A stretch of DNA of 64,000 bases from Leptolyngbya sp. NIES-2104 (GTDB taxonomy: Bacteria > Cyanobacteriota > Cyanobacteriia > Leptolyngbyales > Leptolyngbyaceae): NCBI RefSeq assembly GCF_001485215.1, contig NZ_BBWW01000001.1, positions 2,976,001 to 3,040,000 of the forward strand. Reading direction: 5' to 3'. Below the pieces are notes generated by a model. It was given only the letters and a program-made list of their open reading frames with translations. It made no database searches and was not told where the DNA came from. Below, one piece after another: positions 1 through 64,000 of this stretch (its first letter is position 1; the number at the start of each line of letters is the position of its first letter). Made by a program: the position numbers and the translations under genes.

Positions 1-380
<380 letters not shown>

Positions 381-405
381 TTCTGCTTGACACTTCAATG
401 TCTAT

Positions 406-438
406 CCCGTTTCTCTTCGTGAAAGGCGGGATTTTTTT
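406..438 (+). terminator. Rho-independent terminator of thiC
   Basis: CCCGTTTC and GAAAGGCGGG form a stem with one bulged base around a short loop, followed by a run of seven T. It lies 26 bases after the thiC stop. Confidence 0.75.
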
Positions 439-472
439 GAATTAGAATTTAAGAGAAACACGATCGACATTC

Positions 473-1087
473 ATGACTCAAACTCTCGGCATCAGAAAAG
501 CAATTACAAACCTCAATGAAGCACATCGACGATTTGAGGTACGTCCGGCTGTTGATCCGAATTTCTTTTCAGAATGGCAGGCTGAATTTCCAGAGTTGAG
601 CGCGATCGAGCAAGCGACCTGCGATCGATTAAAAATTCGCTACCAATACTATCAAGCAGAAGGCGCAATCACAGAAAGCACCGTGAATCTGATTGTGATT
701 GCACCGCTGTTAGAAGCCCTAGGACTATTTGATCCACCGTACAAAGTTCGAGGCGAGAAGTACGTCAGAATCGAGATTGAAAATGGAGAAACGATTTTAG
801 AAGGATTGATCGATGTCTTGCTCGTGCAAGATTCACTCTGGCTCATTCTGCTTGAAACAAAGCGCTATGGATTTAGCGTGATGCAAGCATTACCGCAGAC
901 ATTAGCGTATATGATGTCACACCCGAATCCAGAATCGTTTGCACTGATCACAACAGGTGAAGATTATCTGTTTGTGAAACTCGATCGACAAACTCAACAG
1001 TACGATATCTCAGATAAATTCACCCTTTCTACTCGACAAGGCAATCAGCTTTATCGAGTGGTGCAAATCCTCAAATCGTTCATCTAA
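473..1087 (+). CDS. Type I restriction subunit R N-domain-like protein (PD-(D/E)XK fold), stand-alone
   Basis: This 204-residue protein resembles the small cyanobacterial proteins annotated as type I restriction endonuclease subunit R, which carry only the HSDR_N-like nuclease fold. The core is seen around residues 100-130: an EGLIDVLL strand followed by LILLETKR, matching the D...E-x-K pattern of PD-(D/E)XK nucleases. No helicase, methylase or specificity gene is adjacent, so it is not part of a working restriction system here. Its role is unknown. It ends tail to tail with sipA, overlapping by 4 bases. The family assignment is fairly secure; nuclease activity is inference. Confidence 0.7.
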   Translation: MTQTLGIRKAITNLNEAHRRFEVRPAVDPNFFSEWQAEFPELSAIEQATCDRLKIRYQYYQAEGAITESTVNLIVIAPLLEALGLFDPPYKVRGEKYVRIEIENGETILEGLIDVLLVQDSLWLILLETKRYGFSVMQALPQTLAYMMSHPNPESFALITTGEDYLFVKLDRQTQQYDISDKFTLSTRQGNQLYRVVQILKSFI

Positions 1088-1296
1088 ACCGATTCTAAAT
1101 ATTGATCATCCATCAAGAACGCACCCGTGGGAAATCGAACGCCCCAATATCCGCCGGGTCGTCGATCGAGCACCGTTCCTTCATCTCCCACCTGCAAAAG
1201 ATCCGCTGGACGCAACATCGGCATCGTCTCAGCCGTTTTCAGATACGGCGGCAGGGAAACAATGCGGACTTTTTCACCGATCGAGAATTCTTTCAT
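1084..1296 (-). CDS. sipA: SipA family regulatory protein (DUF3148)
   Basis: This is a 70-residue protein of the SipA family. In Synechococcus SipA binds the sensor kinase NblS and takes part in high-light and nutrient-stress control. The family pattern is clear: KVRIVSLPPYLKTAE, then PMLRPADLL, and RRPGGYWGVRF near the end, forming the SH3-like barrel. The start ATG at 1296 gives the normal family length. It is a single gene convergent with the preceding nuclease-like gene. It is cyanobacteria-specific, so it also supports the taxonomic reading of the window. Confidence 0.88.
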   Translation of the reverse strand: MKEFSIGEKVRIVSLPPYLKTAETMPMLRPADLLQVGDEGTVLDRRPGGYWGVRFPTGAFLMDDQYLESV

Positions 1297-1380
1297 AACT
1301 TTGGATTATCACTCTAACTTTTACTCTACCGCACAGGATCATAAGGCTATACTCGTTCAATATGACTCTAAGGATTGCAC

Positions 1381-1626
1381 ATGACTATCTCCAGAATCAC
1401 AAATGAAGGGCAGGTGACAATTCCGCCAGAGATCCAGGCACATCTTAAGCTGCAACCTGGAAGCCGTGTTGAATTTATTATTGATGGTTCTGGAGCGGTT
1501 AAAGTTCTTCCACTGGATATCTCAGTTGCCAATCTTGCAGGAATTTTGCATCGACCAGATACACCGACCGTTTCAATCGATGAAATGAATCAAGCAATTC
1601 AAGACGAAATTAATCATCGGGCTTGA
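1381..1626 (+). CDS. AbrB/MazE/SpoVT-type DNA-binding protein, orphan antitoxin-like
   Basis: The protein is about 81 residues long. It starts with a swapped-hairpin AbrB fold: MTISRITNEGQVTIPPEI, then a VEFIIDGSGAVKVLPL strand pair. The C-terminal tail (residues about 50-80, acidic and helical) is where antitoxins of this group grip a partner toxin. The ATG at 1381 was chosen over the in-frame TTG at 1375 because AAGGA lies 7-8 bases upstream of it. No PIN-domain or MazF toxin ORF follows before the sigma factor gene at 1764, so this is either a solitary antitoxin or a transcription regulator. Confidence 0.8.
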   Translation: MTISRITNEGQVTIPPEIQAHLKLQPGSRVEFIIDGSGAVKVLPLDISVANLAGILHRPDTPTVSIDEMNQAIQDEINHRA

Positions 1627-1763
1627 ATCAAAAGTTTCGAGGGTAAGCAGGCTTTCGGGTATTGGGTGAGTAGAGCCTAACTTCGTAATTTGGCATTCCA
1701 ATGAGTAACCTTTTGTCTTCGCTTTGCCACTAATCATTAGTAGAGTGATTCAACGAGGAAAGC

Positions 1764-2603
1764 GTGTCGGAACAGAGCGATCTGGAGTTAGTTCTTCTGT
1801 CACAACAGGGAAACAAGGCGGCATTCGGTCAGCTTGTGTTACGTTATCAGCCGATTGCACAACGGCTGGCGATGCGAGTGGTTAGCGATCGAGATTTGGC
1901 TCAAGAACTGGTGCAAGAAGCCATGCTGCAAGCCTATCTTTCACTGGGGAAACTGAATGACCCGAATCGCTTCAAGAGTTGGCTCTATGGAATTGTGCTT
2001 AATTTATGTCGAAACAATCTGAGGCGGCGTAGGATTATCTGTTTTTCGCTTGAGACGATGGTGAGGAACCTTGCAGATGAATCGTCCTCGATCGTCGGAA
2101 GTTCACCTGACCCTCAGCTAGTCGCAGAACAGGAAGAGCTTCACACTGCATTACTCTCAGCCGTCGATACTTTATCTCCAAAGAATCGTTCAGCAGTTCT
2201 ACTCTTCTACCATGACCAATTCAGCCTGCAAGAAGTGGCAAAGCATTTAGATATTTCAGTCAATGCCGTAAAAGGGCGGTTACACAAATCGCGTCACCAA
2301 CTAAAAGCGCGATTGTTACCGTTTCAAGCTCAAATTCAACCTAACTTACTCCAGGAAAACCAGATTATGACGAATCGTACTTCTGCTCAAATCAAGCCAG
2401 AACTAGAAGTTTGCTGCTCATTCTGTGGCAAAGGTAATCATCAAGTTCATGCACTGATCGCAGGACCAATCTTTAGAACCGCTCGAATTTATATCTGTAA
2501 TGAATGCGTGACTACCTGCAATCAAATCATCAGCGGAGAAATTCCGCCATTGACTCAAGAGGAAGTTGATGAGTTGATGGATTCCGATCGGTTGATTGAT
2601 TAG
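1764..2603 (+). CDS. ECF-type sigma-70 factor fused to a ClpX C4 zinc finger
   Basis: Residues about 9-85 form sigma region 2 ([10 protein letters not shown]... [12 protein letters not shown]... FKSWLYGI). Residues about 125-185 form region 4 with its helix-turn-helix ([20 protein letters not shown]). After a linker, residues 217-255 read [18 protein letters not shown] ... [12 protein letters not shown], a near-copy of the zinc-binding domain of ClpX with ligands C218, C221, C245 and C248 and a short insertion. No AAA+ part is present. The GTG start is backed by GAGGAAAG nine bases upstream. No anti-sigma gene is next to it, so the zinc domain may replace one as a sensor or as a dock for Clp-type partners; that role is inference. 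Confidence 0.9.
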
Positions 2604-2679
2604 ATTTCACTTGCTTTTGATTTTGATCATCGCTGGAATCTCACAGTATGATCAAAGCCGATCGCTATTTTCGCAACCG

Positions 2680-3480
2680 ATGAAAGATGATTTGCTGCGC
2701 CGGGAACAGGCGTTTCATGACCAATGGGCAAGCACGATCGATGTCGATGGTATTCGTGTCTGCGATTATTTTGAAGCCTGTACTGCTCCTGAAAATCGCT
2801 TTATCCTGAGACAGCTTGGCGATGTTCGAGGAAAATTACTGCTCGATCTCGGTTGTGGCGCGGGTGAAAATAGCGTCTATTTTGCTCGACTGGGGGCGCA
2901 GTGTGTCGCGGCAGATTATTCGCCAGGAATGGTCGATGTGGCGCTGCAATTGGCGGAGCGAAACGGGGTTCAGATTGAAGGGCGGGTGATTAATGCCATG
3001 TCGATCGACATTCCCGACAATACATTCGATATTGTTTACGCCTCGAATTTGCTGCATCACATTCCTGATCCGAAGGTTACTTTACAAGAAATGCACCGAA
3101 TTCTAAAACCGGGTGGAAGAGCTTGTTTTTGGGACCCGTTGCGCCATAATCCTGTGATTAATGTGTATCGACGGATGGCAACCGAAGTGCGGACTGAAGA
3201 TGAAACGCCGCTCGATATTGGCATTGTGAACTTTATTCGATCGCTCTATTCCCAGACAAATTACGACACGTTTTGGATTGCAACACTTTGGATTTTCTTA
3301 CAGTTTTATTTGGTTGAGAAGGTCAATCCGAATGAAGAACGGTATTGGAAAAAGATCATTCTCGAACAAGCACGATTAGAGAAAACCTATTTGCGATTGG
3401 AAAAGCTCGATCGAGTCCTCAAAAAACTGCCATTGATGAAGCGAATGGCTTGGAATTTGGCAGTCGTCGCAACGAAGTAA
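2680..3480 (+). CDS. Class I SAM-dependent methyltransferase
   Basis: A small-molecule type methyltransferase of 266 residues. Motif I is LLLDLGCGAGENSVYFA, followed by VAADYSPGMVDVA and the post-motif NTFDIVYASNLLHHI, then MHRILKPGGRACFWDP, the classic Methyltransf_11 layout. The C-terminal 100 residues are basic and hydrophobic and may bind a lipid or other acceptor. The frame is open from 2596 (TTG), but the ATG at 2680 is preferred because the earlier stretch overlaps the sigma gene. The substrate cannot be told. Confidence 0.8.
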   Translation: MKDDLLRREQAFHDQWASTIDVDGIRVCDYFEACTAPENRFILRQLGDVRGKLLLDLGCGAGENSVYFARLGAQCVAADYSPGMVDVALQLAERNGVQIEGRVINAMSIDIPDNTFDIVYASNLLHHIPDPKVTLQEMHRILKPGGRACFWDPLRHNPVINVYRRMATEVRTEDETPLDIGIVNFIRSLYSQTNYDTFWIATLWIFLQFYLVEKVNPNEERYWKKIILEQARLEKTYLRLEKLDRVLKKLPLMKRMAWNLAVVATK

Positions 3481-3526
3481 AGCAAAATTCGGATAAGATT
3501 GACGATCAGTTTACGGGTGGAAACTC

Positions 3527-4354
3527 ATGCGCGAGCGAACAACTCAATCGGTACTCACCTACATTTTGCTGAGCGCGATCGCAATCTTGATGCTGATTCC
3601 GCTCGTTTGGCTGGTGAGCACTTCATTCAAATCACCCGGCGAAGATTTGTTTCAATTTCCGCCCCGGTTTATTCCCGAACAGCCAACGCTAGAGAATTTT
3701 GTCACTGTTTGGCAGAGTAATCCATTTGGACGCTATTTATTTAACAGCACATTAGTCTCAGTGTTGACCGTTGTATTAAATCTAATATTCTGTTCTCTAG
3801 CGGCTTACCCATTAGCGAGATTGACGTTTGCAGGGCGAGAAATTATCTTTAGTGCGATCGTTTCTACGATTCTAATTCCGTTTCAAATTGTGATGATTCC
3901 GCTGTATGTTTTAGCAGTGAAATTGGAATTGGTCAATAGCTATCTCGGAATCATTTTTCCTGGAATTGCATCCGCTTTTGGCATATTCTTGCTTAGACAA
4001 GCCTTTCAAAGTGTGCCGAAAGAACTCGAAGAAGCCGCCCGAATGGATGGTTGCTCAGAACTGGGAATCTGGTGGTATGTGATGCTTCCGTCGATTCGTC
4101 CTGCGCTCGTTACGTTAGCAATCTTTGTGTTTATCGGTTCGTGGAGCGATTTTCTGTGGCCTCTTTTAGTCGTCGATCGACCCGAATTTTTCACTCTGCC
4201 GCTCGGTGTTTCTAAACTCGCTGGAACCTTCACGCTCGATTGGCGATTAATTGCAGCGGGATCAGTGATCTCGATCGTGCCAATTTTGCTGTTTTTCCTC
4301 ATCATGCAGCGCTACATCGTGCCGACTGAAGCTGGAAGCGGTGTGAAAGGGTGA
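3527..4354 (+). CDS. Carbohydrate ABC transporter permease (MalG/UgpE type)
   Basis: This 275-residue inner-membrane protein has about six hydrophobic segments. The first is at residues 10-30, preceded by a short basic N-terminus. The EAA loop that docks on the ATPase is at about residues 165-190 (EEAARMDGCSELGIWWYVMLP), typical of the CUT1 sugar importer family. GGTGGAAA just upstream serves as ribosome site. The partner permease, binding protein and ATPase are not in the window. In cyanobacteria such solitary permease genes usually serve osmolyte or sugar uptake, but the substrate is unknown here. Confidence 0.88.
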   Translation: MRERTTQSVLTYILLSAIAILMLIPLVWLVSTSFKSPGEDLFQFPPRFIPEQPTLENFVTVWQSNPFGRYLFNSTLVSVLTVVLNLIFCSLAAYPLARLTFAGREIIFSAIVSTILIPFQIVMIPLYVLAVKLELVNSYLGIIFPGIASAFGIFLLRQAFQSVPKELEEAARMDGCSELGIWWYVMLPSIRPALVTLAIFVFIGSWSDFLWPLLVVDRPEFFTLPLGVSKLAGTFTLDWRLIAAGSVISIVPILLFFLIMQRYIVPTEAGSGVKG

Positions 4355-4412
4355 CAGTTTTAATTGAAACAGTTTGATATACAATAGTAGGCGCTCTAGT
4401 GATAAATCACCT

Positions 4413-4871
4413 GTGAAAACTGATACTTCCGACGCGAAAACCGCCGCCAAAGAACCCTTTCTATCTACAATGCGCGAACTTGCCACGACTTACCAAGCCT
4501 TCTGCGCTTACGACGAAGCTCACATCCGCGAAACGGGTTTAACTCCGCCCCAATTCGATGTCATTTGCACATTGGGCAACACTCCCGGTATGTTCATGAA
4601 TCAACTGGCTGAAAAAACGCTCGTGACAAAAGGAACCTTGACCGGGATTATCGATCGATTAGAACAGAAAAATCTCGTCCGTCGCGAAGTTCCGCCAGAA
4701 AATCGCCGCTGTTTTCTCATTGTTCTGACTTCTGAAGGTGAAGCCTTATTTGAGAAAATCTTTCCGGTTCACATTGCGTATTTGAAGCAAAAGTTCGATC
4801 GCTTAACGCCCGATGAATTAGCCGAAATCAAAACCGCACTTCAGCGACTGAAATCGATTTTTACGGATTAA
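4413..4871 (+). CDS. MarR family transcriptional regulator
   Basis: A winged-helix repressor of about 152 residues. The recognition region is MFMNQLAEKTLVTKGTLTGIIDRLEQKNLVRRE, followed by the wing PENRRCFLIVLTSEGE, which is the standard MarR pattern. The C-terminal helix (FDRLTPDELAEIKTALQRL) forms the dimer interface. The GTG at 4413 is used. An in-frame TTG at 4374 is also open, but TATACAAT-like bases there look more like a -10 element. The 3' end overlaps the convergent CpeT-like gene by 11 bases. The ligand and targets are unknown. Confidence 0.85.
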   Translation: MKTDTSDAKTAAKEPFLSTMRELATTYQAFCAYDEAHIRETGLTPPQFDVICTLGNTPGMFMNQLAEKTLVTKGTLTGIIDRLEQKNLVRREVPPENRRCFLIVLTSEGEALFEKIFPVHIAYLKQKFDRLTPDELAEIKTALQRLKSIFTD

Positions 4872-5427
4872 TTTTCTGAAATTCATACGCGCCCATCAAC
4901 GCACCCCAGATCGGTTGCTGTGTTTCAGGATCGATCCCTTTGTCGTAGCTCAAAAAACGGTCAGGCATCGCTTCAAATCCCAATGAAACCTGAATCGTAC
5001 TACCTTGTAGCGAGAAGGCACAGCGGCTATTGGGTGGCGGTGAGGCGATGAAGTGAAAGCCTTGAGCGAGAGATTTTACGGTGACCTCTAACGTGCAACC
5101 TGGAAGCAGTTCGATAGCTTGGTCGGATAATCGATCGAGCAATTCCGGTCTTTGCCCTGCCCCTTTTACAAGACTTGGATCTTTGAATTGATAGTATTGA
5201 ACCTTCAACCCGTTTTCAGTTTCTTGCAATTGCAATAATCGCTGTCGATACGGTTGATCCAGCTTCAAAACATTCGATTGCTCAGCAAAAATCGTCAAGT
5301 CTTCAAACAATTGAACCGGACGCTGCCACAAACGAAGATGTACGAACCAAGTCGGGCTTTCTCTTGCCTGAACTTGGTTATCAAACTCTCCTGCCATATA
5401 CTGAGCAAGAATTGAAGGATTCAACAT
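4861..5427 (-). CDS. CpcT/CpeT family phycobiliprotein chromophore lyase
   Basis: A 188-residue protein of the T-type bilin lyase family, which attaches a bilin to a cysteine of phycobiliprotein beta subunits. Family signatures include PTWFVHLRLWQRP, FEDLTIFAEQSN, LDQPYRQR and YYQFKDP followed by a GAGQRPELL stretch; these strands build the CpcT beta-barrel. Length is normal (about 190-200). It cannot be decided whether it is true CpcT, CpeT or an orphan paralogue, because no phycobilisome genes are near. A tRNA-Asp gene lies just upstream on the same strand. Confidence 0.85.
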   Translation of the reverse strand: MLNPSILAQYMAGEFDNQVQARESPTWFVHLRLWQRPVQLFEDLTIFAEQSNVLKLDQPYRQRLLQLQETENGLKVQYYQFKDPSLVKGAGQRPELLDRLSDQAIELLPGCTLEVTVKSLAQGFHFIASPPPNSRCAFSLQGSTIQVSLGFEAMPDRFLSYDKGIDPETQQPIWGALMGAYEFQKINP

Positions 5428-5440
5428 CGCTTTTTACCTA

Positions 5441-5514
5441 CGGGACTGACGGGGCTCGAACCCGCAACTTCCGCCGTGACAGGGCGGTGCTCTAACCAAT
5501 TGAACTACAGTCCC
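5441..5514 (-). tRNA. tRNA-Asp (GTC)
   Basis: The minus strand folds into a standard cloverleaf: acceptor GGGACTG/CAGTCCC, D arm GTTCAATTGGTTAGAGC, anticodon loop CTGTCAC with GTC, T arm GGGTTCGAGCC, discriminator G. The CCA end is not encoded (TAG follows). This matters as a comparison for the tRNA array at 35.8-36.5 kb. Confidence 0.96.
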
Positions 5515-5698
5515 AGATTTGTTTTCGCCCTGTTTTTCAGCGCGATCTTTATATTGCAGGATCAATTCAAATTTGTCAAACAATTTACCAAGGTTTTCTT
5601 GATTCCCAGATCGGTGATCCCCGAAAAATTTCTGCCCCGATCCTGAATTCCCTTGTTATCACTGAAGTAGGAAGATTGACGTAGGCTAGGCGGAACCC

Positions 5699-6259
5699 AT
5701 GAAAGACATGAAAATCGGGCGGCATCCAGCGCTTAAAATTGCGTTGGCTTCGGCAGTACTGACCGCGATCGCAGGCACGATTCTGCTCAAACTTTTACCG
5801 ATCGAGATTTCGATTTCTTCGAGTCCGTCGAATTCCGTTCCGGTGATCAAAACCGCCAGCCCACCTGCTGAAGCCGTGACTCCTCCTGCCATTGAGAAAC
5901 CTGATTCGGCAGCGATCGCGCTCAAACAAGGAAATTTACGCATTCGCAATCGATCCGACCATGCGCTCCGAGTCGCGTTATTAGCCCGTCAGCCCAAAGA
6001 AGCAAATGCTAAATCAGGTGAGCCACCTAGAGGATTTGCACTCCCGTCTCACTGGGATTTTGCACCGCAAGAAGGCAGTGATTCGGGGTTATTAGTGGCG
6101 CTTCCTAACCAATCGATTCGACTCAAACGCGGTGATGTGCTGGTTGCCTTCGCTCAGGATGGTTCACAGCGCTATTGGGGTCCGTTTGTAGTGGGAGAAA
6201 CCGATCGACCCGATTGGAATGCTCAAGCGGGTGAATGGGAGCTAATTCTAGATAATTAA
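5699..6259 (+). CDS. Membrane-anchored protein of unknown function
   Basis: This 186-residue protein is not recognised. A short basic N-terminus is followed by one membrane segment at residues about 13-33 ([20 protein letters not shown]), then a Pro/Ser/Ala-rich linker (about 38-68). The C-terminal domain (residues 78-186) has alternating strands such as [18 protein letters not shown] and [13 protein letters not shown]. The tail should face the thylakoid lumen or periplasm. GGCGG 5 bases before the ATG is the likely ribosome site. It ends tail to tail with tsaD, overlapping by 4 bases. Confidence 0.65.
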
Positions 6260-7299
6260 ACTCGGTATAAGCTCATTACTTCAGAAAGCGGTAACCGCGA
6301 TCGAGCCGCGATCGACAATTCCGAAACATGTCCCCGATCCAAATGCTCCGAAGCCGCACAAGCAATCATCGCCGCATTATCGGTACAGAATTTCATCGGT
6401 GGAAACATCACCTTAATTCCATGCGGTTCTGCGGCAATCTGTAATTGTTCTCGTAAGCCTCGATTTGCCGCGACTCCACCACCGACCGCGATCGTATTTA
6501 ATCCGTAATTTCGCGCACAAGCGATCGCCCGTTTCGTAAGTGCCCGAACCACAGTCGCTTGAAAACTTGCGGCAAGATCTGCGATCGGCAATTCTGCCCC
6601 CGTCGCCTCTAGTTTCTGAGTTAATCTCAATACCGCCGTTTTCAACCCGCTAAAACTCGAATCATACGGATGAAATCCGCCTTCAGGTAACGAAATCTGT
6701 CCTTCTGGCAGCGGAAACGCTTTCGGATTTCCTTGAGCCGCTAATTTATCGATAATTGGTCCACCCGGATAGCCCAATTTCAACAATCGAGCCACTTTAT
6801 CGAACGCTTCTCCCGCCGCATCATCTCGCGTTTGACCCAGCACTTCATACTGTCCGCAGTCCTTCACATAAATCAGGCTCGTATGCCCACCCGACACAAG
6901 CAAACAAAGAAAGGGCGGTTTCAACTCTGGATCGCTCAAATACGAGGCGTAAATGTGCCCCTCCAGATGGTGAACGCCGAGAAACGGTTTTTCATGCACG
7001 ATCGCTAACGTTTTCGCGGCGGTTAATCCCACCAGTAACGCCCCGACCAATCCGGGGGTGCAAGTTCCAGCGATTCCATCAATTTCTGCCCAAGATAAAC
7101 CGGATTCTGTGAAGGATTGCGCGATCGCACTATTGACAATTTCGACGTGCTGACGAGATGCCACTTCCGGCACAACGCCGCCATACTGCTGATGGATCGC
7201 GATTTGCGACGATACAACACTGCTTAAAATGTGACGATTTTTTACGATCGCCACCGCAGTTTCGTCACAACTTGTTTCAATTGCTAAGACCGTTGCCAT
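6256..7299 (-). CDS. tsaD: tRNA N6-threonylcarbamoyladenosine transferase TsaD
   Basis: TsaD transfers the threonylcarbamoyl group to A37 of ANN-decoding tRNAs, working with TsaB and TsaE. The 347-residue chain begins [19 protein letters not shown] (ASKHA phosphate loop). It has the metal-binding [10 protein letters not shown], then [13 protein letters not shown] and [14 protein letters not shown], all canonical. Length is normal. It is transcribed divergently from psaF, with about 170 bases between them. Confidence 0.97.
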
Positions 7300-7471
7300 T
7301 TGCTGGTAGGTTTTGGGAGTAGGTAACTGTTACAGTTGCTCGAATCAGAGTGAGCGAAGCTAATTTTCTAGTGTAGCGTTCCACTCGATCGAGTTCCGCT
7401 TGTAGAACAGTGGAAAAATCAACTTGACACAATCCCGCTTTGTAATCCGTTTAATTAAGGGAAACAATTTC

Positions 7472-8014
7472 ATGCAACGATTGTTTGCTCTAGTTCTTGC
7501 CATTTTCCTCTGGTTTGGCTTTGTCACTCCTCAGCCAGCCCACGCTTATAATCTGACTCCTTGTAGCGAAAACGAAGTGTTTGCACAACGAATCCAAGAT
7601 TCACAAAATGCAACCGCTCGTCGTCGCTTAGAACTCTATGCAGAACATGGCTTGCTCTGTGGTAAAGACGATGGACTGCCCCATCTGATTACCGATGGCA
7701 ACCTCAAGCACGTCGGCGAATTCACGCTTCCGGGTCTATTATTCCTGTACATCGCAGGCTGGATCGGCTATTCGGGTCGCTCCTACTTGATCGCAGCGAA
7801 AAAATCAGGCACACCAGAAGACAAGGAAATCGTCATCGATGTGCCGCTGGCGATTAGCTGCATTCTGCCTGCACTGCTGTGGCCTGTGCTCTCGCTTCAG
7901 GAATTTCTTGCAGGTACCCTCGTCGAGCGGGATGGTCGCATTCCTGTGAGTGCGGACTCTCTGTTGCTCGGTCAGGAAAACAAGCGTAAACCCCAGCCGT
8001 CTCAGTCCCGTTAA
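7472..8014 (+). CDS. psaF: Photosystem I subunit III PsaF
   Basis: PsaF docks plastocyanin or cytochrome c6 on the lumenal side of photosystem I. The product has 180 residues. A signal peptide (MQRLFALVLAIFLWFGF ... AHA) ends near residue 23 and the mature chain begins YNLTPCSENEVF. The pair of Cys at about residues 29 and 61 (LLCGKDDGLPHLI) is conserved. Membrane segments follow at about 84-105 and 128-150. The ATG at 7472 has AAGGGA upstream and is preferred over TTG at 7424. psaJ follows 60 bases later, the usual psaFJ operon. Confidence 0.96.
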   Translation: MQRLFALVLAIFLWFGFVTPQPAHAYNLTPCSENEVFAQRIQDSQNATARRRLELYAEHGLLCGKDDGLPHLITDGNLKHVGEFTLPGLLFLYIAGWIGYSGRSYLIAAKKSGTPEDKEIVIDVPLAISCILPALLWPVLSLQEFLAGTLVERDGRIPVSADSLLLGQENKRKPQPSQSR

Positions 8015-8074
8015 TGAGCACACTTGCGGTAGCTTGCCGCGAGTGTTGATTGTCAATTTGTTTGGAGATGATTT

Positions 8075-8191
8075 ATGGCGAGATATCTTTCTTTGAACGC
8101 TGTGTTAGGAGTTTTGAGCATTAGTGCTGCACTCACTGCGTTTATTTTGATCAACTGGGTTTCACCCGATTTGTTGTTCTTGTTCCAGTAG
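8075..8191 (+). CDS. psaJ: Photosystem I subunit IX PsaJ, divergent
   Basis: A 38-codon gene reading MARYLSLNAVLGVL... and ending PDLLFLFQ. One membrane helix spans residues about 8-27. GGAG lies 7 bases before the ATG. Position right after psaF, size and the PDLLF ending identify it as PsaJ, a single-helix subunit beside PsaF. It is unusual: the conserved Glu in the family's IEINRFFPDLL stretch aligns with Leu here (ILINWVSPDLL), although that Glu normally helps bind a chlorophyll. A strong hairpin terminator follows. Confidence 0.85.
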   Translation: MARYLSLNAVLGVLSISAALTAFILINWVSPDLLFLFQ

Positions 8192-8200
8192 AACCGTTCT

Positions 8201-8260
8201 GGGCGGTTGGTTCGTTGCTAGAGCTTGTACTCTAGTTAATGTAGCCAACCGCCCATTTTT
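8201..8260 (+). terminator. Hairpin terminator of psaFJ
   Basis: GGGCGGTTGG (8201-8210) pairs perfectly with CCAACCGCCC (8245-8254). A second stem CTAGAG/CTCTAG is nested inside the loop, and five T follow. It closes the psaFJ operon and ends only 3 bases before the next ATG. Confidence 0.85.
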
Positions 8261-8263
8261 GTA

Positions 8264-8869
8264 ATGAATCCCGAACCTGAAATCCGAAGATTGCTCGATG
8301 TCATGCCTGCATCGGGTCGGATGTTTGCCAAAATCGTGAGTAAACCCGATCAAAAATTCGTGATCGACGCTCCTCCTCCGTTTCCTTGGACGAGCGATCG
8401 ACCAATCTACATTAATTTCGATCTCTGGAGTCGCTTAACGCGATCGCAGCGAGATTTACTGATTTTACGAACCATAAGCTGGAGCACGAATATTAAATGG
8501 TTCCAGCCTTCTCCGATGTTAGGACTAACGGCATTAGGCGCGATCGGGCTAGGAATCGAACTTGCACAACAGGATTTTGTCGGAGTGGCAGCCGCGAGTG
8601 GATTAAGCGCGATCGCACTCTTTCAAATTTGGCGAAATAATAAGAGTTCGCGGGTGGAACTTGAAGCGGATGAGAAAGCGCTCAAGATTGCCCAACGGCG
8701 AGGATATACAGAAACTGAAGCAGCAAGGGCACTTTGTAGCGCGATCGAGTCCGTGGCTCAGAATGAAGGGCGAATGCTGAGTTTTATCGAATTACTGCGA
8801 TGTCAGTCACTAAGAGCGATCGGCGGACTGTCTCCAGTTGGAATTCCTGACGAACTGAGGCAGGAGTAG
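8264..8869 (+). CDS. DUF3318 family cyanobacterial protein
   Basis: A 201-residue protein matching the cyanobacterial DUF3318 pattern: an N-terminal RRLLDVMP stretch, a middle IYINFDLWSRLTRSQRDLLILRTISW, two weakly hydrophobic segments (about 84-102 and 105-122), then LEADEKALKIAQRRGYTETEAARAL. Function is unknown. The ATG starts 3 bases after the psaFJ terminator T-run, leaving no room for a separate promoter or ribosome site. Translation probably depends on readthrough, on a leaderless start, or on a later Met (residue 14 or 20). The stop overlaps the next GTG by one base. Confidence 0.75.
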   Translation: MNPEPEIRRLLDVMPASGRMFAKIVSKPDQKFVIDAPPPFPWTSDRPIYINFDLWSRLTRSQRDLLILRTISWSTNIKWFQPSPMLGLTALGAIGLGIELAQQDFVGVAAASGLSAIALFQIWRNNKSSRVELEADEKALKIAQRRGYTETEAARALCSAIESVAQNEGRMLSFIELLRCQSLRAIGGLSPVGIPDELRQE

Positions 8870-9810
8870 TGGAGATCGAACAGATTGACCACGATAGACT
8901 ATTCAAAGAGCTAATTGCGACATTTTTTCTGGAGTTTCTGGAATTGTTTTTGCCGGAACTGCGATCGACGATCGACGCAAATTCAATTCGGTTTCTTCAG
9001 CAGGAATATTTCGCTGATCTGACCGCTGGAGAAGAAAAAATTATCGATCTTCTAGTCGAGGTGAAGCAGTCCGGTGAAGATGCCGCCTTTCTGGTTCACC
9101 TCGAAGCCCAATCAACCCCAGAATCCTTTTTTGCGCGGCGCATCTTTTTCTACTTCGCCAGACTGCACCAAAAATTTCTGCAACGGATTTACCCGATCGT
9201 CATCTTCTCTTTTGACAAGCCCTACCGAGAAGAGTCTAGTACCTATACCGTCGAGTTTCCCAATCGAAAAATTTTAGAGTTCAATTTTGAATCAATCCAG
9301 TTAAATCGTCTCAACTGGCGAGACTTTATCGATCGACCTAACCCTGTTGCAGCAGCATTAATGAGCAAAATGCGGATTGCACCAGAAGATCGAGTGAGAG
9401 TCAAAGTGGAGTGTTTGCGTCTATTGGCAACACTGCGACTTGATCCTGCTCGGACAAAGCTAATTTCGGGCTTTGTCGATACCTATCTAAAGCTCAACGC
9501 AACTGAGACTCAAGCGTTTCAGACAGAAATTAGTAGAATTGAGCCAGAGCGACGCGAGGGAATCATGGAGATTGTAACCAGTTGGATGCAAGAAGGAATC
9601 GAGCAGGGGATTGAGCAGGGGATTGAGCAGGGGATTGAGCGCGAACGATCGTTAGTTTTAAGACTTCTGACCAAGCGAGTTGGAGCATTACCGCCTGAGA
9701 TTCGCGATCGCTGTGATCAGTTGTCGATCGATCAAATGGAAGCTTTGGGAGAAGCCTTGCTAGAGTTTACTTCTCTGACAGATTTGGAGACTTGGTTAGC
9801 AGAAAGCTGA
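8869..9810 (+). CDS. Rpn/DUF4351-type PD-(D/E)XK nuclease-like protein
   Basis: This 313-residue protein belongs to the cyanobacterial Rpn-related group, annotated as Rpn family or DUF4351 proteins. The N-terminal nuclease-like core reads DHDRLFKELIATFFLEFLELF ... IIDLLVEVKQ ... FLVHLEAQS, placing the D...E-x-K and E-A-Q residues at about 60-90. Residues about 240-255 are an IEQG tetrapeptide repeat, and the last 60 residues form the DUF4351 helical tail. It starts with GTG overlapping the preceding stop (TAGTG), so the two genes are translationally coupled. Family members promote RecA-independent recombination or act with mobile DNA; the role here is unproven. Confidence 0.75.
   Translation: MEIEQIDHDRLFKELIATFFLEFLELFLPELRSTIDANSIRFLQQEYFADLTAGEEKIIDLLVEVKQSGEDAAFLVHLEAQSTPESFFARRIFFYFARLHQKFLQRIYPIVIFSFDKPYREESSTYTVEFPNRKILEFNFESIQLNRLNWRDFIDRPNPVAAALMSKMRIAPEDRVRVKVECLRLLATLRLDPARTKLISGFVDTYLKLNATETQAFQTEISRIEPERREGIMEIVTSWMQEGIEQGIEQGIEQGIERERSLVLRLLTKRVGALPPEIRDRCDQLSIDQMEALGEALLEFTSLTDLETWLAES
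9597..9641 (+). repeat. In-gene tandem repeat (12-bp unit, about 3.7 copies)
   Basis: Repeats of ATCGAGCAGGGG and ATTGAGCAGGGG encode IEQG. They lie in phase inside the Rpn/DUF4351 gene, so slippage would change length by four residues without a frameshift. Confidence 0.85.
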
Positions 9811-10017
9811 GCCTCGTCGCCTGCCCTCTAAGGTTAATTTTTCTATCGCTTGGGAAATCTAGCAGTACAACCCCACCGGAACGTAAAGGCTTCATAATCA
9901 AGCCCGTGAATTTACGGAATGTTCCGAATTCGAGTTTCGCGGATACGATGGGTTTGTCGCGGAAATGACCGACAAATGAGCGGTTAGTGCCTCACGATCG
10001 CACCGGAAGTGTACCTT

Positions 10018-11139
10018 ATGGCTCAAATGGCAACTCAGACTCCTCCCGTTCGCAGCGTCGATGCTCGTCTCGATGTCGAACTGCGAAAAGTCTTCAAAGT
10101 CTACAACGGTGAACCCGCTGTGCGCGGCATCGATCTGGGCATTCGACGCGGCGAGTTTTTTAGTATTCTGGGTCCTTCTGGGTGCGGTAAAACAACAACG
10201 CTGCGGCTGATTGCGGGGTTTGAGAATCCTTCGGCAGGTGATATTTTAATTCGCGATCGCTCGATGCTGAATGTTCCACCTTACAAGCGTCCCGCGAATA
10301 CGGTCTTTCAAAGCTATGCACTGTTCGGACATATGACCGTTTCAGAGAACATTGCATTTGGATTGAAGATTCAGAAATGTTCTCGTGCAGAAATTCAAGA
10401 TCGCGTTAGAGATGCGTTAAAGCTGGTTAAGCTCGAACAGTTAGCAAATCGATTTCCGGCTCAGCTTTCAGGCGGACAGCAGCAACGGGTCGCGGTCGCA
10501 CGAGCCTTAGTCAATCGTCCAGCGGTGTTGTTGCTCGATGAACCGTTGGGAGCATTGGATCTGAAGTTGCGGAAAGAAATGCAGGTAGAACTTTCGACCT
10601 TGCATCGGGAGTTAGGAATTACATTCGTAATGGTGACGCACGATCAAGAGGAAGCAATGGCGTTGTCCGATCGCATTGCGGTGATGAATTTAGGCAAGCT
10701 GGAACAGATTGGAACTCCAGAGCAAATCTACGATCGACCCCTCACGCCATTCGTTGCAGATTTCATCGGAGATACGAACCTATTACGCGGCAAAATCGAA
10801 GGCGCACATCCTCAATCGTTGTGGATTAGAACCGAAACCGGGATTAAGCTGACCGTACAGCAGAATCCAATCAATCCGATGACTTCAGGCTGGGTGATGA
10901 TTAGTGTGCGTCCTGAAAAAATTCAGCTTTCACGGACTCCAGTTGATTCAAACAATTGCTTTGAAGGTCGATTGCAAGATGTGATGTACTTGGGCACACA
11001 TATCCATTGTTTAGTGCAGTTGCAATCGGGCGATCGCATTACCGTTCGTCAGCCTACTTCATCGAATCTCATAACTGCGGACACTCCAATCTATGTCTAT
11101 TGGGATGCAGTCGATAGTTTAGCGTTGTCGGAATCGTAG
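10018..11139 (+). CDS. potA: Spermidine/putrescine ABC transporter ATPase PotA
   Basis: The polyamine importer ATPase, 373 residues. Walker A is GPSGCGKTT, the Q-loop TVFQSYALFGH, the signature LSGGQQQRVAVARAL, Walker B LLLDEPLGALD and the H-loop VTHDQ. The C-terminal 130 residues form a TOBE regulatory domain (VRPEKIQLS). The ATG at 10018 has GGAAG upstream; GTG at 10009 is less likely. potD follows 9 bases later. Unlike the Escherichia coli potABCD operon, no permease genes come next. Confidence 0.92.
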   Translation: MAQMATQTPPVRSVDARLDVELRKVFKVYNGEPAVRGIDLGIRRGEFFSILGPSGCGKTTTLRLIAGFENPSAGDILIRDRSMLNVPPYKRPANTVFQSYALFGHMTVSENIAFGLKIQKCSRAEIQDRVRDALKLVKLEQLANRFPAQLSGGQQQRVAVARALVNRPAVLLLDEPLGALDLKLRKEMQVELSTLHRELGITFVMVTHDQEEAMALSDRIAVMNLGKLEQIGTPEQIYDRPLTPFVADFIGDTNLLRGKIEGAHPQSLWIRTETGIKLTVQQNPINPMTSGWVMISVRPEKIQLSRTPVDSNNCFEGRLQDVMYLGTHIHCLVQLQSGDRITVRQPTSSNLITADTPIYVYWDAVDSLALSES

Positions 11140-11148
11140 GGGGCGAAA

Positions 11149-12240
11149 ATGTCTTATTCTCGTCGTCGATTCTTGAAAACTGCCGTAGCGGGTTGTTCTG
11201 GATTTGCATTGTCTAGCTGTGGATGGACACTTGCGAAAGTTCAGACCGATCGAGCGATCGCGACTTCATCCGATGAACTCCACATTTACACTTGGGCGAA
11301 CTACATCGATCAAGAAGTCGTCGATGCGTTTCGAGCTAAAACTGGAATCAAAGTGACCTTCGATGTGTTTGATTCTAATGAAACCATGTTGGCGACCTTT
11401 CAGGCGGGAAAAGCTGGTATCTACAGCATCATTTATCCGTCTGACTATAAAGTGACTCAGATGAGAAAGCTTGGATATCTGAGCGAATTAGATCATCTGC
11501 GCTTAGAAAGTTTGAGCAATTTACTGCCTCGATTTCAGGACACGATTCACGATCCGGGGAATCGCTTCAGCGTTCCGGTCAGTTGGGGTACAACCGGATT
11601 GCTTTATAACAGCGAGAAGCTGACAGATTCACCGACTGACTGGAGCTATCTTTGGGACAACAAAGACAAGCTAAATCGCCGAATTACTCTAATGAATGAT
11701 GTGCGCGAAGTTTTGGGCGCAACTTTACGATTGCTCGGTTATTCTTACAATTCCAAAAATCCTGAAGAACTGAAGAAAGCTTACGATCGCTTACAAGAAT
11801 TGAAGCCTGCGATCGCAACCTTCACAACGGACGCTTGGCGTGATCAATTAATCGCTGGTGATCTTCTCATTTCAATGGTTTACTCTTCAGATGCTGTTCT
11901 CGCCACTACGCAGAATCCAAAACTCAAATACGTGATTCCTGCGAGTGGCACGTCAGTTTGGAGCGATACGATGGTGATTCCAAAAACGGCTCCAAATCCT
12001 GATGCGGCTTACGCCTGGATGGAATTTATGCTGCAACCGGAAGTGGCTGCAAAGTTGACCGAACGATTGTCTTTTGCCACCACGAATCAGAAAGCGATCG
12101 CGAAACTTCCCCCCGAAGTGCAATCGAATACGAGTCTCTTCCCGTCAATGGAAACGATTAATCAATCTGAATCGATTTTGCCGATGGAGCGCGACGTTTT
12201 AGAAGCATACGATCGCTATTGGACGAAGCTTACGAGTTAA
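11149..12240 (+). CDS. potD: Polyamine ABC transporter substrate-binding protein PotD
   Basis: This 363-residue periplasmic binding protein starts with a twin-arginine signal (SRRRFLKTAVAGCSGFAL) followed by a lipobox-like LSSC at about residue 25. It is probably exported folded and lipid-anchored. The mature part opens LHIYTWANYIDQEVVDAF, the PotD/PotF hallmark, then FDVFDSNETMLATFQAG and VPVSWGTTGLLYNSEKL. It sits in an operon with potA. Whether the substrate is spermidine, putrescine or another cation is not decided. Confidence 0.9.
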   Translation: MSYSRRRFLKTAVAGCSGFALSSCGWTLAKVQTDRAIATSSDELHIYTWANYIDQEVVDAFRAKTGIKVTFDVFDSNETMLATFQAGKAGIYSIIYPSDYKVTQMRKLGYLSELDHLRLESLSNLLPRFQDTIHDPGNRFSVPVSWGTTGLLYNSEKLTDSPTDWSYLWDNKDKLNRRITLMNDVREVLGATLRLLGYSYNSKNPEELKKAYDRLQELKPAIATFTTDAWRDQLIAGDLLISMVYSSDAVLATTQNPKLKYVIPASGTSVWSDTMVIPKTAPNPDAAYAWMEFMLQPEVAAKLTERLSFATTNQKAIAKLPPEVQSNTSLFPSMETINQSESILPMERDVLEAYDRYWTKLTS

Positions 12241-12281
12241 CGTCAGTTTGATGAAATTTTTGCTTCGTTTCTGGGTGTTTC

Positions 12282-12317
12282 GCCCCCTAAATCCCCCATT
12301 CTGGGGATTTAGGGGGC
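12282..12317. repeat. Palindromic intergenic repeat (GGGGGATTTAGGGGGC type)
   Basis: GCCCCCTAAATCCCC pairs with GGGGATTTAGGGGGC around a short loop. No T-run follows, so it is not a classical terminator. This short palindrome type is widespread in cyanobacterial genomes. Confidence 0.8.
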
Positions 12318-12367
12318 AGAAGCTGCAAACAACGCAGCGAAATAATCCATCGAATTCACGTTACCAG

Positions 12368-13324
12368 TTAACGTACGACTGCTTCCGGCTGTTCAACTCG
12401 TCTCGGAATTTCATACGTCCAGAAATCCGAGGCTAATTCTGTATTTGGGAAAATTGCGCGGGCTTCATTGAGCAAGTCTTTGATCTCGATCGCATTTCCC
12501 GGCGCGTACCGAGGGCTGAAATGCGTCATAATCAGCGTCTTTGCTTGAGCTAGCAAAGCAGTTTGAGCCGCCATTGTCGAAGTGGAATGAAGTCGCTGAA
12601 ATGCCATCTCTGCGTCTTGGTGGGCGAAAGTCGCTTCATGGATTAACACATCCGCATCACGGGCGAGGTCGATCGCGTTTTCACAGAAAACCGTGTCAGT
12701 ACAGTAAACTAGCTTGCGCCCGATCTCCGTTTCGCCACAGAGCGTTTTACCATCGATCACCCGTCCATCCGGTAGCGTCACCGTTTCGCCCCGCTTCAAT
12801 TTTCCATAAATCGGACCCGATGGAATTCCCAACTCTTTCGCCACCTCTGCCTTGAAGTGCCCCGGACGATCTTTTTCTGCCACCCGATACCCAAACGCTG
12901 GAACTCGATGCTTCAAGAGCGTACAAGTCACCGTAAATTCCTCATCCTCAAACACCACCCCAGGACTCACCGGATGAAATTTAACCGGGTACGAGAAATG
13001 AGTCTGTGAATAGCGCTTACACGCCTTGAGGTACTGATCGAGTTCAGGCGGTCCATAAATATCGATTTGCTCAGGATTTCCAGCCAGTCCACAGCTTGCA
13101 AGCAATCCCATCAATCCGAAAATGTGATCGCCGTGAACGTGCGTGACGAAAATGCGACGAATCTGACTCACTCGCAGATCGCTTCTAAGGAATTGATGTT
13201 GCGTTCCTTCCCCACAGTCGAACAGCCATACTTCTGCCCGTTGTGGCAAGCGAAGTGCGATCGCGCTAACATTTCGCGATCGTGTGGGAACCCCAGAACT
13301 CGTGCCCAAAAATGTGATCTGCAA
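12368..13324 (-). CDS. rnz: Ribonuclease Z
   Basis: RNase Z trims the 3' trailer of pre-tRNAs, which matters in an organism whose core tRNA genes lack an encoded CCA. The 318-residue metallo-beta-lactamase fold opens [14 protein letters not shown]. It carries the metal site [17 protein letters not shown] (HxHxDH), the exosite-like [11 protein letters not shown] region, [11 protein letters not shown] and LIHEATF, and a final MTHFSPRY histidine motif. Length is normal for the short form. Confidence 0.95.
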
Positions 13325-13562
13325 AGCTGACCCGCCTCAACTCAATACACTATCTTCATACTGCCACAGGAACTTGCTTCACACCGAGGCGGTCTGAGCC
13401 AAAGAACGATGAACTTTTAAGCCAGATTACGTGATCCGAATTACAGGCAAAACAAAGTCGCGTATATTAACAAATGTTAGAAATTTGATAAATCGTGGCA
13501 AATTGATCCAGAACGCTTGGCGTGAGTGCTGTTAATTGTTGAGTGAAGACCCCGAAAGTGCA

Positions 13563-14747
13563 ATGGTAAATCAAATGAAGTCTCGATCGCGCTTGAACTC
13601 AATTTCAAAATCCTTTGGGTTAACCCTTTTAATCTGGGCAGCAAGCATCGTGTCGGCTCAGGCAAAAGAATCTTTGGAGTTAAGAATCGCGATCGAACAA
13701 AATGCGCCGCAGGTGAATGTGGGTAGTTCCGTAGATGCTCAAGTGCTCGATGGCTCTCAGCGGGTTCTCGGTGCGATTCAAGGAATGAACGGCTTTGCAG
13801 CACAAGCAAAAGATGGCGGAGTCGCTTTGGATAAATGGAAATCTGGCGCGTTGTGGGTTGTGCCCAAAGATCCAAATGGTGTCGTGTGGATCGGAAATCG
13901 CTGGTATCGCGGTCGGGTTTATTTGGTTCCGACTGGCAAAGGGCTGACGGCTGTGAATTATGTCGATTTGGAGCAGTATTTATTCAGCGTCTTGGGCAGT
14001 GAAATGAGCGGCAATTGGCCCCAAGAAGCGCTGAAAGCTCAGGCAGTCGCGGCTCGGAGCTATGCGCTACACGGACGGCAGAAAGCCAGAAACGGAATTT
14101 TCGACCTTGGTAATACACAAGGATGGCAAGTGTATAACGGGATTCAAGCCGAATCGAGCGGAACACAAACGGCAGTAATGGCAACCGCTGGACAAGTTCT
14201 GGCACACAATAATCAGATCATTGATGCTGCGTTTCACTCGTCTGCTGGAGGTTGCACTGATAACTCTGAGGATATTTGGTCAGAACCTCGACCTTATTTA
14301 AGACATGTGAGAAACGATTTTGACGAAGGATCACCCGTCAATCAATGGTCGAGAAGCTTTTCAGCAGCGGAGATTGGAAATCGGTTTGGAGTCGGGAATT
14401 TACAGCGATTGGAACTTGTGTCAACAACTAAGAATTGTGCACGAGTGCAAGAAATTCGTGTGGTTGGCGATCGCGATTCTAAAGTGATTGATGGCGACAA
14501 ATTCCGGGCAGCCCTCGGTTTGAGAAGTACCTTGTTTACGATCGCGAATCAGTTCCAGCCTGTGGCAAGTAACCAGGGACAAAAACAATCGCTTTCGGGT
14601 GTGGTCTTCAATGGTCGCGGTTTCGGGCATGGATTGGGAATGAGCCAATGGGGAGCGTTTAATATGGCGCGTCGGGGCTACAACTATCAGCAAATTTTGC
14701 AGCAGTATTATCTCAATACGGGAATCGTCCCGATCGATGTTCAGTAA
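13563..14747 (+). CDS. SpoIID/LytB domain protein
   Basis: An exported protein of about 394 residues. A signal peptide (basic start, then SFGLTLLIWAASIVSAQA) covers about residues 5-32. The SpoIID/LytB domain occupies the middle and the C-terminus: VDLEQYLFSVLGSEMSG, QALKAQAVAARSYAL-like KAQAVAARSYAL, FHSSAGGCTDNSEDIW, and the closing GRGFGHGLGMSQWGAF. In spore formers this domain cleaves glycan strands of denuded peptidoglycan. Cyanobacterial members are probably wall-acting, perhaps in septum or junction remodelling. The ATG at 13563 is preferred to TTG at 13536. Confidence 0.87.
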   Translation: MVNQMKSRSRLNSISKSFGLTLLIWAASIVSAQAKESLELRIAIEQNAPQVNVGSSVDAQVLDGSQRVLGAIQGMNGFAAQAKDGGVALDKWKSGALWVVPKDPNGVVWIGNRWYRGRVYLVPTGKGLTAVNYVDLEQYLFSVLGSEMSGNWPQEALKAQAVAARSYALHGRQKARNGIFDLGNTQGWQVYNGIQAESSGTQTAVMATAGQVLAHNNQIIDAAFHSSAGGCTDNSEDIWSEPRPYLRHVRNDFDEGSPVNQWSRSFSAAEIGNRFGVGNLQRLELVSTTKNCARVQEIRVVGDRDSKVIDGDKFRAALGLRSTLFTIANQFQPVASNQGQKQSLSGVVFNGRGFGHGLGMSQWGAFNMARRGYNYQQILQQYYLNTGIVPIDVQ

Positions 14748-14755
14748 TGGTCTGA

Positions 14756-14778
14756 GGGATGGATGACCATCCCTTTTT
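14756..14778. terminator. Short terminator between convergent genes
   Basis: GGGATGG and CCATCCC enclose an ATGA loop and are followed by five T. It ends the SpoIID-like gene, and its T-run overlaps the stop codon of the facing gene. Confidence 0.7.
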
Positions 14779-15634
14779 ATGGATTTGAAAAAGTATTGAA
14801 ATTGCCGCCGCCGATCGCTCTTCCAGGAATCGATCGCGGAACGGTAAACGGTTGCTGATTCACAACGGGTGCAGGTTGCTGATTCACACCGAAATTTGAA
14901 GGCTGAACTTCAGCGGATTGTGAAGGTACGATCGTCGGAACCGGAGAATTTAGAGGCGGTGCGATCGGTAATGGAGCAGAAATCACCGGAGCGGTTCCGG
15001 GTGGGATCGGTTGCACACCTTCTACCAAAGCTGAGAAAGAATTTGTCGATCGAGGGGCGGCATTGATCGGGTTATCCAGGCGAATCGTACCTTCGATCGG
15101 AGTTTGAGCGACAACCGGACGATCTTGTGTGGCTAATTTGTCGATCGCTTCTTGGAGTCGATTTGCGGGCAACGAAGCAGAAGCGGTCGAATCAGGCTGA
15201 GGTAATCCAAGCTGAGTAGTTAACGCGCTCGTGAATGCCGCAAACACGCCTTGACCGAATTGAGTTTGAGCAGGCGGAGGAGTAACGGATTCAGTTGGAG
15301 CAGAAAAGAGTCGGTTCGTCGGATTCGGCGCAGTGGAATTCGATGGAGTCGTGGGTTTAATTGTTGGCGCGATCGCTTCTGGTTTAGATGAAATTTTGAC
15401 ATCGTTCATCAACAGCGGCAGAGAATCGATATCGGCTCCGATCGCTTGATCTTCCGCTGACAAGGTTTCGTCGGGGTTGGAAATACCGAGAAAGGTCGCG
15501 AGTTCGGGACGGCTGAAGAATTCCCAAGCGAATAGGACGAGAAATAAAATCGCGATCGACGGTGCCCAAAACACCGGACGACCGAGCGGACGCAACCGAG
15601 CAAGTCCATACCGAATCCATGACGAGTGACGCAT
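14777..15634 (-). CDS. Proline-rich single-pass membrane protein of unknown function
   Basis: This 285-residue protein is not recognised. The basic N-terminus (RYGLARLRPLGRP) leads into one membrane span at residues about 21-40 (VFWAPSIAILFLVLFAWEFF). Almost everything after residue 60 is low-complexity Pro/Thr/Ser/Ala with PIAPPLNSPVPT-like runs. A more ordered patch is FGQGVFAAFTSALTTQLGL at about 124-142. The tail should lie outside the cytoplasm. Related cyanobacterial proteins appear to be poorly conserved envelope components. Confidence 0.55.
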   Translation of the reverse strand: MRHSSWIRYGLARLRPLGRPVFWAPSIAILFLVLFAWEFFSRPELATFLGISNPDETLSAEDQAIGADIDSLPLLMNDVKISSKPEAIAPTIKPTTPSNSTAPNPTNRLFSAPTESVTPPPAQTQFGQGVFAAFTSALTTQLGLPQPDSTASASLPANRLQEAIDKLATQDRPVVAQTPIEGTIRLDNPINAAPRSTNSFSALVEGVQPIPPGTAPVISAPLPIAPPLNSPVPTIVPSQSAEVQPSNFGVNQQPAPVVNQQPFTVPRSIPGRAIGGGNFNTFSNP

Positions 15635-15695
15635 AAGCCCAAATCCGTAACGCTCTACAGCCGATTGTATTCGATTGAACTTGATCGGCTTCTAT

Positions 15696-16346
15696 TTAAT
15701 CTTCCCCAACCGGAGTGAGACAATCCGGAGTATCGTGAGCTGGGCTATTCACGGTGAGCGAAACGGGGTAAGCCTGCATCGCATCGGTGTAGGGATGGAG
15801 CAGCGATCGAGCATCTTTGAAAGTGGGGTCGAGCCAGCGATCGTAATTCTCCTGGCTCAAAATGACGGGCATTCGATCGTGGACTGTAGCGGCGAGTGGA
15901 TTCGCCTCAGTTGTAATAATCGTACAGGTTTCAACGGGTTCGCCATCGGGAGAATGCCAGCGCTCCCAGAGTCCCGCAAACGCGAAGGGCTTGTGATCGT
16001 CGAGTTGAAAATAGAAGGGTTGTTTCTTTTTCTCTTGCTTTTTCCATTCGTAGTAACCGTCTGCCACGATCAAACAGCGGCGACGTTTGAAGGCATCGCG
16101 GAAAGAGGGTTTTTCGCTGACGGTTTCGGCGCGGGCGTTGATGAGTTTGTTCGCGATCGCGGAATCTTTTGACCAGGATGGAATTAAGCCCCAGCGTAGA
16201 AGTTTGAGATGATGCGGTTCGACGATCGCGGGGATCGATTGCGTCGGGGCGATGTTGTAGCGGGGTTGCCAGTCTGGAACTTCGGTGAGATCGAACAGGG
16301 CAGATAATTCTGCGGCGGAATGGGTCTGGGTGAATCTTCCACACAT
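15696..16346 (-). CDS. SOS response-associated peptidase (HMCES/YedK family)
   Basis: This family caps abasic sites in single-stranded DNA by a covalent thiazolidine link through Cys2. The start at 16346 was chosen because it gives MCGRFTQ, exposing the catalytic Cys at position 2; a longer frame (to 16367) would bury it. Other family residues are YNIAPTQSIPAI, LLRWGLIPSW, NARAETVSEKPSF, CLIVADGYYEW and HDRMPVIL (the active-site His). The 216-residue length is typical. The product should guard replication forks from strand breakage. Confidence 0.93.
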   Translation of the reverse strand: MCGRFTQTHSAAELSALFDLTEVPDWQPRYNIAPTQSIPAIVEPHHLKLLRWGLIPSWSKDSAIANKLINARAETVSEKPSFRDAFKRRRCLIVADGYYEWKKQEKKKQPFYFQLDDHKPFAFAGLWERWHSPDGEPVETCTIITTEANPLAATVHDRMPVILSQENYDRWLDPTFKDARSLLHPYTDAMQAYPVSLTVNSPAHDTPDCLTPVGED

Positions 16347-16402
16347 AGGATTTTTTAGGGCAATCAATGACGATCGACGCTGCGTTTACCCGACGACGGA
16401 TA

Positions 16403-16447
16403 GAGACGCGAACACCAAAGGTGCAGCGAAGCTCCTAATCGCGTCTC
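16403..16447. repeat. Small nested palindromic element (GAGACGCGA arms)
   Basis: GAGACGCGA (16403-16411) and TCGCGTCTC (16439-16447) are perfect arms. The inner part holds a CACC-AAA-GGTG hairpin followed by GCAGCGAAGCT. The same inner part, with a different three-base loop, lies inside tRNA-Ser(GCT) at about 36337-36359. It occupies the gap between the YedK-like gene and ilvE. Confidence 0.7.
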
Positions 16448-16474
16448 CACACGGGTTCGCGGTTGGACAACAAT

Positions 16475-17389
16475 TTATCGCAGGTCGATCGTGTTCACCC
16501 ATTCACGATAGCGTTCATCCCGATTTTCTGTAATCTTCGTCAACGCCTCGCGCAATCGATCAGTAATCGGTCGATTCGCGCCAAATTCAAACGTTTCAAT
16601 CCGCTTCACAGGCGTAATTTTTGCCGCCGTTCCACTTAAGAAGACTTCATCTGCAATCAGCAATTCCGTTTTATCTACCGATCGCTCGATCGTTCTAATT
16701 CCCAAATCACGAGCGATCGTCAAAATACTATCTCGCGTAATGCCTTCCAAAATATCCTGGTCATATCCGGGGGTAATCAAATCCCCATTTCGTACCAAGA
16801 AGATATTCATGCCCGATGCCTCGCTCACCTTCCCTTGTGAGTTGAGCAAAATCGCCTCATCAAATCCGCTTGACACCGCTTCAGTTTTCGCCAGCGAGGA
16901 CGTAATATACGCACCGCTAATCTTGCCTCTGAGCGGCAAACTGCGGTCTTCCTGGCGATACCAAGAACTAAACCGACAGCTTACCCCGTCCGGTGACAAA
17001 TAATCACCCAACTCCAAACCGTACACAAAGAAATCCTTCTCGATATTGTGTAACCGGGGCGCGATCCCCAAATCCGACGTGTAAACAAACGGACGAATAT
17101 AAAACGATCGCTCTGGCTGATTTTTCTTGACGAATTCAGTAATGATGCTCTGAATCTTATCTGCTGGCAAATCGTAACCGAGAAATTTCGCGCTGTTGCT
17201 CAACCGTTGGCAATGTCGATCGAGCCGAAATAACAACACTTGATCAGGGTTTTCGGGGTTGGGAATGCCGCGCAAGCCCCCAAACGCGCCCGTTCCGTAA
17301 TGCAGTGCGTGAGTCGCGATCGACACATTCGCCTCAGCAAACGGCACGAATTGATTCTTAAAGTAGGCGGTGGGAAGGAAAGTGTGCAT
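16475..17389 (-). CDS. ilvE: Branched-chain amino acid aminotransferase
   Basis: A fold-type IV PLP enzyme performing the last step of Val, Leu and Ile synthesis. The ATG at 17389 gives MHTFLPTAYFKNQFVPF, the standard cyanobacterial N-terminus, and 304 residues. The motif SIATHALHYGTGAFGGLRG, the catalytic-lysine region around GKISGAYITSSLAK, the EAILLNSQGKVSEASGMNIFL phosphate-binding stretch and the late FLSGTAAKITPV are all as expected. The longer TTG-started frame is rejected. Confidence 0.94.
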   Translation of the reverse strand: MHTFLPTAYFKNQFVPFAEANVSIATHALHYGTGAFGGLRGIPNPENPDQVLLFRLDRHCQRLSNSAKFLGYDLPADKIQSIITEFVKKNQPERSFYIRPFVYTSDLGIAPRLHNIEKDFFVYGLELGDYLSPDGVSCRFSSWYRQEDRSLPLRGKISGAYITSSLAKTEAVSSGFDEAILLNSQGKVSEASGMNIFLVRNGDLITPGYDQDILEGITRDSILTIARDLGIRTIERSVDKTELLIADEVFLSGTAAKITPVKRIETFEFGANRPITDRLREALTKITENRDERYREWVNTIDLR

Positions 17390-17598
17390 GGAATTGGGTA
17401 GAACTTCAGAGTGGAGCGCATTCCATTTTGCAGATAGAAAACGCAAGATAGATTACCTAGATTACCGCGAAATTTCGGTTCTAAGCTTGGATTGAGTCTC
17501 TAACCTAAATCGCTTCCAATACGATATAAGTAAATACTTGGAACTCTCTTTCCAAAATGTCCTTCTAGTTGTTCGTGCCGTGCGCGATTGTTAGTGTT

Positions 17599-19464
17599 AT
17601 GCAGCCACCGATCCCAAACTCAACGATTCTACAGAGCCGCTACCGGATTCTCAACGTTTTGGGACAGGGTGGATTTGGGCGAACTTATCTCGCAGAAGAC
17701 CAAGGACGCTTTAATGAACTGTGTGCGATTAAGGAACTCACACCGCCTCAAGATAATCCTTACGCACTAGAAAAATCTAAAGAATTATTTCAGCGAGAAG
17801 CCCAAACGCTTTATCAAATTCAACATCCCCAAATCCCGCAGTTCCGCGCCACGTTTGAACAGGATCAGCGGTTCTTTATTGTTCAGGATTATGTTGAAGG
17901 ACAGACGTATCGATCGCTGTTAGATGAACGCAAAGCACGCGGCTATGTGTTCTCAGAAAGTGAAGTGACGCAACTGGTGAAGCAAGTTTTACCTGTGTTG
18001 GCGTACATTCACGGCAAAGGAATTATTCACCGAGACATTGCACCCGATAACATTATTTTGCGCGATCGCGATAAGCTCCCGGTTCTAATCGATTTTGGAG
18101 TGGTCAAAGATCTGGCAACCCGGATTCAGGCACAAGAAACGGTGAAGCAGCATACGACTGTCGGTAAACTCGGATATGCGCCTACCGAACAGATGCAAAC
18201 CGGACGAGCGTATCCGAATAGTGATTTGTATGCGTTAGCGGTTACAGCGATCGTATTGCTCACCGGACGAGAGCCACAAGATTTGTTTGATGAAAACACG
18301 ATGACCTGGCGATGGCAGCGATATGTCAATCTCGATCCAGGTTTTGCCCAAGTTTTAAGTCGAATGTTGAGCTATCGAGTCGGCGATCGCTTTCAATCTG
18401 CGACCGAAGTGATGCAGGTTTTACAAGCTCCTGCCACGATCGCACCGCTTCCCGCAACGCCGCCGCCTACAAGTGCTCAACCGCCACAGACGAATGTGTC
18501 GAGAGCCGAAACAGTTGCGATCGGACATCGAGGTGATTCGACAGTTGCACGAACGAATGTCCAAAACCCGAATGATCCTTCGATTCCTGCTCGTAGTTCT
18601 CTTTGGGACGATCCCTGGGCGGTATTCGCGATCGGGACAGGATTAGTGCTGCTGACAGGGTTAGGCGCTTGGACGATCACACGGGCATTGATGAATGCGA
18701 ATCAACCGATCGCGTCTCCGACTCCCACCCCCACGATTACCGCGTCTCCCAAACCCACCACGAGTCCGACCACTCGCCCTTCACCGAGTCCTTCACCGAC
18801 TGCCACACCTGTTACATTCAGTCAGCAGTTGGATTTATCGAGTGGGTCGGTGACTCGGAGTGGAGCATTGCGATCGAATGAAACGCTAGAGTTTATTATT
18901 CCAGCCATTCAGGGGCAACGTTTGAATACCAGTCTCGGTGGGGAAGGCGTTCTCTTGAGTGTATTAGCGCCGAATCGCGACCCGGTAGATAATGCGGCAA
19001 ATCGGGTGACAAATTGGTCAGGCGAACTCCCTTTTACCGGAAACTATACGGTACAACTTAGAACCGTCAAAGGCATTCCCAAGAGTGACTTTAAGCTAAA
19101 TGTAGCACTTGCAACCCCGACTCCATCCCCATCACCTACGGTTTCCCCGTCCCCGTCTCCTAGTCCAACCGTGACAGAACAAGTGATCGGCATTCCGCAA
19201 GGGCAAACGGGTGTACAAGTGGATGGAACCGTCAATCCTGCGACGATTCGCCGCTATTTAATTAATGTGCGACCCAATCAAACCTTAACGCTGAACCTCA
19301 CTCAAGGAGCCAGATTTACCTTAAGATATCCAGATGGGCGACCTGTGGAAGATGCGGCTAGGCTTCAGAACTGGCAAGGAATTGTGCCGACTGGCGGTAG
19401 TTATGCGGTGGATGTGACCAGCGATCGAGAAACCAGTTTTACGCTAGGTGTCGATGTCAAATGA
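17599..19464 (+). CDS. Ser/Thr protein kinase with two extracytoplasmic PPC-like domains
   Basis: About 621 residues. The cytoplasmic kinase domain (residues about 15-275) has GQGGFGRTYLAED (P-loop), CAIKE (catalytic Lys), HRDIAPDNI and DFGVVKD. The catalytic loop reads HRDIAPDN instead of HRDLKPEN, a variant frequent in cyanobacterial kinases. A membrane span lies at about 345-367 (VFAIGTGLVLLTGLGAWTI). It is followed by two Thr/Pro/Ser-rich spacers, each leading into a beta domain resembling pre-peptidase C-terminal (PPC) modules. This gives a receptor-like layout with outside sensor domains. The stop overlaps the bioD start (ATGA). Confidence 0.88.
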   Translation: MQPPIPNSTILQSRYRILNVLGQGGFGRTYLAEDQGRFNELCAIKELTPPQDNPYALEKSKELFQREAQTLYQIQHPQIPQFRATFEQDQRFFIVQDYVEGQTYRSLLDERKARGYVFSESEVTQLVKQVLPVLAYIHGKGIIHRDIAPDNIILRDRDKLPVLIDFGVVKDLATRIQAQETVKQHTTVGKLGYAPTEQMQTGRAYPNSDLYALAVTAIVLLTGREPQDLFDENTMTWRWQRYVNLDPGFAQVLSRMLSYRVGDRFQSATEVMQVLQAPATIAPLPATPPPTSAQPPQTNVSRAETVAIGHRGDSTVARTNVQNPNDPSIPARSSLWDDPWAVFAIGTGLVLLTGLGAWTITRALMNANQPIASPTPTPTITASPKPTTSPTTRPSPSPSPTATPVTFSQQLDLSSGSVTRSGALRSNETLEFIIPAIQGQRLNTSLGGEGVLLSVLAPNRDPVDNAANRVTNWSGELPFTGNYTVQLRTVKGIPKSDFKLNVALATPTPSPSPTVSPSPSPSPTVTEQVIGIPQGQTGVQVDGTVNPATIRRYLINVRPNQTLTLNLTQGARFTLRYPDGRPVEDAARLQNWQGIVPTGGSYAVDVTSDRETSFTLGVDVK

Positions 19465-20153
19465 TCGAAAATGCACTTTTAATTACCGGAACCGATACCG
19501 ATGCGGGTAAAACCGTGTTGACGACTGCGTTGATTGCGTATTGGCAAAAGTATTGTCGATCGCGTTCTCTCGGTGTGATGAAACCGTTGCAGACGGGAGT
19601 AGGCGATCGAGAATTGTATCGTCAATTATTCGATCTCGATCAAACACCGGAAGAATTGAACCCGCTGCATTTTGAAGCTCCGTTAGCGCCGCCGATCGCG
19701 GCTGATCTTGAAGGAGAGCGCGTCAAATTAGAACCCGTTTGGAAAGCGTTTGAAGCGCTGCGAAGTAAACGGGATTTTGTTTTGGTTGAAGCGTTGGGCG
19801 GATTGGGATCGCCTGTGACGCATGAAACGACGGTTGCAGACTGGGCTTGGGATTGGCATTTACCAGCGGTGTTAGTCGTGCCTGTGAAGTTGGGCGCGAT
19901 CGGGCAAGCGGTGGCGAATGTAGCGTTAGCAAGACAGGCGAAAGTTCATTTGCGCGGAATTGTTTTGAACTGTATTCGATCGAGTACCGATGAAGAGGTT
20001 GAAAACTGGGCATCGATCAATTTGATTCAGCGATTAACTGGGATTCCAGTGCTTGGATTAATTCCATATTTAAGCAATCCAACTGATGTGGAAAAGCTGG
20101 CTCAAGTTGCTGCACATTTGGATTTAGAGCGACTCATGCCTGAAGTTGTCTAG
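19461..20153 (+). CDS. bioD: Dethiobiotin synthase
   Basis: BioD closes the ureido ring of dethiobiotin from DAPA, CO2 and ATP. The 230-residue P-loop protein begins with LLITGTDTDAGKTVLTTAL (Walker A-like GTDTDAGKT). It has MKPLQTGV, VLVEALGGLGSPV and the C-terminal GIPVLGLIPYL, all typical. The ATG overlaps the kinase stop by 4 bases, so it is probably translated from the kinase mRNA. That pairing has no obvious metabolic logic. Confidence 0.92.
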   Translation: MIENALLITGTDTDAGKTVLTTALIAYWQKYCRSRSLGVMKPLQTGVGDRELYRQLFDLDQTPEELNPLHFEAPLAPPIAADLEGERVKLEPVWKAFEALRSKRDFVLVEALGGLGSPVTHETTVADWAWDWHLPAVLVVPVKLGAIGQAVANVALARQAKVHLRGIVLNCIRSSTDEEVENWASINLIQRLTGIPVLGLIPYLSNPTDVEKLAQVAAHLDLERLMPEVV

Positions 20154-20196
20154 AGGTGGTTGAAAAGTATAAAAAGTCTTTTCGCTTCGATTGCCA

Positions 20197-20323
20197 CCCG
20201 CCCTGAAATGAATTTCGGGCTAATGGTGGAAAGTCTACTGAAGTAGACTAAGAGAGAATTTCAAGTTCTTAGTCCTTTTCAAAGGACTTGCGTCGATTAG
20301 CCCGAAATTTATTTCAGGGCGGG
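20197..20323. mobile_element. MITE-like palindromic element, copy 1 (subtype A)
   Basis: The core is bounded by CCCGCCCTGAAAT and ATTTCAGGGCGGG. Its inner hairpins include AGTCTACTGAAGTAGACT and AGTCCTTTTCAAAGGACT. Weaker outer arms extend to about 20155-20351, filling the gap between convergent bioD and the glycerate kinase gene. It resembles copy 4. Confidence 0.85.
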
Positions 20324-20348
20324 AATTGCAGTGAGCGACTACACTAAC

Positions 20349-21329
20349 CTAATACGATCGACGAACATCAGTCACAGTATGTTCTGCTCCAATCTCAAGC
20401 ACTAAATCTGCACTCTCTAAAATCGGTGGAATAAACAATTCTGGATGCAAGGCTTTCCAGAAATACTCAACAAACTGATCAATCTCAGCATCACTCATTC
20501 CTGATTTACCTTGAGCAATCATTCGATGTTCGGCTTGTTTGCGCCATTGTTTGCTCAATTGATAGTTCGGGACATACATCACAATCAGTCGATCGAGCAA
20601 TTTCCACAACGGTAAATAGTTCCGTAACTGCTCGTTCATATCCCCCGCAAATTGTCGATCGTCTTCAGTTACAATCGGCGCAATCTCGAACTCTGAAACA
20701 ATCGGACGCGCTCCAATAAACCAACCTTCAAATAAAACAATGTCAGCTTGATCAATGGTTTCAGGAATGGTTCGATCGCCTTCTCCGTTGTGCAGCGACT
20801 TATCAAATCGAGGAAGCGCGATCGGAAAGTTTCCTTGCCGAAATTGAGTCAAAACTTCGATTCCAAGTTGAACATTGTGCGTTCCCGGCGGACCTCGACG
20901 AATCAAGCGCGGGTCGCGATTTCTCAGAGCGATTCGATCGACATACGACAGATACAGATCATCGATCGACCAACTAATTGCCCAATATCCAAGCTGATCC
21001 AAAATCACCGTTAATACTCGCGTCAAGGTCGTTTTTCCGGTTCCTTGTCCACCTAAAAATCCTTGAATTAAACCACGATCGAGCAATCTTCTCCAGTCTG
21101 CAATCTGCATTGCTAACGGTAGCCAGAGATTCCAGATAGTTTCGATGGGCGGAGATAGATTGAGTTCAGCGCAGCAATCTACGATCGCATTATAACTACG
21201 ATCGAACAATGCTAAACGGGATTGAATGCGATCGCGAACATTAGCCGCATCAATTCCGAACGCTGGAGATTGAAGGGCAAGCGCTTCTAACTGCGGATCA
21301 TTAGAACGAATCAAGTCTTCTAGAGTCAT
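20349..21329 (-). CDS. glyK: D-glycerate 3-kinase (plant/cyanobacterial type)
   Basis: This enzyme phosphorylates glycerate to 3-phosphoglycerate as the last step of the photorespiratory glycolate pathway. It has about 326 residues in a P-loop kinase fold. Walker A is GFLGGQGTGKTTL at about residues 90-102, then SIDDLYLSYVDR, RGPPGTHNVQLG, LPRFDKSLHNGEGDR and VLFEGWFIGARP, the pattern shared with plant GLYK. The ATG at 21329 is preferred over the TTG at 21371. It is monocistronic. Confidence 0.88.
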   Translation of the reverse strand: MTLEDLIRSNDPQLEALALQSPAFGIDAANVRDRIQSRLALFDRSYNAIVDCCAELNLSPPIETIWNLWLPLAMQIADWRRLLDRGLIQGFLGGQGTGKTTLTRVLTVILDQLGYWAISWSIDDLYLSYVDRIALRNRDPRLIRRGPPGTHNVQLGIEVLTQFRQGNFPIALPRFDKSLHNGEGDRTIPETIDQADIVLFEGWFIGARPIVSEFEIAPIVTEDDRQFAGDMNEQLRNYLPLWKLLDRLIVMYVPNYQLSKQWRKQAEHRMIAQGKSGMSDAEIDQFVEYFWKALHPELFIPPILESADLVLEIGAEHTVTDVRRSY

Positions 21330-21430
21330 CGAACAATTATCGCACACAAAAAATCGGGAGATCAGCAACAATCTCCCGACTTAACAACCCCTTAAATCAA
21401 ACCCTGATTTAGAAGACAGTCATTAATAAA

Positions 21431-22468
21431 CTACATGCCTGCTGCTTGACGTTGCACTTCGCTCTTCTTCGCTTTGAACTCGGATGCAATTTGCTCCAGT
21501 TGTTGGCTGCTGAAGTTATCACGCAGTGCTGCAAAGAAAGTGCTTTCTTCTTGGCGAACGTGATCCATAATTTCGTCCATCAGACGTTGCAGCGACGACA
21601 TGAACTGCTCAGACATCACATCCATTTTTTCCATCGCATCGAGTGCGGGGAACCAGGAGTTTTGCTCGTCATAAAGTTCTTGCAGATCGCTTTCTGCATA
21701 CTTACCACGCACAGCGGGATAAGCCACTTCGTTTTCTGCGATCGCATGTGCACGAAGGTCGCCATCCAACTGCTGGAAGAATTCTTTGCGCTTCGCCGGA
21801 TTTTGTGCTGCTTTGATTTCAGCAAATAGAACATTCACTTTCTGGTGATCCATCCGGAGCACGTCTTGAATGTTCATGTCAGACTTATCGGTCGTTTGAG
21901 TCACAACGCTACCTGCAACACCCGTGAGCGCTGCAACCGCGTCTTGGACTCGTGCCCACAGACCTTGATCGGCATCCATTCCAGTCAGTTCACGTACACC
22001 TAGAGTTTCGAGTACGCCTTTAAGCTGCTCTTGGTGAGCGCGGCTTTCAAAGTTCACTGTATTGAGCGGTCCAAGTGCTGCATCAATGTCCGCACCTACT
22101 TTTTGAGCAGCTTTGTGCAAGACAATTCCCGACATCGTTTGCTGGTGCTTCAACAGTTCATGTTGGAATACCTTTTCGTACAGCGTCAGTTCAGAACCAG
22201 ACATCAGTTCCTCAAGCTTCTGCACAAACTCAGTGGTCGTTTTCTTCGGCTCAGACTGTACACCATATTGCACGATTACTGTGTCGATGATGCCCAAGTT
22301 CTTCTGGTCATCTTTCAACATATCTTGAAAACGCTTCACCAACTCAGAGTCGGTGGTTGCCGAGATGAACTTCTGTTCGTTTGAAATAATAAGTTCTTGG
22401 ACAGCTTTGATGTCTGCAAGCTTCGTCGCGATCGCTAGACGCTTGGTATCATCCATTGTGGCTACCAT
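21431..22468 (-). CDS. Hemerythrin-domain protein
   Basis: A 345-residue all-helical protein. The N-terminal part (residues about 10-190) is a helical, DUF892-like pair of repeats. The C-terminal part (about 205-335) is a hemerythrin-like four-helix bundle with iron-ligand style histidines and acids in MDHQKVNVLF, HAIAENEVAYPAV and HVRQEESTFFAAL. Such proteins bind a di-iron centre and oxygen, nitric oxide or iron. The ATG at 22468 has GGAG 9 bases upstream. It is divergent from crtO, with about 215 bases shared between them. Confidence 0.83.
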   Translation of the reverse strand: MVATMDDTKRLAIATKLADIKAVQELIISNEQKFISATTDSELVKRFQDMLKDDQKNLGIIDTVIVQYGVQSEPKKTTTEFVQKLEELMSGSELTLYEKVFQHELLKHQQTMSGIVLHKAAQKVGADIDAALGPLNTVNFESRAHQEQLKGVLETLGVRELTGMDADQGLWARVQDAVAALTGVAGSVVTQTTDKSDMNIQDVLRMDHQKVNVLFAEIKAAQNPAKRKEFFQQLDGDLRAHAIAENEVAYPAVRGKYAESDLQELYDEQNSWFPALDAMEKMDVMSEQFMSSLQRLMDEIMDHVRQEESTFFAALRDNFSSQQLEQIASEFKAKKSEVQRQAAGM

Positions 22469-22682
22469 TTTTGTGTTCTCCAAATTAATCTATAGGATCG
22501 GCATCCATTCAGTCTTAAGTTTCGCGCACACCATCTGGATCAACATCTTTCCCGTGGTTGACTTACAGGTGCGCTGAATTACCTCACAAATGTTAAAAAG
22601 ATTAACCCTGAGATAGTGGAAAGCGATCGCGTTGTACTAGAGTCTAAACAATGGACGAGTCTCTTTCTCAGGAGCAAATCAG

Positions 22683-24371
22683 ATGTCTACTTATGATGTG
22701 ATTATTATTGGTGCGGGTCACAATGGCTTGACTTGTGCTGCTTATCTACTAAAAGCAGGATACAAAGTTCTTTTATTAGAAAAGCGATCGGTTCCCGGTG
22801 GAGCAGCGACGACAGAAGCGGTGATCCCGGAACTGCCAGAGTTTCGGTTTAATCGCTGTGCGATCGATCATGAGTTTATTCATCTCGGTCCCGTGGTCGA
22901 AGAGTTGGAACTGACGAAATACGGCTTGGAATATCTTTACTGTGATCCGGTCGTCTTTTGTCCGCATCCTGACGGAACTTACTTTTTGGCAAATCGATCG
23001 GTCGAACAAACTTGCGCGAACATTGCTCAATACAGTGAACACGATGCGCGAAAGTATGCTGAATTCGTGGATTTGTGGCAACGAACGATCAGTGCGATGA
23101 TTCCGATGTTCAATGCGCCACCGAAATCGATCATTGATATTGCGGGTAACTATGACTTTAAGAAGGTCAAAGATTTCTTATCGGTGGTAGGTTCAACGAA
23201 CAAAGCTTTAGATTTCATCAGAACGATGTTATCGAGTGCAGAAGACATCTTGCACGAGTACTTTGACACGGAAACTGTGAAAGCTCCATTAGCGCGACTG
23301 GCGGCGGAAATGGGTGTACCGCCATCGCAGAAAAATTTAGCGATCGGGGCAATGATGATGGCAATGCGTCATCATCCCGGAATGGCGCGTCCAAGAGGTG
23401 GAACAGGAGCCTTAACAGCGGCGTTAGTGAAGTTAGTTCAAAGCTTGGGTGGAGAGATTCTAACTGAGCAAAGTGTAAAACAGATCTTGATTGATGACGG
23501 TCGTGCGGTTGGGGTTCGAGTGGGATCAGGTCAAGAATATCGAGCCACACGAGGGGTAATTTCTAATATCGATGCGCGTCGAGTGTTCTTACAGTTGATT
23601 GATCCGAGTGATGTTGATTCAGCGGATGAACATTTGCGCGAAAGGCTCGATCGAAGAATCGTGAACAATAACGAAACTATTCTAAAAATCGATCTAGCAA
23701 TGTCTGAACCGCTAAAGTTCATTCACCACGATCACAAAGACGAATATTTGATTGGTTCAGTATTAATTGCAGATTCCGTGAAGCATGTTGAAATTGCTCA
23801 TACTGATCCAGCGATCGGTCGAATTCCCGATGCTGATCCTTCGATGTACATTGTTCAACCAACCATGCTCGATCCTTCAATGGCTCCTGAAGGTCATCAC
23901 ACCGTTTGGATCGAATTCTTTGCACCTTATCAAATCGAAAATGCGGAAGGAACGGGATTGAATGGGACGGGTTGGACGGATGAACTAAAGAATAAAGTTG
24001 CCGATCGCGTGATCGACAAACTTGCGGACTATGCTCCGAACGTGAAAACAGCAACCATTGGACGAGCTGTAGAAAGTCCGGCTGAATTGGGCGAACGATT
24101 GGGAGCTTACAAAGGCAACTACTACCACATTGATATGACCTTAGAACAAATGGTGTTCTTCCGTCCGTTGCCAGAGATTGCGAACTATAAAACACCGATC
24201 GACAATCTCTATCTCACAGGTGCGGGAACACATCCAGGCGGCTCGATTTCGGGAATGCCTGGAAGAAACTGTGCTCGTGTGTTTCTCCACACTCAGCAGC
24301 CAGTTCTACAAACTTTCCGCGATGCTGGCAATTCTGTTAAATCAATGTTTGAAGGCATCTTGCATCGTTAG
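22683..24371 (+). CDS. crtO: Beta-carotene ketolase, CrtO type
   Basis: A 562-residue FAD-dependent carotenoid oxidoreductase closely resembling Synechocystis CrtO, which makes echinenone by adding a keto group to beta-carotene. The N-terminal dinucleotide fold is YDVIIIGAGHNGLTCAAYLL with the EKRSVPGGAATTEA follow-up. Diagnostic CrtO stretches are FRFNRCAIDHEFIHLGP, RPRGGTGALTAALVKL and LTGAGTHPGGSISGMPGRN near the C-terminus. AGGAG lies upstream of the ATG. The pigment would serve photoprotection, or act as the carotenoid of orange carotenoid protein. Confidence 0.93.
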   Translation: MSTYDVIIIGAGHNGLTCAAYLLKAGYKVLLLEKRSVPGGAATTEAVIPELPEFRFNRCAIDHEFIHLGPVVEELELTKYGLEYLYCDPVVFCPHPDGTYFLANRSVEQTCANIAQYSEHDARKYAEFVDLWQRTISAMIPMFNAPPKSIIDIAGNYDFKKVKDFLSVVGSTNKALDFIRTMLSSAEDILHEYFDTETVKAPLARLAAEMGVPPSQKNLAIGAMMMAMRHHPGMARPRGGTGALTAALVKLVQSLGGEILTEQSVKQILIDDGRAVGVRVGSGQEYRATRGVISNIDARRVFLQLIDPSDVDSADEHLRERLDRRIVNNNETILKIDLAMSEPLKFIHHDHKDEYLIGSVLIADSVKHVEIAHTDPAIGRIPDADPSMYIVQPTMLDPSMAPEGHHTVWIEFFAPYQIENAEGTGLNGTGWTDELKNKVADRVIDKLADYAPNVKTATIGRAVESPAELGERLGAYKGNYYHIDMTLEQMVFFRPLPEIANYKTPIDNLYLTGAGTHPGGSISGMPGRNCARVFLHTQQPVLQTFRDAGNSVKSMFEGILHR

Positions 24372-24375
24372 AAGA

Positions 24376-24409
24376 AAAGGATTCCGATCGCTCGATCGGA
24401 ATCCTTTTT
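24376..24409 (+). terminator. Rho-independent terminator of crtO
   Basis: AAGGATTCCGATCG and CGATCGGAATCCTT form a long perfect stem with a 1-3 base loop, followed by a T-run. It lies 4 bases after the crtO stop. Confidence 0.85.
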
Positions 24410-24478
24410 ACTCAAACCACAGACTTAATAGGAGTTCGATATTAGGGAGTGTTTGAAGTCCTCTTGCTTCGTTCACGT

Positions 24479-24602
24479 CCGCCCCGGAATAGAATTCGGG
24501 GAAGAGCGGTGCGAAGTCCGTTGAAACGGACTGAAGAAACTTGGCTTTTAGTCCCCTTCAGTGGACTTCGTTTGATTAGCCCCGAATTCCATTCCGGGGC
24601 GG
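24479..24602. mobile_element. MITE-like palindromic element, copy 2 (subtype B)
   Basis: Core arms are CCGCCCCGGAAT and ATTCCGGGGCGG, with inner hairpins GTCCGTTGAAACGGAC and GTCCCCTTCAGTGGAC. Imperfect outer arms extend it to about 24449-24638, between the crtO terminator and the nrdJ stop. Confidence 0.85.
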
Positions 24603-24638
24603 GTGAGCAACGCAGCGAGAAGACTTCGATACCACACC

Positions 24639-26969
24639 TTAGCCTTCTTTCTTCGTGTCAGAGAACAAGCACTTATCCGAATCACATCCTGCCGGACCTG
24701 CTTCGATCAAGTCACCGCCATCGTGCTGCACTAACGCTGCATAGAAATCATTCGTCGATCGACGTTCCACTACTTCCGCTTGTAAGCGCTCGTAAGTTGC
24801 CTTATCAATCTTTTCAAACGGCAATCTAGGGAACGGTGCATCAAATCGAGCTAACAATGCTGCGCTAATGTAGCCTTCATTGTTCTCGATCGCTTGATGA
24901 ATCCGAGTGGCTAAACCTTCGACCTCATCTTCACGAAGCTCGATCGTGGCACTGGTATTGTGCGCTGTGTAGTACTTCTGGACTTGCAGATAGAAATCCA
25001 TCTGTGCTAGAGCCGAGAACTTCTCAATCTCAATCTGATCGGCTCCCGGAATGTTCGCCCAAGGCACTTCGACCGGAATTTCGACCAGCCATTCCGTACA
25101 ACGCGAATCAAACGGATCATTTAACAGATTGCCGTTTTCATCTTTGTCAGACTGTGACGGAACAATGCTGTAACCATAATCCAAACAAGCCAGAGCAACC
25201 GGATCATTTTTGCGGAAAGTGATTCGACGGATGAAGCGCTGAGCTTTCGGAGGATGCCATCCAGAGCTTGCACCCGTTAACAGTGACTTCGTTCCTGCGG
25301 GCTGAACCGTGGTGCAGCGATTTGGACGACGAATATTGTGTCGATCGCAGTATTCACCCACGACGCGATGCACAATCTCTTTCCAACGCGATAGATATTC
25401 CTTCTCGCGCTCTTTGAACTGCATTCCAGTTAGAGTATCCGGTCTACCTGCTTCCCACCAGCGCAACCACTCTGTGCCAAACGCATGAACAAAGAAATCA
25501 AACAATCCGGTGAACGAAACACCGACGATCGGATCAACTTCCCGTGAGTACTGGTAGCGCGGCTCTTGGAATCGATGATTTAACAATGCTGCAACCGAGA
25601 GCGCACCTGCTGTAAATGCTTGCTCCTGAGCTTCATAGTCTAGCGGATCGATCTGATTTAAGTGAACCTCAGATAAGTTGCAGTGGAAATTTATACCAAG
25701 AATCTCTCCGCATGGGTTCAGACCATACCGCTCCAAGCGATGTTCAAGCTCTAAGATCGGCATTGATGGATACCTTTCTTGTATCCATTGCTTCCCATTG
25801 CCTGCTTCGTAAGCTTGAATGAATTCAGCTTTAAGCTCAGGAGTGGTCAAAATATCCGCATTCGATCGAGCAATTGCCTCCGGAGCATATTGAATCGCGC
25901 CTTCACCCGAATAGAACTGTTTGCGAACCGCATCGATCGATTCTTGCAAAGTTGGTTTGTGATGATAGACGCGAGTATGATTCGCCATTCTCAACACATC
26001 ACGATCGGGATCAATCCGCCAGTTACCTTGATCGTCTTGCTGCCAGAGATTGTCCTTTGCACCTGCAAATTCTGCATCTTCGCTGCTCCCTTGACGCATC
26101 CCTGCTGATCTGCGTATGTTTCCAGCAACTACGCACGCTGCCGCCTCATCAATTAGCAAGCAGCATTCGATCGAAGATAATTTCCGTCCCACTGCACGAT
26201 TCAAAACCTTCGTACAACGCGCATAAAGTTCCGGTAATTTGACTGGATTCGCAACACCGCCAAACCCTTTCAATCGCTCACCCGCAGGACGCACCGAACC
26301 CAGATCGATCGACACATCAACCTCACCCGTAAAGCGATCGTCACTCGATAGCTCTAACAGCGTTTGATACGACTTCACCCAACCTTGGCGACTATCCCCG
26401 ACGCTAATCGTGACCGCATTACCTTCGATCGCAACATGAGTTTGGTCTTCTCTGAGAAAATCAGGAACCTCGCCAATCTCTCTTGTCACAGTCACGTTTA
26501 ACCGATTGCGAATTGCCGGAAGCTGATTCGTGTACTTCGGCTCCAAAACTGCACCCGTACCGCTGCCCATCATCGCTAAATCCATCATCAGACCGAACGC
26601 CCGCCAGTCCACCACATTCGTACTGGTGCAGTTATACGATCCAGAGAAATTCTCAGGCTTATTGATCCAATTCGTGCCACCGACCCAGAGCCAGCGACCA
26701 GAGGGTAAACAGCGCATCGATCGCTGTGTTAATTCGATCAATTCCTGCTCTTCTGGCGTAAAATTGCCAAGGTCAGCGAGTCCTTGAATTGTGCGCTGAC
26801 TCACCTGTGCCCAAGACTCGCGACGAGTTTCGCTCAGCTTACGGCTATAGGTTCGATAAAAAACTGGATTAGCGGCAGGAGCGGAAGCCGGAAATTGACT
26901 GTTGTTGGCGTCAAATTCTGGCAAATTAGAGCCGGATGACTCTTTTGGGCGTGTGATATCCTGAACCAT
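24639..26969 (-). CDS. nrdJ: Adenosylcobalamin-dependent ribonucleoside-triphosphate reductase (class II)
   Basis: A monomeric class II reductase of 776 residues supplying dNTPs with B12 as radical source. The substrate-cysteine region AGNIRRSAGMRQG, the active-site NPCGEI loop and the strand LLTGASSGWHPP with VQPAGTKS are visible. The closing part ends with a Cys-containing tail (CDSDKCLFSD) used for re-reduction. GGGAG sits 9 bases before the ATG. Upstream is a strong NrdR-box-like palindrome. I see no cobalamin riboswitch. Confidence 0.94.
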   Translation of the reverse strand: MVQDITRPKESSGSNLPEFDANNSQFPASAPAANPVFYRTYSRKLSETRRESWAQVSQRTIQGLADLGNFTPEEQELIELTQRSMRCLPSGRWLWVGGTNWINKPENFSGSYNCTSTNVVDWRAFGLMMDLAMMGSGTGAVLEPKYTNQLPAIRNRLNVTVTREIGEVPDFLREDQTHVAIEGNAVTISVGDSRQGWVKSYQTLLELSSDDRFTGEVDVSIDLGSVRPAGERLKGFGGVANPVKLPELYARCTKVLNRAVGRKLSSIECCLLIDEAAACVVAGNIRRSAGMRQGSSEDAEFAGAKDNLWQQDDQGNWRIDPDRDVLRMANHTRVYHHKPTLQESIDAVRKQFYSGEGAIQYAPEAIARSNADILTTPELKAEFIQAYEAGNGKQWIQERYPSMPILELEHRLERYGLNPCGEILGINFHCNLSEVHLNQIDPLDYEAQEQAFTAGALSVAALLNHRFQEPRYQYSREVDPIVGVSFTGLFDFFVHAFGTEWLRWWEAGRPDTLTGMQFKEREKEYLSRWKEIVHRVVGEYCDRHNIRRPNRCTTVQPAGTKSLLTGASSGWHPPKAQRFIRRITFRKNDPVALACLDYGYSIVPSQSDKDENGNLLNDPFDSRCTEWLVEIPVEVPWANIPGADQIEIEKFSALAQMDFYLQVQKYYTAHNTSATIELREDEVEGLATRIHQAIENNEGYISAALLARFDAPFPRLPFEKIDKATYERLQAEVVERRSTNDFYAALVQHDGGDLIEAGPAGCDSDKCLFSDTKKEG

Positions 26970-27316
26970 GCGAAACTCCCTTTGTCTAGCGTCTTATGTT
27001 GGATTTAAGAGATGAGTGACGCTATATATAGCGTGTGTAGTTAGCGATCTACTCTACACCATCTTTCCGGAAATTGGATCGATCAATTTTTTATAGTTCG
27101 ACCGTACCAACAAAAACTGTGGGAAAAGTATAGAGTAAATTTGTCCTATCCACAATGACAAAAAATTCACAATTCTCACTCTGTCTCAAGTTGCGAATCG
27201 CGCCGATTTTTCTCGTTTCCATTTCCAAAACCAAAATCCCAATGTCCGGCTTCCTGTCCTAAAATGCTGAATAACGTATCCGACAAGATTTCGACTGTCC
27301 CATTTTCAAGAGCACC
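26970..27316. other. Intergenic region between nrdJ and the TonB-like gene
   Basis: A divergent intergenic stretch of about 350 bases. It contains the NrdR-type palindrome and AT-rich promoter-like sequence for both flanking genes. No other gene, hairpin or B12-box was seen. Confidence 0.6.
27019..27034. promoter_or_regulatory. NrdR-box-like operator upstream of nrdJ
   Basis: ACGCTATATATAGCGT is a perfect 16-base palindrome that closely matches the NrdR consensus ACACTATATATAGTGT. It lies about 50 bases before the nrdJ start. NrdR normally uses two boxes about 31 bases apart; the second one here is weak or missing. Confidence 0.7.
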
Positions 27317-28408
27317 ATGTCTTCGATCGCGACTTTCTTCCGCACCCTACCCGAAACCCTTCAGCAACCCATTGCACTCGCGATGTTAGGGTCAGTCGGA
27401 GCGCATCTTATCGTCTTCGCCACATTGCCCGCGTTCACGTCTTCAACAGAACCGCGCCCAGAAGCCGAAGTGCGCCGCGTTCGACTGCTTGAACCGCCTC
27501 AAGGTAGCCCGAATTCGCAGATTGCTCGATCGCAGATTGGACTGCCCCCCGTTCCCAATACGCCCAACAGCAAAATTCAACTACCGATCGCGCAAGGCGG
27601 AAATTCTCCACTTCCAAATCCGCTCTACACCATTCCCGATTTGAATCCGGTTCCGGTTCCGAATCCCCCTCCTCAGCTTTCGCCTCAAGAGAGAGCTGCA
27701 ATTCTGCAAAGAATTAACGAGTACAATCGCCGCATTGCTGAGCGCCAGCGGCAAATTGAACGCCAACAAGCCCAGGCGAATAATCCTCCGAAACCGCCCA
27801 CGCCGCCCGCATCACCGACCCCTACGATCGCACCCGGTACAAACTTGACACCCTTCGATCCAAGCGTGCTGGCAAACCAACCAACGGCACCCCAGGGTAC
27901 TGCAACCCCTCAACCAACCACAACGCCCTCTCCTACTCCCACAACCACCCCACAAACTCCAACTAATCGACCTGAGATCGATCGAAATAATCAACTTCTA
28001 GCAGCTACTCGCTACATTCCTGAAGGTACCTCGCGGAACGACTATCTCCAGGGCACAGCAAATCTCACCGCGCAATTAAATACGCGATTCCCGAATACTT
28101 GGGACTATACCCGCTTGCAATCCGAACCCAAAGAACTCGACTATCCTCTGCCGTTTGCACTGCAAAATTACCAGCAAAATGCGATCGCGGTCGCAGTCTT
28201 CGTGGGCAAAGATGGCAAGCCGTTACCCAATCAGCCCCCCGTTGCCTTGAATAGTACGGGATATAAGATTTTGAATGATAAAGCGATCGAGATTGCACAG
28301 AAAGATGCCAATCAGCCGAATCGATTCCCGGCGATTGATCAGGATCGGCTCCGAGTGTTTGTCTATGAATTTAAATTCAAAGCGCCGAACACTCAGCCTG
28401 TTTCGTAA
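27317..28408 (+). CDS. TonB-like proline-rich membrane protein
   Basis: This 363-residue protein has the layout of an energy transducer. One N-terminal membrane span lies at residues about 18-40 (IALAMLGSVGAHLIVFATLP). It is followed by a long Pro/Thr/Gln-rich rod with a charged helix (RINEYNRRIAERQRQIERQ) at about 128-146. The C-terminal folded domain (about 245-355) includes YQQNAIAVAVFVGKDGKPL. Cyanobacterial proteins of this type are often annotated TonB-like or as energy transducer TonB. No exbB/exbD or receptor is adjacent. Assignment rests on layout rather than clear motif identity. Confidence 0.6.
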   Translation: MSSIATFFRTLPETLQQPIALAMLGSVGAHLIVFATLPAFTSSTEPRPEAEVRRVRLLEPPQGSPNSQIARSQIGLPPVPNTPNSKIQLPIAQGGNSPLPNPLYTIPDLNPVPVPNPPPQLSPQERAAILQRINEYNRRIAERQRQIERQQAQANNPPKPPTPPASPTPTIAPGTNLTPFDPSVLANQPTAPQGTATPQPTTTPSPTPTTTPQTPTNRPEIDRNNQLLAATRYIPEGTSRNDYLQGTANLTAQLNTRFPNTWDYTRLQSEPKELDYPLPFALQNYQQNAIAVAVFVGKDGKPLPNQPPVALNSTGYKILNDKAIEIAQKDANQPNRFPAIDQDRLRVFVYEFKFKAPNTQPVS

Positions 28409-28410
28409 AC

Positions 28411-29298
28411 CTACGATCGACGCACATTCAGACAACACCAATCGCCGCGCTTCCAAAGTGCTGCAACAATCCAGCCGTTTGCCTCTAAAGTATCGGCAAC
28501 AGGTTTCGCTTGTTCTAATAAAATCCCGCTCAAGATTCCCCAACTGGTAGATTTAACGAGCGGTGTCCACTGTGGAATCAAATCGATGATAACTTCCGCC
28601 AAAATATTACAAACTAAACCCTCGACAGGCTGATCAATAAGTTTGATTAAGTCTGCCACACTGCCTTGATCGACGATTAAACGGCTTGGATCAAGGTGAT
28701 TCAGTTCGATGTTCTCTTTAGTCGCTTTGACTGCTAACGGGTCAGTATCAACCGCATAAGCTTTCTTTACACCCATCAACAATGCACCGACTGAGAGAAT
28801 CCCAGAACCACAACCGATATCCGCGATCGTAATTTCTCCCGGATCAACTCCCAACCGCATCTCTAACGCTTCTAAACAGAGTTGCGTCGTCGCATGATCT
28901 CCCGTTCCAAATGCGACACCCGGTTCAAGCTGCATCACAATTCGATCGGTTTTCGGTACGGGCAACCAAGCGGGATTAATGAGAAAGCGATCGCCAATTT
29001 CTTGAGGCTTCCAGTACGTTTTCCAGCTACTCGACCAATCTTCCTCGTCGATGATGCGCCATTGTACGATCGGGGCGAGTAACTTCATGCAGAGCGCATC
29101 TTGCTTTAGCAACAAAGAGAACGCTGATAGATCTAACAACTGAGCTTGTTGCTGAGGCAAATAGCCAGAAACCACACAAGATGAACCCTGTGATTGACTC
29201 GCAGCACCACGACAGCCGAAGGTATCAAACCGCCAAATTGCCGTCTCTTCAAGAGCCGCATCACAGAAAACCTGAATTTCCCACCAACTGTTTGACAT
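28411..29298 (-). CDS. prmA: Ribosomal protein L11 methyltransferase
   Basis: PrmA trimethylates ribosomal protein L11. The 295-residue chain has an N-terminal substrate-binding domain starting [18 protein letters not shown] and a linker region. The SAM fold follows with [37 protein letters not shown] and the NILAEVI motif close to the catalytic loop. The gene ends 2 bases from the convergent TonB-like gene. Confidence 0.93.
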
Positions 29299-29362
29299 CG
29301 TGTTTAAGAATAAGGGTGAAATCTGGGATGTGTTTTTAATACCTTCTCACTGCGTTGTTCAC

Positions 29363-29490
29363 CCGCCCCGGAATGGAATTCGGGGCTAATCGAACGAAGT
29401 CCACTGAAGGGGACTGAAAGGCAAGTTGAGTATCTTTAGTCCGTTTCAACGGACTTCGCACTGTTAGCCCCGAATTCCATTCCGGGGCGG
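29363..29490. mobile_element. MITE-like palindromic element, copy 3 (subtype B)
   Basis: Core arms are CCGCCCCGGAATGG and CCATTCCGGGGCGG, with inner stems GTCCACTGAAGGGGAC and GTCCGTTTCAACGGAC. The inner stems are in the opposite order to copy 2, so it is inserted in the reverse orientation. Outer arms extend it to about 29329-29528. Confidence 0.85.
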
Positions 29491-29543
29491 ATGTGAACGA
29501 AGCGGAGAACTTTAGCACGCTCTAACCTCCACCCTCAGCGAAT

Positions 29544-31124
29544 CTACAAAGTAACGGTGTAAGCGTCTCGAATTCCAGAGACATCCTTAATTTGATTCAG
29601 AATGTTCTCTGGCAGCGGATCATCAATGCTCAGAACCATCACCGCATCGCCCCGAACAATCTTCCGCCCGACCTGCATACTGGCAATGTTCACATTCGAT
29701 TCACCCAACAATGAACCAATTCGCCCAATGATTCCCGGTGTGTCTCGGTGCAATGTAAACAACATATAGCGATTCGGGGGAACGTTCACTGGAAACTCAT
29801 TGATGCTGGTGATACGAATTTCATCATCTCCGAGCAATGCACCTGTCACCGAATGTTCTCCGAGTGTTCCCTTAGCTGATAGATGCAATGAGCCTGCATA
29901 GTCTTTAATTGAAGCATCGCGAGTTTCAATTACTCTGATTCCACGCTCTTTTGCTTCAATGCTGGCGTTCACAAAATTTACGCGCTCTTGAAGTGCAGGC
30001 GATAACAATCCTTTTAAGGCAGCAATAACGATCGGTTGACTTTGATTCGTTGCCAAATCCCCGCGCAGCCCGATGTTCAGCGATTCGATTCGTCCGCCTG
30101 CTAACTGTCCGACCATCTTTCCGAGCGTTTCTGCTAACAGTAAGTAAGGTTTCAGTTGCTCCATCACTTCAGGACGCAAGCCCGGAATGTTTACCGCCGA
30201 TCGAGCAGGCTCACCGAGCAAGACATCACGAATTTGTTCTGCAACATCGATCGCCACGTTCACCTGAGCTTCTTCGGTCGAAGCTCCTAAGTGGGGTGTG
30301 AGAACCATTTCCTTACCCAAAGCTTTGAGCGGTGATTCTCCAAGAGGTTCAGCCGAGAACACATCGAGTGCGGCTCCGGCAATTTTTCCAGCCTTGAGGG
30401 CTTCCGCGATCGCAGTTTCATCAATGATTCCACCCCGCGCACAGTTAATGATGCGAACGTTCGGTTTCATTTTCGCGATCGCGGCTGCATTAATCAGATT
30501 CGCTGTCTCTGGAGTTTTGGGAATGTGCAGCGTAATGTAATCCGCAGATTGAAACAAGACATCCAATTCCACCAAACTACAGCCCAATTGTTCCGCTCGT
30601 TCAACTGAGATAAACGGATCATACGCGAGCAGTTTCATGCCCATTGCTCGTGCGACCGTCGCAACGTGCGCTCCAATTTTTCCTAAACCAACGACACCTA
30701 GAGTTTTGTTATAGACCTCGTTTCCGGTGTAGCTTTTGCGATCCCATTTTCCTTGTTTTAGCTTTTCATTCGCTTCGGGAATATAGCGCGACAGAGACAG
30801 CATCATTGCTAAAGTATGTTCTGCGGCAGCGATCGTATTTCCTTCTGGCGAATTGACGACAATAATTCCTCTTCGGGTCGCCGCAGGGACATCGACGTTA
30901 TCGACTCCCACGCCTGCCCGTCCGATGATTTTCAAATTGCGTCCAGCTTCGATCACTTCAGCAGTGACCCGTGTTCCAGAGCGAATCATCAGCGCATCAT
31001 ATTCTGGAATCACTTCAACAAGCTGCGAGGGGCTGAGGTCAGTTTTGACATCAACTTGTGCGACTTGGGACAAAATATCGATTCCAACTTGGTCGATCGG
31101 ATCAGAAACAAGAACCTTGGGCAT
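29544..31124 (-). CDS. serA: D-3-phosphoglycerate dehydrogenase
   Basis: SerA oxidises 3-phosphoglycerate in the first committed step of serine synthesis. The ATG at 31124 gives [18 protein letters not shown] and 526 residues. The Rossmann motif [14 protein letters not shown], the catalytic region [11 protein letters not shown] and [13 protein letters not shown] are present. A long intervening (ASB) domain and a C-terminal ACT domain ([22 protein letters not shown]) follow, making it the type 1 long form likely subject to serine feedback. The longer frame to 31208 is rejected because its N-terminus is not family-like. Confidence 0.95.
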
Positions 31125-31297
31125 AACGGCGGCGAAGAGAGTGACTATCTTGCGAAAAATTCTGTATCGGATTTTTCCACAAGTAGTCATTCTAGTAGAT
31201 CCCGGCAACTCCCCCCTTCATTCTTTGAAAAGTTTTCGATTTGAGTCTTGACGCTGCCTTTAAGAGGATGGTTGAAAAGTTGTCGTTCGTTGCAATT

Positions 31298-31423
31298 CCC
31301 GCCCTGAAATGAATTTCGGGCTAATTGACGCAAGTCCATTGAAATGGACTAAGAACCTGAAACTGCCTCCCAGTCTACTTCAGTAGACTTTCCACGATTA
31401 GCCCGAAATTCATTTCAGGGCGG
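31298..31423. mobile_element. MITE-like palindromic element, copy 4 (subtype A)
   Basis: Core arms are CCCGCCCTGAAAT and ATTTCAGGGCGGG. Its outer right arm (AGCAATCGAAGCGAAAAGAC, then CTTTCTATACG) is nearly the reverse complement of the left arm of copy 1. It lies between the divergent serA and Uma2 genes, with full extent about 31267-31470. Confidence 0.85.
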
Positions 31424-31473
31424 GAAGCAATCGAAGCGAAAAGACTTTCTATACGTTTCAAACACCCTTTAAG

Positions 31474-32229
31474 ATGAAAACAGCGTTACTAGAGCCTTCG
31501 ATTATGGTTCGTTTAGATGCGACTTTACCCCAAGCGGAAATTTCAGAAGACCTTGAAGCCGTTAAATTTCCGCCGCCTAACCTCTACAGCGACGAACCTC
31601 CTCTGGAATCTGATTTTCACCGAGATCAAATTAATCTGTTAATTCGATTGCTTAAATATTGGTGGAACGATCGCAATGATTTCTACATTTCCGGCAATTT
31701 GACCGTCTATTACAACGAACAGCAGCTAAGAAAGCGGGATTTTCGCGGTCCAGATGTTTTCGTAGTGTTAGGAGCCGAAAAGCGCGATCGACGCAGTTGG
31801 GCAATTTGGGAAGAAGGCGGCAAATATCCAAACGTTGTGATTGAATTACTTTCAAGTTCTACGGCAACGGTCGATCGCGGTAAGAAAAAAGATCTGTATC
31901 AAGATGTGTGGCGCGTTCCAGAATATTACTGGTTCCATCCCGAAACGATGGAATTCGCTGGATTCCGATTAATTGGCGGGACGTATATCGAAATCGAGCC
32001 GACCGAAAGCGGCAGACTCAAGAGCGAACAATTAGAACTTGAACTTGGGATTCACGATCGTAAACTACGCTGGTTCACGGCAGAGGGAGATCTCATTCCC
32101 TTACCTGAAGAAGCAGAACGCCAAGAAGCAGAACAAGCAAGGCAGCAAGTAGAACAGGAACGACAAGCGAGAGAGCGGTTGGAAAACTATTTACGATCGC
32201 AAGGGATCGATCCGGATCAGTTGACCTGA
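31474..32229 (+). CDS. Uma2 family endonuclease-like protein
   Basis: A 251-residue member of the Uma2 family (PD-(D/E)XK fold), greatly expanded in cyanobacteria. The core is visible as HRDQINLLIRLLKYWW, KRDFRGPDVFVVLG (Asp), PNVVIELLSSSTATVDRGKK (Glu and Lys) and DLYQDVWRVPEYYWFHPE. The last 50 residues are a charged coiled coil (EEAERQEAEQARQQVEQE) ending in LRSQGIDPDQL, a tail repeated in many cyanobacterial members. The ATG at 31504 is an alternative start. The biological role of these stand-alone proteins is not established. Confidence 0.85.
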   Translation: MKTALLEPSIMVRLDATLPQAEISEDLEAVKFPPPNLYSDEPPLESDFHRDQINLLIRLLKYWWNDRNDFYISGNLTVYYNEQQLRKRDFRGPDVFVVLGAEKRDRRSWAIWEEGGKYPNVVIELLSSSTATVDRGKKKDLYQDVWRVPEYYWFHPETMEFAGFRLIGGTYIEIEPTESGRLKSEQLELELGIHDRKLRWFTAEGDLIPLPEEAERQEAEQARQQVEQERQARERLENYLRSQGIDPDQLT

Positions 32230-32261
32230 TAAGATGCCTAAGACGAAAGATGGTGATATCA

Positions 32262-32546
32262 ATGAGTACCGAAAATACGACGGGTGCAGATGCGATCGAT
32301 GAAGCGATCTCCAGAGGCATCGATTTCGATGGTTCTCCGATCCCAACTGAGAAATTAGATTTGTACCACAAAGTCATGGCATTGGAAGCGGGACGGCAGC
32401 GCAGTGGAGTCTCGAATACAATGCGATCGCGAATTGTCCGCATCGGTGCAAAACACATTCCTCAAGCTGACCTGAATCAATTGCTCGAAGCAGCAGGATT
32501 CGCACCGCTCAAAGAGAAAGAAATCGCCTTCTTCTACAACAAATAA
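32262..32546 (+). CDS. DUF4090-like small cyanobacterial protein
   Basis: About 94 residues. It begins MSTENTTGADAIDEAISRG and contains SIRTEKLDLYHKVMALEAG-like helices (PTEKLDLYHKVMALEAGRQ) and a basic stretch MRSRIVRIGAKHIPQADL. I recall it as the DUF4090 family, conserved in cyanobacteria with no known function. GGTGA before the ATG at 32262 favours that start over 32250. The stop overlaps the start of the next enzyme gene (TAATG). Confidence 0.7.
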   Translation: MSTENTTGADAIDEAISRGIDFDGSPIPTEKLDLYHKVMALEAGRQRSGVSNTMRSRIVRIGAKHIPQADLNQLLEAAGFAPLKEKEIAFFYNK

Positions 32547-33556
32547 TGTCTGTCACCTACTCGGATATCTTAGCGGCTGCCGATCGTCTCTCAGGAGTCG
32601 CACACCGAACACCTGTGATCACGTCGAATACAGTGAATCAAAAGACAGGCGCTCAAGTGTTTTTCAAGTGCGAGAACTTTCAGCGATCGGGGTCGTTTAA
32701 GTTCCGAGGGGCTTACAATGCGATGGCGCAACTGACTGATGAACAGCGAAAACGTGGTGTGATTGCTTATTCATCTGGAAATCATGGTCAGGCGTTAGCG
32801 TTAGCAGGTCAAATTCTGGATGTGCCAGTGACGATCGTGATGCCGAACGATGCGCCTGCGGTGAAAAAAGCTGCGACAGAGAGCTATGAAGCAGAAGTTA
32901 TCTTTTACAATCGCGCCTTTGAGAAACGGGAAGAGGTAGCGCGATCGATTGCAGATGATCGAGGTTTAACACTCATTCCCCCATTCGATTTTGCTCCCGT
33001 GATTGCTGGTCAGGGAACCGCAGCAAAAGAACTCATCGAAGAGGTGGGCGAATTAGATGTTTTACTCGTGTGCTGCGGAGGTGGGGGATTGTTATCGGGA
33101 TGTGCGATCGCAACCGATACTTTAGCTCCGAACTGTCAGATTATTGGAGTCGAACCCAAGCGGGCGGATGATGCGACGCGATCGTTCTACAGTAAAACAC
33201 TGCAAAGAATTGACAATCCGAATACGATCGCAGATGGCGCGAGAACAGCTTCACTCGGAGAACTAACTTTTCCGCTAATTCTGCAATATGTTGATGAAAT
33301 GGTGACTGTTTCCGAAGTAGCACTCTTACGAACGTTGTTCTTTGTATGGGAGCGGCTTAAGATTGTTATCGAACCGACTGGAGTTCTTGCGGCGACTGCA
33401 TTACTCGAAGGCATTGTTTCTTTTCCCGATGCCAAAGTGGGTGTGATTATCAGCGGCGGGAATGTGGATCTTAAAGAAGTTGGAAAGCTATTTACGAAAG
33501 CGAACACACGAGAGAAGGCTTCACAGCGTCGTCCGCTTGCTCCAGAACTGAGTTAG
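32546..33556 (+). CDS. PLP-dependent threonine dehydratase / serine racemase-type enzyme
   Basis: This 336-residue fold-type II PLP enzyme carries the lysine motif SGSFKFRGA (Lys52) and the cofactor phosphate loop CCGGGGLLSG at about 176-185. SSGNHGQALALA and ISGGNVDL complete the active site. It lacks a C-terminal ACT regulatory domain, so it is the short catabolic or racemase-like form, comparable to threo-3-hydroxyaspartate ammonia-lyase or serine racemase. The exact reaction cannot be decided by sequence alone. It is translationally coupled to the DUF4090-like gene. Confidence 0.87.
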   Translation: MSVTYSDILAAADRLSGVAHRTPVITSNTVNQKTGAQVFFKCENFQRSGSFKFRGAYNAMAQLTDEQRKRGVIAYSSGNHGQALALAGQILDVPVTIVMPNDAPAVKKAATESYEAEVIFYNRAFEKREEVARSIADDRGLTLIPPFDFAPVIAGQGTAAKELIEEVGELDVLLVCCGGGGLLSGCAIATDTLAPNCQIIGVEPKRADDATRSFYSKTLQRIDNPNTIADGARTASLGELTFPLILQYVDEMVTVSEVALLRTLFFVWERLKIVIEPTGVLAATALLEGIVSFPDAKVGVIISGGNVDLKEVGKLFTKANTREKASQRRPLAPELS

Positions 33557-33559
33557 GAC

Positions 33560-33750
33560 GTGTTTTAACAACTCTTCGCTTCGGTCATGTCCGCCCCGAA
33601 TTCCATTCCGGGGCTAAGGGTGCGAGGTCCGTTTCAACGGACTGAAGATGCTGGTTTTAGCTTTTAGTCCCCTTCAGTGGACTTCGTTCTACTAGCCCCG
33701 AATTCCATTCCGGGGCGGGCGAACACTGCAGCGAGAGGGTTTTAAAACAC
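33560..33750. mobile_element. MITE-like palindromic element, copy 5 (subtype B), complete
   Basis: This is the clearest copy. Outer termini GTGTTTTAA (33560-33568) and TTAAAACAC (33742-33750) are perfect inverted repeats. Inside lie the core arms CCGCCCCGAATTCC / ATTCCGGGGCGG and the stems GTCCGTTTCAACGGAC and GTCCCCTTCAGTGGAC. It spans about 191 bp and has no ORF. Confidence 0.88.
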
Positions 33751-33860
33751 ATCCCAAGAATTTTCGGAACAGATTAGACCTCCGTTGTAGCTTCCAGCAA
33801 GAGGAGTGGAACTATCGCTGGGTACGCTAATTCTATCCAACTCAAACAGGACAAATCTTT

Positions 33861-34676
33861 ATGCAAGCATCCCTGAATCGTCGATCGATGATTCCGACAG
33901 TCGTTGCAGTTGCCCTACTCGGATTCGGTGGACTCGTGACCTTATTTCGCTCGGTCACTGTGATCCAAACTGGAGAAATTGGCATTGTTGATCTCTATGG
34001 TCAAGTTTCTGATCAACCCCTCACCCCCGGAATTCACCTAAAAAATCCAATGGCTCGATTGACCACGTTTTCCACTCAGATTCGTGAAGTCAAAGAGACA
34101 CTGGAAACCCCAACCAAAGATGGTTTGATGCTCACCGTTGATGTAAGCGTTCTTTATCGCATTGATCCGAGTAAAGCAAAACAGCTTTATCAAACGATTG
34201 GCACGAACTATGAAGACGTGATTTTAGTGCCGCAGATTCGATCAGTGATTCGGGCGGCAACTGCAACTTATCAATTCAACACGATTTACACCAGCGATCG
34301 CGAAAAGCTTGCTCAACAGCTTCGGGACAATTTGAACAAAACATTAAGCGATCGCGGCATCATCATCGAAGAAGCTCCGTTACGCAGTGTCAAACTCCCA
34401 GACAGCATCTCACAATCGGTACAAGAACGGCTCAAAGCAGAGCAAGACAGTCAGCGCATGAAGTTTGTTCTCGACAAAGAGCGGCAAGAAGCAGAACGCA
34501 AACGAATCGAAGCTCAAGGAAATTCAGATGCACAAAAGATTTTGGCGCAAGGATTGACTGACCAAACGCTGCGATTTAAGCAGATTGAAGCGATGCAAGA
34601 ATTAGCAAAATCTCAGAACTCCAAAGTGATTGTGATGAATGGCAATCAAAATGCTCCTGTAATGTTGCAACCTTAG
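33861..34676 (+). CDS. SPFH/prohibitin family membrane protein
   Basis: A 271-residue protein with an N-terminal membrane anchor at about 9-28 (MIPTVVAVALLGFGGLVTLF) and the SPFH core VIQTGEIGIVDLYGQV ... PGIHLKNPMARLTTF. The domain continues through VDVSVLYRIDPSKAKQLYQ, and a coiled coil (LKAEQDSQRMKFVLDKERQ...EAERKRIEAQG) follows at about 190-225. Prohibitin-type proteins form ring scaffolds that control membrane proteases and membrane quality in the inner or thylakoid membrane. It is monocistronic, just after a MITE copy. Confidence 0.9.
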   Translation: MQASLNRRSMIPTVVAVALLGFGGLVTLFRSVTVIQTGEIGIVDLYGQVSDQPLTPGIHLKNPMARLTTFSTQIREVKETLETPTKDGLMLTVDVSVLYRIDPSKAKQLYQTIGTNYEDVILVPQIRSVIRAATATYQFNTIYTSDREKLAQQLRDNLNKTLSDRGIIIEEAPLRSVKLPDSISQSVQERLKAEQDSQRMKFVLDKERQEAERKRIEAQGNSDAQKILAQGLTDQTLRFKQIEAMQELAKSQNSKVIVMNGNQNAPVMLQP

Positions 34677-34703
34677 AAAATTTCGGAAATATCTGGACAG
34701 ATT

Positions 34704-34750
34704 TGTAATATATATGTAGTATAAGACCAGAGTGTACTACATATAATACA
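34704..34750. promoter_or_regulatory. Promoter/operator-like region with TGTA(A/G)TA motifs
   Basis: TGTAATATATATGTAGTATA lies at 34704-34723, and its inverted form GTACTACATATAATACA at 34734-34750. TATAAT (34742-34747) is a good -10 element. The same short motif recurs before the small ORF at 35556, suggesting a shared regulator. Confidence 0.5.
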
Positions 34751-34909
34751 CCGCTATGATTTACAGTCTCTTTTCTTTCTATCACCGCACCGATTCCAAC
34801 CCGATCGTTTCGGGGAAAGGCGCGTGTGCGTCAGAAAACTGGCTGAAAAATCATCGAATAAGCGGGCGAGACAGGTAAATCCCAGTCTTTAGCAACATTT
34901 TCACGATTT

Positions 34910-34946
34910 CCCCGCTTCTAACACACCAGAAGCGGGGTTCTTTTTT
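34910..34946 (+). terminator. Leader terminator before the HNH gene
   Basis: CCCCGCTTCT and AGAAGCGGGG form a perfect 10-bp stem followed by TTC and six T. The ribosome site AGGAGG begins in the next base and the HNH start is at 34961. A terminator in this position could act as an attenuator of the HNH gene, or end a short leader RNA starting near 34754. Confidence 0.75.
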
Positions 34947-34960
34947 AGGAGGAAATCGTC

Positions 34961-35479
34961 ATGCAGGCAACTGAACCACACATATTACAGGCATCGATCG
35001 TCGTTTTTTCCAGAAACTATCTCCCGATCGGTCGCATCAACATCAAACGCGCCATTGTGTTAATCCTCACCGGACAAGCCGAAGCGATCGACTTTGATGA
35101 TGCACGTCAGTGGGAAGTGCGATCGCCCAACGTCGTACTACAAGTGTCGGAACACATCCGTTTAACCGGAGCCAACCCAGAACGCCACTGGAAAACGCCC
35201 GCTGTCAGCCGCCGAGAAATCCTCCGCCGTGACAATCACACCTGCCAGTACTGCGGCAGCACTAAGCATTTAACGATCGATCACGTGATTCCCCGTTCCA
35301 AAGGTGGAACTCACACTTGGGATAACGTCGTAACGGCTTGCGCGACTTGTAATTCTAAAAAGAGCGATCGCTTTCTTTCTGAACTTGGGATGAAGCTCAA
35401 AGCTAAGCCAAAACCGCCGATTCACCCTGCGATCGCCTTTGCTGAACAGTTCTGGCAAGCCTCCGAAAAAAAGTTGTAG
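34961..35479 (+). CDS. HNH endonuclease
   Basis: A 172-residue single-domain HNH nuclease. The core at residues about 85-140 reads CQYCGSTKHLTIDHVIPRSK, then a WDNVVTACATCNSKKSD stretch. This gives the two zinc-binding CxxC pairs and the catalytic DH. The N-terminal 80 residues (FSRNYLPIGRINIKRAIVL) match the extended form common in cyanobacteria and phages. AGGAGG lies 8 bases before the ATG. It sits at the head of a tRNA array. HNH genes are often companions of mobile tRNA clusters, but no partner terminase or intron is present. Confidence 0.9.
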   Translation: MQATEPHILQASIVVFSRNYLPIGRINIKRAIVLILTGQAEAIDFDDARQWEVRSPNVVLQVSEHIRLTGANPERHWKTPAVSRREILRRDNHTCQYCGSTKHLTIDHVIPRSKGGTHTWDNVVTACATCNSKKSDRFLSELGMKLKAKPKPPIHPAIAFAEQFWQASEKKL

Positions 35480-35487
35480 TACACCCC

Positions 35488-35517
35488 TTGACAATTTTGT
35501 AATACATTTTGTAGTAT
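35488..35517 (+). promoter_or_regulatory. Putative promoter of small ORF and tRNA array
   Basis: TTGACA at 35488-35493 and TAGTAT at 35512-35517 are spaced 18 bases, close to the sigma-70 consensus. TGTAATAC, TGTAGTAT and TGTAGTAC repeats overlap and flank it (35499-35528). Confidence 0.6.
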
Positions 35518-35555
35518 TAATGTAGTACGAAAGAAGACAAACCGGAGGCGACGAA

Positions 35556-35717
35556 ATGATTCTGTTTCTGAGACATCCGAAATCAGATTCCTGGAACTTT
35601 AGCTGGGATCGTCGAAGAGAGCAAACCAGTGCTGAAATTCGCGATCGACGCAAACAAGCGGAAGCGATTTCAAAAGTGCAAAGTGAAAGCTTTTTGAAGT
35701 TCCGAACCTTGCTCTAA
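35556..35717 (+). CDS. Small 53-residue protein of unknown function
   Basis: The ORF reads MILFLRHPKSDSWNFSWDR..., then an Arg/Lys/Gln-rich helix ending in LKFRTLL. GGAGG is placed 7 bases before the ATG and a consensus promoter lies about 40 bases further up, so translation is credible. It is basic and may bind nucleic acid. It lies between the HNH gene and the tRNA array and could be co-transcribed with the tRNAs. No homologue is recognised. Confidence 0.5.
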   Translation: MILFLRHPKSDSWNFSWDRRREQTSAEIRDRRKQAEAISKVQSESFLKFRTLL

Positions 35718-35760
35718 CCAACATTCACACTGAACCATGAAAACTGAATAGTTCACGATC

Positions 35761-35785
35761 GAGGCAAGCTTTACCACCTTGCCTC
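35761..35785 (+). other. Hairpin just before the tRNA array
   Basis: GAGGCAAG and CTTGCCTC form a perfect 8-bp stem with a 9-base loop. No T-run follows. It lies 6 bases before the first tRNA and could be a processing or stability element. Confidence 0.5.
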
Positions 35786-35791
35786 ACCCTT

Positions 35792-35867
35792 GAGGATGTA
35801 GCTCAGTCTGGTCTAGAGCGCTTGTCTGTCGAACAAGAAGCCGCGAGTTCAAATCTCGTCATCCTCG
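35792..35867 (+). tRNA. tRNA-Asp (GTC), array copy
   Basis: Acceptor GAGGATG/CATCCTC, anticodon loop CTGTCGA (GTC), T loop TTCAAAT, discriminator G, followed by CCT. It duplicates the decoding of the core tRNA-Asp at 5441-5514 but has a different acceptor stem. Confidence 0.92.
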
Positions 35868-35870
35868 CCT

Positions 35871-35942
35871 GTCCGGGTAGCCAAGTGGGAAGGCGGCAAA
35901 CTGCAAATCTGCTCAACGGGGGTTCGATTCCCCTCCCGGACT
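35871..35942 (+). tRNA. tRNA-Cys (GCA)
   Basis: Acceptor GTCCGGG/CCCGGAC, anticodon loop CTGCAAA (GCA), T arm GGGGTTCGATTCCCC, discriminator T as expected for Cys. CCA follows directly and is encoded. One A-C mismatch in the anticodon stem. Confidence 0.88.
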
Positions 35943-35963
35943 CCAATCTTTAATTTCAAACTG

Positions 35964-36034
35964 TGCAGTGTCCTGACGGTCAGGATCTTGATTCATATCC
36001 AAGACGATTCGGGGTTCAACTCCCCGCACTGCAA
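35964..36034 (+). tRNA. tRNA-Met-like (CAT), unusual
   Basis: Acceptor TGCAGTG/CACTGCA, anticodon loop TTCATAT (CAT), T arm CGGGGTTCAACTCCCCG, discriminator A and encoded CCA. The D arm is abnormally tight and the anticodon stem has a mismatch. CAT may mean elongator Met or Ile with modified C34. Confidence 0.7.
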
Positions 36035-36038
36035 CCAA

Positions 36039-36109
36039 GTAGGGATGGTGTAACGGTAGCATTTCGATCTCCAAAATCGACGATCTGAGTTCAAATCTCA
36101 GTCCCTGCG
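36039..36109 (+). tRNA. tRNA-Trp (CCA)
   Basis: Acceptor GTAGGGA/TCCCTGC (one G-U pair), anticodon stem TCGAT/ATCGA with loop CTCCAAA (CCA), T arm CTGAGTTCAAATCTCAG, discriminator G. The 3' CCA is encoded at 36110-36112. Confidence 0.9.
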
Positions 36110-36126
36110 CCAAATCAAATTTTCGT

Positions 36127-36201
36127 GGTGCTGTAGGCAAATTTGGTAAAGCCACAGAACTTTCAATTCTGCGTTTGCGGGTTCAACTCCCGTCAGCACT
36201 G
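36127..36201 (+). tRNA. tRNA-Glu-like (TTC)
   Basis: Acceptor GGTGCTG/CAGCACT (terminal G-U), anticodon stem CAGAA/TTCTG with loop CTTTCAA (TTC), T arm CGGGTTCAACTCCCG, discriminator G, then CCT. The D arm (GGC...GCC) is not typical of Glu, so amino-acid identity rests on the anticodon alone. Confidence 0.75.
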
Positions 36202-36207
36202 CCTCAT

Positions 36208-36290
36208 GGGTCGGTATCCAAGTCTGGCTTAAGGAAGCCGTCTGTAAAACGGTTGCTACTGCGTCGTTGGTTCAAATCCAACCCAACCCA
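36208..36290 (+). tRNA. tRNA-Tyr (GTA)
   Basis: Class II tRNA. Acceptor GGGTCGG/CCAACCC with one mismatch, anticodon loop CTGTAAA (GTA), variable arm TTGCTACTGCGTC, T arm GTTGGTTCAAATCCAAC, discriminator A, encoded CCA. Confidence 0.88.
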
Positions 36291-36296
36291 CCAAAT

Positions 36297-36404
36297 GGAG
36301 AGGTTGCTATAGGTAGGGCAAATCGTTTGCTAAACGAACACCTTCGGTGCAGCGAAGCTAGCGAGGATTAATCCCCTCTGTGGGTTCGATTCCCACTCTC
36401 TCCG
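36297..36404 (+). tRNA. tRNA-Ser (GCT) with insertion in the variable arm
   Basis: Acceptor GGAGAGG/TCTCTCC, anticodon loop TTGCTAA (GCT), T arm GTGGGTTCGATTCCCAC, discriminator G. At 108 bases it is about 20 longer than normal. The variable region carries an extra CACC-TTC-GGTG hairpin plus GCAGCGAAGCT before the ordinary GAGG...CCTC arm. The inner sequence matches the palindromic element at 16403-16447. Confidence 0.8.
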
Positions 36405-36408
36405 CCTT

Positions 36409-36482
36409 GAGAACGTAGTGTAACTGGATAATACATCGGTCTACGAAACCGAAAAGTGAAGGTTCAAATCCTTCCGTTCTCG
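36409..36482 (+). tRNA. tRNA-Arg (ACG)
   Basis: Acceptor GAGAACG/CGTTCTC, anticodon stem TCGGT/ACCGA with loop CTACGAA (ACG), T arm GAAGGTTCAAATCCTTC, discriminator G, encoded CCA at 36483-36485. Confidence 0.92.
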
Positions 36483-36490
36483 CCAAACAT

Positions 36491-36556
36491 GGAGGTTGTC
36501 CGGCATGGACGAGGAAAGCGTCTTGAAAACGCCTGCGGTTGAAACCCGTTGTAGAG
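36491..36556 (+). pseudogene. tRNA-Ser (TGA) fragment, broken after the variable arm
   Basis: The 5' part is present: acceptor strand GGAGGTT, D arm TCC...GGA, anticodon loop CTTGAAA (TGA) and a CGG...CCG variable arm. The expected T arm (GGTTC motif) and 3' acceptor strand CACCTCC do not follow. The sequence turns into the end of the Mu-like element at about 36550-36560. Confidence 0.7.
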
Positions 36557-36559
36557 ATG

Positions 36560-36969
36560 CAGATGATTTGGGATCGCTGCAACTTTGCACCAAAAGCTTG
36601 AACCTATTATCCTGTAGAAATTTGAGGCTATTGATTGAAATTGCAGCGAATCACATGAATTTAGATCGAATGCTGCAACTTGGTAGCAGCGTGAAGAAAC
36701 TTAGACACTTGGTTGTAGAACAACATCCAAATGCATTTGGATCTCGCCTAACTTCTCTCTGTGAACTGGCAGGGCTACTTTAAATTATGCTAATTCAGAG
36801 CGACAATCAGGCTTTGCTGCTTTAGAGCAAGCTCCAGTAATGCAATCAACCGTGCAACTTACTTGCAACCAACCGTGCAACTTCAATTGAGCAAGAGTGA
36901 CTGAGAATTATCGGCGCACTTCAATTGCTCGATAAGAAAAAGCAACTCGTTGAAGGCTGTGAACTAAGA
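36560..36969. other. Probable transposon end with repeated GCAACTT motifs, no gene
   Basis: Between the broken tRNA and the transposase stop. CTGCAACTT occurs at 36577 and 36673, and GTGCAACTT at 36852 and 36875, with TTGCAACC between the last pair. These look like repeated transposase-binding sites at one end of the element. A plus-strand ORF across 36496-36783 begins inside the tRNA fragment and is not credible as a gene. Confidence 0.5.
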
Positions 36970-39168
36970 TTAGGTAGCAGAAATTATTGCATTCTGGTCT
37001 AGCTTCGCAAGCAAATCCTCCGGTTCTAGCGTGAGAGAGGCTAAAAGACCACGCCCCTTGTTAATACCCGTCAACCGTCGCATCCAATCCGCATCCTCTG
37101 AAGAAATCGCTTCTCCCGCCATTACCTGATTGCACAGTTTAATGAAATAGTTATCGTCGCGTCTGAGTGCTGGTAGCTCTTTTTTCGGGTCAATCTTTGA
37201 CCGACTCTCTATTTCTAGTTCACGCGGCGTCAGTGGTTTTGGATCTGAAGGCTCAGGCTTCAATATCTCCAAAGCAGCTTTAAACCCTTCAAGATCTTCA
37301 GTCTGAATCGTTTCTTCCAGAGTAGGCGGCACACCAAGAGGGTTATCAGATTGGGGTACGTAACTGCTAGGAAGAACTGGTTTGCCATGCTTTGCCTCTA
37401 AATACCGTTTTGTTTGCTTGATGGTCTTTCTATATTCCGATTGCTTTATCCGTCTCTTTACAGCCATTTCTTGACGGCTTTTACCGCTTAATTCTGGATT
37501 GTAGGCGACAAATAAAAATTCTCGTGATTCGTTGTCAAATACCCAAATCTTGCCAGCGTCATCGTAAGGATCGTACTTGCAATATACCCAAGTACCGATC
37601 AGTTCTCCACATGCACCAGTCTCACTTGCATAATCGCGACTATCTACCCAAATTCCTTGTTTTCCGATACACCGAACACCCGGACCCCTGCCACTTGTAG
37701 CTGGAACAGGTGCTAATGCAAAATCCAGGAGGCGCTCGTCTTCAACGGCTCTAATAGCCGGTTGAAGGGGGTCTTGCCAAACTTCTAGAGGTGATCGACC
37801 ACCTAATCCTTTTGTTCCTTCTCCGTGCGGTTCCCTTGCTTTCTTGTAAGAAAAGGCATCTAGTTCCTTCTGTAACTGCTCAGGCGAAAGGGGAATTTTA
37901 ATTGTACTGCCTTCTCTAGAACGAATTTGTTGTCGTTCAGCTACATTGTGTCCACAGAAGCTATCCATTAACTCTAGTAGCTGCACAGAAATTGTTCGAT
38001 GCAGGCGTTCGACGTGAGGTTTCGTCCAAGGACTCTTACCTGGACATGGATGGAACTCAATATCAAGTGCTTTGCAGAGTAGCTGTATGTGATGCGATTT
38101 TTCCGCTAAACCCTGATCCACCCAGAGTTCGCATGGTATGCCTAATTCAATAATCATGCGCCTAAGTCCGATTACGTAAGATTGAGCACTAGCAGTCTCG
38201 GCAACAAAGACGTGAAAAAGCCTTGTATTTACGTCAATGATCGTGAGCAAGCAGTATCTTTTTCCATCAGATAACTCAACTTCGAAGACAACAACGTCGC
38301 CCTTCGTCGCATCCATTTCCCATGCTTTGCCGCGATAGTCTGCGTGAGCAGAGGCATCTCCAAAGGCTGAAAGATAGTTGGAATTAAAAACAGTTTCACC
38401 CTGAAGAAGGGCATACTCTTGTGGGTTGTCTCTAATCCACTTCTTCTTAAACCGATCAATTGTTCTTAAGGAGGGTATGATATCAGTCTGTAACTTATGT
38501 TCTAGTTGCTCACGTATCTGTGGAGTACGGTACAGGATTAAACGAATTATCAATTCCTGCATTTCTACAGTTAGTTTGGTAGCACCTTTTCTATTGCCAT
38601 AATTTCCGCGAAGTGCGTTCTTTTTCTTCTTTTTATAGTCAGACCGAATTTTTGCTAGATTAGAGCGGCTTAGTGAAGGAATACTTAAGCGCACCCATTC
38701 AGGAATCTCAACCTTACCATTGTTATAAGCTTCCGAGAATCTAAGGTCTTGGTCAACAATCTTGCTAATCTTGTGTTCGTAACAATATTCCTCTTGAAGA
38801 TTGAAGATTTTTAGCCAAGCTCTTACTCGTTGCTCCGCTCGCTCCTCTGCTTTTGGGTCACCAAAAACATTGACATGAGCTTGAGAATTAGAACTTGCAT
38901 TTTTAGCAACGTTTCCGGTTTTGTTCTGATTCTTGTCAGCATTATTGTGAATAGCAGTGTCATTTACTGAGCCAACATACTGGTTATTTTTCTGCTCATA
39001 ATTCACAATCTTTTCCTGAATAATAGCCGGTAGATTGCCAAACAGATAAACAAACTCTCCGCCCCTCCCCGGCAGCTTTTGATGTGGCAGATTCTTTAGC
39101 TGTTTTTGAATTGCTTGGCGGGATGAACCAATTATCTTTACTAATTCTGTAGTAGAGTACTCAGACAT
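36970..39168 (-). CDS. MuA-type DDE transposase
   Basis: About 732 residues. The N-terminal DNA-binding region (SEYSTTELVKIIGSSRQAI ... GGEFVYLFGNLPAIIQEKI) resembles the MuA winged helix. The RNase H-like core has MDATKGDVVVFEV (D286), ELWVDQGLAEKS (D351) and PWTKPHVERLHR (E387), a D,D-35-E catalytic triad. A Mu-type C-terminal beta domain follows (VDSRDYASETGACGELIGTW), then an acidic tail where a MuB partner would bind. The ATG at 39168 is preferred to GTG at 39183. It is the last gene of the element's operon, whereas in phage Mu gene A precedes B. Confidence 0.87.
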   Translation of the reverse strand: MSEYSTTELVKIIGSSRQAIQKQLKNLPHQKLPGRGGEFVYLFGNLPAIIQEKIVNYEQKNNQYVGSVNDTAIHNNADKNQNKTGNVAKNASSNSQAHVNVFGDPKAEERAEQRVRAWLKIFNLQEEYCYEHKISKIVDQDLRFSEAYNNGKVEIPEWVRLSIPSLSRSNLAKIRSDYKKKKKNALRGNYGNRKGATKLTVEMQELIIRLILYRTPQIREQLEHKLQTDIIPSLRTIDRFKKKWIRDNPQEYALLQGETVFNSNYLSAFGDASAHADYRGKAWEMDATKGDVVVFEVELSDGKRYCLLTIIDVNTRLFHVFVAETASAQSYVIGLRRMIIELGIPCELWVDQGLAEKSHHIQLLCKALDIEFHPCPGKSPWTKPHVERLHRTISVQLLELMDSFCGHNVAERQQIRSREGSTIKIPLSPEQLQKELDAFSYKKAREPHGEGTKGLGGRSPLEVWQDPLQPAIRAVEDERLLDFALAPVPATSGRGPGVRCIGKQGIWVDSRDYASETGACGELIGTWVYCKYDPYDDAGKIWVFDNESREFLFVAYNPELSGKSRQEMAVKRRIKQSEYRKTIKQTKRYLEAKHGKPVLPSSYVPQSDNPLGVPPTLEETIQTEDLEGFKAALEILKPEPSDPKPLTPRELEIESRSKIDPKKELPALRRDDNYFIKLCNQVMAGEAISSEDADWMRRLTGINKGRGLLASLTLEPEDLLAKLDQNAIISAT

Positions 39169-39308
39169 CTGTTTTCTCGACACTTAATTCTGTTTGCCGT
39201 AATCTCACTTGAACATCTATTTTCAGACTTTCATACTCATGACCCTGTAACTGCATTCTTGATCCTGAAACAGTAGAAGAAAACGTTTTTCCCCAGCTAA
39301 TACTGGAA

Positions 39309-40523
39309 CTAGTTCTCGTCTTTAGCTTTGGTTGTTTTATTGACAGCGGTAGTAAGCTTTCCAGAGAGGTCAGTAGCCAAGCAATATAGGTATTTAACTA
39401 GCTCTATATCACCCGACAAAAGTAAATTCTTACCTATATTGCTGCAAGCACCACTTGTAGTATCAGATGAATTGGTTGAGAACTCCTGCTGGTCGGAATC
39501 CTTTTGTATCTCGTCAACACGACTAAGCGATCGGTGAAGAACCTTGAGGAGACCAGCCAGCTTTTTGGATGCAGCCAAGGACTCATTCAACGCTAGTACT
39601 TGATAGTCAAGAGATGATTGGTGCCTTGGCTGTTTTGGAACTAAAACAGATGTGGGGGCATTGTTGTCAGCAAAGTAAGCTTGGTGTTCGTCATTCGCCT
39701 CTGAGCTAGTTAGTAATTCTTCATCAGCTACCGGTAAATTCCTCTCTTGAACATTCGCTGCCCCTTCACAATCCATACAAGAGCTAGAATGAAGCCTTAC
39801 TATATGAGAACTCATAGAAGCAACTTCATTTACTGATCCATTAGTCGTTGAATGGTCATGAACTGCCTTGATCTCATCAGCAAGATCAGCGTTTATTTCA
39901 TGCTGACGGTAGTGCCCATTTTGTTCTGATAGGGTACGTATCTCTACCTCTGAATCTAACTGTCCACGCAAAGAACCCTTGTAACACTTGACAAAGGTTC
40001 TAAGATTTGCATCGTAAAGCCCTTCGTCGCAGGGAATTGGAGGAACTGGTCCAGTATACTTGTCTAGCTTAAATAAGCTCTTGCTATTTCTACCAGTAGC
40101 TTTTCTACAAATGTAACTTCCTCTTCTTAGAAGAAGCATATACTGTTGAACGACTCCCGCACTAACCCCTGAACATTCTACAACTCGGTCTAGAGTAAAT
40201 GCGGCTCCCTGAAGAATCTTCAAAGCATCCCAAACTCGCAGTTTAGAACTGCGGGTCTGATCGTCAACAAGTTGACCGTCTTTCTGTTGATAGACACTGG
40301 GTGCAATAGGTCCTGTGTCTCTTACTAATTTATATGTTGTATGACCGTGCCAACCCGAATGTTTATAGACAATTTTTAGGTAACCAAGTTGCTGCAACTT
40401 GTAAACGTATTGCTGTAGAATTCTATAACTAATCTGTAAGCTGTCCTGAAGTTGCTCATTCGTAAATGACTTTGCTTCACGGATGGCTGCCCAAATACGG
40501 GCACGATGCACTTCACCCTGCAT
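39309..40523 (-). CDS. Double winged-helix protein of the transposon, function unknown
   Basis: A 404-residue protein. Two related N-terminal winged-helix units lie at residues about 5-65 (FTNEQLQDSLQISYRILQQYV) and 92-152 (FTLDRVVECSGVSAGVVQQYM). Each ends in a YKLVRDTGPIAP-like or FKLDKYTGPVPP segment, so it arose by internal duplication. The middle (about 200-300) is polar and probably disordered. A helical C-terminal part (LNESLAASKKLAGLLKVLH) follows. It starts 3 bases after the ATPase stop. It could be a target-selection or end-binding factor occupying the place of TniQ/TnsD, but no TniQ motif is seen. Confidence 0.65.
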   Translation of the reverse strand: MQGEVHRARIWAAIREAKSFTNEQLQDSLQISYRILQQYVYKLQQLGYLKIVYKHSGWHGHTTYKLVRDTGPIAPSVYQQKDGQLVDDQTRSSKLRVWDALKILQGAAFTLDRVVECSGVSAGVVQQYMLLLRRGSYICRKATGRNSKSLFKLDKYTGPVPPIPCDEGLYDANLRTFVKCYKGSLRGQLDSEVEIRTLSEQNGHYRQHEINADLADEIKAVHDHSTTNGSVNEVASMSSHIVRLHSSSCMDCEGAANVQERNLPVADEELLTSSEANDEHQAYFADNNAPTSVLVPKQPRHQSSLDYQVLALNESLAASKKLAGLLKVLHRSLSRVDEIQKDSDQQEFSTNSSDTTSGACSNIGKNLLLSGDIELVKYLYCLATDLSGKLTTAVNKTTKAKDEN

Positions 40524-40526
40524 ATC

Positions 40527-41234
40527 CTAATCACCCATTTCCTTTTTGGCTTTCTCATATTGCTTCAGGTTGATTGAAATCACCTGAAGCAATGCAGCGC
40601 AGGTTTCAACGTAGCTCAACTCTCCAATTATTTTCCTCATATTGCCTCCGGTTCGCTTTAGAATGTCCTTCAGCAAATCGTCTTCAACTCTGATCTCACA
40701 ACAAAGTTTGGCAACTTCTATCAAATCGTCAAAGTCACACGATTCAAATTTAATATGTTTTCTAGCTCCGATTCTGCTTCGGATAGCTGCATTCTTTTCC
40801 TTATTGAGCATTGTCTCTAAAGCATTAGAGCCGATTAGGAAGATTGGTCTTTTCGCTAGATCATGGATTGCTTGAATTGTATTGAGAAGGTTTTTGTTTA
40901 GTGCCTCTCCATTGTCGATAAAGAGTACCTGTTGCGTTTCTTCCAACTTATCGATCACTAAGCATTGGGTGACGAAGGCTGAGTGTGAGGGAGTAATTGC
41001 CAATTCAGTGCAAATTTTGTCCAGGAATGCTTTCACCCTCATATTCTCTACTACCAGTACATATAGTCCACCAACCTTGGGGTATAGCTCTTCGACTGCT
41101 GTTGATTTTCCCGTTCCAAAGTTGCCTGTAACCAGAGCTAGCATTTCACGAATCAAAGGGCTTTGACTCACCATAATTTCGTATAAGATACGAAGCCGTC
41201 TTGAGTTTTTTGTTTCTGCTTTTTTGTCCAGCAT
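40527..41234 (-). CDS. MuB/TnsC-like AAA+ ATPase
   Basis: A 235-residue AAA ATPase expected to choose target DNA and activate the transposase. Walker A is GNFGTGKST (37-45), Walker B VLFIDNGEAL (103-112), sensor 1 FLIGSNALE and the arginine-rich AAIRSRIGARKHIKF, followed by the lid helix TGGNMRKIIGEL. Size and order match MuB and TnsC-type proteins of the short class. It is followed 3 bases later by the winged-helix gene, so the two are co-translated. Confidence 0.85.
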   Translation of the reverse strand: MLDKKAETKNSRRLRILYEIMVSQSPLIREMLALVTGNFGTGKSTAVEELYPKVGGLYVLVVENMRVKAFLDKICTELAITPSHSAFVTQCLVIDKLEETQQVLFIDNGEALNKNLLNTIQAIHDLAKRPIFLIGSNALETMLNKEKNAAIRSRIGARKHIKFESCDFDDLIEVAKLCCEIRVEDDLLKDILKRTGGNMRKIIGELSYVETCAALLQVISINLKQYEKAKKEMGD

Positions 41235-41342
41235 GGGTAAACCAGTTTGTCTACACTTTTGAGTTAGCTATTACGCTTGAAGAATTTTAGTTAGAGGAAA
41301 AGGATTCTCAAATTTGTTTAAAGCGTCTTATGAACCAGTTAT

Positions 41343-41831
41343 TTAAGCAATTTGATCAGGAGAATTGATAACAGACTTGCTGATTTCACTTTCAATGAAT
41401 GTGTAAAAATCAGAGATTGCGTACCACTCAATTTCTCCGACACCGCTAAAGCCCAATGCCCAAAGGAGATCGAATAAAAAATCGTAATCGTCGGAGCTGT
41501 CAGGTTTATGGTGGTTTCGGATAGCTTGAAGTCCTGGGTGATTCCAGTAAAGGATGCAATAGTAGTGGGAAACCTCGATCGCGGACTGATCCAATAAATC
41601 GTGAGAATTCAGGTTCTCCCAGTCAAGGCTCCAGTAGTTGTTTTCGATATACACCCACGTAGGCACATCGTTGGGAAAGCTGCAGCAGGTGAATTCACAG
41701 AAAAGATCATCTTCATGGCATTTAAAGTTTGCATCGCTCTGAAAAAAGTGAAATATTGCAGAAATTAGAGCAACATAGTTAAAAGGTATATCCCATGTAC
41801 TAGCATCGTCTGTTGTGCCGTCCAGCGTCAT
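41343..41831 (-). CDS. Small, strongly acidic protein of the transposon
   Basis: This 162-residue protein is not recognised. It is unusually acidic and aromatic, with many Asp, Glu, Trp and Tyr and only a handful of Lys or Arg. Stretches such as HEDDLFCEFTCCSFPND and DSSDDYDFLFDLLWALGF suggest a folded, surface-acidic protein. DNA-mimic inhibitors share such a composition, but that is only a suggestion. It is the first gene of the transposase operon, right behind a 12-base inverted repeat. The start ATG at 41831 has GAGGG only 2 bases away. Confidence 0.55.
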   Translation of the reverse strand: MTLDGTTDDASTWDIPFNYVALISAIFHFFQSDANFKCHEDDLFCEFTCCSFPNDVPTWVYIENNYWSLDWENLNSHDLLDQSAIEVSHYYCILYWNHPGLQAIRNHHKPDSSDDYDFLFDLLWALGFSGVGEIEWYAISDFYTFIESEISKSVINSPDQIA

Positions 41832-42625
41832 GCCCTCTTTATGTTAACTTCGCTAAATGCTGCTGATAATCGTCGTATATGGCAAAATGTACCGTCATAT
41901 ACGACGATATGTCAACGACGTTGAGCAGTGTCTTTAATTATCTTTACAATTATGCACGAGTAGAAGTGCCTCTCTAGCTGGTTTTTAGCCGTAATCAGGT
42001 AGCTGAGCGGCAACTGCAACTACGCCAGATTTCACCTAATAGAACTAGTGAAGGCTTGGGATGTGTAAAAAGGTCAGGATTTGCAGTTTGGACTCTTACG
42101 CCGCCTTCCGATTTGAGCTTTAACCCGGAGTTAATTGGAATTGACAGGTACAGTAGGAACGCAATTGCGCTCGACAAATCTTAATGAGTTCAACTGATCC
42201 CCTCTTTGTCGGCAAGGGTAGTTACGCTCGCCCTGGAACTTACGTGACAGGACGAAATCTCAACTTCTAGCGAGAAATAGTAACCTGGAAGACTTAATCT
42301 ATTGCAGGCACATCCAGCTCAGTCCCACTTTGGCATGATTATGTAACCTGCGTTTGTTTCCTGTCGTCCCATTCTTACCAACCGTAACAAATTTAGTTAT
42401 TGTTTTAACAATAGTAAGGATTGATACTGTACAGAGGTTAACTCGCACCCCGCCACATCAAGCTTTACTAATGTTAGAAAAGCTTAATGAAGTTACTGCT
42501 CGTGAACAAGAAAAATCACCGCATAATTGGTGATAAAACACACTTAGTTAAGCAGCAATTATTTACCCTCTAGCCAGCCGTGCTATGACTAGTCTTATGC
42601 TGTAGCTGATTTCAGTTAATTCTGG
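41832..42625. other. Gene-less region between repressor and transposase operon
   Basis: Nearly 800 bases with no convincing ORF (frames of 20-60 codons only). It contains the inverted repeat at 41870-41907 and a TCAAC-GAC-GTTGA palindrome at about 41912-41924. Further left the sequence is AT-rich and promoter-like. It may hold the control region of the element or degraded cargo. Confidence 0.5.
41870..41907. promoter_or_regulatory. Perfect 12-base inverted repeat, operator candidate
   Basis: TCGTCGTATATG and CATATACGACGA are separated by 14 bases. It lies 39 bases upstream of the acidic-protein gene that opens the transposase operon, the expected place for the element's repressor to bind. 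Confidence 0.6.
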
Positions 42626-43312
42626 TTAGGAGGCAGCCCGACAAAAGTAAATCATTTTACCTAGGATAGAAAAGCCTTGTGGTTGATTAGATAAGTTTAC
42701 GACTATGTTTGAAGCGTTGTAGTTGGAGTTATCGCTGACGGCTAAAATTTGATTATCTAGCATATGCTGAAGTCGTCGAATAACAACTACACCGTTAAGG
42801 ACAATAGCGTATACTCCTTCCTCAAGGTCATTTGGTTCAACTGGTTTTCTATCAAAAATACACAAATCACCTGGATATAAGTTTGGTTCCATATTTCGAC
42901 CGTCTACGATACGGACGTAGTAATCACCTAACCGCTGAAGAAGTTGAATATGCCTCTTAGCTACTTCCGGAGGTTGAGCAAAGAGATTTTCCACCAAAGT
43001 AAGTGATGAGTCAGCATTGCCTCCCCAACCGTTATCTTTGCCCTCAAAAAGGTAATCTTGCCGAATAGGTCCCTTTCCGGCAGCCAGCCAATCTATACTG
43101 ACTTGGGCAGCCTCAGCCAGTGCAACAAGGCGATCACGAGATGGTTCAGAGGTACCGTCACGCCATTTCCTGATTGAACTTTCAGAGAGGTTTGCTGCCT
43201 TGGCGAGAGAATTAATACTTCCGTATTCCTCAATGACTAGCTTAAGCCGTGAAATAAAGCCTTCGTCTTTCACTGAAGGAGTTTCACTGGGTTGTACTGA
43301 ACGATCTCTCAT
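42626..43312 (-). CDS. Phage-type repressor (XRE HTH + S24-like domain, catalytic residues replaced)
   Basis: About 228 residues. The N-terminal XRE helix-turn-helix reads GSINSLAKAANLSESSIRKW, and the C-terminal half has the LexA/CI S24 fold (YVRIVDGRNMEPNLYPGDLCIF ... GVYAIVLNGVVVIRRL). In self-cleaving family members the serine sits in a DSM motif and the lysine before RL. Here these positions are Asn (RNM) and Arg (IRRL), so cleavage should be lost and control may depend on a ligand or antirepressor. The ATG at 43312 is used instead of TTG at 43345. It is the only regulator in the element. Confidence 0.82.
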   Translation of the reverse strand: MRDRSVQPSETPSVKDEGFISRLKLVIEEYGSINSLAKAANLSESSIRKWRDGTSEPSRDRLVALAEAAQVSIDWLAAGKGPIRQDYLFEGKDNGWGGNADSSLTLVENLFAQPPEVAKRHIQLLQRLGDYYVRIVDGRNMEPNLYPGDLCIFDRKPVEPNDLEEGVYAIVLNGVVVIRRLQHMLDNQILAVSDNSNYNASNIVVNLSNQPQGFSILGKMIYFCRAAS

Positions 43313-43350
43313 AAAGCTAATACCAGAAATATTGGAAAGCTGCAAGCCGT

Positions 43351-43406
43351 ACTGATTGGTTTACATACAGTAGTCTAAACTGATTGGTTTATATACAGTA
43401 GTCTAA
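43351..43406. repeat. 28-bp tandem direct repeat upstream of the repressor
   Basis: Two copies of a unit starting ACTGATTGGTTTA(C/T)ATACA and ending AGTAGTCTAA lie head to tail with one base difference, 38 bases before the repressor start. They are likely repressor or host-factor sites. Confidence 0.75.
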
Positions 43407-43838
43407 ACCTAAGCGCAAGAAGCTGGGAGCGAAATGCCACTTTCACTTCCCACGATCCCAAAGTTTTGTGTGTTGTTTTGTGTGTTAGTCAGATTATCAC
43501 TATAGCAGTACAGCGATACGTCGATAGGGCTGACAGGGTCATAACCCTTTTATAGCAAAGGCTCTAGCCTCTTGGAATATTTGCTAAATTATTTATCAAG
43601 CTCCTTGATTTCGCTTATTGACATCCTGAGACGCATCTATCACTAGGGGCTGAAAGCTTGGGGCAGTTGCTTCTCTATACTGAAAACTGTTCTTAGGGGT
43701 TTCCGTATTCTCGCCCATTGTGTTCAAAAATCAAGCTGGATTCCTACAGCAATCAATCCGTACTTAAAGAGAGTGGTAACTTCAGTTTGTGCCCTGACTC
43801 GCCCATGCATCAGAGTTCAAAAATGTGGTGGAAAATTT
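43407..43838. other. Intergenic region between repressor and drmC
   Basis: About 430 bases with no credible gene. A GTGTGTTGTTTTGTGTGTTAG stretch at about 43471-43491, and the ATCCCAAAG segment before it, may belong to the right end of the Mu-like element. The DISARM operon ends at 43839. No 3' half of tRNA-Ser was found. Confidence 0.4.
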
Positions 43839-44642
43839 CTATAGCCCGGAAATTTGATGTAATATCGATTTTGAAACAAGATTTTCAAACTGTGAACGGA
43901 CTGCCCGCGCTGCGATCGGATCGGCTAAAAGTACTCCTGCCTCAATGTTTCGTTCATGAGCCGCTTCTGTGAAGTTGGCGGACGTAACCAGCACACGCTC
44001 CTCATCTACCACCACGCACTTGGCATGTAGACAGGCTTTCGCTTCTACCCCGACTGTCAGGGAACGCGGATCGTAAAATACTTCTGGTAAGCGTTTTCCA
44101 GTCCAGATGTCTCGACGAAACGTATTTGCAAACTTTTGCAGCAATATTGATTCTGGTTCGTCACTCCCATGAGGACGTTGAACGTTCAGAAACATCCGTA
44201 CCCGTAGCGATGGATCACTATCCATGCGGCTTGCCAGCCCCTCAAAGAGGGCACGCGCTTTCTCACCTCGATCGATCGCATAACTTGAGATCAATACACT
44301 CCGCTTGGCGGTACTGAATAGTTCACGCACCACAACAGCTGTATCACGACTCTCAGAGCCAATCACCTCCTGCCCCGTCCACACTAACTCAACTCGATCG
44401 CGTACCTGCTGTGATGCCGCTCGCTCTGATGCCAATAGGTTGAGTGTGTAGGCGATGTGGGTAGGAGATGATCCTATTTCAGTCATCCGATTCAGTTCAT
44501 CAATCACATCCAGGCAGAGCCAATTCGGAACATAACCTTTGATCGCGGTAAGCAAATAAGGTGGGCATAGCCTGCCTGTTTCTAGGGCTGCCGCAAGTCC
44601 TACCAAGGCAGGACGGCTGAGTTTGAGAAAGGCAGACATCAT
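43839..44642 (-). CDS. drmC: DISARM protein DrmC (phospholipase D-like)
   Basis: A 267-residue protein with a phospholipase D fold. The HKD motif is LHAKCVVVDEERVLVTSANF at about residues 207-226. An earlier strand SVLISSYAID begins the domain. In class 1 and class 2 DISARM, drmC follows drmB and is described as dispensable for part of the protection. Its start overlaps the drmB stop (ATGA), and it is the last gene of this operon. Confidence 0.88.
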   Translation of the reverse strand: MMSAFLKLSRPALVGLAAALETGRLCPPYLLTAIKGYVPNWLCLDVIDELNRMTEIGSSPTHIAYTLNLLASERAASQQVRDRVELVWTGQEVIGSESRDTAVVVRELFSTAKRSVLISSYAIDRGEKARALFEGLASRMDSDPSLRVRMFLNVQRPHGSDEPESILLQKFANTFRRDIWTGKRLPEVFYDPRSLTVGVEAKACLHAKCVVVDEERVLVTSANFTEAAHERNIEAGVLLADPIAARAVRSQFENLVSKSILHQISGL

Positions 44643-46498
44643 AGCCTCCCGGTTTGGAAAAATTCTGCCCCTAAACCCTCAACGGTATCAACGACTAATG
44701 CCCGATCTAAAAACTCATTGCGGCGTTCGCAGGAAGGTTCTGCAATCAACAAGCAGCCATGACAGGCAGTTCCATGCAGCAACCGATCTTCCTGCCGATT
44801 ACTGGGCTGGTGTTGAGCGCAGACGGGATCATTAGAGCAGAGCTTGCCCATTTCTAGAGCGGTTGTCAGGTGATATTCAATGCGTTTACCAACCTGGACT
44901 AATCCACCCAATGTGCCTTCAGAGCCAGATGTACCCGTGTAAAGCAAAATGCCATACCCAGACTCCCCGGCATAAATTCGCTCTCGAACTGAACTGGCAG
45001 CATAGCCACACTCCAGCGAAACTGCCGTGATCAAGAGGTGCGATAAGGAGTGCAACATAATGTAGGGCAGTCCGAGAAACTTGGCTTTATCTGGATCAAT
45101 GCCTCGTTGACTCCGCCATTCTTCAAAGCCTTTATACAGGTCAAGACCTCGCTTCTGAACGGCATCTCGGTTACGCCACTGCTCGATCGCCGCTTGACGA
45201 AAGGAGATGAAAATTCCCTCTCCCTTATTTTCGATCGCTGGCACCCAAGTTGGTTCCAGATCGATCGCGGCTCGTCGAACATTCAAAGATAACTCACCAT
45301 CGATATCTGGCATTGCCGCTTCAAACCGGGTAAACCCAATTTGAGCAGTCACCTCCCGCAATCGATGCACCAGTACAATCCGGTCAATTCGGGATGCTAG
45401 TAGCGGTTTCAGACCGTCAATCTGTCGCGTTCGGGCATAGAAATCCCCTTCTGGAGCATCTTCCCCGACTTCGATGGGTTGGGAGAGCAGCGTTTCAATC
45501 TCAACCTGTTTAATACTCTTCGGTTTATCGGACGTTCCATTCTGGCGACGTTTAATTTCTGCCCAAATTGACTCATTGCTAAATCCTTCGATCGCCGCGC
45601 CAACTTTCTGTTTTTTGCGATCGCGTTTAACATCACTAACGTCTTCCGCAAATTGGAGAAAGTCTTCGTAGACTAAATCCACCGCTTTCCGCAGGACTTC
45701 ATCGGCATCCGGTAGCGAGATGACGCTCAAGACTTGAGCAAAATAGGCATTGCTGGCAGAGCGAACCAACAAACGATTCAACTCCGGCTTTCCTGTCAAC
45801 GGTGAGACACACAGTTCTTTCGCCGCAGGTCCAAGCCAGGGACGGTGCCCTTCACACGATCCTAAAACTTTGCCATTCGGAACGGTGGCATCCGAAAGCG
45901 GTCGCCGTGCTTGGCAAGATTCACAACGAACAAAGATGTCCACAAAGTCGTTTCCCGAACCGCCTTCATCTAACCAGAGCTGCCCTCGACAATCTGAGTT
46001 GGCACTTTCGCTATGGACAAAACGGTACCAGTTAATGTCGCTGATATGACCATTTACACAGGCTTGGACAAACCGCACTGGGACAACTGGGACTTTTTTC
46101 TTTTCCAAACTGAGGTATCTTCCCTTCACCAGACTGCCCCAAGGCAACAAGGGACGAGTCCGGTATTGCCGCTTGTTCGGAGCCTGCCAAAACTCCTCGA
46201 TCTGTGCCACAAACCAGGTAGGGAAGACAAAGGACGTAATTCCACTGCGGGAAGCTTTAGGGTCTTGCTCATCGACAGGAGGCGCATACAATGCGATCGA
46301 ATTCACGTCCAACAGTTCGCACACGCGCCCTGCCAAGCGATCTTCATAAATTCGCCGCCGATCGCCTTTCCAGTGGTTCAACCCGCCAATCAGCACCGAA
46401 TGATTTGGCAAGTCCATCATTGCCCCAGGTCCAAACGTCGAAAGAATCTGGCTCTGCCGAATCTCTCCAGAAGCAGGGCGTTTTCCTTTTCCCGTCAT
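44639..46498 (-). CDS. drmB: DISARM protein DrmB (DUF1998)
   Basis: This 619-residue core DISARM protein is thought to work in a complex with the DrmA helicase. It starts with GEIRQSQILSTFGPGAMMDL, typical of DrmB. The DUF1998 region lies at about 480-600 (LPYIMLHSLSHLLITAVSL ... CGYAASSVRERIYAG), with a Cys-rich end (CSNDPVC ... CHGCLLIAEPSC) that looks zinc-binding. Both ends overlap neighbours by four bases, indicating tight translational coupling to drmA and drmC. Confidence 0.9.
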   Translation of the reverse strand: MTGKGKRPASGEIRQSQILSTFGPGAMMDLPNHSVLIGGLNHWKGDRRRIYEDRLAGRVCELLDVNSIALYAPPVDEQDPKASRSGITSFVFPTWFVAQIEEFWQAPNKRQYRTRPLLPWGSLVKGRYLSLEKKKVPVVPVRFVQACVNGHISDINWYRFVHSESANSDCRGQLWLDEGGSGNDFVDIFVRCESCQARRPLSDATVPNGKVLGSCEGHRPWLGPAAKELCVSPLTGKPELNRLLVRSASNAYFAQVLSVISLPDADEVLRKAVDLVYEDFLQFAEDVSDVKRDRKKQKVGAAIEGFSNESIWAEIKRRQNGTSDKPKSIKQVEIETLLSQPIEVGEDAPEGDFYARTRQIDGLKPLLASRIDRIVLVHRLREVTAQIGFTRFEAAMPDIDGELSLNVRRAAIDLEPTWVPAIENKGEGIFISFRQAAIEQWRNRDAVQKRGLDLYKGFEEWRSQRGIDPDKAKFLGLPYIMLHSLSHLLITAVSLECGYAASSVRERIYAGESGYGILLYTGTSGSEGTLGGLVQVGKRIEYHLTTALEMGKLCSNDPVCAQHQPSNRQEDRLLHGTACHGCLLIAEPSCERRNEFLDRALVVDTVEGLGAEFFQTGRL

Positions 46499-49400
46499 GC
46501 GTCGTCCTCCTCCACTTCAAAACCATCCGGGTTCCTGACCCACAGATTCACGGTTTGTTCAACATCCCGCAAACTGCGCTGCGCCTTGAATTTGCGTGCT
46601 TCTAAAGGCTGTCGTTCCAGTTCCGGGTCAAGTGGATCAAATAACAGCGGCGGGGCTTGCCCAACTTCCTGCTGATACTGAAGCATGATCTTCTGACTGG
46701 CAATATGCTCCCAGGTATCCAATAAATCTCGGACTCGCCCTTTTACCTTTTGCCGCAAGGCATCGGCTTCAACGGCATCTAACTCTTTGTCATGCATTTC
46801 TGCTCGTTGAGCAATCACATCTGCCACCGATTCCAACGCTTTGCGGTGTTGCAGAATATCGATCGCTCGAATCGGAGCCGTCATCCGACAATCGCCCAGT
46901 CGCGCCAGTGCCACCGTAATTGCAGCAATTCCTCGATCGATCGCACGGGGAGAGAAAGGCGTGACGCTGGTGGCTTCCACTGCCCGGTAAAAGGTCGTGT
47001 GCCAAGCTTGAAATCGTTCATAGTGGGAGCGATCGCGGGGACGGTGGACATTGAGCAGCGTAATCACCAAACCCGGTCGATTCTCATCTCGCCCCACGCG
47101 GCTCGTCGCCTGGATATATTCTGCTGCCGTTTTTGGCTGACCCAACACGACCATTAAACCCAGACGGGTAATATCCAACCCCACCGAGATCATGTTGGTT
47201 GCCAGCGCCACATCAACTCGCTCTTTCTCGTGGAAGGGCAAGGCTAAACGACGCTTGGTATCGGCAACCTCGTTCGTACTCACACGAGAGGTTAATTCTA
47301 GGGGCAGGTCACTAATTTTACGATCGGCAAAGGAGCCTTCCGGCTCACCTGCGCGTTGGCGCTGACTGTATTGCGTCAGTCGGGCGTTCACTTCGTCCTC
47401 AACGATTCGACGGCTGCCGCCGAGTTCTCTGAGCGAGTTAAAGTAGCCTAGCAAGGTCATGTAGGGATCAGCAGGATTATTGGGATTCTTCCCCCCACCT
47501 GCCAACTCCCAATCTTTCTGAGCAGCCCCTAGCAGTGCCAGGTAGGTTCGCAGCAGCACCACCTTCAAACTGCGTCCCTGAGCGGCAACACCGACATAGG
47601 CGCGGGCATGTTTCTCAGTCGCAGGAACGGTTTTGGCAAAAAAGGAATCGCGGCGATCGGGTCCGGGCGGCGGAAATACATCCACTGCGTCTCGACCAAA
47701 CAAGGCACGAATTTGCTTAGTGGCTCGTCGTACCGTGGCAGTAGAGGCAACAATCTTAGGGCGAATGCGCTTGTCACCCTGGGTCAGCGTTGAGAGGGCA
47801 TCGATCGCAGTTTCATACAGCCCGACCATTGTTCCCAGCGGTCCCGAAATCAGGTGAAGTTCATCTTGAATAATCAAATCGGGGGGAGGGAGTGCCTGAC
47901 TTAAGGGCTGTCCCCGTCCAGGTTTACACGGACCATAGAAGCCGTCTTGATCAAAGCGTTCTACTTGTCCAAATAAGGCTCCGGTTTCACCGACCCAGGG
48001 CAAACTAGCGAACTTATCAACCGTCGCAATGATAAAGCAGGGTAGACGACGATAAATTTGGTCATCAACTGTCAGGATGGGTAGAGGTTGGTTGCGATTG
48101 AATTGGCACTTGCGGCTAATACATCGAACTCTTAGCTCATTGGGTTCGTTGGCATCTGGCAGAAGTTCAAACGAATTGCGCGTAAACCGGGTGCCACACC
48201 AGGGACAGTTTTCTAGGGGAATGGGAGACGACTTTTGCCGATCGTTATTCTGATAGGCGATCGTCCGAGTACGGGCACTGTGGGGGTCGTTGTCTCCCTT
48301 TTTGCCCATCTTATTGGGTGTAGCGGCTTGACCGACCCACAGCCCAATCTCAAACGGATGCTTGCCAAGCTTTTCTACGTCATTTTGCCGCTCCAATTCA
48401 AGGGCGCAGATCAGCGTTGCGGCTCGACCTAGCTGATCCAGGGTGAGCAGGCGCAGCGTATAGCGCATAAGTACACTTAACCCTGCGGAGTGAATGCCAG
48501 AATTGCGGAGGCGACGGAGTACCAGGGTGAAGGCAGCTAACCCCAAATAGGCTTCAGTCTTCCCGCCACCCGTGGGGAAGAAGAGGAGGTCTACCAGTTC
48601 GCGATCGCCATGTTCTGGATTGGCAATTCCAACAATGTTCATCAGTAAGAAAGCAAGCTGGAAGGGTCGCCATTTCGGAGCCGATAGGGATTCTGGGGTG
48701 ACACCTTCCTGGTCATGGGTGAGTCGTTGGCGGATCGCCCGCGCCACAGATCGGTTGGCAATACAAAAGGCTTCAAACACCAGCGGATCATTCATTGCCT
48801 GTAAACCAGCCGCAATCCTTTGGTTGGCAATCACTGCCCGATTGAGTAAATCTTTGGCAGTTTCTGCCCGGTGCTTGGGTGTAGTTGGTGCTTTCGATCG
48901 CTGTTCAACTATCCAGGTTGCATAAGCATCGACCATCGGATGCAGCAGTTCACGTAGAGCGGCAGGTGTGGGGGCGGCAGCTAAATTTTCCATCCCCAGT
49001 TCCACACCCGGAACCTGAGTCGGAATGACCTTCTCGACATCAGCAGTGGGAATCCAGGCAGTCCAAACTTTGCGACAGATGCCACCCGGTTCCACGACAG
49101 CGATCGCCGAGACATTGTGACCCACCGCAAATTCATAGTCATCGCGATACTGCAAATCTGCGACGCTCTCATCCCAGTCTTCTCCGTTGCCACCCCGGAG
49201 GTCGGGTCGAGGAACCAGGGAGTCTTCAGTTTGAATGGTGAGGCTGGTCTGAAAAGCATGAGCCGCGTCAGGAGCTTTATTGGGCGCTGGGCGACGCTGA
49301 TTGACCAAGAAGATAGAGACAGAGCGAGTACCCGCTGGCACCAGGTTCTCTGAAGAGACCGAACGGACAGAAACCAGGAGCTTCAACCCTTTGCTGTCGG

Positions 49401-49896
49401 GAATGTCTAGCTCTAGTGGTGTATCTTGAGCCTGAATTGGCACCACCAGTTCGGCATGGCAGGGGATACGTTGCCAGGAGCCGATTCGTAACGTCGTTTT
49501 TGTCGTGGCTTCCTCCGATGATTCGGTGGGCAAGGGCACGTAGTCTCCCCAACAAGCCGTGACCTGTAAAGTCTGAGTGTGAGGTGGCACCAGCAGGCTC
49601 ACGCCCATTGAAGATGGGAAGAAGCCTTTACGGGCAGGGCTTTTTTCAGGAATTGCTTCATCATCTCCAACTCCCGCACCGCTAACCGCATCCAGTTCAT
49701 CGTCTCCTGTATCGTCCGATCGCTGCGCTGCTGGTGCGTCATAGGGCACTAGAAACCCGGTGAGATACCACTTGGAAGGCGGTTGGGGAATGATCTCTGC
49801 GGCGTGAAGCTCGTCATCGGGAGCAGGACCGATCAGGTCAAGCTGAAGGGCATCAATCAGGTGCGATCGAACGTCAGTGGGAGTCGTAGATGGCAT
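46495..49896 (-). CDS. drmA: DISARM helicase DrmA
   Basis: The 1133-residue core ATPase of DISARM. Walker A is FFPTGGGKTEAYLGL at about residue 440, Walker B IIQDELHLISGPLGTM. The helicase C-terminal motifs VALATNMISVGLDITRL and QATSRVGRDENRPGLV are clear. The N-terminal 400 residues form the DISARM-specific region. DrmAB bind 5' overhanging DNA and limit entry of unmodified phage DNA. The gene follows an Uma2 gene and is overlapped by drmB. Confidence 0.92.
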   Translation of the reverse strand: MPSTTPTDVRSHLIDALQLDLIGPAPDDELHAAEIIPQPPSKWYLTGFLVPYDAPAAQRSDDTGDDELDAVSGAGVGDDEAIPEKSPARKGFFPSSMGVSLLVPPHTQTLQVTACWGDYVPLPTESSEEATTKTTLRIGSWQRIPCHAELVVPIQAQDTPLELDIPDSKGLKLLVSVRSVSSENLVPAGTRSVSIFLVNQRRPAPNKAPDAAHAFQTSLTIQTEDSLVPRPDLRGGNGEDWDESVADLQYRDDYEFAVGHNVSAIAVVEPGGICRKVWTAWIPTADVEKVIPTQVPGVELGMENLAAAPTPAALRELLHPMVDAYATWIVEQRSKAPTTPKHRAETAKDLLNRAVIANQRIAAGLQAMNDPLVFEAFCIANRSVARAIRQRLTHDQEGVTPESLSAPKWRPFQLAFLLMNIVGIANPEHGDRELVDLLFFPTGGGKTEAYLGLAAFTLVLRRLRNSGIHSAGLSVLMRYTLRLLTLDQLGRAATLICALELERQNDVEKLGKHPFEIGLWVGQAATPNKMGKKGDNDPHSARTRTIAYQNNDRQKSSPIPLENCPWCGTRFTRNSFELLPDANEPNELRVRCISRKCQFNRNQPLPILTVDDQIYRRLPCFIIATVDKFASLPWVGETGALFGQVERFDQDGFYGPCKPGRGQPLSQALPPPDLIIQDELHLISGPLGTMVGLYETAIDALSTLTQGDKRIRPKIVASTATVRRATKQIRALFGRDAVDVFPPPGPDRRDSFFAKTVPATEKHARAYVGVAAQGRSLKVVLLRTYLALLGAAQKDWELAGGGKNPNNPADPYMTLLGYFNSLRELGGSRRIVEDEVNARLTQYSQRQRAGEPEGSFADRKISDLPLELTSRVSTNEVADTKRRLALPFHEKERVDVALATNMISVGLDITRLGLMVVLGQPKTAAEYIQATSRVGRDENRPGLVITLLNVHRPRDRSHYERFQAWHTTFYRAVEATSVTPFSPRAIDRGIAAITVALARLGDCRMTAPIRAIDILQHRKALESVADVIAQRAEMHDKELDAVEADALRQKVKGRVRDLLDTWEHIASQKIMLQYQQEVGQAPPLLFDPLDPELERQPLEARKFKAQRSLRDVEQTVNLWVRNPDGFEVEEDDA

Positions 49897-50053
49897 GAGT
49901 AGCCTGTCAGGAAGGAGGGCACTGATCTCAGAATGCCCACAACTTCCTGATAATCCCGGAAGGTCGCTCAGATTTCACAAAGCTTTGATGAGGCGATCGC
50001 AGAATTTACTGAGCGTTCACGATTTTCGCGACCCAATCAGCGTTTGTTTGCAG

Positions 50054-50641
50054 TTACAGCTTGCCTGCCAGGATTTGAGCGGCGGTCAGGTTGAGGTCTG
50101 GAAAGGTGGGGGATTGAATCAAGTCATCTCCACAAAACTCTGTAGAGTCATAAAATTGACTTTCCAGGATGCAAACAGTAATTTTTGCTTCCAGAGGATC
50201 AACAATCCAATATTCCAGGATTTCTAGCAGCCCATATTCAGCGCGTTTTGAGCGGTAGTCATCAGTTTTTGTGGAGGGGCTAACGACTTCGACGACTAGA
50301 ATTGGAGGCGGCTCGTTGAGGTTGATCACGGCTTCGCGATCGCTCATGGCTTCCCACTGGGCAACCGTTAGAACGGTGACATCGGGAATGCGGGAAGTAT
50401 CCCAATTTCGCCCACGGGGAGAGCGGACACCGACTAGGGCAGGCAGCGCAACCCAAGGTTGCCCGGATTGCGTCAAGGTATCCTCAAGCTGCCGGACTAC
50501 AAAGTGAATGATTGCCCCATGTTTACCAGTTCCCAAACTCATGGGCACCAGTTCTCCATCGACCAGTTCATAGCGCGTGTCTGTGCCGTCATCGTAGGCG
50601 AGATACTCTTCAAAAGTGAGTTTTTGTGTGGCGATCGCCAT
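50054..50641 (-). CDS. Uma2 family endonuclease embedded in the DISARM operon
   Basis: A 195-residue PD-(D/E)XK protein of the Uma2 family. It shows [35 protein letters not shown] (Asp), [17 protein letters not shown] (Glu) and [20 protein letters not shown] (Lys), with all catalytic positions present. The ATG at 50641 is favoured by GAG spacing. It lies between drmMI and drmA, facing the same way, with 52 bases before it and 157 after. It is not a listed DISARM component and may be a hitchhiker or an accessory nuclease. Confidence 0.85.
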
Positions 50642-50693
50642 AAACATAGCTCGTGGTGAAGACTGACGATTTGAGAAGTGCTTCTAGTATAAG

Positions 50694-53600
50694 TTATGCC
50701 TCTAGTCCAGGTAGAGTTGGGGTATTCGATCGCCCAGCCTTCTTTGATTTTGCGCCTTTCGATTTGCCTTTTTTCTCTGCTGACTTGCCGCCTAGAATTT
50801 CTTGTTCGTAACGTTTCTGATTGAGATCGAGCAGTCGCGCCAGCACTTCGTCGTGGGTGGCTTCGTTCCAACGATAGCGATAGGGCTTTTTGCGCTGTCG
50901 TTTGGTAGTTTCGTCGTCCTCTTCTTCTTCGTCTTCGTAGTCAAGCAGGAATTCACATTGGGATTGGATGTCGCTCCACCCGTAGGCATCCAGGACGGCG
51001 CGATCGCATTCTTCATGCAGTTGGCGCAGTCTGAGGATATCGGGATCGAATTCGTTGGGGTCGTGGAAGCGGTTGTAAGTTTGGGTCAATCCTTCGTTGT
51101 TGCGAACCATCAACTCGGCGCGGAATTCATAGTATTGTTTGCCGATCGCTTCTAGAGCGGGATTGGTTTCCCAATTTTCGGGGAAGGGGAAGGTTTCAAA
51201 GCAATCAGAGGGTGTATGGCGAAATCGATCTTCCAAAGATGAGCCAAAAAACTTGCACCAAATTTCATGCAGACGAGATTGAAGTGCCGCGAAGACGGAA
51301 TAGGTATTGCTCGGCATGACTACCAGCGAATCAGAGTAAACCATCCCGCTTGGTAAAAATGCGAATGAGAAATGCTGGCTAACACGAGCAGTAACTAATA
51401 CTCGATCGCACTCCGCGATCGCCCTAACCAATCCTGGTCTTTTCTCTGCATACTGCCACCACCGAATACGCAAAGCATCTCGCTTTTGTAAATCTCGCTC
51501 AGGCTTGACCTTTTCTTTCACAATTTGCATTAGATCAGGGTACTCCCATGCCTCCTCTTCGCTCATATCAAAAAAGTTGATTATATAGCGATGGTGAGCA
51601 TGATTTGGGTTACTATTGACTTCTTCACCGCCGATGTAGGGAAAGATGCGTTCTTGATTGCGGGGAGCTTCTTCGATTAAACGATGCATTTCAGCGATCG
51701 ACGTTGCATCTTCATTGGTGTCATCAAAGGTGAAACCCATGCCCAAAACATAGCTACCAACAAAACTTTTATCAGCGTTCGCCAGCACTGTATTTGGATT
51801 GTTGTTTCCACCTTTAGGAAATAGAAACGCAGAAATAAACGGAACTTCTTTACCGTCTAAAATTTTCGCTTCTTTATACAACCCCTTGTAGATATGAATC
51901 ACGCTTACTACAACAGCCGCTTGTCCTGCCCACTTCACCCGTTTACGAGCGTTGTAGATTGTGCCACCCTGCTCACAAATCCAGCGTAACCCCGTGCTGC
52001 GCGTATCGCCTTGAGCGATCGTATTTGTGGCGACTAACCCCAGCGTGCCACCTTGCTTAAGCAACTTGAATGCTTGTCGAAAGAAATAGGCAACTAAATC
52101 AGAATTGCCGTGAGATTCGGGATATTCTTCCTTTAACCAATTGAGATAATTTTCCGCATTGCCATTGATGATAGTGTTCTTGCCTGCAAAGGGTGGATTG
52201 CCGATAATGCAGTCAAACCCTGGATTCTCACGCTCAAACACCTCCAGAAATTCATACTCCCAATTGAACGGAGTAACCCCACGTTTCCTATTCCGAAGTC
52301 GGTTTGAAGCTTGTAGTACCTCTTCAGAGTTTGCCCAACCCGTTTCGTAAGCGAGTAACTTGCCACCATAATCCTGTAGTTTCTGCTGCCGCTGTTTACT
52401 GGTCTTGCCTTCTAGCCCTGCTTGGATGATTGCATCTGCCTCTAGACCTTCCTTTGCCGGGTTTACATCCAATCCCTCTGCGTCATAAATTTTCAGAAGT
52501 GCTAAAAATGCTTGGAGTCTTTCATCCCGCTGCTTTTGGGTAGTTCCCTCAAAAAAGGCTGACACCATCAGATCGGCTGCCATTCTGGAACTATGAAGTA
52601 AATCCTCAAATACTCTTAAACGACAAAATTTTTGAGTCGCATCAGCATCCGTTTGAGTATCTGAACTTTGAATCTCTGACCGAGCATCTAAAATCCTTGC
52701 TGTCTCTGCTGCTTCTGCCGCTTCTGTAGCTAAACGTCGTTGATGATCATCCAGCGTTAACTGATAAAACTGCTCATTCCTGAACTTACGAATCCGCTTA
52801 CGCGGCACTCCTACTAACGAATCACCCCATCTTAGCGAGTGATCCAAGAAGGTAAACGGCTGGTGCTTTGAGAGCGTAAATAGCCATAGTGATAGCTTCG
52901 CTAAATTAACAGCAAATAGATTTTTGTCTACACCGTACAAACACCGCTGCGCCACCAATCGCCGTGCAAATAATAACGGCTCCTCACCCTCTGGCAAGTT
53001 TTCCGGCAACCCATCCCGGTTCCACGCCACCTCAACCGCATCTGCCAACTGACGACAGGCTTCTACCAAAAATGCTCCACTTCCCATCGCAACATCACAT
53101 ACCTTGAGCGACAGAATCTGCTCCGCTGTGGGCTGTTCCCCCAATGCTTCTAACACTGGGCGCAAAGCTGTTCGCACAATCGGTTCTGTCATGACTCGCG
53201 GTGTATAGTGCGATCCCGTTTTTCGGTTTTCATCATTCGGCTGCAAATATAGTGCCCCAGCAGTTAGTAAATTCGGTGTGCGTGGTGAAACTTTTCGACC
53301 CAACGCTGCTGTTAAATCTGCCGCTGTTTTTGCTGACTTCAAGTCGCCTAAAGCCTTCCCCGTAACCTTACACGCTGCCCACTCTTGTAAAAGCTTGGGG
53401 CGATCGCTTGGTTTGGCTGCTAGGAGTGTTTCCAGATTGATCACGACGTGCTGTGGGCGCACTGCAATCGATGTGCCTTCCGCCCGCTCAACCGCATAAC
53501 CCGCAACGCCAGTGTAAACAGAGCCGATTTGCTCCACATCCAGCGATCGATACGACAATCGCTCTCCTTTCAGCATCAACAGCCGATCAAGCATTCGATA

Positions 53601-54794
53601 CACGACACCATCAGGAATGCGAGGTGGTTCGATCGGTTCTCCAGAGGTAAATTGAGTGCCTTGCGATCGTCCCTCCAAAAACGCATACTCATCCGGGTCA
53701 AACAATTGCCCATGTCTTGCAGGTAGATACTCTGGAGTTTCTCCACCGCCGTCATACACTAGCCGAAACAAACTCAACAGCCACGCCCACGCACCATATC
53801 GCTGATCGATCGTGTCCGGGTAGTTACCAGCATCAGCGCGGAGCCGTTCAAACAAACCTGAAACGGCATAGTTGTGCTGATACAGATCGTCCCCCGGCAT
53901 CAGCCCCTCGTCTTCGGCATACAGCAGGAATACCAGCCGCATCAGAGTCGTGATCAGCCCGCCATAGATATGCTGTGGATTTTGAGTCGCCATTTCACCT
54001 AGCAGCCTGCCATTGGTCGCCGCATCCGCCATCTGAAAACCGCGCAGCAGTTCCCACAGCGCATCCACAACTTGATTTGCCAGCGTGGTCGAAACCTCTG
54101 CCTGATACTTGCGGCTCTCTTCCAACAAATCCTTTAGCCGCCGTCCCACAGGAGCCATAAACAGCCGATAGGCAGACAGCAGCATCTCCAGCGCACCTAG
54201 AATCAGCCGCCCCGATACCTCACACATTGCCTGCACTGGGAACGTTAGATGACCCGACGATTCACCTTTCGGTGCGTATACTAGTCGAACTTCTGTGCCG
54301 TTGCATAAAATACCGATCGGAACACCCGTCTCACGCAGCAATCGCTCAAACTTTGCCTCGGGACTGGCAGACCATTTCCCAGCCTTCTCGTGAACCGTAT
54401 CTACTTCATCCAGGCTTGCCCCCGGAGCAATCACCTGAATCAGCATCAGCCAATCCTCACCGTCCTGCACCGCATAGCTGGGTGCAAGAATTTCACCATA
54501 ATCTGGCAACGCCACTTTCAAATCTTTGAGGTCATCGCCGCTAACCAGATCGCTTGGCTCCCAGTCCAACACATTCACTGTGAATGCGGGGAAGTCAAAA
54601 ATCCAGGCGCGATTATCGTCAACCAACTGCAAATCGCGGCTAATCACCGATAACAGCGATTGTTGCAGGTCTACCACGTTGCGATTGACGATCGCCTGTG
54701 CTTTGATCAAGGCTGGCGGCGAGACGACCAAACCGACAGGTTGCAGGAAGCCCAACCACTCTTTATGCCGCAAAATCTCTGGATCGACTGCCAT
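50694..54794 (-). CDS. drmMI: DISARM class 1 adenine methyltransferase DrmMI
   Basis: This large N6-adenine methylase marks host DNA in class 1 DISARM. About 1366 residues. SAM motif I is VCDVAMGSGAFLVEACRQL, the catalytic motif IV IIGNPPFAGKN. The C-terminus (residues about 1090-1300) contains target-recognition-like segments and ends in a Lys-rich tail. The ATG at 54794 has AGGGGAG 5 bases upstream and is preferred to the TTG overlapping the drmD stop. It is the second gene of the operon, following drmD by 11 bases. Confidence 0.9.
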   Translation of the reverse strand: MAVDPEILRHKEWLGFLQPVGLVVSPPALIKAQAIVNRNVVDLQQSLLSVISRDLQLVDDNRAWIFDFPAFTVNVLDWEPSDLVSGDDLKDLKVALPDYGEILAPSYAVQDGEDWLMLIQVIAPGASLDEVDTVHEKAGKWSASPEAKFERLLRETGVPIGILCNGTEVRLVYAPKGESSGHLTFPVQAMCEVSGRLILGALEMLLSAYRLFMAPVGRRLKDLLEESRKYQAEVSTTLANQVVDALWELLRGFQMADAATNGRLLGEMATQNPQHIYGGLITTLMRLVFLLYAEDEGLMPGDDLYQHNYAVSGLFERLRADAGNYPDTIDQRYGAWAWLLSLFRLVYDGGGETPEYLPARHGQLFDPDEYAFLEGRSQGTQFTSGEPIEPPRIPDGVVYRMLDRLLMLKGERLSYRSLDVEQIGSVYTGVAGYAVERAEGTSIAVRPQHVVINLETLLAAKPSDRPKLLQEWAACKVTGKALGDLKSAKTAADLTAALGRKVSPRTPNLLTAGALYLQPNDENRKTGSHYTPRVMTEPIVRTALRPVLEALGEQPTAEQILSLKVCDVAMGSGAFLVEACRQLADAVEVAWNRDGLPENLPEGEEPLLFARRLVAQRCLYGVDKNLFAVNLAKLSLWLFTLSKHQPFTFLDHSLRWGDSLVGVPRKRIRKFRNEQFYQLTLDDHQRRLATEAAEAAETARILDARSEIQSSDTQTDADATQKFCRLRVFEDLLHSSRMAADLMVSAFFEGTTQKQRDERLQAFLALLKIYDAEGLDVNPAKEGLEADAIIQAGLEGKTSKQRQQKLQDYGGKLLAYETGWANSEEVLQASNRLRNRKRGVTPFNWEYEFLEVFERENPGFDCIIGNPPFAGKNTIINGNAENYLNWLKEEYPESHGNSDLVAYFFRQAFKLLKQGGTLGLVATNTIAQGDTRSTGLRWICEQGGTIYNARKRVKWAGQAAVVVSVIHIYKGLYKEAKILDGKEVPFISAFLFPKGGNNNPNTVLANADKSFVGSYVLGMGFTFDDTNEDATSIAEMHRLIEEAPRNQERIFPYIGGEEVNSNPNHAHHRYIINFFDMSEEEAWEYPDLMQIVKEKVKPERDLQKRDALRIRWWQYAEKRPGLVRAIAECDRVLVTARVSQHFSFAFLPSGMVYSDSLVVMPSNTYSVFAALQSRLHEIWCKFFGSSLEDRFRHTPSDCFETFPFPENWETNPALEAIGKQYYEFRAELMVRNNEGLTQTYNRFHDPNEFDPDILRLRQLHEECDRAVLDAYGWSDIQSQCEFLLDYEDEEEEDDETTKRQRKKPYRYRWNEATHDEVLARLLDLNQKRYEQEILGGKSAEKKGKSKGAKSKKAGRSNTPTLPGLEA

Positions 54795-54805
54795 TTTTGC
54801 TCCCC

Positions 54806-57800
54806 TCAACCCGAAATTGGATGCAGATAAACGATGCCGACAGGTTCAACTCGTGTGGCTTTGACCTGATAGGTAGCTTTAATTCGGGCGGGTTCACTGA
54901 CCAGTTCAACTTCTAGCGCCTGCAATCGCCGTTCCCAATGGCGACGATCCGCTTCTAGCTGCTGGGCTTCTTCAAAAATGGAGAGCTGGCGATCGCCTGC
55001 GATTTCTGTTTGTCGTTTCACGATGCGATCGCGCTGTTCTTCTAAAATTGCCCGCATCTCCGCTGCCTCCTTCTGTCCCCGTGCCTCCAGCCTTTTCTGA
55101 ACACGTTCAATCAGCGCGGTAGCACGGCGATCTAAATGAGACCTCAGCTCTTCGACATCCTGCGCTGCCGCTTGGCTAAGACGCTGCTGCACTGATTCCG
55201 GCACCTGACGCAAACGCGGACTCGCCAGCGAGGTTTCCAAAACTTTCAACACATCATCTTTTTCGCTTTCACCCAGCGGACGCAGTTTTGATCGCCCCCG
55301 CGCCTCTGGTGCGATCCACTCCGCTGCCACTGCGATCACTTCGTCATGCAACCGGGAAGCGCGATCGCCATATAGTGACAGCCGCCCCAGCACAATCACA
55401 CTCGGAATTGGGCGATCGGTCAGGCAAACACAGGCGCGAGTCAATTCATCATGTAAAAATCCTTGCGCCAAAAACCGCGACAGCAATCGCTGCACGACGC
55501 GATGTTCCAGATGCAAATGCACCACCTCACCATCCAACGACCCCGGATCACGAAACACGACTGGACGAATCGGGGCTTCCCGCCGCCAATCCCACAACTT
55601 TTGACTGCGTTTGCGAGGCGCTCTTAGGGTATCCAGCGTCGTTGCCCAGCTTGGGTCAGCCCCAAACCGCTGATCAAGTGCAGGAATATTCCATTTTGCT
55701 GTCGCAGGCTCGTGCGCTGCTGCGTTTAGATCAATCGGTTGGAGGGAGTTAGCCCCTAAAATCTCCAGGGATGCAGAAATGGCATCGCGGAAGTGGCGAT
55801 CGTCCAGTCCCAACCATTTCTGCGACTCGCTCAACATTCCTTGCAGCAAAGCATTCTGCTGTTCTAATTCCTGTCGCCGCAGCCTGACTTGCTCCAGTTC
55901 TTCCGTGATAATTTCAGCATTGAGCAATGGTTCATCAATCTGATCTGCTTTAGCGATCGCCGCTTCTAGCCGCTCTGCCTCCCCATGCCGAATGCCATCT
56001 GCCAACAATCGCGCTACATTGCGCTCCAACACAGGCGATAAGCTGCCTAATTCCCTTTGAATGACCTCAGTTTTTTTCACCAGCACATCCAGTACCCGGT
56101 CTTCCGTGCGCTGAGGCAACACAAAATAGTGGCAGCGGACAACGGGCGATCGCTGAAGTTTGCGATCGATCCGCCCATTCCGTTGCTCAAGCCTGGATGG
56201 ATTGAACGGTAAATCAGCGTGAAACAGGTCAGCACATTGGTTTTGGAGATTGACCCCTTCTCTGGCTGCGTCAGTCGCGATCAGAATTCGCAGCGGATGT
56301 TTGGCAGGATCGCTGTTGAAGGCAAGCTTGATTTCTTCCCGTCGATCGTCTCCCATACCCCCGTGAAACACCGAGATCCGATAATGTTCTTGATCAGAAC
56401 CTGCAATGATCGTCTGTAGCTGTTGCTGGAGATAGCGTTTGGTATCGGTGTATTCAGTGAAAATGATGACGCGGCGATGATTCCACTCTGCGCCAGCCGT
56501 GCCTAACTCAGGGCATTGGTGATCTCGAATCCATTGCGCTAACTTTTGAATGCGAGGATCGGGTAGATGACGGGCGGCGTTGGCAATCTGCGTCATTTCC
56601 TCCAGCAGTTCTAATTCCCGTGCGGATGGAACACAAGCATCTTGATCGGTTGCCATCCGCATCTGAGCGTTTTCTTCTGCTTCCACCTCGTCTTCGGTTA
56701 ATTCGGCGCGATCGTCATCAGCCCCTGCTGGCTCTTGCAGCAAAGGAAACGATTGAGTATTTCTGCTTTTAGGCGCTGCCTGTGCGGCTGCGCTGGCTTG
56801 TTTGGTGTTCGCCGCTTCGCTGCTACGTTTCGCGATCGCCGTTTGATGAACCTTCAACGTTCGGGCAAATGCCTCGATCGACGAAAGTAGCCGCTTTTGC
56901 AGCGACAACAGCACTAATGCCGCTGCCCGCTGAGCCGATTTGGGCGCAGACTTGAGCCGTTCTTCCCGCAGTTGCCGATATTCTTGCAACAACCGGGACA
57001 ACTGAAGCTCTGGAGCATCATCGGCTAAGTTATCAATGCTGACACGAACCACAATCCGCTCTGGAAAATCATCGCCAATCTCACGCAGATCACTTTTGAG
57101 CCGTCGCACCATTACCGCATCCAGCAGTTTGTGATTTCGCACGGGTACGCCTCGGCAGAACCGTTGTGGATCGAGAATTTCAAGCAAGGCGGCAAAACTA
57201 TTCGAGTGACCGTTGTGCGGCGTTGCAGATAAAAATAATTTGTGTTCAAAGCGGGGAGCTAAATCCCGTACAGTTCGCGTCAGTTGTGAGTCGATCGCGT
57301 ACTTGGCTCCACTTGCCGGTGCCGCGTTGTGCGCCTCATCCAGAATCAGCATTGCCCCTGCTGAGAATTCTCCTAGCCAATCTCGGAGCGGAGCTGCGTA
57401 AGTCTCATCGCGCAGCAGCGCGTGGGAGATGATGAAGCGAGTATGAGTTGTCCAAGGGTTAATACCATAGCCGCGCTCACGCCGCCGACTGGCGACAAAC
57501 TCGCGATCGACAATCAGAAACGTCAGTCCAAATCGGCTCTCCATTTCTTCTTGCCACTGCCGCACGACTGAAGGCGGACAGGAGATGACGACCCTCCGTA
57601 CCTTTTGGCGCATCAACATCTCACGTAGAATCAGCCCTGCCTCGATCGTTTTTCCCAGGCCGACATCGTCGGCAATGAACAGCCCGACTCTGGGCATCAG
57701 CAAGGCTTTCCGCAATGGTTCAAGCTGATAGGCTTTCACCTCGATACCTGCCCGGTAGGGAGCCTGAAACAGCTTTGGATCTGTAGAGGTAACGCAACTC

Positions 57801-58066
57801 CAGCGCAGCGTGTGAAGGTAAGCCGAAAACAGTTTGGGGTTATCGAACCCGCGTACAGCGACGGATTCCCAGGAAGTTGTGCCAATATGTCGGGCATCAA
57901 CTTCGCGCTCCCAAAGCACTTCCAGCGCTTCGCTCAAGGCATCATCGTCCAGGCAGGCAAGCCGCACCCGCGTATCATCTTGAGGTGAATGCTTCGCTAG
58001 GACCTCCTCAACCAAATATTGCCGGGAGCGAACGCGCACAATACTTCCAACCGCAACAGCCGTCAT
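54806..58066 (-). CDS. drmD: DISARM SNF2-like helicase DrmD
   Basis: A SNF2-family ATPase of about 1086 residues that defines class 1 DISARM. Walker A is DDVGLGKTIEAGLILRE, the DEAH box MLILDEAHNAAP, motif III FLSATPHNGHSNSF. The C-terminal helicase lobe has ATDAAREGVNLQNQC and RNGRIDRKLQRSP. The last 150 residues are a charged coiled coil. It is the first gene of the operon; the ATG at 58066 has a GGGTGAG-like ribosome site. Confidence 0.9.
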   Translation of the reverse strand: MTAVAVGSIVRVRSRQYLVEEVLAKHSPQDDTRVRLACLDDDALSEALEVLWEREVDARHIGTTSWESVAVRGFDNPKLFSAYLHTLRWSCVTSTDPKLFQAPYRAGIEVKAYQLEPLRKALLMPRVGLFIADDVGLGKTIEAGLILREMLMRQKVRRVVISCPPSVVRQWQEEMESRFGLTFLIVDREFVASRRRERGYGINPWTTHTRFIISHALLRDETYAAPLRDWLGEFSAGAMLILDEAHNAAPASGAKYAIDSQLTRTVRDLAPRFEHKLFLSATPHNGHSNSFAALLEILDPQRFCRGVPVRNHKLLDAVMVRRLKSDLREIGDDFPERIVVRVSIDNLADDAPELQLSRLLQEYRQLREERLKSAPKSAQRAAALVLLSLQKRLLSSIEAFARTLKVHQTAIAKRSSEAANTKQASAAAQAAPKSRNTQSFPLLQEPAGADDDRAELTEDEVEAEENAQMRMATDQDACVPSARELELLEEMTQIANAARHLPDPRIQKLAQWIRDHQCPELGTAGAEWNHRRVIIFTEYTDTKRYLQQQLQTIIAGSDQEHYRISVFHGGMGDDRREEIKLAFNSDPAKHPLRILIATDAAREGVNLQNQCADLFHADLPFNPSRLEQRNGRIDRKLQRSPVVRCHYFVLPQRTEDRVLDVLVKKTEVIQRELGSLSPVLERNVARLLADGIRHGEAERLEAAIAKADQIDEPLLNAEIITEELEQVRLRRQELEQQNALLQGMLSESQKWLGLDDRHFRDAISASLEILGANSLQPIDLNAAAHEPATAKWNIPALDQRFGADPSWATTLDTLRAPRKRSQKLWDWRREAPIRPVVFRDPGSLDGEVVHLHLEHRVVQRLLSRFLAQGFLHDELTRACVCLTDRPIPSVIVLGRLSLYGDRASRLHDEVIAVAAEWIAPEARGRSKLRPLGESEKDDVLKVLETSLASPRLRQVPESVQQRLSQAAAQDVEELRSHLDRRATALIERVQKRLEARGQKEAAEMRAILEEQRDRIVKRQTEIAGDRQLSIFEEAQQLEADRRHWERRLQALEVELVSEPARIKATYQVKATRVEPVGIVYLHPISG

Positions 58067-58538
58067 TTGCACTCACCCAAAAAAACACGCAGCAAAATTT
58101 TCCGCATCCACAGCGCATCACATACAGTGATCCGCAGCGCACGGAACGTTCTTAATGGTTGGAACGATCACTAGACCCGTTGGCTGTCCTTTAGCCTCTG
58201 AGGTAGGCGATCACCAGATGTCACATGAGATATGATTCCCACAAAAAGCTTGACAATCCCAGATAGCGATTGTCAGGAGTAATATTTGTCACTTAGCAGA
58301 ATCCTCATATTTGAACCAGCAACGATGAAGCGCAGCAATGCTGGATAGGAGGGGAAGCTAAGCTTATTGCGATAGCTTGTATAAAATTAATACTATTCCA
58401 TTTCTGGTACGGTCGTTTCTACCAGAATCTCGCCTACTTTGACGACTCAGTTCTACCCCAAGCGACTTAATTCTGAAGAAGTATGAGGGTTGCAATAAGC
58501 AAAAGAATATAGCCTCGTTTTGGTTTAAAGGAGTCTGA
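58067..58538. other. Intergenic region upstream of DISARM
   Basis: About 470 bases separating the six-gene operon from drmD. A TTGACA at about 58251 is a plausible -35, and the region should hold the DISARM promoter. No ORF with a proper start, no tRNA and no strong hairpin seen. The 65-codon frame at 58364-58561 overlaps the kinase stop and is dismissed. Confidence 0.5.
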
Positions 58539-59087
58539 TTAAGCTGATTCAGTATATTCAAGCCAATCAGCTACCTGCTTAACACTCTCCCTTAGTAGAC
58601 AATTGCTATCAATTACTAGATCAGCTGTGTGAGCTAAAGCAGCTTTTACCTGTTGTTCAGTAGAGTCTTGCTCTAAATGCTGATATTTCTCCATGCTGGT
58701 CACTCCCCTTTCGAGCAATCGAACTGACCGCGTAGCCTCATCAACAGCGACGAAAATCAGATACAGTTTCATGGGTGCAACGATCTTTCGCAAGCTATCA
58801 AGCGCTTTCACGTGACGTATGCCATCGATAATGATGGGCTGTCCAACCTGCCAACCTGCTTGGGCTAGAACTGCGCGACAAAATCCTTCCAAATCTCTTT
58901 CTACTAAATCTGCCCCGATCGCCTGAAGCACTTCTCGCGATTCTGTAAGCCCTTGACTACGGGCAACAGATCGAACGTAATCTCCAAAACTGACGCGAGA
59001 CCACTGGAGAACCTTCGCGAGTTCTTCGGAAAGGGTTGATTTACCACTGGCAATACTGCCTGAAAAAGCGAGGACGGCTGGCTGCAT
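58539..59087 (-). CDS. P-loop nucleotide/nucleoside kinase-like protein
   Basis: A 182-residue kinase of the dephospho-CoA/nucleoside-monophosphate kinase type. Walker A is FSGSIASGKSTLSEEL (about 8-23), a substrate-side loop VSFGDYVRSVARSQG follows, then IIIDGIRHVKALDSL and the lid RLLERGVTSMEKY. Its fold suits phosphorylation of a nucleotide or modified base. It is the last gene of a six-gene operon, 5 bases after the ASCH gene. The substrate is unknown. Confidence 0.78.
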   Translation of the reverse strand: MQPAVLAFSGSIASGKSTLSEELAKVLQWSRVSFGDYVRSVARSQGLTESREVLQAIGADLVERDLEGFCRAVLAQAGWQVGQPIIIDGIRHVKALDSLRKIVAPMKLYLIFVAVDEATRSVRLLERGVTSMEKYQHLEQDSTEQQVKAALAHTADLVIDSNCLLRESVKQVADWLEYTESA

Positions 59088-59092
59088 AGAAC

Positions 59093-59602
59093 TTAAAGCT
59101 CAAGTTTTAGCTGTTGATCGCAAGACTGTAGAACAACCCACCCCCGGCGATCGCGTTTCGCAAATGGGATTGGTTCAATGGCTTTAACAGATTTAATTCT
59201 CATGAGAGTTGCATAGCAAGCAGCCTGCCGCTGCTGCCAGAATTCTGGATTTTGAGCACACAAAGCCTGGGTAAAGTCGCGTCGAATCGTTTCCCAAGAT
59301 TCTGGGTCAAGTTCGTAAAACCAGCAATGGGTCACTTGGCAAATTCCGACGATAGGCCCACAAGATTGCTTTAGCAGGATCACATCCCCTTGCTCAACCT
59401 GGTTATACGGTGCAAATCGACGGGTAGCAAATCGAGATTCAATCGTCTTTTTGCCTTCTAAGATGAACTGGAGATACGGCTCTACAAAAACGCCTAGATG
59501 TAGCGTGAATGGCAGCGCAGTCTGTTCCGGCAGGGGAGACAGGTAACTTTCCCAAAATACATCCCCTTCCACAGCGGACTGTAGCTCTCTAACTAGCGGC
59601 AA
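59093..59602 (-). CDS. ASCH-domain protein
   Basis: About 170 residues with an ASCH (PUA-like) fold: LGVFVEPYLQFILEGKKTIESRF, then GDVILLKQSCGPIVGICQV, and a closing RRGWVVL strand. ASCH proteins bind RNA or modified nucleotides, and some act as nucleoside amidohydrolases. The start is uncertain. The frame is open to an ATG at 59713, but that would overlap the upstream methyltransferase gene by 125 bases, so TTG at 59602 (or GTG at 59572) is preferred. It lies between the methyltransferase and the kinase genes. Confidence 0.75.
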   Translation of the reverse strand: MPLVRELQSAVEGDVFWESYLSPLPEQTALPFTLHLGVFVEPYLQFILEGKKTIESRFATRRFAPYNQVEQGDVILLKQSCGPIVGICQVTHCWFYELDPESWETIRRDFTQALCAQNPEFWQQRQAACYATLMRIKSVKAIEPIPFAKRDRRGWVVLQSCDQQLKLEL

Positions 59603-60890
59603 GAGCGAAGTTTGTATCGTTCCAGTGGTCTTCAAAGAGTAGGTTCTCCTTTTGTTCAGTGCTAATGAGGGACAAGATTTGTTCGGTTGTTTCGGAAATG
59701 AGTACCACTTCATTCGGATGCAGCGATCGCTTCAAAGACACTTCCACGACATCATGAGGTTGGTCTCCGGTCGAAATCGCCTGCAAAACTTGCCAAAGTA
59801 TACTGCGCCCTCGACAAATGAAGATTCGATTTCCGGATGTCCAGATGTCGGCTAATTGCCGCCGGGGATCTCGACGACTAACGGTGGTGAGCACATCGCC
59901 CGGTAAGATTGGCACTAACTTGGGATTTTCAAACTCTGAGCTAGACCAAGGACGAACTCGAATTCGCACACCGAGCAAATTAACTTCTGCCCAAATATCT
60001 TCCCGCCTGACAACTTTGGGACGGGGAAGCTGAGTAAGTTTTTTGCGCGAAAAGATTGCTAAATCTCCTCGTCTCCAATCCCGTTCCACAGCAGGAATTC
60101 CTGCTACTCTGAACGCATTACGCTCAAATGCAGGTGTTAGGTAGGAAAGCGACAGTTCTTCTCGACGAACAAGCTCAAGTCCGAGTCGGTTTGCCCATGC
60201 CAAGGTATTTTTCCACTCCTGATCAATTCCAGGTCTGGTGCCAATTGGTGGCAGACTCGCAAAAATATGCCCACCCAAGTGGCAAAATTGGCAGGCGCTC
60301 CATAGAAATGACTGAATGTGTTCGGGATACCAGGGCGGATCCATCATGACGGCTGCCGCTGACCGCGTTTGAATCTCATCTTTCAACAGATCAGACTGCA
60401 CAACCTGAGAGCGAGATGTTGATAAGTTTAAGTAATTTGTCATCGTTGCATTCGCCTCAAGCAAAATCATGGAGCGCTGCCAAGACAGTGTAAGTCCACC
60501 TCGAAATAGACTGGGAGTTCCAAGTAGTACTATCGTATCATTAAAAGCTGTGAGTTCCTCACAATATTTCAACAAATACTCAACGGATGCATCAGTAAAT
60601 CGCCAGTCAAAATCGAGCGGATGCGGCAGCGGTAATCCGATTTGGTAGCGGGCGTAGAAAGATCTGGTCAACGTCCGCTTCACTGGATTCGTCAGTTGCT
60701 CTAAAGCACTCTGAGGCAGAGACGAACCAGCACTGAGTCGTTGCAGTGCGTTGAAAGCAACAATTGGATCAACGCTGGGGAGTGCTTTGATTAACTGATC
60801 AAACGTGTTCACTCCAGATGCGAGCGCATGTAAAATCCAGCGTTCAACTGACTGTTCAAACGCTTGTGATTCAATTTTCGTGATTGTCAT
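59589..60890 (-). CDS. DPPW-motif methyltransferase-like protein
   Basis: A 433-residue protein with a helical N-terminal domain (about 1-110) resembling a winged helix. A Rossmann-like core begins IVLLGTPSLFRGG. The motif AAVMMDPPWYPEHIQSF at about 185-201 is the DPPW signature of adenine-N6 or cytosine-N4 methyltransferases. The SAM-binding G-loop is not canonical, and the acceptor (DNA, RNA or small base) cannot be told. The C-terminal 130 residues are a separate, strand-rich domain. Its start overlaps the radical SAM stop by four bases. Confidence 0.72.
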   Translation of the reverse strand: MTITKIESQAFEQSVERWILHALASGVNTFDQLIKALPSVDPIVAFNALQRLSAGSSLPQSALEQLTNPVKRTLTRSFYARYQIGLPLPHPLDFDWRFTDASVEYLLKYCEELTAFNDTIVLLGTPSLFRGGLTLSWQRSMILLEANATMTNYLNLSTSRSQVVQSDLLKDEIQTRSAAAVMMDPPWYPEHIQSFLWSACQFCHLGGHIFASLPPIGTRPGIDQEWKNTLAWANRLGLELVRREELSLSYLTPAFERNAFRVAGIPAVERDWRRGDLAIFSRKKLTQLPRPKVVRREDIWAEVNLLGVRIRVRPWSSSEFENPKLVPILPGDVLTTVSRRDPRRQLADIWTSGNRIFICRGRSILWQVLQAISTGDQPHDVVEVSLKRSLHPNEVVLISETTEQILSLISTEQKENLLFEDHWNDTNFALAAS

Positions 60891-61897
60891 TGCAGTTGGT
60901 TTGTGCGTAAAGGGATAGCTGTGATTGGTTGAGATCGTTCAATACTGGAGAAACGATTCTCCAATTCTGTTTTCCAGGCTTCGATCGCCAGGTACTGGTT
61001 CTTCAATGCTGCTTGGGTTGCATCATCCAAGCGTCCCTTGACCGGAGTGAACGTTTGAATTTCCAGCGGAACCGTTCGGAGTGGAAGGTTTCTATCGATT
61101 TCCTGAAGTCGATCAACAAAGCGAGCCATATCTACGGCAACTTCTGAGTCTACTGGTGTTGTAAACGTGGCATAGGCGTAGAGATCGATCCCTAAACTCA
61201 GTAATCGCTTCATCAATTGAAACTGCTGGTCAAAAAGAGCGGCTTCAGCACGAGTATTAAATGCAAAAGATTCGGAGTTAAACCCTTTAAAACAACAAAC
61301 TCGACCGTAATTAGGGTAGGATGCCATCAGTTCGAGATCGGCATCTGACAGGAATCGCCAAAGGTAATCGTTACTGAGATTGTCGTCTGACCAAAGATAA
61401 ACTTGTCGATCCAAGCCCCGCTGTTTCAATTCAGCCATCATCCAGGGAACCCATTCTGGAACCAAGTCAGGTTGTCCTCCTGTCAGGTCAATCATTGGGG
61501 GAGGCTCAGGCTGTCCGAGGTACAGATCGATTAGTTGTGATGGACTCATCCAGTCAGAATATTTGCGATTTGCAGCTAGCAACTCGAACGGTACGTAGCA
61601 ATACCAACACCGCCAATTACAAGCTGCACTTTGAAAAACCTGCGCTCGAATCATGCTGGCTGCTCGTAGATCGAGTGCGTTGCAGGCTGGATCGATCGGT
61701 AATGGGTTGGACAACCATACATCGCTGCTTGATCGTCGAAAGTGTCGAATACGCCCAAAGCCTTTGCAGTTCGGAGGCTCGGTCAGATCATTTTCTTGCT
61801 GCGTATTGTGGAAGTTTGTGATCAGCAACTGTTTATTCCGCAAATTCACAGACGCTTCTCGATAGCGTACAGATAGAGCCTCAGTGTTGATCACCAT
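60887..61897 (-). CDS. Radical SAM enzyme
   Basis: About 336 residues. The iron-sulfur motif is CNWRCWYCYV (C-x3-C-x2-C) at about residue 93, and the SAM-binding region IDLTGGQPDLVPEWVPW holds GGQ where GGE is usual. The layout is that of a short, single-cluster radical SAM enzyme such as QueE or an activase, without a SPASM domain. The ATG at 61897 has GGAG 11 bases upstream and overlaps the previous gene by 17 bases; GTG at 61942 is less likely. The substrate is unknown. Confidence 0.8.
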   Translation of the reverse strand: MVINTEALSVRYREASVNLRNKQLLITNFHNTQQENDLTEPPNCKGFGRIRHFRRSSSDVWLSNPLPIDPACNALDLRAASMIRAQVFQSAACNWRCWYCYVPFELLAANRKYSDWMSPSQLIDLYLGQPEPPPMIDLTGGQPDLVPEWVPWMMAELKQRGLDRQVYLWSDDNLSNDYLWRFLSDADLELMASYPNYGRVCCFKGFNSESFAFNTRAEAALFDQQFQLMKRLLSLGIDLYAYATFTTPVDSEVAVDMARFVDRLQEIDRNLPLRTVPLEIQTFTPVKGRLDDATQAALKNQYLAIEAWKTELENRFSSIERSQPITAIPLRTNQLQ

Positions 61898-62552
61898 TAC
61901 AGTTTTTACTCCGTCTGTTTTGATGTTTAGTATCTGATTCACCGGACTGACTGCGAATGGCTGGAATCTTCTCTCCCTTGTCTGTCAGAAGCGGAAATCG
62001 TTCACCAATGAACCTCATTCCCAAGTTAGACAAATACGATATTTCATGTTCTGTGAGCGATCGATCTTGAGAAATGCCATACCAGTACTCCATACACTTG
62101 CGACAACAAGAAGCAGTCGCGTGCTGGGCAAAGTGAACTGCGTTGACTTTAGCTGAATCCTCCACAGGTGTCTGGCGACCATCAAAACCGTTGGCGGGTG
62201 AACCAACAGATTTGCGAATCTGCTTCTCTACTGCCGTCTCCATCCCGCTCACTCCTTTTCGTCGCGCATAGTTCTCGACTTTCTGAGGGATCTTGTTTGT
62301 CCAGTAGTGTTGACGGATGCGCTCATTTTTCAAGGCAGCGATCGTATAGTCAATGTCTCTAGGATCAAGCTTGTGTAATCGCTCCCAATCGAAGGGAGCC
62401 GACTCATCACACGATCGACACTGACCCACTGTGTTCGCTGCCTTTTGTTTTCGCGTCGGTTTGTAGGCGTGCTGCCCATTTTTGCAGTCTGAACTGGTAC
62501 ATTTCAGCTTGAGCGGTTTTAACTCCTCCTCAACGTTCCAATCATCCGACAT
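61881..62552 (-). CDS. DUF4186-domain protein with N-terminal Cys clusters
   Basis: This 223-residue protein has two parts. The N-terminal 60 residues carry CTSSDC and CRSC pairs, a probable zinc ribbon. The rest matches DUF4186: GSPANGFDGRQTP, then VHFAQHATASCCRKCMEYW and a LTEHEISYL helix. DUF4186 has no known function, but its conserved His and Cys pairs suggest a metal site. It lies between the HTH-peptidase gene (21-base gap) and the radical SAM gene (overlap), so it belongs to the same operon. Confidence 0.72.
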   Translation of the reverse strand: MSDDWNVEEELKPLKLKCTSSDCKNGQHAYKPTRKQKAANTVGQCRSCDESAPFDWERLHKLDPRDIDYTIAALKNERIRQHYWTNKIPQKVENYARRKGVSGMETAVEKQIRKSVGSPANGFDGRQTPVEDSAKVNAVHFAQHATASCCRKCMEYWYGISQDRSLTEHEISYLSNLGMRFIGERFPLLTDKGEKIPAIRSQSGESDTKHQNRRSKNCNGDQH

Positions 62553-62573
62553 TGCGTTTAACCTCCATAACTC

Positions 62574-64000
62574 CTAAAGTTCCTGCTGAGGCAAAGGATC
62601 TGACAAGGCTCTCATTAAGAGCGCTTGATCAACCTCATTCAAAATTCCAAAGTTGATTTTCTCTAGGAGTACGTCGCGAGCAATCTGCCACGGATCACTG
62701 TCTTCCGTTTGTAGATTGGTAGCAGCACCCCACCAGTTTTCACCCTGAAGCGATAGCCGATACGCCATGTAATTGGCTAAAGCTCCAACCGATACATTCT
62801 CTCTAGCTGCAACTTTAGGAACGACATTTTTGAGGCGTTCAATGCTGCCTTTCGCTTCTTGGGTACACATCTTAACCAAACCCTCTTTGCGCCCTTCAAG
62901 CTGAATGTGTTCTGCAAATTTTGTAGCGGTCTTCTCTTCTTCTGAATCTTGCCGATCTTGTGCAATGTCCCCTTCTTCAACAATCGTTCGTTCGAGGCGC
63001 TCTGGTTCTTGGGCAGCATGCCAGAGTTCGTGAAGAAGGTCGAGTAACCAACGATCTGAAGACTGGGTTCGCTGCTTCAAAACAATTACATTCCGACCAT
63101 TGACACGCCAGAATGCACCATGAAATGCGCCTGCGTCTTTGAGCGGCAGCACAGGAATTCCCAGATTCCAAACATATCGCAAAGCATTTGAGAACGTTAG
63201 TTCACCGTAGGTTGAACAAATTGCTTCACGAACTTCTTTAGGATTTGTTGGAATCGGTTGCATTGGCAGATTTGCTGTAGTCTCCAGCACAAGCAATGCC
63301 AAGAAATGAGCATAGACTGTGTACGCGTTCAACCGTTGCTGATTTGCTTTTGCGGTGACCTTAAAGTGAACAGCTCCAAGGGGAGCCAAGTTAAGCTGAA
63401 GCGGTTTAGAACTGAACAAATCAGCCAGCGACCATCCAAACACGCGCCTTAAAGCAGTGGCTGTGCGAAGCACCAGACCATTCGTTGAAGTCTCGCCTTC
63501 ATTTCTATCGTCAGCACTCAAAGCAGGGAAAAAACGGTTGAGGATTAGATCGCGATCGATCCCAGCCTGACTCAAGCGACTCAACAAGTCAGCAGGTGAA
63601 ATTTTAGGTAGCAAAATCTCTTCCCGCATTTGAATACCGATTGCCCGACTGACTTCTACCAATCGCGCAAAACTGGCAGAGGTATATTCTGTCTCTTCGT
63701 AACGCTGGATCTGCTGCTCTTTCAACCCCAATCGCTCAGCCAAGTCTTTCTGAGTCAAGCCAGCAGCAATTCGTGCCTTAATCAAAGCACGCGGGAGTGC
63801 TTCAAGCGAGTCCAATTCCAACACTGCTTGTTGCCCCTCCTTCAATGCCTCATACTCTTCAAGTTGAGCACGCAGTTCGGCAAGCTGTGACTCCATTGCC
63901 TCTTTTTCGGCTTTCCGCAGCAATGGGTGAACGAATTGATCCTGTTGTGATGAAGCCGACAGTTGAGCAAGGGCATCTGAAAATTTTTCAATTTGAGCCT
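62574..64000 (-). CDS. HTH + ImmA/IrrE-type metallopeptidase, 5' end outside window
   Basis: The frame is open to the right edge (before the TTG at 63923 it reads ...SSQQDQFVHP), so the start is beyond the window. A coiled-coil N-terminus leads to an XRE helix-turn-helix (LTQKDLAERLGLKEQQIQRY). A long linker precedes the zinc protease motif LLHELWHAAQEPE (HExxH) with a downstream acidic ligand region EEEKTATKFAEH. Such proteins sense a signal and cleave a repressor or act as antitoxins. As the first visible gene of the operon it may control it. Confidence 0.83.
   Translation of the reverse strand, partial: AQIEKFSDALAQLSASSQQDQFVHPLLRKAEKEAMESQLAELRAQLEEYEALKEGQQAVLELDSLEALPRALIKARIAAGLTQKDLAERLGLKEQQIQRYEETEYTSASFARLVEVSRAIGIQMREEILLPKISPADLLSRLSQAGIDRDLILNRFFPALSADDRNEGETSTNGLVLRTATALRRVFGWSLADLFSSKPLQLNLAPLGAVHFKVTAKANQQRLNAYTVYAHFLALLVLETTANLPMQPIPTNPKEVREAICSTYGELTFSNALRYVWNLGIPVLPLKDAGAFHGAFWRVNGRNVIVLKQRTQSSDRWLLDLLHELWHAAQEPERLERTIVEEGDIAQDRQDSEEEKTATKFAEHIQLEGRKEGLVKMCTQEAKGSIERLKNVVPKVAARENVSVGALANYMAYRLSLQGENWWGAATNLQTEDSDPWQIARDVLLEKINFGILNEVDQALLMRALSDPLPQQEL

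Follow-up and report, generated by a model that had tools for sequence, protein, structure and literature searches.

A co-inherited seven-gene operon with its own operator appears to be a mobile, undescribed pathway for altering nucleotides, perhaps against viruses

What do an HTH-metallopeptidase, a DUF4186 protein, a radical SAM enzyme, a DPPW-type transferase, an ASCH protein and a P-loop kinase do together when their genes are packed on one strand? The six genes lie at the end of the window, the whole 64,000-nt stretch of Leptolyngbya sp. NIES-2104 DNA that was analysed, and the initial annotation read them as a six-gene operon that makes or reads a modified nucleotide or base. Profile matches and motif conservation placed all six in the named families and on the minus strand. 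The operon proved longer: a seventh gene, A, lies just beyond the window edge and was missed earlier because it is outside the window (Table 1). The gene set is far beyond chance: its order is repeated in dozens of loci, and at four of the six junctions the genes overlap by a median of 4 nt (median gaps of +3 and -28 nt at the other two). In this genome, the overlaps of 4-17 nt described earlier hold for D/E (4 nt) and for C/D, where a start of D at ATG 61897 gives 17 nt, but not for E/F, where the overlap is 125 nt with the longest ASCH ORF and 47 nt for the annotated F homologue in Aulosira, which starts later. The A ORF and B overlap by 19 nt. A known RNA element was ruled out by the lack of any match at the Rfam gathering threshold in 20 kb of this region.

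Table 1 Features of the operon and its surroundings, in positions of the window or counted on beyond its end.
Feature	Position	Strand	Remarks
Mu/Tn7-like transposase (rve, Mu-transpos_C) and AAA partner	36970-41234	-	beside tRNA cluster
DISARM (DrmC, DrmB, DrmA, DrmMI, DrmD)	43839-58072	-	neighbour, not part of system
Gene G, P-loop NMP-kinase-like (AAA_18)	58539-59087	-	Walker A, SFGDYVR, DGIRH conserved
Gene F, ASCH domain	59093-59713	-	PF04266 4.6e-6; GKKTIESR motif; probably starts further in
Gene E, class I SAM-type N-transferase, DPPWY motif	59589-60890	-	additional C-terminal domain, Arg conserved
Gene D, radical SAM enzyme	60887-61897	-	longest ORF from 61942; ATG 61897 fits homologues
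Gene C, DUF4186	61881-62552	-	PF13811 8.1e-23
Gene B, XRE HTH and C-terminal ImmA/IrrE-like zinc protease, 491 aa	62574-64049 (beyond window end 64000)	-	HTH_3 8.5e-10
Gene A, DUF6932	ORF 64031-64504, probable start 64477		outside window, directly upstream of B; PF22014 4.4e-38
Operator copies, two	64479-64498 and 64517-64536		outside window, upstream of B

The initial annotation, supported in part, depended on the homologues travelling together in other genomes, and across phyla they do. The order A-B-C-D-E-F-G recurred in loci from 14 phylum-level groups. Among 86 loci, matches were obtained for A in 60, B in 78, C in 78, D in 86, E in 70, F in 76 and G in 78; the corresponding counts in the 65 loci with room were 48, 60, 59, 65, 58, 62 and 63. 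Since E, F, C and others are absent from some loci, the full set is not always needed. Distance matrices of B to G correlated at 0.62-0.86 over 62 loci, against a maximum of 0.23 for any pair in 500 permutations, and D, F and G each matched exactly the same 7 of 72,556 plasmid records. The operon was found on conjugative plasmids, and its presence is patchy (2 of 58 relatives, this genome included, and none of seven other genomes of the genus). Judged from their sequences, the genes are co-inherited in a fixed order across phyla, with a common palindrome at the operon start.

Of 59 loci, 50 had this 24-bp palindrome, CAACACAAC-N6-GTTGTGTTA, ahead of the operon, compared with 15 of 3565 background windows; with profile-based starts and fixed spacing, 55 of the 59 had it. 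The palindrome abuts the probable start of gene A. Gene B combines an HTH with the zinc site HExxH...E, the architecture of an XRE and ImmA/IrrE protein: H340, H344 and E372 are conserved in at least 98% and E341 in at least 90% of 77 sequences, while no peptidase profile exceeded its cut-off in the Pfam scan. Because the palindrome stands ahead of the operon in so many loci, B very likely autoregulates the operon through it, and the conserved site, to which B would bind, lends support to the control by the HTH-peptidase that had been suggested. ImmR/ImmA and DdrO/IrrE are repressor-protease switches that likewise unite an XRE repressor, an ImmA/IrrE zinc protease and a palindromic site at the operon start, whereas here HTH and protease form one protein paired with DUF6932 or DUF4160. 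The only Pfam match of gene A is DUF6932; its GS..DxD motif is nucleotidyltransferase-like (GSF..DFD, with G69, S70, D80 and D82 conserved in at least 98%), and a PDB profile search with it gave no match. The 6.4-Mb genome has three exact operator sites, two of them at this operon; the third, at C1:5314094, apparently lies within a called ORF and was taken as chance. In viral contigs the operator pattern had 15 matches, about the chance expectation for 16 fixed bases (without a control run). Operator control of D in split loci was rejected, as the DUF6932-type operator preceded D in none of the seven loci in which A-B-C is missing or stands apart from D, two of these being of the DUF4160 type, where it is not expected.

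The cluster motif of gene D, CxxxCxxC, lies at residues 108-115 (numbered from the longer ORF starting at 61942), with C108, C112 and C115 conserved in at least 98% of 86 sequences; GGQP, SDDNLS and conserved C59 and C217 are also present. Against PF04055, for which the window protein alone was scanned, D reached 26 bits (E 1.2e-5; cut-off 29.5). Members of the family matched 13 NCBIfam radical SAM-type families weakly, most commonly ArsS (17 of 53 members) and viperin (16 of 53, best 2e-5). A true ArsS was rejected at 24.6 bits versus the TIGR04167 cut-off of 300, and a true viperin at 17.2 bits (E 0.0022) versus the NF038283 cut-off of 180. A PDB profile search with D returned 5wgg at E 0.01 and QueE at E 0.26. 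Prokaryotic viperin (pVip) makes ddhNTP and is associated with a nucleotide kinase; the present operon resembles it in placing a radical SAM enzyme beside a nucleotide kinase in defence contexts, with weak similarity around the cluster motif, but D scores far too low for a viperin, differs in its N-terminal region and is accompanied by further conserved genes. A phage-derived base-modification island was rejected, since relatives of D were found neither in viral contigs nor in phage records and DUF4186 gave no more than three weak matches in phage records.

Gene C belongs to DUF4186 (81 bits versus the PF13811 cut-off of 25 bits) and carries, besides the core HAxAxCCRxC, an N-terminal zinc-ribbon-like cysteine set (C18, C23, C45 and C48) that is absent from the one stand-alone DUF4186 aligned. 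Its model (pLDDT 90) had no PDB match, no Foldseek match at E <= 0.001 and a best VIA Z of 2.0, and a PDB profile search gave none that was credible; such an absence does not make the fold new. Gene G aligned with the adenylate-kinase-related 3lw7 over profile positions 6-173 of 182 (2.7e-13), and with its P-loop, NMP-binding motifs and full-length profile match it is NMP-kinase-like. DNA or RNA would be an equally possible target of F and E.

The combination had matched no nameable system at the outset, and PADLOC matches of the six proteins B-G were at most weak. None of the six matched the models of Dpd, the 7-deazaguanine system of a DpdA-type transglycosylase and its partners, at E 0.1. 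The set was not described in the papers searched, preprints, subscription papers and newer defence catalogues being outside the search; in the nearest report, the available text of PMC9679502 places several genes of this kind within a strain-specific insertion of 18,401 bp and names no system. By the description in the available text of PMC7641849, (PIN)-GNAT-EVE operons are similar in being mobile, in resembling toxin-antitoxin operons and in pairing an ASCH gene with a P-loop gene of the AAA_17 family, but proteins B-G have no EVE, GNAT or PIN match and include a radical SAM enzyme, DUF4186 and an N-transferase instead. DISARM does adjoin the operon downstream, with DrmD, DrmMI, DrmA, DrmB and DrmC all found. 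The special tie to it was not borne out: tblastn of the five Drm proteins of the window against 85 other loci (L006-L090, 1.39 Mb) revealed no locus with two Drm genes and a single partial match (30-36% identity) in each of five. Membership of the operon in DISARM was therefore rejected, because B-G had no Drm model match at E 0.1 and DISARM is a neighbour in this genome only, not a recurrent one.

A Cas4-like/pAgo pair also lies near the operon in this genome. Elsewhere the flanks contained pAgo, AbiE, restriction and dGTPase models in scans run without a control set, and the same scans also showed thiolase, electron-transfer flavoprotein, dihydroxy-acid dehydratase and glycosyltransferases. 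Some loci carry additional genes within or next to the operon: five have a DCD/dUTPase-fold gene inserted between C and D and two others have one nearby, one has a MazG-like gene between D and E, and in four cyanobacterial loci G is immediately followed by a dGTPase-like HD gene. A C-terminal segment of the DCD-type insert is hydrophobic, and the insert apparently lacks what we take to be the deaminase glutamate; for these reasons it may sense rather than convert.

The radical SAM enzyme, kinase and N-transferase, together with the occasional DCD/dUTPase-fold, dGTPase-like and MazG genes, point towards a pathway for a modified nucleotide within a defence setting, and a modified nucleotide or base is a plausible product. 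The reading we tentatively prefer is that of a self-contained, horizontally moving and inducible seven-gene operon whose most likely role would be to make a modified (deoxy)nucleotide in antiviral or anti-plasmid defence. B would, on strong grounds, bind the palindrome and repress the operon. ImmA/IrrE proteases provide a precedent for relief of repression by proteolysis, and by analogy infection or DNA damage may activate proteolysis and so lift repression. A, or the DUF4160 protein that replaces it, may be the partner of B, a sensor or a toxin. D with C would carry out radical chemistry on a nucleotide, E would alkylate an amino group of the resulting product, G would phosphorylate the modified monophosphate, with cell kinases completing the triphosphate, and F would bind or edit the modified nucleotide. 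Like the ddhNTPs of viperin, the product might poison replication or transcription of the invader, while the occasional accessory enzymes would trim the competing natural nucleotide pool. More doubtful is a bolder form, in which the operon would represent a new class of prokaryotic innate immunity in bacteria and perhaps archaea: B, triggered by infection, would unleash the radical-SAM/DUF4186 pathway, and a previously undescribed modified deoxynucleotide would block invader DNA synthesis as accessory enzymes deplete its natural competitor.

Gene E bears on two other explanations. Its DPPWY motif, matches to N6-adenine-Mlase in 20 of 55 members (E up to 0.01, best 1.9e-8) and next-closest folds, METTL5/PH1948-like methyltransferases (Z about 18), would suit an operon that modifies a base of host DNA or of tRNA or rRNA, the radical SAM enzyme and N-transferase building the modification, ASCH reading it and the kinase preparing the precursor, and that marks self or shields the target from nucleases; ASCH/PUA domains are described as modified-base binders in the available text of PMC7641849. 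We consider this rather unlikely, given that the set includes no recurrent nuclease, glycosylase or transglycosylase, that E, the protein likeliest to modify nucleic acid, is missing in 7 of the 65 loci with room, and that the closest fold of E is that of a small-molecule enzyme, the aminopropyltransferase BpsA (Z 23.4, residues 4-339, N-terminal domain included). A true BpsA was rejected: E (433 aa) has DPPWY and an extra C-terminal domain but no GDDD, the BpsA motif according to the available text of PMC12979288, and the BpsA_C profile did not match the window protein and matched 2 of 55 members (best 0.0046). The resemblance in overall fold to this branched-chain polyamine synthase stands, and it would fit biosynthesis of another small molecule (a nucleoside antibiotic, polyamine conjugate or modified peptide) with no link to immunity. 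That reading, also favoured by a gene for a TylF-type O-methyltransferase that adjoins the operon in the loci L018 and L021 and by the place of E. coli DUF4186 (yneG) in sad-glsB, an operon connected with putrescine use in the available text of PMC9283627, seems quite unlikely in view of plasmid carriage, defence genes in the flanks and recurrent neighbour clusters in which conjugation genes were the only transporters seen.

The operon might also be chiefly a toxin-antitoxin or abortive-infection system, with A (DUF6932 or DUF4160) as toxin, B as antitoxin-protease and C-G as modulators. The XRE-ImmA architecture of B agrees with this, as does the exchange of A, whose position holds a DUF4160 gene in 13 of 77 loci having B and in 11 of 17 A-less loci among the 65 with room. 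On other plasmids, moreover, a homologue of A directly precedes another small operon gene without D-G in all five regions examined of 21 records, the partner having an HTH annotation in three and being unnamed in two. Five conserved enzymes, C-G, nonetheless far exceed the needs of a toxin pair, and two loci, L035 and L039, have C and B on the strand opposite to D-G; we judge the explanation unlikely. Chance packing of unrelated housekeeping genes, which the unrelated enzyme classes might suggest, has next to no probability and is taken as refuted by the synteny over 14 phylum-level groups, the distance-matrix correlations and the shared operator; co-inheritance and patchy presence also speak against it.

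On sequence grounds, the operon seems to be a mobile pathway, as yet undescribed, for the chemical alteration of nucleotides, perhaps with an antiviral role. With synteny in 14 phylum-level groups, an operator of its own and conserved catalytic residues, it deserves description. Two of its components, DUF4186 and DUF6932, are listed in Pfam as being of unknown function, and a concrete function for DUF4186, and so for E. coli yneG, becomes testable. The palindrome offers a regulatory handle for finding the trigger of the operon, and the operon may prove a source of a new natural antiviral nucleotide or of a new base modification.

In a search for the empty site among eight genomes of the genus, the tRNA cluster region was matched in all eight and the right flank in four, mostly as short matches or elsewhere, so that no clean insertion junction emerged. 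The Mu/Tn7-like transposase beside the tRNA cluster is a possible carrier of the operon.

The six genes of unlinked enzyme types reported in the initial annotation are all present, and the operon starts beyond the window edge with a seventh gene, A, whose DUF6932 product carries a conserved GSF...DxD nucleotidyltransferase-like motif. DISARM lies downstream of G, where it had been placed. On the + strand upstream, a ResIII/helicase-type gene comes next after the divergent Cas4-like/pAgo pair. The genome measures 6.39 Mb, the DNA comes from its main contig, and the closest homologues of D are cyanobacterial.

Coordinates of the cassette genes, the divergent pair and the operator copies, in window numbering
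Feature	Position	Strand	Remark
A, DUF6932	64031-64504, probable start 64477	-	first gene
B, XRE+ImmA/IrrE-like protease	62574-64049	-	second gene
C, DUF4186	61881-62552	-	third gene
D, radical SAM	60887-61897	-	fourth gene
E, DPPWY N-transferase	59589-60890	-	fifth gene
F, ASCH	59093-59713	-	sixth gene
G, NMP-kinase-like	58539-59087	-	seventh, last gene
Cas4-like nuclease + class II pAgo	64636-67658 (15636-18658 of L002, a 20-kb stretch of this locus)	+	upstream of A, divergent from it
Operator copy 1	64479-64498		one base from probable ATG of A
Operator copy 2	64517-64536		beside copy 1

When plasmids were searched with D, F and G in turn, the identical seven records came up every time, and the six examined all carried seven genes in A-G order; in the Roseovarius THAF8 plasmid, E has no annotated CDS and was recovered there by ORF search. 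A D-profile scan of the species-genome collection yielded 88 confirmed relatives, and the loci of 80 of them, the window locus and five plasmid loci formed a set of 86. Iterated profiles detected A in 60, B in 78, C in 78, D in 86, E in 70, F in 76 and G in 78. The exact order ABCDEFG was found in 33 of the 86, the remainder varying by additions, contig ends, losses and strand. Among the 65 loci with room (at least 3.6 kb before D and 3.2 kb after it), the counts were A 48, B 60, C 59, D 65, E 58, F 62 and G 63. Pairwise distances of B-G across 62 loci were correlated at 0.62-0.86, with permutation maxima of at most 0.23. The proposed neighbourhood search found that homologues do travel together, in the plasmid records and in the 86 loci. 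Median gaps were -4 (A/B), +3 (B/C), -4 (C/D), -4 (D/E), -28 (E/F) and -4 nt (F/G), the overlaps being overestimates because starts were taken from the longest ORF. E is truly absent from some loci; in five of seven E-less loci the following cassette gene starts within 108 nt of D. L035 and L039 have C and B on the strand opposite D-G, indicating that the unit is made of two parts, A-B-C and D-E-F-G. DUF4160 is present in 11 of the 17 A-less loci among the 65, and the gene upstream of B in 77 loci is DUF6932 (56), DUF4160 (13), other or none (6) or lost at a contig edge (2). Plasmids without D, F and G (L097-L101) carry a DUF6932 gene directly before a partner gene, annotated as HTH in three and unnamed in two; in L099 the pair lies beside reverse transcriptase and helicase genes.

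A palindrome with the consensus CAACACAAC-N6-GTTGTGTTA precedes A. With at most one mismatch, spacing 0-14 and a range of -200 to +60 of the called A start, it was found in 50 of 59 loci, a count that leaves out one further locus at a contig edge, against 15 of 3565 equal-length background windows. Fixed spacing and starts placed by protein profile gave 55 of 59. Fixed-spacing sites in all 86 loci numbered 65, comprising 56 at a called A, one unrelated and 8 further sites, confirmed to belong to six loci with the start called too far out (L011, L035, L054, L069, L083, L084). This genome has three exact sites, two of them side by side at the operon. The 13 DUF4160-led loci have other palindromes: seven, each from Bacteroidota or Ignavibacteriota, carry TTAACA-N4-TGTTAA, and four from Chloroflexota show, by eye, AACGTATACGTT-like palindromes, one seen incompletely; the first gene and the operator therefore change together. 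In ImmA and IrrE switches, cleavage by the protease relieves repression. The HTH domain of B suggests that it would be the repressor at the palindrome and, by analogy to ImmA and IrrE, proteolytic cleavage would lift this repression.

Signature residues are kept across homologues in all seven proteins. G matches adenylate-kinase-related profiles end to end, and its conserved motifs can be read as NMP-binding GDxxR and DGxxR. By its sequence, D appears to be a radical SAM enzyme outside the named families; its most frequent weak matches, far below cut-offs, are ArsS (17 of 53 members) and viperin (16 of 53), and it has two extra conserved cysteines, C59 and C217. F is an ASCH protein (PH0355 match, 0.0065). 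The DUF4186 core of C matches a stand-alone homologue, with a cysteine-rich N-terminus added; its model (pLDDT 90) had no match in a PDB structure search. The model of E (pLDDT 92) fits BpsA best (Z 23.4, rmsd 3.3, 273 aligned); METTL5/PH1948-type methyltransferases come next (Z ~18). Of 55 members, 20 matched N6-adenine-Mlase in Pfam and 2 matched BpsA_C. E lacks the GDDD motif of BpsA, so the group that it moves onto an amine is probably methyl or another one from SAM, rather than the aminopropyl of decarboxylated SAM.

Accessory genes repeat the nucleotide theme. A DCD/dUTPase-fold gene lies between C and D in L034, L052, L053, L059 and L082 (three called by Pfam, the others by profile) and close to the cassette in two more loci, L021 and L028; the insert seems to be membrane-anchored and not a standard deaminase. 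In L070, D and E are separated by a MazG-like gene, and a dGTPase-like HD gene lies just behind G in L011, L013, L014 and L017. The parsimonious account is that the cassette may encode an inducible pathway, set in a defence context, that would modify a nucleotide; its anti-phage role and the nature of its product are predictions, and nucleic-acid base modification is the most serious rival. Six of the proteins (B-G) scanned with PADLOC 2.0 (2023) gave no match beyond superfamily level, the best being kinase VakA (34 bits) and the RmrA HTH region (29 bits). The literature searched, which stops short of newer catalogues and preprints and so leaves room for a recent independent report, held no description of the gene set. 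Separately, three loci from alphaproteobacteria have a DUF763-type gene immediately after G (L009 13330-14592, L072 8894-10168, L079 12311-13561), and a TylF-type O-methyltransferase gene stands beside the kinase/ASCH genes in two loci distant from each other (L018 13233-14150, L021 6851-7825).

The flank scan took no more than two proteins of 180-999 aa from each side of a locus and covered 113 of the 127 lying upstream and 117 of the 122 lying downstream, with doubtful or short ones left out. Among the matches listed, without a control set, were pAgo, AbiE, restriction, dGTPase, RES, HNH, integrase and conjugation families; ordinary metabolic genes also occur. pAgo homologues flank the cassette in L011-L014 and a Cas4-like gene in L012-L014, and the association therefore recurs in cyanobacteria. 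Since the scan skipped proteins of at least 1000 aa, DISARM was tested apart; none of the 85 other loci had more than one match to its Drm proteins. HNH-like proteins of a single cluster, with an M-x-CIFCK motif, are encoded beside the cassette in L023, L027, L033, L042 and L079. Behind the plasmid cassettes of L006 (13609-20315) and L007 (13664-20370), and also in L102, are an uncharacterised 1012-aa protein and a 1223-aa helicase; the L006 pair had no PADLOC match at E 1e-8, and the two genes are possibly another undescribed system.

The cassette looks like one that moves between genomes. D is carried by 2 of 58 related genomes, this one included, by none of the seven other genomes of the genus searched, and by 2 of 292 genomes sampled evenly across the phylum, of which one is this genome and the second has a weak match to part of D. 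Six of seven plasmids carrying the cassette were typed as conjugative. On a D tree of 78 of the 80 loci in 14 phylum-level groups, one a single Nitrososphaerota MAG, phylum labels cluster, yet several groups split; labels change 26 times (minimum 13, shuffled mean 53). The tool warns that such a count does not prove transfer, and contigs of MAGs may have been placed in the wrong bin. Care is needed with the archaeal locus L018, in which an apparent transposase ORF splits E. An 18,401-bp insertion is reported from Tolypothrix PCC 7712 and is absent from PCC 7601; where the cassette lies, it holds DUF4186, ASCH, HTH, AAA, helicase, recombinase, DDE integrase and ExeA genes (PMC9679502). A TniQ gene abuts the cassette in Elainella (L012), and a TnsC-type gene follows it in L011. 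In the window, a Mu/Tn7-like transposase with an AAA partner (36970-41234) adjoins a six-tRNA cluster (35792-36485) and may be a carrier of the island. An interspersed repeat of roughly 200 bp lies at ~33553-33760; a query holding it gave 70 matches in this genome, counting itself, and a smaller number in every genome of the genus.
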